IMG/VR virus record: IMGVR_UViG_3300013233_000471
Coordinates: 1-24,755 of that record
Length of the DNA stretch: 24,755 nt
Origin: a virus
Reading direction: 5' to 3' (one strand)
Shown: positions 1 through 24,755 of the stretch, one piece after another
Position numbering within the stretch: position 1 is the first letter of the stretch
Layout: each line of letters begins with the position of its first letter
Position numbers and translations under genes: made by a program
The notes under the pieces: generated by a model
The model's database searches: none
What the model was told of the DNA's origin: nothing
The model's input: the letters and a program-made list of their open reading frames with translations, nothing else

Positions 1-243
1 ATCGATCCCCGCCTCGGAGAGCTGCCCGCGGTATTTGCGGAGCATGATCCATGCCGCGCGGGTCTGCCGATCCGACCAGGATGGCGCCTGCGCCAAGGAC
101 CGCCCAAAGGCGGCGTCCATCCGGTTGAAGCCGTGGCCGTCCCGACTCGCGGCGCCATCACACTGGACCGCGAGGGTGGCCACCGCCGCTCTGATCTGCT
201 CAAGCACGTTCATGGAGAGACGATAGCTCTCCATGTCCATCAT
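1..243 (-). CDS. Helicase-like protein, N-terminal part (runs off left edge)
   Basis: The reading frame opens at ATG 243 and stays open for 81 codons to the window edge, so only the N-terminus is present. The visible part contains the pattern CDGA..RDG.GFNR.DAAFGRSLA, then W..RQ..AAW.MLRKYR.QL..AGI. I associate this small helical module with the N-termini of phage and plasmid DEAD/DEAH or SNF2-type helicases; that link comes from pattern memory, and no helicase motif (Walker A, DEAH) is inside the window. ATG codons at 240 and 234 are alternative starts. AGG sits five bases before ATG 243. The gene follows the structural genes after a 45-base gap and may start a replication or recombination module. 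An unrelated protein sharing this N-terminal module remains possible. Confidence 0.5.
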   Translation of the reverse strand, partial: MMDMESYRLSMNVLEQIRAAVATLAVQCDGAASRDGHGFNRMDAAFGRSLAQAPSWSDRQTRAAWIMLRKYRGQLSEAGID

Positions 244-288
244 TGCAACCTAAAATCTCCACAAGCCAACTCATTACGAAACCAGCGT

Positions 289-588
289 TTACCATCCATT
301 CGACCCGATAGGTTCAGCCCTTTGTCGGACCTCGCGCGGACAAAATGGAAGGTGGAGGCAGAGGGTGGGGAGCGATGAGCGCGGCCCAAATAGGAAGGCG
401 CGCGCCGTGTAGTAGTGGGTGGTCTGGCGCGTCCCTTCGCGAGTTGGAGAGCCCGAGGGGCCGGCCGCGTAGTCGTGCAGCGCCTGGAGGATCACCGCCA
501 CCAGGAGTCGCTGCTCTGGCGCGAGGGTGAGGTCGTCTGCGAGGGGGGTATCGGTGATGGGGTCACCCACCTCGCAGGTGGCGTTCAT
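289..588 (-). CDS. Small conserved phage-type protein (99 aa)
   Basis: The start at ATG 588 overlaps the stop of the upstream 293-aa gene (ATGA), and the longer upstream extension has no coding character. The protein has an acidic N-terminus, then LAPEQRLLVAVILQALHDYAAG, a short linker, and YYTARAFLFG followed by a Cys/Leu-rich helix ending PREVRQR. This layout resembles small phage and mobile-element proteins of the type 'llaaVl.qAi.Dy ... A..fL.s ... C..lgldp..vR', whose function is unknown and which may be helical DNA-binding-like domains. The Shine-Dalgarno site is weak, so expression probably depends on translational coupling. I cannot assign a role. Confidence 0.65.
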   Translation of the reverse strand: MNATCEVGDPITDTPLADDLTLAPEQRLLVAVILQALHDYAAGPSGSPTREGTRQTTHYYTARAFLFGPRSSLPTLCLHLPFCPREVRQRAEPIGSNGW

Positions 589-1466
589 GCCATCGCTTGC
601 AGGTCGGCGCGGAACGCCGCCTCCAGTCGCTCCTGACCCACCTTTTGCAGGTGGGCTGCAACCTGCGCGGCCGGGTGCTTCCCCTCGCGGGCCGGACGGA
701 TCCAGGATCCGGCGGGGGAGAGGTCGCTCATGGCACGAAAGGTAAGGTAGGCGGTGTGTCCCGCGCCGTTCATGCGCACCATGCCGCGGTAGCGCCTCAC
801 CTCGGCTTCGCTCGCCCCCGTCACCCGCAATAGTGCCTCGCTCATGCGCCCCCCCCACCGGTACACATTGCGGTCCACGTAGGGGGCGGCCCCCTTGGGC
901 AGGGTGGCGAGGTACCGCTCTGCCGCCGTCCCGGGGCGGGCCGGGAGCTGGCTTTTAAGGATGGGCTCCCGCCGCCTCCCCATCACCCTTGAGGGCGCCA
1001 GCTTGCTCGCCACGTCGTAGATCGCCCTCGGCATGGGCCGGTTCCGCGCCAGGGTGCCGGCCATGCCGTGCCGGAACGGGATGATGAGGATCCGCTGCCC
1101 CCGCTTGCCCACCCGGACCTTCACCGAGGTCTCCAGGTACTGCTTCATGTCGTAGGGGCCGCACCCCTCTTCGATCGTGGCTGCCGCCGGATGGTCGGAG
1201 AAGACCTCCGCGTGGTAGGAGTCCTCCTGCTCCATCTGGATGGATCGCTGATACCCCCCGGTCACGTAGCCGATTTTCTGGCCATTGGGCATCTCGGATC
1301 CGCCAGCATAGGCCCTCCACATGGCACGGCCCGCGCGCGCCAGGGCGCCCACCACCTTCGCCGTCTCCGGGAAGGTGGGGGCGTCCTGGCCCGCATCGAC
1401 GAGGAGCGCGAGTGCCCGCTCCACAGTCGAGGTATCCACGACGAGGCTAACGGCGAAGGTGGGCAT
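585..1466 (-). CDS. HK97 gp10-like / tail-completion-type virion protein (293 aa), tentative
   Basis: The start ATG 1466 overlaps the stop of the tail fibre gene (TAATG). The central part (about residues 66-110) reads IGYVTGGYQRSIQM...YHAEVFSDHPAAATIEEGCGPYDM, which resembles the 'apYA.yvE.Gt' region of HK97 gp10-like minor virion proteins. The C-terminal part has the pattern YLTFRAMSDLSPAGSWIRPA, like the 'FRT.S..SP..SWIhPG' segment common in phage gp10-like proteins. The N-terminus is an alanine-rich helix with TV.RAL.LLVDAG. A gp10-like protein normally sits near the neck genes, so its place after the fibre is unusual; it may be a virion protein of another kind. Function is inferred from weak motif similarity only. 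Confidence 0.5.
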   Translation of the reverse strand: MPTFAVSLVVDTSTVERALALLVDAGQDAPTFPETAKVVGALARAGRAMWRAYAGGSEMPNGQKIGYVTGGYQRSIQMEQEDSYHAEVFSDHPAAATIEEGCGPYDMKQYLETSVKVRVGKRGQRILIIPFRHGMAGTLARNRPMPRAIYDVASKLAPSRVMGRRREPILKSQLPARPGTAAERYLATLPKGAAPYVDRNVYRWGGRMSEALLRVTGASEAEVRRYRGMVRMNGAGHTAYLTFRAMSDLSPAGSWIRPAREGKHPAAQVAAHLQKVGQERLEAAFRADLQAMA

Positions 1467-2791
1467 TACGGCTGTGGCACGTATCCGAGTTGCGTCACTG
1501 TACAGATAGCAATCGTGCCACTCCCCGCTGACGTTGAACCATACACTCCGATCTTTCCACCGATGATCGGCACAAATGTTGTGGACGCTATACTGTTAAA
1601 AAGATTTCCATTGTATTGAAATGAGATGCCACCATCGGAAGGAGTGGCATCACTTTTCACACCAAACACTCCAGTCCAACCGTTAGCTCCATAAATCTCG
1701 ACATTGACGATCGCAATGCCTGAACCGGATACCGCATAAGGCGCATCCATGTTGTTGGGGCAGTTACCCGTAAAGATTGTAGAGGGCGCCCACACCCACG
1801 CTGGGTTGGATGCGGCAATAATATCCGCTGCGTGCTGGCCATCTACCGTGTCAGCATCGAAACCACTTCCAGGTCCCTGCGTGACCACGGTGGCACTAAT
1901 TGGGCCTGTCACGTCACCCTGGAGATTGTCGACCGTAGGATTCGGATAAGTACCTCCGAGGTCACCACCTGCCGTACCAGTAGGAACCCGGCTATCACTG
2001 AGTCGGTTGTCATTTCCCTGTACGGCAACATTTGCCGAGGATGAGCCATTAGTGGCCAGCTTGACCGCGCCCGCGACGGACGTGGATGCGTCCGGAACAG
2101 TAAAGTTAAGTTTTCCAGTGGTGTCGTTGTAATCGACGGAGATGTTGCTCTCCGTGTTCGCCCCCACCATAGCTCCAGTCGTATCCTCGCTCGCCTCGGT
2201 CCAGTCACTAATCGCCGTGTGGGACTCCTGCCCCGTATGATTGGCGCGATCCAAGAGGTATGTGGCATCGGAGGTCTGATAGGCAACCTGTGTTACGTCG
2301 GTCTGATTGATTGCAGTCGCTCCAGCCGCAACATAAACCTCGCCGATCTTCACATCTCCGACTGCCACCAACGGCGCCGTTGGGTTGGTCGCCAATGTCC
2401 CTGGAACTACCACATACGTCGCAGGCGGGGCTCCGGTAGCAGCTTGGTAGACATGATGCAGCGCAATTACATCAATCCGATTCAAGGTCGCATCCGATGC
2501 CCCAATGGTCACCACATCGAGCAGGTCGCCTGTCTCCTCGATCCGCACCCCCTCCGGCGTCAACGCAACCGACCGCAGCTCGGTGGTATCAGCCATGAGG
2601 TCCAGTTTCATCGTCACCCCATCCGCCTCGATCCGATAGCCGAGATAGATACCGGGAGCTACCACATCCTTGATATGCGAATTGAGCAGCGCGGTGGAAC
2701 GTGGCGCCTGGTAGTCGAAAATACGGTTCTGCGCCGCTTCCGCCGGAAGTATGGCCACCAACAATGCTGTCAGAAGAATCCAACTCTTCAT
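1466..2791 (-). CDS. Tail fibre protein with apparent N-terminal signal peptide (441 aa)
   Basis: The start ATG 2791 is supported by a CAACAGGGGG Shine-Dalgarno element just upstream; the open frame extends further but that part looks non-coding. Residues 1-21 form a textbook signal peptide: MK, hydrophobic WILLTALLVAILP, then AEA with possible cleavage near AEA/AQ. Residues 22-170 look like a fibre base that binds the baseplate. Residues 183-196 hold ANHTGQESHTAISDW, 265-296 hold a SRVPTGTAGGDLGGTYPNPT segment, and 311-320 hold FDADTVDGQH; all three are typical of phage tail fibres. The Gly/Ser-rich C-terminus (340-441) is the probable receptor-binding tip. No separate chaperone gene follows. 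The gene has visibly lower GC than its neighbours, consistent with host-range exchange. Fibre identity is solid; the purpose of the signal peptide is unknown. Confidence 0.82.
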   Translation of the reverse strand: MKSWILLTALLVAILPAEAAQNRIFDYQAPRSTALLNSHIKDVVAPGIYLGYRIEADGVTMKLDLMADTTELRSVALTPEGVRIEETGDLLDVVTIGASDATLNRIDVIALHHVYQAATGAPPATYVVVPGTLATNPTAPLVAVGDVKIGEVYVAAGATAINQTDVTQVAYQTSDATYLLDRANHTGQESHTAISDWTEASEDTTGAMVGANTESNISVDYNDTTGKLNFTVPDASTSVAGAVKLATNGSSSANVAVQGNDNRLSDSRVPTGTAGGDLGGTYPNPTVDNLQGDVTGPISATVVTQGPGSGFDADTVDGQHAADIIAASNPAWVWAPSTIFTGNCPNNMDAPYAVSGSGIAIVNVEIYGANGWTGVFGVKSDATPSDGGISFQYNGNLFNSIASTTFVPIIGGKIGVYGSTSAGSGTIAICTVTQLGYVPQP

Positions 2792-2799
2792 GGAACTAC

Positions 2800-2860
2800 C
2801 CCCTGTTGTGTGCTCTCGCACGAGTTGAGAAGAAAGCGGCTCGCTCGCCCCATCGCCGCT
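2800..2860 (-). promoter_or_regulatory. CAACAGGGG-type RBS and hairpin before the fibre gene
   Basis: Read on the minus strand, the gap between the gpI-like gene and the fibre holds a short inverted repeat (arms AGCGGC and GCCGCT at 2855-2860 and 2835-2840, 14-base loop containing GGCGAGC) and then CACAACAGGGG at 2810-2800, nine bases before ATG 2791. The same CAACAGGGG string precedes other structural genes here. The hairpin is followed by TTCTTCT, so a weak terminator is also possible. Confidence 0.45.
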
Positions 2861-2882
2861 CCACGTGGTGTTATCTCTCCTA

Positions 2883-3497
2883 TTACAGGTTGGAGTCAAA
2901 CCCACCACCGTCATCGAAGGTGCCACCGTCATCGAAGGTACCGATCGACAGCACGGTAGCACTGATTTCGATTCCATCTGCGAGGTGCATCTGTACCAGC
3001 GCCAGGATTTCCGTTACCACCGAAGCATCGCTCTGCAATAGGCTTACCACGACCTTGCCGCGGCTGTTGATCGAGTCGTAAACACCAGCATCATCGAAGG
3101 ATCCACCGTCGTCGAAGGTTCCCATTGCGGGCGGGATCCCAGTCGCCGGGTCCCATGCATCAAATATGGTCACCTCAATACCGGTCGTATCGACAATGAT
3201 TTGCTCGATCGCATACCGGTTACATCTTGGTTTGGTGGTCTCGTGTAGGATCGTATTCCGATACTCCGAGTCTGACTCCGCACCGCGCGCGACGTGGAAA
3301 TAATCCCCCCAAAGGTCTAGCCACGATCCATGCGTCGTATCGAGATGGACATCTTCAATTGCAGTGGAAATATCAGCATCGAGTGCATCCGTCGCTGCAC
3401 CGATAGAAGCGAGGGTGTGATACAGAATCCCGAGGCCCTCCTTTCGATCACGGAGAATCGCGGGGAGCCCCTCCCAAATGCGCGACAGAATAGACAT
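2883..3497 (-). CDS. Baseplate / tail protein, gpI (gp48, DUF2313)-like (204 aa)
   Basis: The gene directly follows the gpJ-like gene with a TAATG overlap, the conserved P2/Mu order J then I. The N-terminal helical part with ILSRIWEGLPAILRD..EGLGILYHTLASIGAATDALDADI and then SWLDLWGDYFHVARG.ESD.EYRNTIL matches this family, which caps and trims the baseplate wedge. The C-terminal half carries two copies of a GTFDDGG.FDD.G..DS motif, residues 126-142 and 186-202, flanking a short beta-like segment (KVVVSLLQ..). The family is usually about 180-220 aa, so the length fits. The start ATG 3497 is fixed by the overlap. Confidence 0.78.
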   Translation of the reverse strand: MSILSRIWEGLPAILRDRKEGLGILYHTLASIGAATDALDADISTAIEDVHLDTTHGSWLDLWGDYFHVARGAESDSEYRNTILHETTKPRCNRYAIEQIIVDTTGIEVTIFDAWDPATGIPPAMGTFDDGGSFDDAGVYDSINSRGKVVVSLLQSDASVVTEILALVQMHLADGIEISATVLSIGTFDDGGTFDDGGGFDSNL

Positions 3498-4612
3498 TAG
3501 CTCGTAGTCAGGGTGACCGTTCCGGAAATGGCGCGTTCCGAGGTTAGGATGGATATATCCGCGCCGGGACTGGTAAGCGTCACCTCGTCGATACCGGCGT
3601 GCGAGTTGGCTAACGCCACGATCAATTTTTCATAACTCACGGGGTCCCCAAGACCGAGTGCCGCAAAGAACTTCGCCACAGCATCAGCCGCCGCAGCGAC
3701 CACTGCTGACGGATCTCGTCCATAGAGCAACTTGAGGTCCGCTGCAACCGGTACAGCCGTAATGGTCGCAGGTGTAACGTCCACCTGGACGCCCGCGGCA
3801 CGATAACCAGCAATCCGCGCTCCGCTTGCATCTCGATACCCATCCAGGATGTTCTGCACCTGCGCGATGAGTGCCGTGGAGGGGCCGCTCGCCGTACCGT
3901 TGTCGATATAGACGTTCACGTACGCCGTGGCAATGTGGGTCGTAGAAGCGCCGGTCACCCGCTCCAGCACGTTCCCGTCGGCATCTGTGAGGGTGGCCGT
4001 CATGGCCCCGTAAATCAGGCCGTCCTGCGTGGCGCGCGCGAGAGATTGAATGTACGCCTGAAAGCGGTTTTTCCTCTCACTATCATCTTCCAAATCCGCC
4101 CCGCCGAGGGTGGGGGTAGAGTTGGTGACGGCGTAGATCCCGGGCACGGACGATTGCAGCACGGTCACGATCCCCGCCGCCACATTCCCTGCTGAGCCCG
4201 CCATCTCAGCCTGAATGGCCGCCGACACGGACGTGGATCCGGCCGATAGCGTCACTGTCTCTGTGGTCTGGAATCGCACCCCGCCCGCCGTCGCAATGCT
4301 CGTCCCTGACGGGATGGTGTGGTCGGTCAGATCCGCCACTGGACGCGAAAATGTGGCCGACCCTGTTGCGAACGTGCCCCCCAGCTTCTGGAAGGAAAAT
4401 GCATCATAGATCGCCGCCGGGATGGCTGCTTCCATGGCGCGATGGAGATAGTAGTAAATCTCCTCTAGCGCCATCGCCACGGCCTCGAAGAGGGTGCGAA
4501 TCACCGATCCGACATTAAAGTCCGTAACCCGGCTCTGTGCCCCATTCATCCAGTTGAGCATAGTGGCGGTTATGGTCTCGAAGTGCTTGATCTGGAAGAC
4601 GTTGTACGCCAT
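3497..4612 (-). CDS. Baseplate J-like (gpJ / gp47) wedge protein (371 aa)
   Basis: The protein is expected to form the baseplate wedge with the gp25-like and gpI-like partners encoded on either side. The N-terminal region DFNVGSVIRTLFEAVAMALEEIYYYLHRAMEAAIPAAIYDAF and the later F.RPVADLTDHTIPSGTSIAT..GVRFQTTETVTL segment are hallmark baseplate J features, as is GSAGNVAAG followed by SERKNRFQAYIQSLARAT. Length fits the family (about 350-400 aa). The start ATG 4612 lies three bases after the previous stop (TGAccaATG) with only a weak Shine-Dalgarno site, so translation is probably coupled. Confidence 0.9.
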   Translation of the reverse strand: MAYNVFQIKHFETITATMLNWMNGAQSRVTDFNVGSVIRTLFEAVAMALEEIYYYLHRAMEAAIPAAIYDAFSFQKLGGTFATGSATFSRPVADLTDHTIPSGTSIATAGGVRFQTTETVTLSAGSTSVSAAIQAEMAGSAGNVAAGIVTVLQSSVPGIYAVTNSTPTLGGADLEDDSERKNRFQAYIQSLARATQDGLIYGAMTATLTDADGNVLERVTGASTTHIATAYVNVYIDNGTASGPSTALIAQVQNILDGYRDASGARIAGYRAAGVQVDVTPATITAVPVAADLKLLYGRDPSAVVAAAADAVAKFFAALGLGDPVSYEKLIVALANSHAGIDEVTLTSPGADISILTSERAISGTVTLTTS

Positions 4613-4615
4613 TGG

Positions 4616-5467
4616 TCACCCGTTCAGGACGAGGTTTTGAACACGCTGCTCACCAATCACCACCACGCTGGCCTCGACGTGGATATGGCCACCCGTAGAC
4701 AACTCAGCTACGAGAGATTCGACCGACTCGATACGCGGATCCGACAAGATGGCCTGCCTGACCTCCATCTCCACGAGCCGCTCCACCACCGCGTCCGCCG
4801 GCCTCCCGAGCTGCTGGTAGAGGTGGGTGCCGTATTCTGGGTGGTAGGCCAGCTCCCCGCTCAGAGAGAGGAGGCGACGGCGTAGTGCTGACACGAGATT
4901 GTCCATGCCACTGACGAGGCGTAGATCACCCGATGCGGAGTCGCCATCAAGATCATCTCCAGGTGTGAAGTCGCCCACCCCCAGGGCTACGGTGATCTCG
5001 ATCATGGCCGGCACGATACGGCCAGCCGCACCTGGTAGGGTGGACCAGATCAGCACCACATCAGAACTCTCATCCACCACGCCCCAGCGAACCCCCAACC
5101 GAGCCGGAGCTGCTACGATCATCGGCACGAGATCGTAGGTCGCGATCTGCGTGATTCCGCCAGGGGGTACCACCACCTCTCCGATTTCTAGGTCCACACC
5201 CAGGAGCGCTGCGTCGTCTTCTCCCTCGGGGATCCGGTAAAGATCACGCACCACCGCTGCGGTGTCCGACATCGGAACCAGGAGGGTATCGCCAGCACCA
5301 AGCACGCGCTTGTCGGCGTGGTCCGTTCCGCTCGTGTCGATGTAGGGGTAATCAAGCCCGTTGTACTCGGCGAGCGTCCACCATCCGTTTGCCGTCCCCA
5401 CCTCACGACGAGCCACCTGCTGAATCGTGTCGCCACGGACGATGCGATAGGTACGAATCTCGGCCAT
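4616..5467 (-). CDS. LysM - gp25 fusion, baseplate wedge protein (283 aa)
   Basis: The start ATG 5467 overlaps the previous stop (TAATG). The 45-codon upstream extension overlaps the preceding gene and is rejected. Residues 6-66 read YRIVRGDTIQQVARREVG..W..LAEYNGLDYPYI...VLGAGDTLLVP, a LysM-type peptidoglycan-binding or baseplate-docking domain. Residues 180-260 contain LRLVSGMDNLVSALRRRLLS, then ELAYHPEYGTHLYQQLGRP and VVERLVEMEVRQAILSDPRI, the T4 gp25 / gpW lysozyme-like wedge fold that interacts with the sheath. A beta-rich linker (70-175) joins them. The two domains are often encoded separately, with LysM on an XkdP-like or gp53-like protein and gp25 alone, so the fusion is notable. Confidence 0.85.
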   Translation of the reverse strand: MAEIRTYRIVRGDTIQQVARREVGTANGWWTLAEYNGLDYPYIDTSGTDHADKRVLGAGDTLLVPMSDTAAVVRDLYRIPEGEDDAALLGVDLEIGEVVVPPGGITQIATYDLVPMIVAAPARLGVRWGVVDESSDVVLIWSTLPGAAGRIVPAMIEITVALGVGDFTPGDDLDGDSASGDLRLVSGMDNLVSALRRRLLSLSGELAYHPEYGTHLYQQLGRPADAVVERLVEMEVRQAILSDPRIESVESLVAELSTGGHIHVEASVVVIGEQRVQNLVLNG

Positions 5468-6435
5468 TAGAATGGATCCCTCTGCCCGGGAATCGTAGAA
5501 GAACACCCAGCATTCACGAAGAGTCCCCGCAGGTCTGCCATCACCCCGGAAAGTCGCACCCCAAAGAGGTGCGGATAGGAAGCCAGTGTGTAGCCGGCAC
5601 ACACGAGCTGATGGACATCGTGAATCGTCTGAAAGAGGGGTCTAGTGTAACCCACCATGGTGTCTGCCAAGTCCCGACCGGTCTGCACCCAACTCCGAAC
5701 CGTAGCGATTTCGGAGGTCACAGTGCCGGCGGCGGCGTCGATGGAGTCACGGATCTTCATCCCTGCCTGGACCCATCCGTCCAAAGTGGCCTGGTCCACA
5801 TGTGTCAGGGCGGCCTGCTCCAGCCGGCCCGCTGTGATTGCATCGAGACTGGTAGTCATGGAGGCCCGAATCAGCCCCGGCCGCTCCAGACCCGCGTCCT
5901 TGAGCCGCTCCGCCAGGTCCATCCCGCCCGCCATGGGCTTGGTGAGGTCACGCAGACCGGTGAGGCGGACCGTGTACTGATAGAGGAGGGGTCGCTGCTT
6001 GTGCCGCTGTACCAGCGGCAGCCCGTCCGGCTCCACCTGCCAGTGCGCGTGGTCCTCGAAGAGGTGGAGACGCATCTCCGGCATGGGTCCGGATCCCTGC
6101 ATCGCCACGTCACGGCTCACGCGGAAGTAGGCCTCGAAGAGGCCATCGAGCGCCATCCATGCTTGCTTGCCGTCCGTTTCGCGGCCATCCACGAGCCGTT
6201 TCCGCCACCCCGTGTGGCCGCGGATCGTCCACTCGGGGAGCCCCAGGCCGAAGGTGTCGAGATGCACCCCTTCGGGGGTCTGTCGCGGCGTCGACTTGGC
6301 TGGCCAGCGCCGCGATATTTCCTCGGGGAGGATGGGCAGGGTGACGTGCCCGAGGTCCTCCGAGCCCTGAAATAGCTCGAAGGTGACAGACTGCGCCTGC
6401 ATGTCGGCGCGGGTGGCATCCGTCAGGGGGATCAC
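5467..6435 (-). CDS. Baseplate protein with XkdP/gp53-like N-terminus (322 aa)
   Basis: GTG 6435 is the start and overlaps the upstream stop (GTGA); GGGAG lies seven bases before it. The N-terminus VTFELFQGSEDLGHVTLPILPEEISRRW, then DTFGLGLPEWTIRGHTGWRKR, follows the 'F.l.....i.LPv.PE.i.........v.l...g......isG.tG' layout of phage baseplate proteins of the XkdP type. The middle (about 90-170) has beta-strand-like segments with LLYQYTVRLTGLRDL. The C-terminal 150 residues look largely helical. No LysM domain is seen here; it is on the next gene. The role as an inner baseplate or hub-adaptor protein is inferred from position and the N-terminal pattern. Confidence 0.6.
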   Translation of the reverse strand: MIPLTDATRADMQAQSVTFELFQGSEDLGHVTLPILPEEISRRWPAKSTPRQTPEGVHLDTFGLGLPEWTIRGHTGWRKRLVDGRETDGKQAWMALDGLFEAYFRVSRDVAMQGSGPMPEMRLHLFEDHAHWQVEPDGLPLVQRHKQRPLLYQYTVRLTGLRDLTKPMAGGMDLAERLKDAGLERPGLIRASMTTSLDAITAGRLEQAALTHVDQATLDGWVQAGMKIRDSIDAAAGTVTSEIATVRSWVQTGRDLADTMVGYTRPLFQTIHDVHQLVCAGYTLASYPHLFGVRLSGVMADLRGLFVNAGCSSTIPGQRDPF

Positions 6436-6641
6436 TGCAAGACTCCCGTGTGCTCGCCATCCGGGGCGCCGCTAGTCGTCTGGACGATCGCTGCCGCCAT
6501 GACGCTCTCGATCGTCGCCGCGATCGCCGTGACCCAGTCATCTACCCAATCCACGCCATCCTTTTGAGGGATATAGGTAATACCTCGCGCCGCCAGATTG
6601 GCCAGCAGCAACGACCGGACCGTGTTCATGTCGTAGGTCAT
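6432..6641 (-). CDS. Small baseplate-region protein (69 aa), unknown function
   Basis: The start ATG 6641 overlaps the stop of the spike gene (ATGA). The protein reads MTYDMNTVRSLLLANLAARG and continues with a helical segment containing VDDWVTAIAATIESVMAAAIVQTT. It is probably two helices with an amphipathic second half and has no transmembrane-length stretch. Genes of this size between spike and wedge genes are common in contractile phages and may be assembly factors, but I recognise no specific family. Confidence 0.7.
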   Translation of the reverse strand: MTYDMNTVRSLLLANLAARGITYIPQKDGVDWVDDWVTAIAATIESVMAAAIVQTTSGAPDGEHTGVLQ

Positions 6642-7486
6642 TTGCTCACCACCACGTTGGCCGAATAGTCGGGGTGTGGAGCCCCGGTGAAGGCGCAGAT
6701 ACACGCCTGCGTCACCGCGCCGGTTGCGTTGCCGCTCCCACCATCGAGAGTGATGCCGCTGGCCGCCGTCACTGAGGCCGCCCCGCCAACCGTCACCGCG
6801 GCGTCGCCCGCAACGTTCACCGTGGCCGCCCCAGGATGGCCGTTAGCCGAGGTGCCCGTCACGTCGACGGAGAGATCCCCGTCGATCGTCACCGCGCCGT
6901 CGTCGACCCCATGCACGACAATCTTCCCGGTGGGCTCGATCGTGACTACGGTCCCGGTGGAGTGCTTCAACTCCACGAAGATCGGCGGCTTCACCTCCAT
7001 CTGCTCCGGCTGCGCCCCCACCTCGAAGGGCTCCTCCTGGCGGACTCCGTCGCCCCGCACGTATCGGGATCGCGCCGGGATGGTTTGGTCCGTGGCGAGG
7101 CGGATCGTGGTCCCGGAGGGATGGGACAGCGTGATGTTGCCGTTGCCCTCGATCATGCTCCATACGTCGGAGGGGTGGTGATCGAGGTGGCGGACCGGGT
7201 CGGTGTTGGCGGCCAGGATGTTGCGCAGGTCGTCGAAGAGACACCCCATCCATACGGGCTGTGAGTCCGCTCCACCCGCGAGGAAGGCGACCACGCCCCA
7301 ATCGCCTGGCTGCGGCAGCTCCACCACGCCGGCGACCGGGTGGGCGCGAGGCGTAAGCACGCGGCACCGGTACGATTGCGACGCGCCGTTCGGCCCGGGT
7401 TGCGTCGCCCAGGATCCGCCGCGGAACAGAACCTGCACCGCGTGCTCCTCCGGGAACGTGTCGAGCACCTGCGCCAGGGCGATCAC
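6638..7486 (-). CDS. Baseplate spike / central puncturing protein, gpV-like (282 aa)
   Basis: GTG 7486 is the start; it overlaps the hub stop (GTGA) and is preceded by GGAGGGTGTC. Residues about 15-95 (YRCRVLTPRAHPVAGVVELPQPGDWGVVAFLAGG.DSQPVWMGCL) fit the OB-fold of gpV/gp5-like spike proteins. Residues about 185-255 form Gly/Ala/Val/Thr repeats (GAVTIDGDLSVDVTG...ATVNVAGDAAVTVGGAASVTAASGITLDGG), the pattern of a trimeric beta-helix spike. The C-terminus CICAFTGAPHPDYSANV resembles the apex of such spikes. The protein punctures the host outer layer and docks on the hub encoded just upstream. No lysozyme domain is visible. Confidence 0.85.
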   Translation of the reverse strand: MIALAQVLDTFPEEHAVQVLFRGGSWATQPGPNGASQSYRCRVLTPRAHPVAGVVELPQPGDWGVVAFLAGGADSQPVWMGCLFDDLRNILAANTDPVRHLDHHPSDVWSMIEGNGNITLSHPSGTTIRLATDQTIPARSRYVRGDGVRQEEPFEVGAQPEQMEVKPPIFVELKHSTGTVVTIEPTGKIVVHGVDDGAVTIDGDLSVDVTGTSANGHPGAATVNVAGDAAVTVGGAASVTAASGITLDGGSGNATGAVTQACICAFTGAPHPDYSANVVVSK

Positions 7487-8940
7487 GACACCCTCCGCGG
7501 CTGCGACCCCGGCTCCACGATCGTCTGGAGGTCATTGAGAAAGATCGACTCCTCCGTGAGCCCGTCCGTGAGGAAGGTGGTGATCTGCCGGTACTCCGCC
7601 GACGGCAGCCCGCGGGAGAGCGTCAGCTCCGTGCTTGCCTTCTCCTGCGCATGGAAGGCGTGGTGGACCCCCTCCACGTAGAAGTCGTGCGGCTCCGGAA
7701 GCGCCCCGCCAGTGAAGCGCACCCGATCGCCGATATGAATCTCCGGATGCAGGTAGACCGTGGCCTGCCCCGAGAGGAATCGCCGATTGAGATTGTTCCA
7801 GCTCGCCACCCGCCAGGTATTGGCTCGGATCGAGTCGACCGTCTTCTCGATCGTGTCCGCCCAATACCGACTCGACACCTCCTTGGGGAAATACCCATCC
7901 CGCTTGAGGCCGGTGGCATTGACCAGAATGGGGACCACGGCGAGCTGCGTAATCTTGTCGAGGAGACCGTTGATCTGCCACGCATAGAAGGTATTGAACG
8001 CGCTCGTGTCGGATCGGGAGCGCGAGAACTGGTAGGGGTCATCACCGTCGCCGCGGATCTCGTGGAGCGGCAGGCGATCCCACCGGTCCCGCGCCACCGC
8101 GCCCGGACCAATCGCCTCTGGCCAGGGGTTGAGGCGGGCGAACAATGCGGCCTGCGACCCATCCTCGCCTAGGGCCTGCCCGGCCTTCGCCTGCGTCCAG
8201 TCCGCCACCTGGTCCAGATCGTCGCTGCGCCGCGTGTCGGTGAACAACTCGAAGAAGTTGGGCTCGTACCCCTTCTGGAGCTGGCTGAGGTAGCTCCCGT
8301 CCCCGCCCAGAAACGCCGCGTCGAAGGGGATGATGTTGTCGAGGTCCTCCAGGTAGTAGGCGAACAGGTCCGGATAGGAGACCGGGATCCCGTTGATCGT
8401 GTGGTCCTGGTGGATCGCGGGCAGGAAGAACTGCGTCAGGTAGGTGGTTGCCAGCGTTGCCGGGGTGGCATGGGTGACGATGGCGGTGGGGTTGGTCACC
8501 CCCTGCACGCCCGCCAGCGCCTCGATCGGCTTGTGGAAAATCCACCAGTGCAGGGCGTGGCGAGAGAGGTGCTTCCCGATGTCCTGCCCCGACAACCCCA
8601 CCACCTTCTGCGGCCGTCCATCGTCGCCGATCGTGACCGATTCGGAAATCTCCGTGAGGAATCCAGCGAAGACCGTGTGCCATTGCGCCGCCCCGTCGTA
8701 GCGCCGCATCTCGATCACCACGAGGTCCTGCGGCTGCGCCCGGTCAAACCACGTCTCGTTGCCGCCCAAATCGCGGTAGGCCAGCTCCACCCGGAACGTG
8801 CCCGTAATCTGGTGGAGCCGCTTCCACGTCCCCACGGTACGGAGATCCGCCGTGAAGCTCGGAGAGCGTTGTGGCCGGCCCACAACCTCCGCCCCCTCCT
8901 GGGTATGGAGGGTGACGCGGCACAGCACGAAGCCGGTCAT
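7483..8940 (-). CDS. Baseplate hub protein, gpD / gp27-like (485 aa)
   Basis: The start ATG 8940 overlaps the tape measure stop (ATGA). The order tape measure, hub, spike is the standard contractile-tail order. The N-terminus SPSFTADLRTVGTWKRLHQITGTFRVELAYRD....DRAQPQDLVVIEMRRYDG...HTVFAGFLTEISESV is a beta-barrel hub domain. The C-terminal IHIGDRVRFTGG.....HDFYVEGVHHAFHAQEKASTELTLSRG fits the last tail-tube-like domain of hub proteins, which ends with a characteristic 'yyV..v.H.f.......t.L.l.rG'. A large aromatic-rich middle (170-330) is an insertion relative to small hubs of about 350 aa. Confidence 0.82.
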   Translation of the reverse strand: MTGFVLCRVTLHTQEGAEVVGRPQRSPSFTADLRTVGTWKRLHQITGTFRVELAYRDLGGNETWFDRAQPQDLVVIEMRRYDGAAQWHTVFAGFLTEISESVTIGDDGRPQKVVGLSGQDIGKHLSRHALHWWIFHKPIEALAGVQGVTNPTAIVTHATPATLATTYLTQFFLPAIHQDHTINGIPVSYPDLFAYYLEDLDNIIPFDAAFLGGDGSYLSQLQKGYEPNFFELFTDTRRSDDLDQVADWTQAKAGQALGEDGSQAALFARLNPWPEAIGPGAVARDRWDRLPLHEIRGDGDDPYQFSRSRSDTSAFNTFYAWQINGLLDKITQLAVVPILVNATGLKRDGYFPKEVSSRYWADTIEKTVDSIRANTWRVASWNNLNRRFLSGQATVYLHPEIHIGDRVRFTGGALPEPHDFYVEGVHHAFHAQEKASTELTLSRGLPSAEYRQITTFLTDGLTEESIFLNDLQTIVEPGSQPRRVS

Positions 8941-10994
8941 GGCGTCGCCCCCGAGGGGGCCGGGCTCTGGAAGGTCGGCTCCGCCTCACCCTGCACCGTG
9001 AGATTGCCCCGTGCGTCCTGGTGGATATGGACCGATACCGGGACGGTCACCGCCACCGCCTTCTGCGCCTCCCGCACCTCCTGCACAGTCACCGGCTTCG
9101 TCGTGGCGCCGGTGTGGAGGGCGCCACGAGGTGCGACGTGCTCGATGGCGCGGCCCTGGGGGGGCGTCCAGTTGGGGGCACGAGCACTGAGATCCAGAGC
9201 GGTCCCCGGGGGAAGGGAGTCACGGGCGGGCATGTCCTCGATGGCACGGCTCACCCGATCGGTACTCACCACATCGCGGCCCTTCGCCCACGGCAGACGA
9301 CGGTCCCCATGGTCCTCTTGGCGATGAGTGAATCGCGCCGCGATGGGATGCAGGATGGCTCGTTCGACTTTCGACAGACCACCCACGATCCGGGCCGTCG
9401 CTGCGTAGAGGTCCGCCTTCTCCACTTTGAGCTGCGTCTGCTGGAGGAGCTTCTCCTCGAAGCTCTTGGCCTGCTGCACCGCCACATCTTGCGGTGTCTC
9501 TCGGCCCATGAGCTTGGTGGCCATCTCGGGGCTGCGCGTGAACAGATCCCCCACGCTCACGCCCCGCTTGTCCGCCGCGGCGGTCAGGTCGGCGATTCGC
9601 TCGGGCGACAGCCCCATAATCTTCTGGAGCGCGTTGTACTCCGCACCCTTGCTGCGTCCCGATGTTTTCTCGATCCGCTTCAGCTCCATCCCGATGACGT
9701 AGGGGTCGTTTCCCGCCACGTCCATGAGGTACTGCCGCTGTTGCGTGGGGAGCATGGACCTGAAGGTGCGCAGGCGGCGGCCACGGAAGTAGGGGCTCCC
9801 CGGATTTTCCTTGGATCCGTCACCCTGAAGGTGAGCGAGGAGGTTGGGGCGGATCCGCCCATCCGGCCCCAGGATGCTCCCCAGGAGGAACGACTCGGCC
9901 GCCGGGCCGCGCGGGTGTTGCAGCGCGCTCGCCAGCGTGGTCTGGATTTGCGCCGCCTGCTCTCCCATGAGCGCCCGGTTGCCGGTGGCCCCCATGGCGA
10001 GCTGAAAGTTGAGCACGTCCCGCATCCGCGCCTCGGTGACCCTCCCAACCGTGCCTTGAATCGTCCGGGTTGTCCGGTCCCAGGCGCGGATCATCTCGCT
10101 CTGTGAGATCCCCTCCTTCGCTCCGGCCGCCACCGCCTTGGCCATCGTGTCCAGGAACCGCTGTGTCTCCCCCCCGGGGACCGTGCCGCGGCGCACCGAC
10201 TCCCCCGCCATCGCAGCGACCCGTTCCAGGGGGAGGCCGGTCTGTCGCGAGAACCGCGCCATGGCCGTCGTGTCCCGCCCCAGGGCGCCGGAGACGCGCC
10301 GCTCATAGTCCGCCACCCCCTCCCCCGGTCTCCGGGGCATGGGGACGGCCCCGTAGGCGCGCGTGGCCCGGAGCATCTCCGGCTCGGCGAAGCGGTACTG
10401 CTCCCCCGTGCGCCGCATCCGGGTCCGCAGGTCCGTGGGCAGCGCCATGCCGCGGGCGAGATTGGCCCACCCCTCTTCCAGCTCGAAGGCAGGGGCGGCC
10501 TTCCGGTCCGCGTAGCCCAGGGCAACCCCAGCCGCCATCGGGATCGCGGCCGGCCAGAACCGCTTGGCGAATCCCATGGCGGCGTAGAAGGGCCGGGTCA
10601 TGGCGAACGACATGCCCGGCGGCATGGCCCAGGGGTGCGCACGGTCCGTGTGCATGGACCCGATCCCCTCCGGCCCCTCGGCGCGACCCATGGCCGCCGC
10701 AGCCCTGCCTACCACTCCCTGCGCCGTCTGCATCGCGGCGGCGGCGTGGGGAGGGGTTTCAGGCAGGTCACGGGTGGCCTTCCCGAGGGCGTCAATCTCC
10801 TTGCGGACCCGATAGAGGTTGTCCGCCGTCGCGTCGATCCGACCCTTCCCGGACGCCCCCCGCTCCAGAGCCGCGAGCTTGTTGTCGAGCGCGTCGGCGT
10901 CGCGCTCCACCTTGCGGACCAACTGGTCCAGGTCGGCGGAGACGCGGCTCACCCCCTCGACACGGGCCTCGATGGGGACGGTGACCCGTGCCAT
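8937..10994 (-). CDS. Tail tape measure protein (685 aa)
   Basis: ATG 10994 overlaps the chaperone frameshift ORF stop (TAATG), with GGGAGG seven bases upstream; a start five codons earlier is unsupported. Residues 12-75 are a charged coiled-coil (ARVEGVSRVSADLDQLVRKVERD...). Residues 136-161 form the only strongly hydrophobic stretch (FYAAMGFAKRFWPAAIPMAAG), as expected for a tape measure that inserts into the host membrane. The middle is helical and Gln/Ala/Arg-rich, and the C-terminal 140 residues are Pro-rich and disordered-looking. Position between the chaperone and hub is diagnostic. At roughly 1.5 angstroms per residue, the usual ratio, the tail would be near 100 nm. Confidence 0.85.
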   Translation of the reverse strand: MARVTVPIEARVEGVSRVSADLDQLVRKVERDADALDNKLAALERGASGKGRIDATADNLYRVRKEIDALGKATRDLPETPPHAAAAMQTAQGVVGRAAAAMGRAEGPEGIGSMHTDRAHPWAMPPGMSFAMTRPFYAAMGFAKRFWPAAIPMAAGVALGYADRKAAPAFELEEGWANLARGMALPTDLRTRMRRTGEQYRFAEPEMLRATRAYGAVPMPRRPGEGVADYERRVSGALGRDTTAMARFSRQTGLPLERVAAMAGESVRRGTVPGGETQRFLDTMAKAVAAGAKEGISQSEMIRAWDRTTRTIQGTVGRVTEARMRDVLNFQLAMGATGNRALMGEQAAQIQTTLASALQHPRGPAAESFLLGSILGPDGRIRPNLLAHLQGDGSKENPGSPYFRGRRLRTFRSMLPTQQRQYLMDVAGNDPYVIGMELKRIEKTSGRSKGAEYNALQKIMGLSPERIADLTAAADKRGVSVGDLFTRSPEMATKLMGRETPQDVAVQQAKSFEEKLLQQTQLKVEKADLYAATARIVGGLSKVERAILHPIAARFTHRQEDHGDRRLPWAKGRDVVSTDRVSRAIEDMPARDSLPPGTALDLSARAPNWTPPQGRAIEHVAPRGALHTGATTKPVTVQEVREAQKAVAVTVPVSVHIHQDARGNLTVQGEAEPTFQSPAPSGATP

Positions 10995-11263
10995 TAGGCG
11001 TCCTCCCACTGGCTCGGGTCATGCAGGTCCACGCCGAACTCCTCCTCGAAGGCCGCGAGGTCGCGCTCCTCCTGCTCTTTCCTGGCGATCTCCGGATGAT
11101 CCGCGCGGTGCTGCGCCACGATCCACGCGATTTGCGGCCGAGTCAGAGAGAGAGCTACCTCACTGAACGGTGCCACCCCCAGGATCTGACTCACCACCCA
11201 CAGGCTGCGATGCCATGGCGTCGCTGCCACCCTCTCCGCCTCCGCCTCCGCCTGCGCCTCGAA
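10994..11263 (-). CDS. Tail assembly chaperone, frameshift extension (89 aa in the alternate frame)
   Basis: This segment overlaps the end of the 143-aa chaperone gene in another frame and continues 166 bases past its stop. It encodes a plausible helical protein: FEAQAEAEAERVAATPWHRSLW, then TRPQIAWIVAQHRADHPEIA..EQEERDLAAFEEEFG. It has no convincing start codon or Shine-Dalgarno site of its own; the longer frame upstream reads as Arg/Ser/Pro-rich nonsense. It therefore looks like the second half of a fusion made by programmed ribosomal frameshifting, as in lambda G-GT, P2 E-E' and Mu. I placed the left-hand boundary at the proposed slip TTT CGA. The shift is +1 (or -2). The fusion would be about 198 aa. 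The stop meets the tape measure start. Confidence 0.7.
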   Translation of the reverse strand, partial: FEAQAEAEAERVAATPWHRSLWVVSQILGVAPFSEVALSLTRPQIAWIVAQHRADHPEIARKEQEERDLAAFEEEFGVDLHDPSQWEDA

Positions 11264-11591
11264 ACGAGTCGCGCCAACGCGCCCACCTCCAAAAGACCGT
11301 CTCCAGCACGGTGGGGTCGGTGAGCTTCTCCAGCGCCAGCGCCTTCGCCCCCTCGTCCGTGGTCTCGAACCATGCATCCGGAGCTTCGTCCACCACGATC
11401 GAGAGGGTGGAGATGTACGCGACCAGGTTGGAGGTGACGGGATCGAGGTCCTCATGCGCAACCCCCGCGCGGAGCTTCGCGTCGAGCACGCCGATGGCGA
11501 TCGTGTCCCGGATGGTGGGGAGGTGGAGCACCACCTTCCCCTCCTCGATGTCCACCTCGGTCGTGGCGCCCGCAAGGATCTGGTGCTCCAT
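11160..11591 (-). CDS. Tail assembly chaperone, short product (143 aa)
   Basis: ATG 11591 overlaps the tube stop (TAATG). Genes between tube and tape measure are almost always tail assembly chaperones, which coat the tape measure during tail assembly and are not in the virion. Residues 1-105 look folded: acidic beta start (ATTEVDIEEGKVVLHLPTIRDTIAIGVLDAKL), then helices ending LEKLTDPTVLETVFWRWARWRD. From residue 112 the frame becomes a Gly-rich, low-complexity tail (GAGGGGGGEGG) that looks like read-through past the frameshift site. The alternative frame from there gives a credible helix, so part of the ribosomes probably change frame near codon 110. Confidence 0.75.
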   Translation of the reverse strand: MEHQILAGATTEVDIEEGKVVLHLPTIRDTIAIGVLDAKLRAGVAHEDLDPVTSNLVAYISTLSIVVDEAPDAWFETTDEGAKALALEKLTDPTVLETVFWRWARWRDSFRGAGGGGGGEGGSDAMASQPVGGESDPGGGTVQ

Positions 11592-12010
11592 TACGCGGCC
11601 CGGACGTTGAGGGCCTCAAACACCACGTTGCGGCCGGCGAAGGCGTTGGCCTGGACGGTGAACGACGAGGATCGGAGGGTGCAGCCCTCATAGGTGCGCA
11701 CCGGCTCCTGTGTCACGTTATCAAGCACCTCGATGTCGATCAGGTTGCGGAAGAGCACATCTTCCCCAAGCGACTCAGCATCGGTGTCCGCGAGGTCGGC
11801 ACGGCGCAGCGCGAACATGGAGAGGGTGATCTGCGCCCCCCACCGCTGGCTCACATGCTCCTGCGGCATGGGCGTGCCAATCACATGGACAGGCTCCACG
11901 CCAGCGTCCTGGTTCATATTGATCGACTGACCGCCACCCACATCCTTACCGGCGATCTTGAGCCGCACCGTATTGCCGGTGTGGACCTGCTGCTGAACGA
12001 TGCTCGCCAT
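11591..12010 (-). CDS. Tail tube protein (139 aa)
   Basis: The gene lies directly after the sheath gene and before the chaperone, the standard position for the contractile tail tube. The sequence (TGNTVRLKIAGKDVGGGQSINMNQDAGVEPVHVIGTPMPQEHVSQRWGAQITLSMFALRR, then LIDIEVLDNVTQEPVRTYEGCTLRSSSFTVQANAFAGRNVVFEAL) is beta-rich with the alternation seen in XkdM-like or small tube proteins. Length of about 140 aa fits. ATG 12010 is preceded by CACAACAGGGG and a hairpin, suggesting a strong initiation site, as expected for a protein made in many copies. Confidence 0.88.
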   Translation of the reverse strand: MASIVQQQVHTGNTVRLKIAGKDVGGGQSINMNQDAGVEPVHVIGTPMPQEHVSQRWGAQITLSMFALRRADLADTDAESLGEDVLFRNLIDIEVLDNVTQEPVRTYEGCTLRSSSFTVQANAFAGRNVVFEALNVRAA

Positions 12011-12016
12011 CTCATG

Positions 12017-12046
12017 CCCCTGTTGTGTCCCGGCGGAAAGCGCCGG
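12017..12046 (-). promoter_or_regulatory. Intergenic hairpin plus CAACAGGGG RBS before the tube gene
   Basis: Six bases after the sheath stop, the minus strand has a perfect six-base-pair stem (CCGGCG at 12046-12041, loop CTTTC, CGCCGG at 12035-12030), followed by CACAACAGGGG at 12027-12017 and ATG at 12010. The same layout occurs at 14267-14302. There is no U-tract, so a terminator is unlikely; a transcript-stabilising or initiation-enhancing role is inferred. Confidence 0.5.
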
Positions 12047-12052
12047 CCATGG

Positions 12053-13822
12053 TTATCGCGCCACGATCTTGGTCGGCTCCAGGTTCGCGGTCACGGTGAT
12101 GTAGTCCACCTCGCCGACCGGATGGCACAGGAAGGTGATCGACACGAGGTCGATCCCATCGAACACCGCGGTCACGTCGTCAAAGGCGGGGATGGTGTTG
12201 CCGGCGGCGTCCGCCCCCTCCGTCAAGACACCGCTCTGGTTCTGTGCCGATCGAGTGAGCTTGCGAAGCCGGGTCACGACAGCATTGAGGATCGAGGTGA
12301 CCGTGGAGCGGTCTCCCACCGACCCCACGAAGCCGTCCACCGCGTCGCGCATCTCCTGGTCGAGGTACTGACCGATCCGCGCCCCCTGGATCTTCGAGTA
12401 GATCACGTTGTCGTCGCTGATCCAGGTCGTCAGGCCGGCCACGACCCGGTGGACACCACGGTCCTGGAAGTAGCGGGAATGGGAGATGCCGTGGCGGAGC
12501 AGGTCGTTGCTCTCCGAGAGCGTCAGGTCCTTCTCCATCCCCTCCACTCGGAGCGTCTTCCACGTGATCGGCTCCTCCGGAGGCATCCCCGCAGCCAGAC
12601 CGCAGAGCAGCGCGGCGTGATAGACCGGGCTCAGGGTGTCGAGGCTGCCAGTCATCAGGTTGCGCCGCTGCACCCCGGGGTAGGCCAGCACGGCGATCTT
12701 CGAGGCCAGCGCCTGCCCTCGGCTGATCGCCTGCGCCGGCGTCTCCCCGGCCGCGCCCCCGCAGAACAACATCCGCGGCTTGCGTTCGGTGACCGAACTC
12801 ATGGTCTCCACGTGCGAGAGCGCCATCTGGTGTACCGCCGCGTCAGAGGATCCGGGCAAGAGGAAGTTGATATGGACCGTGCTGAAGGCGTCGATCGCCG
12901 TCTGCCAGTCAGCCACCGCTGGGACCCCGCCATTGGTGCCCCCGGTCAGCGCCTGATAGTCCTGGTCCAGCGGCGCGTCGACCATGACCCCGATCCGCGT
13001 CGCAGTGACGAACTGCGACTCCTGATCCATCCAGTGGATGATGGACTCCAGAGCCGCCTGCGCCGCGTAGGGGGCGGTCTTCACATCCTGCGCCGCCACG
13101 AGGTCCAGCCCCGTGGTGGGCAGAAGAGCATCCCCATCGGCGGTGCAGGTGTAGACCGTCTGGCCATTGATATGGTCCACGAGGGTCTGGAGGGTAGGGA
13201 ACTGCGTCAGGTCAATGGAGAGGTCGTCTGTCGGCAAACCTGCCGTCGCCGTGGTCGTCAGCGTCGTGGCCGCGCCTACCGCCCCCGCGATGTCCATGGT
13301 GCAGGCGGATCCGGTGCCGGTGTACTGGATCGTGAAGGCCGGCCCCAGGTCGTCCCCCGTCTCGATCTGGTTGGTGTCCTGGTTGCGAATGAGGATCTTC
13401 TTGCCCGCTGCCGTCCCCGGTGCCACCGCCACTGAGAGGAGGTTGGTCCAGTCTCCATAGTCGCGAGCAGTGATCGTCAGCTTCGCGTCGAGGGTCGCCA
13501 CGGCCTGCACCGCTGGAGCCGCTGCGCTATTGTTGTCGACCCGGTACGCCTCCACCCGCTGCGGCCCCGCTGAGTCAGGACCCGCCGAGAACATCAGCTC
13601 GATGAGATCGAGCAGAGTCCCTCCGCGCAGCACGCTCCGCGCCTCCACCGGGCTGGTGAAGGAGAGCACCGTGCGCGGCTCGCCGCCACTCGCCTCCCCA
13701 ATCACCCCCACCGTGTTCTGCGCGCCCGGACGGTTGGGCACCATGGAGGCCGCGTTGATCTTGGCGTAGGCGCCTGGCTGGACGATCCCGCGCCCGTTGA
13801 AGTAGATCCCTCGTAGTGCCAT
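12053..13822 (-). CDS. Tail sheath protein (589 aa)
   Basis: The start ATG 13822 follows GGGAGAGTGAG. The N-terminus FNGRGIVQPGAYAKINAASMVPNRPGAQNTVGVIGEASGGEP, then IELMFSAGPDSAGPQRVEAYRVDN, and the C-terminus VVAGLTTWISDDNVIYSKIQGARIGQYLDQEMRDAVDGFVGSVGDRSTVTSILNAVV carry the conserved sheath handshake and core regions that contract on infection. The middle (130-290) is a beta-rich insertion of low-complexity Thr/Ala sequence, and 589 aa is longer than many sheath proteins of 380-490 aa, so extra outer domains are likely. The tube gene follows immediately. Confidence 0.9.
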   Translation of the reverse strand: MALRGIYFNGRGIVQPGAYAKINAASMVPNRPGAQNTVGVIGEASGGEPRTVLSFTSPVEARSVLRGGTLLDLIELMFSAGPDSAGPQRVEAYRVDNNSAAAPAVQAVATLDAKLTITARDYGDWTNLLSVAVAPGTAAGKKILIRNQDTNQIETGDDLGPAFTIQYTGTGSACTMDIAGAVGAATTLTTTATAGLPTDDLSIDLTQFPTLQTLVDHINGQTVYTCTADGDALLPTTGLDLVAAQDVKTAPYAAQAALESIIHWMDQESQFVTATRIGVMVDAPLDQDYQALTGGTNGGVPAVADWQTAIDAFSTVHINFLLPGSSDAAVHQMALSHVETMSSVTERKPRMLFCGGAAGETPAQAISRGQALASKIAVLAYPGVQRRNLMTGSLDTLSPVYHAALLCGLAAGMPPEEPITWKTLRVEGMEKDLTLSESNDLLRHGISHSRYFQDRGVHRVVAGLTTWISDDNVIYSKIQGARIGQYLDQEMRDAVDGFVGSVGDRSTVTSILNAVVTRLRKLTRSAQNQSGVLTEGADAAGNTIPAFDDVTAVFDGIDLVSITFLCHPVGEVDYITVTANLEPTKIVAR

Positions 13823-13834
13823 CTCACTCTCCCG

Positions 13835-14044
13835 TTAGCGGACCACCGGGCGGGCCGCCACGGCCGCCGCGATCTGATCCCAATCCGTCGTTGTGTGTGC
13901 CTCGTTGGCGTAGCTCTGCATGGCCGCGGCCAGGAGCGGCGAGGCATGGCTCGTCAGCGCCCACGTCGCCAACGACAGCACCGGGGCGGCAGGCCCCTCC
14001 GCGACCTTCTCCTCAACCGGATCGACTGTCCTTTTGCGCGCCAT
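13835..14044 (-). CDS. Small protein before the sheath gene (69 aa), unknown function
   Basis: ATG 14044 is chosen because AGGAG lies five bases upstream; an earlier ATG overlaps the preceding gene's end without a ribosome site. The protein starts MARKRTVDPVEE and has a helical centre VLSLATWALTSHASPLLAAAMQSYA, then TTDWDQIAAAVAARPV. Similar-sized proteins often sit before sheath genes in contractile phages and may take part in tail initiation, but I recognise no defined family. Confidence 0.72.
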   Translation of the reverse strand: MARKRTVDPVEEKVAEGPAAPVLSLATWALTSHASPLLAAAMQSYANEAHTTTDWDQIAAAVAARPVVR

Positions 14045-14052
14045 GTCTGCTC

Positions 14053-14259
14053 CTAGATTTGCACCCACTCGGTCCACGAAATGATGTCGCCATTCGCGTC
14101 CTTGGTGTACGTCTTTTTATAGCTGAGCCCGTCAAAGAAAGACTGCGTGTGCACCTCGGTTACCGAGTCCGGAAAGGTGATGGTCGTCGCCCCATGCTCC
14201 TCATCCAGAGCGGTGTTGAGGAGGTACGTGTCGGAGGTTAAAACCGCCGGAATCGCCAT
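14053..14259 (-). CDS. Small YD-like beta protein (68 aa)
   Basis: ATG 14259 is preceded by AACAGGGG. The last 30 residues read FFDGLSYKKTYTKDANGDIISWTEWVQI, closely matching the end of the 69-aa product at 18038-18247 (FWDGNTYRKTYSYDAAANLT...). The pattern Y.K.Y..DA.G.I resembles one YD/RHS beta-hairpin repeat. The N-terminal part ends with a short beta-like TTITFPDSVTEVHTQSF. It is probably a minor virion or accessory protein; no function can be named. It lies between the tail-terminator candidate and the sheath. Confidence 0.7.
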   Translation of the reverse strand: MAIPAVLTSDTYLLNTALDEEHGATTITFPDSVTEVHTQSFFDGLSYKKTYTKDANGDIISWTEWVQI

Positions 14260-14266
14260 CCGCTGT

Positions 14267-14302
14267 CCCCTGTTGATTTCCGGCGGCTCGCCAAAGCGCC
14301 GG
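14267..14302 (-). promoter_or_regulatory. Intergenic hairpin with conserved loop plus CAACAGGGG RBS
   Basis: Five bases after the 294-aa gene's stop, the minus strand has arms CCGGCG (14302-14297) and CGCCGG (14285-14280) enclosing CTTTGGCGAGC, then CAACAGGGG (14275-14267) before ATG 14259. The 12-mer GCTCGCCAAAGC (plus strand 14286-14297) recurs at 21699-21710 and 22556-22567, each time between inverted arms of different sequence. No U-tract follows. Confidence 0.5.
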
Positions 14303-14307
14303 CCCTG

Positions 14308-15192
14308 CTACTGCAATGAACAACCCCCGTATACCACATCCGAGATGGGTGGCGCAGCCCCACCCGTGAGCTGGCCCGCCACGGTTCCCGAGAGGTGGTG
14401 GGTGGTGAAGTAGACCGGCGAGTCGAAGGCGACGTGATCCTCGCCATCGGCATTCCCGATCCCAATCTCGTCCACCCCAAGCTCCATGAACAGGGGCAGC
14501 ATCTCCATCAGCGACCCCTTGATCGCCACCCGCAAGCCATCCCGCTCCCGCGGGTTGGTGGTCCAGCCGATCACCGCGTAGGTGTGGCGGTAGTAGATCG
14601 CGCTCACATCCTCTCCGGATCCCGGCGTGTTGCCCACGTTCCCCACGAGGTGATGCACATCCTGGTCCTGGTCGAGATGGACGGACACCATGGGCAGCTC
14701 GCTCGCCTCCAATGGAAAGGCGCCCCGCACCTCCACCGCATCCCCCGCCGGCAACACCAGATCACCACTGGCCACCCGAGCCGCCAGGGCGGCGCGGAGC
14801 CGATCCACGAGCACCGTCTTGAGGTCCAGCTCGTCGTAGCTCGCGGCCGGAACCGGCGGCACCGGGCCGGCGATCCCGCCCGGGCTCCACGTCCCCGCCA
14901 CATCGTCGTAGAAGTAGACCGCGTAGTAGGCGTCGCTCGCCGAGGGGGCGAGGTCGAGCGCGTACCGCACCGCCGCCGGCGTCGCGGTGACCGCGTCGCC
15001 ACCCGTCGACGACCACCGCAGGTGGCTCTGGCCGCCGTCGTAGCCCGCCCCGTCGTAGACCTGGACCGCCCCGGGGTCATCGTAGCCCGAGAAGATCCCG
15101 GTGCCGTTACGCAGCACCCGGACGCGCCCGGTCCAGCCGGACCAGGAGGCCCGGATGGCGCCACTGACGGGGGTGATGGATAGATCGTTCAT
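14308..15192 (-). CDS. Tail terminator / tail completion-like protein with FN3-like N-terminus (294 aa)
   Basis: ATG 15192 is the start. Residues 5-120 are beta-rich (ITPVSGAIRASWSGWTGRVRVLRNGTGIFSG..DPGAVQVYDGAGYDG) and resemble a fibronectin-III-type fold. Residues 118-294 (YDELDLKTVLVDRLRAALAARV... then AVEVRGAFPLEASELPMVSVHLDQDQDVHHLVGN ... YRHTYAVIGWTTNPRERDGLRVAIKGSLMEMLPLF) follow the alpha/beta layout of tail terminator proteins that stop tail polymerisation and bind the neck. The position upstream of the sheath supports this. The N-terminal extension is unusual; these proteins are commonly about 130-180 aa. Confidence 0.6.
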   Translation of the reverse strand: MNDLSITPVSGAIRASWSGWTGRVRVLRNGTGIFSGYDDPGAVQVYDGAGYDGGQSHLRWSSTGGDAVTATPAAVRYALDLAPSASDAYYAVYFYDDVAGTWSPGGIAGPVPPVPAASYDELDLKTVLVDRLRAALAARVASGDLVLPAGDAVEVRGAFPLEASELPMVSVHLDQDQDVHHLVGNVGNTPGSGEDVSAIYYRHTYAVIGWTTNPRERDGLRVAIKGSLMEMLPLFMELGVDEIGIGNADGEDHVAFDSPVYFTTHHLSGTVAGQLTGGAAPPISDVVYGGCSLQ

Positions 15193-15196
15193 GGTG

Positions 15197-15295
15197 CTAT
15201 CGAGTCAACGCGACGCGGTCATTGCCGGCCACGTCTTTGACGAGGGAGCCGCCGTTGCCGGTCAGTGCTTTTGCTGCTGCGGAAAGAAGTCCCAT
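15197..15295 (-). CDS. Possible small protein (32 aa)
   Basis: An ATG at 15295 with GAGGG seven bases upstream opens 32 codons that end at TAG 15197, two bases from the next gene's start. The product begins MGLLSAAAKALTGNGGSLV and ends DRVALTR. The first residues are amphipathic and faintly like the start of some phage holins and membrane-active peptides, but there is no transmembrane segment. The good ribosome site and tight spacing support real translation; no family is assigned. Confidence 0.45.
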   Translation of the reverse strand: MGLLSAAAKALTGNGGSLVKDVAGNDRVALTR

Positions 15296-15298
15296 CGG

Positions 15299-15340
15299 TC
15301 AACCCTCTGGCGCGGAGAAGATGGTGGAGAAGAGGCTCAT
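15299..15340 (-). CDS. Possible micro-ORF (13 aa)
   Basis: The ATG at 15340 overlaps the stop of the 807-aa gene (TAATG) and reads MSLFSTIFSAPEG to a TGA at 15299, four bases before the next small start. The overlap geometry is the same as at many real gene junctions in this operon. It could be a translational relay that carries ribosomes to the 32-aa ORF. Chance cannot be excluded at this length. Confidence 0.25.
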   Translation of the reverse strand: MSLFSTIFSAPEG

Positions 15341-17763
15341 TACCGAACACGCAGCGGGAAGAGGAACAACGTCCCTGGATACACCGGGTCGATGAGATCC
15401 ACCGGAGCCCGCTCGCCCTTCACATAGTAGATGGGCTCGACTGCGCCTCTTGTAGGGAGTGTCCCTTGTGGACTCGCCTTCCCGTAGAAATCCGTGGTCG
15501 GGTGGACGGATAGGGCTACACCATCTTGGTAGTGTCCGTTCTCCGGGCGGGGCATGAAGAGGTCATTGGCGGCGTCTACCCAAGTCGGGTCTGCCGTCCA
15601 TTCCGTCCCGCCAGCGGTGATCCCCGTTACCGCATTGAGCCCATTGTTGGTATGCGTCAGCGCTCCGGTGTTCGTGACTGTGACGGTATCCAGGATGCAG
15701 TTTTGCACATCCAACACGCCGGCATTGTCAAGGACCACATCGCTTCCCGTGCCCGAATACAAGGTAGAGTTGTAGAGCTTGGCGGCCGTTGCGTCTGCGT
15801 CACACTCCAGCTTTCCGGCAGCCGTCTGGAACTCACTATAGGCCACGATGTTCCCGGCGCCAGAAAGCACGGCTTTCTTGGTAGATTGGTTCAGCCGTGT
15901 GAATGTCCCGCTCGTGCTCGCCAGCTTCACCGCAGGAGGCTGCGACGAGTCACTGTTGATCGCCACCTTCACGTCGTCCCAGTAGGCAACTTGAAGATCG
16001 TTGGAGTTAAAGATCCATCGGACATCGGTCATGGCCCCTGTAACCGGGATGCCGACGACGTGCATCAGTACCGCGTCGTCTTGCCATACGGTAACCGAGC
16101 CCTGGGTCGCGTGGTAGGTAAACCGCAGCTTGAGGTGTGTCCAGGTCTGTAGTGGGAAGGCCACAGCGTCATCAGGGTGCTGCTTGTAGGTATTGGTATT
16201 CGCCTGGAAAGACAGATACCCATCGCTGCCGACATACAGATGGATATCCGCCCCGCCCGGACCAAGCCGGAGAATGTGTGTGTTATTGGCGGGCTTCGTG
16301 GCTTTGTCGTAGTAGAACCACCCCTCGACGTCCACCACGTCTCCAGACACGAGCCCGGACAACGCGCCCATCTGCTTCATGTAGGCGTAGGCATTGCCGG
16401 AGCCACCCGTCAGATCGAGCTTGGCGGATTGCGTCCCGGCATGGGCCTTCAAAGCCGACGCCTGGTCGATCACCACGCCTGTTGAAATCTGCTCGGTGAA
16501 GGTCCCGCCAGCTCCTTCGAAGTCTTCGCTGACAAGGGGCGCAGTAAGATCCTCTCCTTGCATCTCCATGCCGTTGAAGTCGATGGCTGTGATCTCCTTC
16601 ACCAAGATGGGCGAAGTCTGCACGGACTCAAACCGGACAGAGCTTGAGTCATCGAGTGGCTGGTAATCCTGATAGCTTGCCCACGGGGTATCGACTCCAT
16701 CCGCCGTGTAGTCTGTGCCCGAATCTGCAACCCGGAATACCGTAGAGTCCGGGTAGAGGCGCCACTTATACAGCTCGTTGTCTGGCGTATGGACCCCGTA
16801 GAAGTAACCGTCATCCCCGCTGTTGTAGTAACTGACCTTAGCGAAACGGTGGGACCATTGATAATCCGTCCCCACGACGGATGCCTTGCTCGACCACGAA
16901 GTCCCATCGAATACGGCGAGGTTCGCTTCCGTGCAACCGTCCTTGCCGTAACAGAAAAAGACGCCCCCACCCGACTCTCCGCTCATTCGAGCGAAGCCAG
17001 CATCGGCCTGTGCAGCGACTCCAAAGGTAACCGTGGGGTCCATCACAGCAGAGGGTGTTGATGCAATCACATCCGCCAGGGTTGCCGTCGAGGCAAGGAC
17101 GACCTTGTAGATTTTCCGATCCCCGCTGGAGTCTGCCGCATAGTAGATCGCGTCAGCCGTGGGTACGATGGCTGTAGCCTGCGCAGAGGCCGTCCAGGAG
17201 CTAAACGTCGCCCCATGGTCATCAGAGACCTGGATTTTCGACAGAGCGCCGTCGTCTCCATGGGTCACGTACAGCAGCTTGCGGTACGGGTCCCAAACGG
17301 GCATGTGAACATGATCGTGAGGGACGACCGCCAAGTTCCCTACAATGTCCGTCCACGTTGCTCCACCGTCTGTGCTCTTCAGGAGCAAGGGAGCCGATGG
17401 ATAGCCGTTCGCGTACAGATTGCCGAGATCATCCTCCGCAAAAGCAAAGGCATAGTCGGTCGAAACGGAATAGGTATAGACCGCGCTCCAGGTAACGCCA
17501 TCATCTGTGGAGCGCCAGAGCTTCCCGCCAGAGGCCAGCGTCACAAACACGTAGCCTCGTGAGTCCACGAACATGGAGTTCACGTCAGCGGAAGAGAGCG
17601 CGGCGCCGCCGTTACCGTCGGACCACGCACCGTTGCTGAACACCTTGATCGTTCCGGTAATCGTGGCCGCCACCAGCTTATCAGACCACCCCACGGCGAG
17701 CTGTGCGCTGACGCGGTGCGGCTCCCCCACCACATCCTGCGAATGCTTGTAGAGCCAAGTCAT
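15340..17763 (-). CDS. Large modular adhesin-like virion protein: BNR propeller, LamG-like, beta-helix (807 aa)
   Basis: ATG 17763 is preceded by AGGGGG at five bases. Residues 20-340 look like a beta-propeller with Asp-box (BNR) motifs STDDGVTW (85-92), STDGGATW (130-137) and the degenerate SDDHGATF (180-187). Residues 411-602 (EDFEGAGG.F, then LKAHAGTQSAKLDLTG, VEGWFYYDKA, WTHLKLRF) match a concanavalin/LamG-like carbohydrate-binding jelly roll. Residues 640-780 show short beta repeats (DVVLDNAGVLDVQNCILDTVTVTNT) and end TTDFYGKASPQG...RGAVEPI, the typical end of a right-handed beta-helix. Such modules suggest binding or trimming of surface glycans. Catalysis is not shown: Asp boxes are structural, and I saw no certain sialidase triad. 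The location among neck genes is unusual for a receptor-binding protein. Confidence 0.75.
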   Translation of the reverse strand: MTWLYKHSQDVVGEPHRVSAQLAVGWSDKLVAATITGTIKVFSNGAWSDGNGGAALSSADVNSMFVDSRGYVFVTLASGGKLWRSTDDGVTWSAVYTYSVSTDYAFAFAEDDLGNLYANGYPSAPLLLKSTDGGATWTDIVGNLAVVPHDHVHMPVWDPYRKLLYVTHGDDGALSKIQVSDDHGATFSSWTASAQATAIVPTADAIYYAADSSGDRKIYKVVLASTATLADVIASTPSAVMDPTVTFGVAAQADAGFARMSGESGGGVFFCYGKDGCTEANLAVFDGTSWSSKASVVGTDYQWSHRFAKVSYYNSGDDGYFYGVHTPDNELYKWRLYPDSTVFRVADSGTDYTADGVDTPWASYQDYQPLDDSSSVRFESVQTSPILVKEITAIDFNGMEMQGEDLTAPLVSEDFEGAGGTFTEQISTGVVIDQASALKAHAGTQSAKLDLTGGSGNAYAYMKQMGALSGLVSGDVVDVEGWFYYDKATKPANNTHILRLGPGGADIHLYVGSDGYLSFQANTNTYKQHPDDAVAFPLQTWTHLKLRFTYHATQGSVTVWQDDAVLMHVVGIPVTGAMTDVRWIFNSNDLQVAYWDDVKVAINSDSSQPPAVKLASTSGTFTRLNQSTKKAVLSGAGNIVAYSEFQTAAGKLECDADATAAKLYNSTLYSGTGSDVVLDNAGVLDVQNCILDTVTVTNTGALTHTNNGLNAVTGITAGGTEWTADPTWVDAANDLFMPRPENGHYQDGVALSVHPTTDFYGKASPQGTLPTRGAVEPIYYVKGERAPVDLIDPVYPGTLFLFPLRVR

Positions 17764-17773
17764 GGCGACCCCC

Positions 17774-18025
17774 TTAGAGCTTCGTGGGAAGCGTAGTCCC
17801 GGTGAGGTTGCCGCCCGTGTAGGTGTACGTCACCTTCCACGAGTCCACGCCGTCGGTCTTGGTAAGGGTGGCAATGGTCCCATCCCCGTTGTAGGTCGCC
17901 CCCGAGATGGCCATGCCGTCCCAGTTGATCACCCCACCACTCGCGTCGACGGTGACGGCCTTCGCCTGGATCGGCTTGTTCTTGAGGAGCGAGTAAATCT
18001 GCCGCAACTGCATCATCATGCTCAT
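17774..18025 (-). CDS. Small YD-like beta protein (83 aa)
   Basis: ATG 18025 has AAGGGAG seven bases upstream. A short Met-rich helix (MSMMMQLRQIYSLLKNKPI) precedes a beta-rich part with AISGATYNGDGTIATLTKTDG and VDSWKVTYTYTGGNLTGTT. The Y.YTGGNLT segment resembles the YD-like hairpin of the two related small genes at 18038 and 14053 but is more distant. It sits directly before the 807-aa adhesin-like gene and may connect or chaperone it, which is inference from order only. Confidence 0.68.
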   Translation of the reverse strand: MSMMMQLRQIYSLLKNKPIQAKAVTVDASGGVINWDGMAISGATYNGDGTIATLTKTDGVDSWKVTYTYTGGNLTGTTLPTKL

Positions 18026-18037
18026 TGGTCCGCTCCC

Positions 18038-18247
18038 TTAGTTGATACGCTGCCACGTCGTCTCGTCCGTGAGATTTGCGGCGGCGTCGTAGCTGTACGT
18101 TTTACGGTAGGTATTCCCGTCCCAAAACCGCTGATCCGATTGTGTCAGGTTATCGTTGGCGTCGTAGGTGTAGGACATGATGCCCAACCCCTTCGCGAGC
18201 CACTCCTGCATCTCCACGTCACTCATGGTGTCGAAATCCACTGCCAT
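18038..18247 (-). CDS. Small YD-repeat-like protein (69 aa)
   Basis: ATG 18247 overlaps the previous stop (TAATG) and has GGAGG five bases upstream, which decides it over an ATG four codons earlier. After an acidic helix (VDFDTMSDVEMQEWLAKGL), the protein has two YD/RHS-like units: SYTYDANDNLTQ and KTYSYDAAANLTDE. These match the 'Y.YDa.GnLt' consensus of RHS/YD repeats that form beta-hairpins. The end, FWDGNTYRKTY...W, parallels the 68-aa gene at 14053-14259. In phage genomes such tiny units are probably structural; function unknown. Confidence 0.72.
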   Translation of the reverse strand: MAVDFDTMSDVEMQEWLAKGLGIMSYTYDANDNLTQSDQRFWDGNTYRKTYSYDAAANLTDETTWQRIN

Positions 18248-18921
18248 TACCGCCTCCAAAGCTCCATGAGACGCGCCTGTACGCGCCGGCAGAGGGGCTC
18301 ACCGCCCTCCTGCGACCGGTCCACGGCGAGGTCTCGGTACACGTAGTAGGTGGGGTGTACGCGGTAGCGAACCGTGTACCGATCCCCATCCGCGATCGGG
18401 TTCCCGATCCACTGAATCGTGGCGCCCACGAGGGTGTAGTCGACGCCACTGGTGAACTCCTGGAAGAGCCCACCCACGATTGCACCAAGGGTGGTGATAC
18501 TCACCACCTGATCCTGCGGGAGGGTGTCCTGCGTCCCCTTGGTCAGGACCGCATGTAGCTCCACCTCCCCGTCGGTCAACACGAAGCGGTCCCGCTCGGC
18601 CGCCGTGTAGGCCGGGTTGGCGGACCATGCTCCAGCCGCGTCCCGGACCTGCGCCGGAAGGGTGAGGGCGAGGTCGCCTTGCTCCACCTCGCCGTACTGC
18701 TGGTACTTCTTCGAGGTGGCCATGTTGGTGGCCCCGATGGTGAGCGGCCCTACCTCGGCCTCATGGAAGTAGCCACGCCCCATGCATAGCGGGCAGGCCG
18801 GGTCGGCCGCGTCGTAGCTGCCGCCCCGGCACGGGCACTTCACCGCGGGCGCGTACATCACCCGCCGGCCCAGGTCGGCAATCAGAATCTCGAAATCGTG
18901 GGCGGGGAGGGGGAGGGCCAT
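18247..18921 (-). CDS. Neck / head-closure candidate with Cys-rich motif (224 aa)
   Basis: ATG 18921 overlaps the upstream stop by one base (TGATG). Residues 29-46 hold CPC..G........CPLCMGRG, a DnaJ-like zinc-binding arrangement (Cys 29, 31, 43, 46). The rest is beta-rich: VGPLTIGATNMATSKKYQQYGEVEQGDLALTLPA, DRFVLTDGEVELHAVLTKG, then FTSGVDYTLVGATIQWI...DRYTVRYRVHPTYYVYRD. A beta-barrel of this sort after a connector gene fits a head-closure (stopper) protein. The identity is based on order and fold character, not a firm family match. Confidence 0.62.
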   Translation of the reverse strand: MALPLPAHDFEILIADLGRRVMYAPAVKCPCRGGSYDAADPACPLCMGRGYFHEAEVGPLTIGATNMATSKKYQQYGEVEQGDLALTLPAQVRDAAGAWSANPAYTAAERDRFVLTDGEVELHAVLTKGTQDTLPQDQVVSITTLGAIVGGLFQEFTSGVDYTLVGATIQWIGNPIADGDRYTVRYRVHPTYYVYRDLAVDRSQEGGEPLCRRVQARLMELWRR

Positions 18922-19709
18922 CAGATCACCGCGAGGCGCACGCCGCTGAACTTCTGCTTGAGGTGGGTGAGGATCTCCTGCTCCTCGGCCGCAATGGAGG
19001 CGATCTCACCGGCATACCGGCCACCCTGCGTCGAGGTGACGTAGCTCTGCGACTTGCTGTGTCCATCCACCGACACTGACTCGGAGCTGACCCCTGCCCC
19101 CTTGGCACCCTGGATCGCGGTTAGGATCTTGATCGCGGCCCGCTTGCGGATCCCCTCCCGGATCCCCGGGTATTCGGCCAGCATGGCCGGGGTGAAGCCG
19201 GCCCGGTAGTCGATATGGAAGGAGTGAGGGAGCGAGCCGCCGGACGAGAAGAGGGCAAGGAGCGCGCCCGAGAAGCTCCCGAAGAAGGCGAGCTGATCGG
19301 GCACCAGGCGCAACCAGCCGAACGCCGGCTCCAGCCGCACCCAGGTCAGGGGGACGTTGAAAGTACCCTGGTCTTTCGTGGGGTAGACGAGCTGGATCTT
19401 CTCCACCTTCGTGACCGGCTTGTGGCGAAGCTGGATCGCCCCCCACGTCTCCGCCAAGAACATGTCCTTCTGGTAGTCGTAGGCGGGGTCCATGAGATCG
19501 TAGGTCTCGCCCGGGTCCGGGTCGGAGACGACGAGCTGGTTCTCCTTGAGCACCACCCCCAGGAAATTGCCGTAGTACCCCTCGGCCTCCTCGATGAAGG
19601 AGTCCTGCACCGGGTCCGGGAGGGCAACGCCGTTGCCGTCCGTCAGGTCCACGCCCCACAGGACGTGCTCCCGGACCTCTTGCGAGGTGATGCCGAGGGC
19701 AGAAGCCAT
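18921..19709 (-). CDS. Head-tail connector (adaptor)-like protein (262 aa)
   Basis: The start ATG 19709 abuts the stop of the preceding gene (TAGATG). The protein begins with a short helix-turn segment (ALGITSQEVREHVLWGVDL, then PDPVQDSFIEEAEGYYGNFLG), a pattern of adaptor proteins that form a ring below the portal. A beta-rich middle (100-165) is followed by HIDYRAGFTPAMLAEYPGIREGIRKRAAIKILTAIQ, which resembles the C-terminal helical part of connector proteins, and then a Ser/Gly-rich stretch and a final helix. Position after the capsid module supports a neck role. Confidence in the exact family is moderate. Confidence 0.62.
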   Translation of the reverse strand: MASALGITSQEVREHVLWGVDLTDGNGVALPDPVQDSFIEEAEGYYGNFLGVVLKENQLVVSDPDPGETYDLMDPAYDYQKDMFLAETWGAIQLRHKPVTKVEKIQLVYPTKDQGTFNVPLTWVRLEPAFGWLRLVPDQLAFFGSFSGALLALFSSGGSLPHSFHIDYRAGFTPAMLAEYPGIREGIRKRAAIKILTAIQGAKGAGVSSESVSVDGHSKSQSYVTSTQGGRYAGEIASIAAEEQEILTHLKQKFSGVRLAVI

Positions 19710-20057
19710 CTACGCCTGGAGCCTCTCGATGATCTCCGCCTTGGTGCCCCGCACCGCCACGCCACGGTCAGCGGCGAGCTTGCGGAGGTCCTCGACGGTC
19801 AGGGTGTCGAGGGCGACCTCTTCGTTCCCCGCACCATCACCACCATCCTCGGGGGTGTCCTGGGGAGCGGTGTCCTGGGGAATGGCCGGCCCCGCATCGA
19901 CAAAGCCGTCGATACTCAGGAGCCGTGCCGCCACCGCGTCGTCCACGTCGTCGGCCCGGTAGCCGCCGGCGACCGGCTGAAAGACCGTGGTGTCGATGAA
20001 CATGGGGGGCGCGCCCTTGGGGGGCTCACCGCCGCCCCGAAACAGAATGTTGGCCAT
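19710..20057 (-). CDS. Small head-module protein with SAP/HeH-like C-terminus (115 aa)
   Basis: ATG 20057 (MANILF) is preferred over ATG 20069 because GGAGG lies five bases before it. The N-terminus ILFRGGGEPPKGAPPMFIDTTVFQPVAGGYRADDVDDAVAARLLSIDGFV looks like a short conserved phage domain. An acidic, Pro/Gly/Asp-rich linker (PQDTAPQDTPEDGGDGAG) follows. The C-terminal 32 residues, LTVEDLRKLAADRGVAVRGTKAEIIERL, match the SAP/HeH/Rho-N helix-extended loop-helix type, which often binds nucleic acid. Proteins of this size after the capsid gene are common, but the role is unknown. Confidence 0.72.
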   Translation of the reverse strand: MANILFRGGGEPPKGAPPMFIDTTVFQPVAGGYRADDVDDAVAARLLSIDGFVDAGPAIPQDTAPQDTPEDGGDGAGNEEVALDTLTVEDLRKLAADRGVAVRGTKAEIIERLQA

Positions 20058-20080
20058 CTCATCCTCCATTGGGGGTTAGC

Positions 20081-20108
20081 GAGGGCGCCCCTATTGCGGG
20101 GCGCCCTC
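20081..20108 (-). other. Perfect 11-bp GC hairpin after the capsid gene
   Basis: The inverted repeat GAGGGCGCCCC / GGGGCGCCCTC (20108-20098 and 20091-20081 on the minus strand, loop GCAATA) lies between the capsid stop and the next gene. No U-tract follows, so it is not a classic intrinsic terminator. It may protect the capsid mRNA 3' end, pause polymerase or partly terminate. Confidence 0.6.
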
Positions 20109-20128
20109 AGAGTTGTCAGTCCTCCGGC

Positions 20129-21610
20129 CTAGAACGGAGACCACTGCGCCGCTGCGCGGCTCGGCAGGATGTTCTTAATCATGTAGTGCTGCTTCGCCTT
20201 GGTGACCCGGAGGTACCCGAAGAGGAGCTGCGCCCACGGGGTCTCGACCTTGTTGGTCGGGAAGAGGGGGAACTTGCTCATGGGGAGAAGCTGGCGCCAG
20301 CCGATCGCCTGATCGCCGGGGGCCATGTTCAGCACGAAGCCGGAGGAGGTGCCGGGAATCCGGCTATTGGTGTCGACGAAGGTGGTGCCCCCCGCGCCGG
20401 CGGAAGCGACCCGCCCAATGAGGCGGTAGTCGGAGGCGGCGGGCTGCGCGCCCATGTTCCGCCGCGACCGGTAGATCGCGTAACCGGAAGCCAGGGGCGA
20501 GTCGGCAATGGTGAGGGTCACGATGTCGCCCGCGGTCACCGTCGCCGCCGCCGGGGTCGTTTCCGTGCCCACAGCACCCGCCACGACCGAGGTGGAGCCG
20601 CCCTTTCGGGAGATCGCCTCGACCCGGTACCAGTAGGTGCCGGCATGGCCAGCCCCGAACTTGGAGGTGGCGTCGGCCGCCACCGCAAAGCCCATCTGCG
20701 CCGGCGGGGCCGGATCGGAGGCGGAGGCCAGGGCCGGGTAGCGCACCTCGAAGGGGGCCGGGGACTCGGTCAGGAACACGTCGGGGCAGGTCTCGATGTT
20801 GCCCCAGGTGGTCCGGATGCCGGCGACCGGTGCGCCCTTCTGGATCGTGGCCGGGTTGTTGTCCAGGTTGACCCGGTAGGCACTGTTGAGGCCGATGTCG
20901 AGATCCGCCTGCGCGAGGGGCGACAGGAACAGGTCGGTCGGCGTGCCGTAGTTGGGGGCCGCCGCGATCCGCGATGCCGCCTCAATGACCTCGGCAACAT
21001 CGGGCGAGAAGCTGGCCCCCGCGAGGTCGATCACGTTGCCGGTGGCAGCGACGATCTTCTCCAGACCGTCGTACTCCTCCGGGATCACCGCGGAGTCGCC
21101 CTCGAAGAACAGGTACTCGGCCGTGGAGAGCAGCTCCTTGGCCCCTGCTTCCGCCTCGATCGCCATCGCGTCGACGATGTTGCTGGCCTGCTGCTGCACG
21201 TAGCTCACGGCCCGGCGGGTCATCAGGTACTTGACCTGCGCCACGCGGCGCGCATACTCACCCGTCGCCGTCTGGAGGTCCCCCAGCTCAGAGTTGACGG
21301 CTCCACCTACGAAGCCACCCACACCCGACTGCTCGACCCACTCGTCGACCGTGGCGTTCGCCTGGTTCTTCTTGAGCTTGTTGAACAAGCGGAAATGCTT
21401 GTTCTGCTGCACCGTCGCCATCAGAGTCGCTTCAAGCGACTCGACGCGCATGGCGCCACCACCCTGAAGGGTGGCGAGGTCCGTACCGTAGCCAGCGGTC
21501 AAAGCCTTGCGGAGGTCCTCCATGCCGATCTGGCCGGAGCCCGCGAAGGAGCTGCCGTAAGGGTTGGCGCCGTTGGCAAACAGCGCGCCCGGATCAAATG
21601 CCCCGTTCAT
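20129..21610 (-). CDS. Major capsid protein with FN3-like insertion (493 aa)
   Basis: ATG 21610 has AGGGAG upstream. Residues 30-62 contain LRKALTAGYGTDLATLQGGGAMRVESLEATL, the characteristic N-terminal region of myovirus HK97-fold capsids, and QQNKHFRLFNKLKKNQA...VDEWVEQSG continues it. Residues 115-290 fit the HK97-fold core (RRVAQVKYLMTRRAVSYVQQQASNIVDAMAIEAEAGAKELLSTAEYLFFEGD). Residues about 303-418 (GTYWYRVEAISRKGGSTSVVAG....YAIYRSRRN.....YRLIGRV) form an Ig/FN3-like insertion, followed by a core C-terminus. The protein builds the icosahedral shell; the N-terminal segment may be removed by the protease encoded upstream. Hairpins lie on both sides of the gene. Confidence 0.88.
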   Translation of the reverse strand: MNGAFDPGALFANGANPYGSSFAGSGQIGMEDLRKALTAGYGTDLATLQGGGAMRVESLEATLMATVQQNKHFRLFNKLKKNQANATVDEWVEQSGVGGFVGGAVNSELGDLQTATGEYARRVAQVKYLMTRRAVSYVQQQASNIVDAMAIEAEAGAKELLSTAEYLFFEGDSAVIPEEYDGLEKIVAATGNVIDLAGASFSPDVAEVIEAASRIAAAPNYGTPTDLFLSPLAQADLDIGLNSAYRVNLDNNPATIQKGAPVAGIRTTWGNIETCPDVFLTESPAPFEVRYPALASASDPAPPAQMGFAVAADATSKFGAGHAGTYWYRVEAISRKGGSTSVVAGAVGTETTPAAATVTAGDIVTLTIADSPLASGYAIYRSRRNMGAQPAASDYRLIGRVASAGAGGTTFVDTNSRIPGTSSGFVLNMAPGDQAIGWRQLLPMSKFPLFPTNKVETPWAQLLFGYLRVTKAKQHYMIKNILPSRAAAQWSPF

Positions 21611-21665
21611 ACCTGCTCTCCCTGTTGCATGTTTGGGGGAGCGGAGCTACGATCGTCGCAGCCAT
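21594..21665 (-). CDS. Possible 23-aa leader peptide overlapping the capsid start
   Basis: An ATG at 21665, five bases after CACAACAGGGG, opens a 23-codon frame that starts MAATIVAPLPQTC and ends with TGA at 21594, inside the first codons of the capsid gene in another frame. An ATG-TGA pair lies just before it. The overlap suits translational coupling or ribosome delivery to the capsid start. It is too short for family recognition; it could also be chance. Confidence 0.3.
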   Translation of the reverse strand: MAATIVAPLPQTCNRESRYERGI

Positions 21666-21670
21666 CACAT

Positions 21671-21724
21671 CCCCTGTTGTGGCTATGGGGCGCGGGGTGC
21701 TCGCCAAAGCCTTCCCCGCGCCCC
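21671..21724 (-). promoter_or_regulatory. Intergenic hairpin with conserved loop plus CAACAGGGG, capsid leader
   Basis: Arms GGGGCGCGGGG (minus strand 21724-21714) and CCCCGCGCCCC (21697-21687) form a perfect 11-bp stem around a loop containing GCTTTGGCGAGC, followed by CACAACAGGGG (21681-21671). The loop 12-mer is identical to that at 14286-14297. No U-tract follows. Shortly before the capsid ATG a second CAACAGGG occurs (21627-21620). The element is placed to control or protect capsid mRNA. Confidence 0.55.
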
Positions 21725-21738
21725 TCCTGGTGCATCTC

Positions 21739-22446
21739 CTACAGACCGACCGCCTTGCAGAGGGTGGCCGGAACCGGCATCCCGAGGTTCTTCATCGAGT
21801 CAATCTGACTCAGGACATGGGCGTCCAGCTCGCCGGCCGCGACCTTGGCGTTGGCCTTGGCCAACACCTCCTCGTAGTTCGCCGGTTCCGGCTCACCACT
21901 CGGGGTCGTCGCCTTGTGCAGCACCCCAAGGATCGACTTCCGGGGCTCGGGCTGGTTGCCGATCGCCCCCAGCGTCTCACCCATCGACTTGGCCAAGGTG
22001 AGGCTCGACTTCATCGCGCCGGCCAGCGACTTCACCATCCCGGCAAGCACCTCGTTGGCCCGCTGCGACTTAACCAGGGTGGCCTTGATCTGGTCGATCT
22101 CGTCGCCCACGCGCATGAGGATCGGCGCCGCGTCGACCATGACCTCGTCGCCCTCGTCGCCGAAGCTCTTGGCGAAGCCTTCGTCGCCGAGATCGTTGAG
22201 ATCGTCGAGCCCCGCCGGATCGTCGTCGACGGTCCCGAAGTCGCCGTCGTCATCGAGACGCAGCGCCTTGGCGAAGTCGGTGTCCTGGATCTTCTCCAGC
22301 TCGTCGAGGGCACCCGCCACCCCGTCGATCACCTCGTCGTCGGTCATCGACTTGGCCAGCGCACTGCCGCACTTGGCGCAGTACCCCATACCATCCTGAT
22401 CCTCGTACTCCGCCCCGCACTTCTCGTTCCCGCACTTCCGCTTCAT
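21739..22446 (-). CDS. Zinc-ribbon acidic protein in the scaffold position (235 aa)
   Basis: ATG 22446 follows the protease stop by one base (TGACATG), with GGGGG upstream. Residues 5-26 are a zinc ribbon (C5, C10, C23, C26: KCGNEKCG...GYCAKCG). Residues 65-100 are very acidic (DDDGDFGTVDDDP..). Residues 105-160 form a coiled helix (VGDEIDQIKATLVKSQRANEVLAGMVKSLAGAMKSS). The tail has a short conserved-looking helix pair. Short AKS-type motifs recur: AKSM 31-34, FAKA 58-61, FAKS 91-94, LAKS 151-154. A helical, acidic protein between protease and capsid suggests an internal scaffold degraded or cut during maturation; this is inferred. A minor capsid or inner-core role is possible. Confidence 0.6.
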   Translation of the reverse strand: MKRKCGNEKCGAEYEDQDGMGYCAKCGSALAKSMTDDEVIDGVAGALDELEKIQDTDFAKALRLDDDGDFGTVDDDPAGLDDLNDLGDEGFAKSFGDEGDEVMVDAAPILMRVGDEIDQIKATLVKSQRANEVLAGMVKSLAGAMKSSLTLAKSMGETLGAIGNQPEPRKSILGVLHKATTPSGEPEPANYEEVLAKANAKVAAGELDAHVLSQIDSMKNLGMPVPATLCKAVGL

Positions 22447-22447
22447 G

Positions 22448-23287
22448 TCACACCCCCTGTAGGTGGTTGGTGAGGAAGCGACGGACCGCCCCCTCGCTGT
22501 ATCCGAGGCGCCGGAAGTAGCGGCGAATGACCGTCTTCCGTGACTCGTTTCCGCGGCTCGCCAAAGCCTCGCGGAGATCCTTTTTGACCTTCCCGTCCAA
22601 CGACTCCTCACGCATCGCACCACCCCCGGTGAGGGTGGCGGTGTCGGTGCCATACCCCGCCGTGAGGGTCTTGCAGCACAGCGCCTCTCCCACCTCTCCG
22701 GGGCTCATCACGCCGCCGGCAAAGCTCTTGCTCAGCCCCCCGATAGGGTTGAGCTGCGCCGGCTGGAGGTGGATGTTCACCGGGGTACGGGAGAGGCCGA
22801 TGTTGCTCCACCGCACCTTTTCGATCTGGCGCCGCTCTTCACCGCCCACCATCACGGGACGGCGCGCCAGCACCGCCCCCCCAATGGAGGGGTACCAGGT
22901 GGCCGGCGGGGCCTGCTTCGTCAGGGAGTCCCAAAAGAAGTTGGCCATCTGCGCCGACGCGCCCTCGCCGGAGTAAATCTCCGCCTTCACGAAGGTCCGG
23001 TGCTTCCCCACCGCCACCTCGACCGGCTTCCCGATCTCGTACTCGTAGGCGTTCTCCAGGTGGAGCTGATCCGCGAGGAGCGTCTTGTGGTCGAGGTCGA
23101 TGTTTCCGAACCGGAGGAAGTAGTCCTTGCTCTCCTCCAAGGCCCGCTGGAACACGCGCTCGTTCTGCATGTCCCAGGCATCCGAGCTGGCCTCCAAAAA
23201 GAGGTACCGATGCCCGCCCTGTACCTCGGCCTTCACGGCGAGGTCCCAGGGGACCGAAATAACCGGGGCTTCGATGATTGCAGGCAT
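22448..23287 (-). CDS. Prohead protease-like protein (279 aa)
   Basis: An in-frame TAG lies five codons upstream, so ATG 23287 or a later codon is the start. ATG 23287 directly follows the terminator U-tract and has no Shine-Dalgarno site; GTG at codon 18 also lacks one. The region RYLFLEASSDAWDMQNERVFQRALEES, then GNIDLDHKTLL (H67) and ATWYPSIGGAVLARRPV (S134), then VRWSNIGLSRTPVN, matches XkdF-like prohead proteases; H67 and S134 are candidate catalytic residues. Residues 208-230 repeat a capsid N-terminal motif (LTAGYGTD..TL.GGGAMR.ESL). The last 40 residues are basic (KTVIRRYFRRLGYSEGAVRRFL). It probably cleaves scaffold and capsid during head maturation. Confidence 0.75.
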   Translation of the reverse strand: MPAIIEAPVISVPWDLAVKAEVQGGHRYLFLEASSDAWDMQNERVFQRALEESKDYFLRFGNIDLDHKTLLADQLHLENAYEYEIGKPVEVAVGKHRTFVKAEIYSGEGASAQMANFFWDSLTKQAPPATWYPSIGGAVLARRPVMVGGEERRQIEKVRWSNIGLSRTPVNIHLQPAQLNPIGGLSKSFAGGVMSPGEVGEALCCKTLTAGYGTDTATLTGGGAMREESLDGKVKKDLREALASRGNESRKTVIRRYFRRLGYSEGAVRRFLTNHLQGV

Positions 23288-23322
23288 AAAAAAAGGGGGC
23301 TACGCCCGAAGACGTAGCCCCC
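23288..23322 (-). terminator. Intrinsic terminator with UUCG tetraloop, abutting the protease start
   Basis: On the minus strand, GGGGGCTACG (23322-23313) pairs with CGTAGCCCCC (23304-23295); the inner TC/GG pairs extend this to about 12 base pairs closed by a C(UUCG)G tetraloop. Seven T residues follow immediately (23294-23288) and then the ATG of the protease gene. This is a textbook Rho-independent terminator in the direction of the operon. Confidence 0.88.
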
Positions 23323-23343
23323 ACCCCCCATCACAAGGAGACC

Positions 23344-23362
23344 GGGCGCGACTGGCGCGCCC
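23344..23362 (-). other. Second GC hairpin in the pre-protease leader
   Basis: GGGCGCG (minus 23362-23356) and CGCGCCC (23350-23344) pair around CCAGT. It lies between the promoter-like sequence and the terminator and would be part of the same short transcript. It has no U-tract. Confidence 0.5.
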
Positions 23363-23379
23363 CGTAGGCTCTAGGAAGG

Positions 23380-23409
23380 ACTTTAGGTGGTCATTTACTG
23401 GACCGTCAA
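23380..23409 (-). promoter_or_regulatory. Candidate sigma70-type promoter before the protease leader
   Basis: On the minus strand TTGACG (23409-23404) and TAAAGT (23385-23380) are separated by 18 bases. The -35 matches 5 of 6 and the -10 matches 4 of 6 consensus positions. It overlaps the stop of the zinc-ribbon gene. A start near 23373 would give a leader of roughly 85 bases ending at the terminator. A single weakly matching site could be chance. Confidence 0.35.
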
Positions 23410-23588
23410 CCCCCCTTGGCGAGACGCAGCATCGCCCTTGTGTGGACCTGCTCCCCGCAGCGCCGGCACTTCACGACCATCGCCCCATCGGCACGGATGC
23501 GGATGGCCTTGGAGACCACGAACAACCCGCCCTCGACCGCATCACGGAACAGGCGGGTGTGGCACTTCGGGCAGGTGGTCCGCTTCAC
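23406..23588 (-). CDS. Com-like zinc-ribbon protein (60 aa)
   Basis: GTG 23588 is chosen because it overlaps the previous stop (GTGA) and has GGAG upstream; the longer frame is Arg/Gly-rich nonsense. The pattern CPKC..RLF (C6, C9), then G...V.SK.IRIR.DG..VVKCRRCG (C41, C44) is a two-CXXC zinc ribbon like the Mu Com family, small phage proteins that bind nucleic acid and can control translation. No mom-like gene is in this window. Function here is unknown. Confidence 0.72.
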   Translation of the reverse strand: MKRTTCPKCHTRLFRDAVEGGLFVVSKAIRIRADGAMVVKCRRCGEQVHTRAMLRLAKGG

Positions 23589-23815
23589 CCATCCGCTCCA
23601 GCCATAGCCTCGGCACGCACGGACTCGAACTCCTCCGTGAACTGCTCGCTCGTCACCCCGACCCGCGCCAGGCACCGCTGTGCCGCGATCATCGACAGGG
23701 AGAGCATCGCCACCTGGCCTTCCAGGTTGGTGAATCGCTGCTCCACCATGAGCGCAAACTCGGGCTCTTGGGGCATAGGGAGGGGGCCGCTGAGGGGGCG
23801 CACAGGTTTAGCCAT
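23585..23815 (-). CDS. Small helical protein (76 aa), unknown function
   Basis: ATG 23815 (MAKPVRPLSG) overlaps the upstream stop by eight bases; the earlier in-frame ATG falls well inside the previous gene. After a Pro-rich start (PLPMPQEPE) comes a helical part FALMVEQRFTNLEGQVAMLSLSMIAAQRCLA and then TSEQFTEEFESVRAEAMAGA. A coiled-coil is likely. It is part of a tight four-gene accessory cluster; no family recognised. Confidence 0.65.
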   Translation of the reverse strand: MAKPVRPLSGPLPMPQEPEFALMVEQRFTNLEGQVAMLSLSMIAAQRCLARVGVTSEQFTEEFESVRAEAMAGADG

Positions 23816-24056
23816 GGGAGGTCTCCGCGTAGAGGTGGTCGAGGCGGCGCCGCTGCGCCATGCGATCGAGATATTCAGGTAGATCCTTGGGGGTGAGCTT
23901 CGGCCGCATCTCACGGTCGATCGCGCGCAGCCCGCGGCTCATCTGATCCGCGTGGGTGGTGATCTGCCGCTCCTGGTCACGAGCGACCGCGTACTCGCCC
24001 TCGACCTTGGCGAGGCGGGAGAGGAGCTTGGTGCGGGTTTGGGTGTGGGCGTTCAT
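23808..24056 (-). CDS. Small charged coiled-coil protein (82 aa)
   Basis: ATG 24056 has no strong Shine-Dalgarno site and follows a 15-base gap. The protein is almost wholly helical and charged: RTKLLSRLAKVEGEYAVARDQERQITTHADQMSRGLRAIDREMRPKLTP.DLPEYLDRMAQRRRLDHLYAE. Heptad-like spacing suggests a coiled-coil dimer. It could be an assembly or accessory factor; nothing more specific can be read. Confidence 0.65.
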   Translation of the reverse strand: MNAHTQTRTKLLSRLAKVEGEYAVARDQERQITTHADQMSRGLRAIDREMRPKLTPKDLPEYLDRMAQRRRLDHLYAETSHG

Positions 24057-24071
24057 GTTTTATCCGGCGAT

Positions 24072-24533
24072 CTACTCCACCTTGCCATCTCCATCTTCAG
24101 CCACCCACCTAAGCTCTCCTTTCTCGGACACCACTTTCACAGCCCCGCCGCCAGACAAAGGCCACGAAGGTCCGTGCGTTGCTGGTAAGACATAATGGGC
24201 ACCAGACTTCACACGATCACCGTCACCGTTAATGGCATAGGATGGAAATACCGCAGCCCACTTGCGAGATCCATCTGCGGAGGTCACAAATCCGAACGCG
24301 CTGTATGAATCGCGCAAAACCACCTCGGGCTTCCATCCGTCACGGAATACAGCCTCTTGGGTTTCGCTAGGCGTCATCCACTTTGGATGTCGCGCCCCCT
24401 GGCTGCTGCCGCGCTCCCCGTACACCCACTCCCCCTTGGAGTTGTAGTACCCCTTGCCACCGCGGCTCCCCGGGTGCTTCACGCGATTCGCCTTCGCAAG
24501 AAGGACGAGCTTCTTTCCGGTGGATTTCTTCAT
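24072..24533 (-). CDS. Hypothetical protein (153 aa)
   Basis: ATG 24533 has AGGAGG five bases upstream, overlapping the previous stop. The N-terminus is basic (MKKSTGKKLVLLAKANRVKHPGSRGGKGYYNSKGEWVYGERG). The rest is beta-rich with SAFGFVTSADGSRKWAAVFPSYAINGDGD, then AHYVLPATHGPSW and a KVVSEKGELRWVAEDGDG end. It is lower in GC than its neighbours, which fits an accessory gene gained later. I do not recognise a family. Confidence 0.7.
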   Translation of the reverse strand: MKKSTGKKLVLLAKANRVKHPGSRGGKGYYNSKGEWVYGERGSSQGARHPKWMTPSETQEAVFRDGWKPEVVLRDSYSAFGFVTSADGSRKWAAVFPSYAINGDGDRVKSGAHYVLPATHGPSWPLSGGGAVKVVSEKGELRWVAEDGDGKVE

Positions 24534-24542
24534 GTCGTCCTC

Positions 24543-24755
24543 CTAAAAGATGGTGCTCATCCAGTCTACAAAAGCCTTGACCATGTCGGGGCTGGAGCGG
24601 AGCGCGTCGAAGAAGGCATCGAAGGCGTGGTAGATCGTTCCGCGCTCCGCCCCTTGAGGATAGGGGTTGCGCCGCACGTCACGGTAGTCCCCCTCGGTCG
24701 TTCCCCACACCAGATAGCTATTCCTCCGCCCACCCCCCTCCAGCTTGTCCTGGAC
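24543..24755 (-). CDS. C-terminal part of an upstream gene (runs off right edge)
   Basis: One open frame crosses the right edge and ends with TAG 24543. The visible end is a Gly/Gln-rich linker, then NSYLVWGTTEGDYRDVRRN, YPQGAERGTIYHAFDAFFDALRSSPDMVKAFVDWMSTIF. The final 35 residues look helical. Other frames contain stops. The gene's position upstream of the head module suggests a portal, minor head or accessory protein, but the sequence seen does not decide. Confidence 0.55.
   Translation of the reverse strand, partial: VQDKLEGGGRRNSYLVWGTTEGDYRDVRRNPYPQGAERGTIYHAFDAFFDALRSSPDMVKAFVDWMSTIF

Follow-up and report, generated by a model that had tools for sequence, protein, structure and literature searches.

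A tailed phage must make widely differing quantities of its structural proteins from a single late transcript, and to our knowledge how these quantities are set is largely unknown except in model phages. A stem-loop upstream of the Shine-Dalgarno (SD) sequence in the phage T7 gene 10 mRNA raised reporter output 1.5-3-fold and stabilized the mRNA (PMC6146998), and structured standby sites can shift the rate of initiation more than 100-fold (PMC3936740). The gp43 operators of phages T4 and RB69 have the top 10 bases in common and differ in hairpin length (PMC3014915). Another structured RNA of phage leaders, int-alpA (RF02996), is a known, orphan, and unexplained family.

The locus compared with these systems is a whole IMG/VR virus record of 24,755 bases (the window) from an uncultured contractile-tailed phage, with all identified genes on the minus strand. 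Its distant kin are Bordetella phage PHB04, Aeromonas ST4, Pseudomonas Touem01, and Thermus Cumys/Lalka (38-45% identity in the major capsid protein, MCP). The genes relevant to the analysis are:

22448-23287, minus strand: protease (phrog_1028), family match
21739-22446, minus strand: gene after the protease, without a family match
20129-21610, minus strand: MCP (phrog_752), family match
12053-13822, minus strand: sheath (phrog_279), family match
11591-12010, minus strand: tail tube (phrog_985), family match, start at 12010
1466-2791, minus strand: fibre-like gene, weak matches to virion proteins, start at 2791

A GAGGGCGCCCC/GGGGCGCCCTC hairpin lies 3' of the MCP stop (window 20076-20103), a position at which most of the reference relatives checked have a strong hairpin. 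Three small minus-strand ORFs that resemble each other in their YD-like wording (e.g., SYTYDANDNL and KKTYTKDANGDI) at 14053-14259, 17774-18025, and 18036-18243 are possibly related small structural proteins.

The original prediction described a 12-mer occurring three times between arms that differ yet stay complementary, and both parts were recovered: GCTCGCCAAAGC is present on the plus strand at 14286-14297, 21699-21710, and 22556-22567, corresponding to GCTTTGGCGAGC on the coding minus strand, with arms of 6, 11, and 6 bp in a loose Watson-Crick scan. Of the two 12-mers with at least three minus-strand copies, GCTTTGGCGAGC alone had arms of at least 5 bp at every copy, while a triple 12-mer with paired arms was obtained in 0/300 dinucleotide shuffles. 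The shuffled-sequence check proposed with the prediction thereby excluded chance for the 12-mer with arms as a repeat, but not for its copy within a coding sequence. As to the covariation claimed for the arms, four outer stem pairs were changed on both sides (matched by 17/500 shuffles; slid controls gave 1-2), but this alignment, which comprises only three sequences and places the 14286 copy out of register, is weak evidence alone. The 12-mer is conserved as claimed but is not the plain fixed loop envisaged, since in folding it self-pairs as GCUU-UGGC-GAGC, a 4-bp apical stem capped by a UGGC tetraloop. The folded element has an outer stem that varies, an internal loop or bulge, and an apical mini-hairpin that is fixed. 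Fold stability z-scores were -3.7 (21699 copy), 0.07 (14286), -1.05 (12030), and -1.09 (22556), such that only the 21699 copy is an exceptionally stable hairpin. The hairpins and the associated RBS motifs are:

22550-22574, minus strand: hairpin with the third exact 12-mer copy, within the protease gene near its end
21687-21724, minus strand: capsid leader hairpin, 11-bp outer stem GGGGCGCGGGG/CCCCGCGCCCC with apical GCUUUGGCGAGC, -31.9 kcal/mol, z -3.7
21671-21679, minus strand: CAACAGGGG of the capsid leader ORF, Shine-Dalgarno-like
21619-21627, minus strand: CAACAGGGA, near-copy of the RBS motif before the MCP
21594-21665, minus strand: 23-aa leader ORF (MAATIVAPLPQTCNRESRYERGI), overlapping the MCP start
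14280-14303, minus strand: YD-like leader hairpin, CCGGCG/CGCCGG around the 12-mer, upstream of a 68-aa ORF
14267-14275, minus strand: CAACAGGGG of the YD-like ORF, start at 14259
12030-12046, minus strand: hairpin deletion variant in the sheath-tube gap, CCGGCG-CUUUC-CGCCGG
12017-12025, minus strand: CAACAGGGG of the tail-tube gene, start at 12010
2835-2860, minus strand: weak hairpin relative in the fibre-like leader, AGCGGC/GCCGCU, core GATGGGGCGAGC
2800-2808, minus strand: CAACAGGGG of the fibre-like gene, start at 2791

A hairpin after a stop codon, followed by CAACAGGGG and a start, had been predicted for four leaders and was present in all of them (fibre-like, tail-tube, YD-like, and capsid-leader ORFs). 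The four exact CAACAGGGG copies in the window, all on the minus strand, compare with 0.15 expected (maximum of three in 300 shuffles), and each follows a hairpin and lies 5-8 nt 5' of a start codon. Three leaders have the order stop, 4-14 nt, hairpin, 4-7 nt (4, 4, and 7 nt), CAACAGGGG, 5-7 nt, start, a placement like that of the T7 gene 10 stem-loop, and in the fibre leader the distance from hairpin to CAACAGGGG is 26 nt. Among the 27 start contexts listed, the ACAGGG type was confined to the leader ORF, MCP, YD-like, tube, and fibre genes and the gene starting at 22446, and the sheath, tape measure, and baseplate genes carry no hairpin element. The AGGGG is often partly paired in silico (unpaired probability 0.20-0.66) and the element could consequently repress rather than enhance. 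The CAACAGGGGA sequence resembles the ACARGGA of CsrA/Rsm sites, yet GGA is missing from two of the four copies and this candidate was rejected.

The hairpins begin 4-22 nt past the upstream stop, as would be expected of a 3'-end or decay barrier protecting the upstream cistron in the manner of REP elements, or of a pause or attenuation site, but their tie to the specific downstream RBS motif CAACAGGGG and the lack of a U-tract make this reading quite unlikely. The sequence 3' of the hairpins is GACACAACAGGGG, AAATCAACAGGGG, or ATAGCCACAACAGGGG, with no U-tract after any leader hairpin, and intrinsic terminators were excluded because no poly-U follows these GC-rich hairpins. Inverted repeats can also serve as sites in DNA, e.g., for an operator, recombination, or packaging; however, the orientation is constant, with the leader copies always on the sense strand before the RBS, and the arms are variable, leaving a DNA-level role highly improbable.

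The individual leaders differ in detail. The CAACAGGGG following the capsid leader hairpin was found as claimed; it serves the 23-aa ORF, whose overlap with the MCP start makes translational coupling a possibility, and the MCP has its own CAACAGGGA. In the YD-like leader, the ORF start (UUCCGGCGGUU) provides a second complement for the 3' arm (AGCCGCCGGAA), and the full-leader fold (14237-14300, minus strand) prefers this arm-to-ORF-start pairing, an alternative fold over the RBS, so that the modeled leader could be a switch between two pairings of its 3' arm. The deletion variant reported in the sheath-tube gap is real, with GGCCGGCGCTTT-CCGCCGG at 12030-12046 against GGCCGGCGCTTT-GGCGAG-CCGCCGG at 14286, and lacks 6 of the 12 apex bases. 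The weaker relative at 2835-2860 was also verified, having three mismatches to the 12-mer within a 14-nt loop, and a second small hairpin of GNRA type (GUGC-GAGA-GCAC) lies between it and CAACAGGGG. The exact apex is thus present in two leaders only, alongside the deletion in the tube leader and the weak relative in the fibre leader. The third exact copy falls within protease coding sequence, as the original prediction stated, approximately 86 nt 5' of CUACAGGGG, the RBS of the next gene (start at 22446), and may be a coding coincidence.

The 12030 and 14286 leaders have GGCCGGCGCTTT..CCGCCGG and CAACAGGGG in common, from which one was probably copied from the other, and the hairpins could accordingly be functionless relics of a recent duplication of a leader segment. 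This is an improbable account of the element, as the 11-bp stem of the 21699 copy differs entirely in sequence and still pairs, and neutral decay would not preserve such pairing.

The main rival to a leader hairpin acting on its own transcript is a protein operator, in which a phage- or host-encoded RNA-binding protein would read the fixed apex and repress or coordinate the cistrons. The apex is invariant on exchanged stems, which generic stabilizing hairpins would not require, the internal bulge and apical mini-hairpin resemble protein sites, and the gp43-type arrangement of a fixed apex on a variable stem near the RBS is present, albeit in two leaders and one coding copy only. Nevertheless, no candidate RNA-binding protein was identified for what is a predicted site, 6 of the 12 apex bases are gone from the tube leader, and one common regulator would be needed for several targets; an operator is therefore considered possible but doubtful.

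About 150 related loci were collected by alignment-based MCP and sheath searches. The MCP or tube alone as a tblastn query gave no relatives, and the alignments reached relatives of which none was close (best identity to any of about 53% for the MCP and 47% for the sheath), such that the evidence for covariation comes from three copies within a single contig. The hairpin sequence was private to the window contig and found in none of the related loci; the window apex with arms was absent from 2.8 Mb of these loci at 0-1 mismatch, and with two mismatches the 12-mer with arms gave 39 matches vs. 10-27 for shuffled cores, a modest excess that may reflect composition. Exact CTTTGGCGAG-N-CAACAGGGG had two matches in IMG/VR, apparently in ORFs on unrelated contigs, phage and plasmid sequences queried by BLAST with the leaders gave weak partial matches only, and no Rfam 15 family reached its gathering score in the window. 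Lax Rfam matches to mir-598, RNaseP-T, mir-967, and snoU82P were dismissed as chance. The hairpin element is, judged by these sequence searches, lineage-specific. Loss of both loop and pairing from related phages had been named as grounds for refuting the element, and here the outcome was divided, with the apex absent and a hairpin absent from most, rather than all, relatives. The sheath-tube gap is 8-20 nt in most relatives, and long gaps (38-104 nt) holding a hairpin occurred in the window and in loci L004, L095, and L142, where the 51-nt gaps of L004 and L095 have hairpins unrelated to that of the window.

A further intergenic motif recurs in the relatives and is absent from the window gaps. 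For GTCGTGACG, 100 of the 193 plus-strand copies lie in gaps that make up 7.8% of the sequence, compared with 0/20 for the reversed motif, and its consensus runs to CATG. The conserved intergenic GTCGTGACGNCANNATNNNNNCATG was present in 59/120 related loci (e.g., L008:4949, 10345, 16885, and 20171), often 3' of a terminator hairpin and 5' of structural genes. The GTCGTGACG/GTCGTGACGNCANNATNNNNNCATG motif is a candidate late promoter or regulator site.

A known RNA was identified at the corresponding positions in locus L142, a phage contig with clear phage genes in a Nitrospirales MAG (a label that may be a binning artefact) and the related locus with the top summed tblastn score (1595, with 1440 for the partial L069/L095 contig). 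L142 repeats the element CUAGGCUGAUCACCRAA with different stems before the MCP and before the tube. Matches to int-alpA (RF02996) or a close variant are:

L142:4789-4869 and L142:12441-12516: int-alpA or close variant
L162:1488-1566: int-alpA or close variant
L171-L250: int-alpA or close variant

In an Rfam cmscan, the L142 MCP copy matched int-alpA at 34.4 bits, slightly below the gathering cut-off of 35.8 bits. The 17-mer was present in 98 contigs of an IMG/VR scan and int-alpA matches were obtained in 7/8 of the 17-mer contigs scanned with Rfam, five having copies above the cut-off (36.9-46.5 bits); in L229 it is a copy with a different inner hairpin that passes, the one with the 17-mer reaching 34.9. 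RNAalifold pairs of the P1 stem were changed on both sides in 7/7 cases among 31 copies, from which an own int-alpA-type model (R1) was built. Searching 96 loci of the phage group with R1 gave exactly two copies, both in L142, at 45.4 bits ahead of the MCP and 29.7 bits ahead of the tube. A genome search with RF02996 did not return L142, a miss of the prefilter given that cmscan and R1 both detect it. Thus, two of the positions occupied by hairpins in the window hold int-alpA or a close variant in L142. The window element itself is not int-alpA RNA: R1 without filters gave nothing significant in the window (best 9 bits, off the hairpins), and RF02996 was absent at gathering and by genome search, with no match at E<=5 in the tested stretches.

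Elsewhere, the int-alpA type precedes HNH, endonuclease VII, NUMOD3, KilA-N, BRO, and capsid-E-like genes, and it is apparently a portable phage gene leader beyond the int/alpA neighbourhood alone. It has a variable second hairpin and, seen by eye, an apparent loop-downstream pseudoknot. The L142 core is not read as a hammerhead, the catalytic core being incomplete.

A cis-acting mRNA element is favoured by the placement after a stop and before an RBS, the fixed apex with exchanged stems, and the known RNA that a relative has at two of these positions, and the gene starts concerned appear to be genuine sites of RNA control. The original proposal of a translation element, an mRNA-stability element, or a protein site is partly supported: an mRNA element is favoured, but one of its copies is coding and its three roles are indistinguishable from sequence. 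The preferred reading, given about even odds (probability roughly 0.5), is a lineage-specific cis-acting leader hairpin of late phage mRNA that sets the translation or stability of structural cistrons. In this model a GC-rich hairpin with the fixed GCUU-UGGC-GAGC apex would stand 4-7 nt upstream of the extended RBS CAACAGGGG, parted from it by an A-rich single-stranded spacer. Within a long polycistronic transcript it would most likely insulate the RBS against the cistron upstream, and most likely mark or protect an mRNA 5' end or decay boundary, such that capsid, tube, and small structural proteins could be made independently of the upstream gene and probably in larger amounts. We infer the transcription of the leader hairpins, their action in cis, and the direction of their effect. 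A broader and unlikely conjecture is that the MCP and tube leaders are sockets for exchangeable RNA regulators, with int-alpA in one lineage and the GCUUUGGCGAGC hairpin in another, each lineage setting its capsid/tail stoichiometry with its own regulator. The hairpin-RBS module and int-alpA before a relative's MCP and tube would give two concrete, testable leader elements.

Compared with known systems, the element resembles REP/BOX-type intergenic hairpins as repeated inverted repeats between genes but differs in its few window copies, with the apex alone conserved and tied to an RBS motif. Like int-alpA, which in L142 precedes the MCP and tube, it is a putative structured RNA of phage leaders whose stems are freely exchanged around a fixed core, whereas the window lacks the CUAGGCUGAUCACCRAA core, the second hairpin, and the apparent pseudoknot. 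The T4/RB69 gp43 operators are similar leader hairpins with an identical apex and stems of different length, although a single autoregulated gene is involved there and several cistrons here. The T7 gene 10 leader likewise has a hairpin closely upstream of the strong RBS of a major capsid gene, while the window element has a fixed apex and is repeated before several genes.
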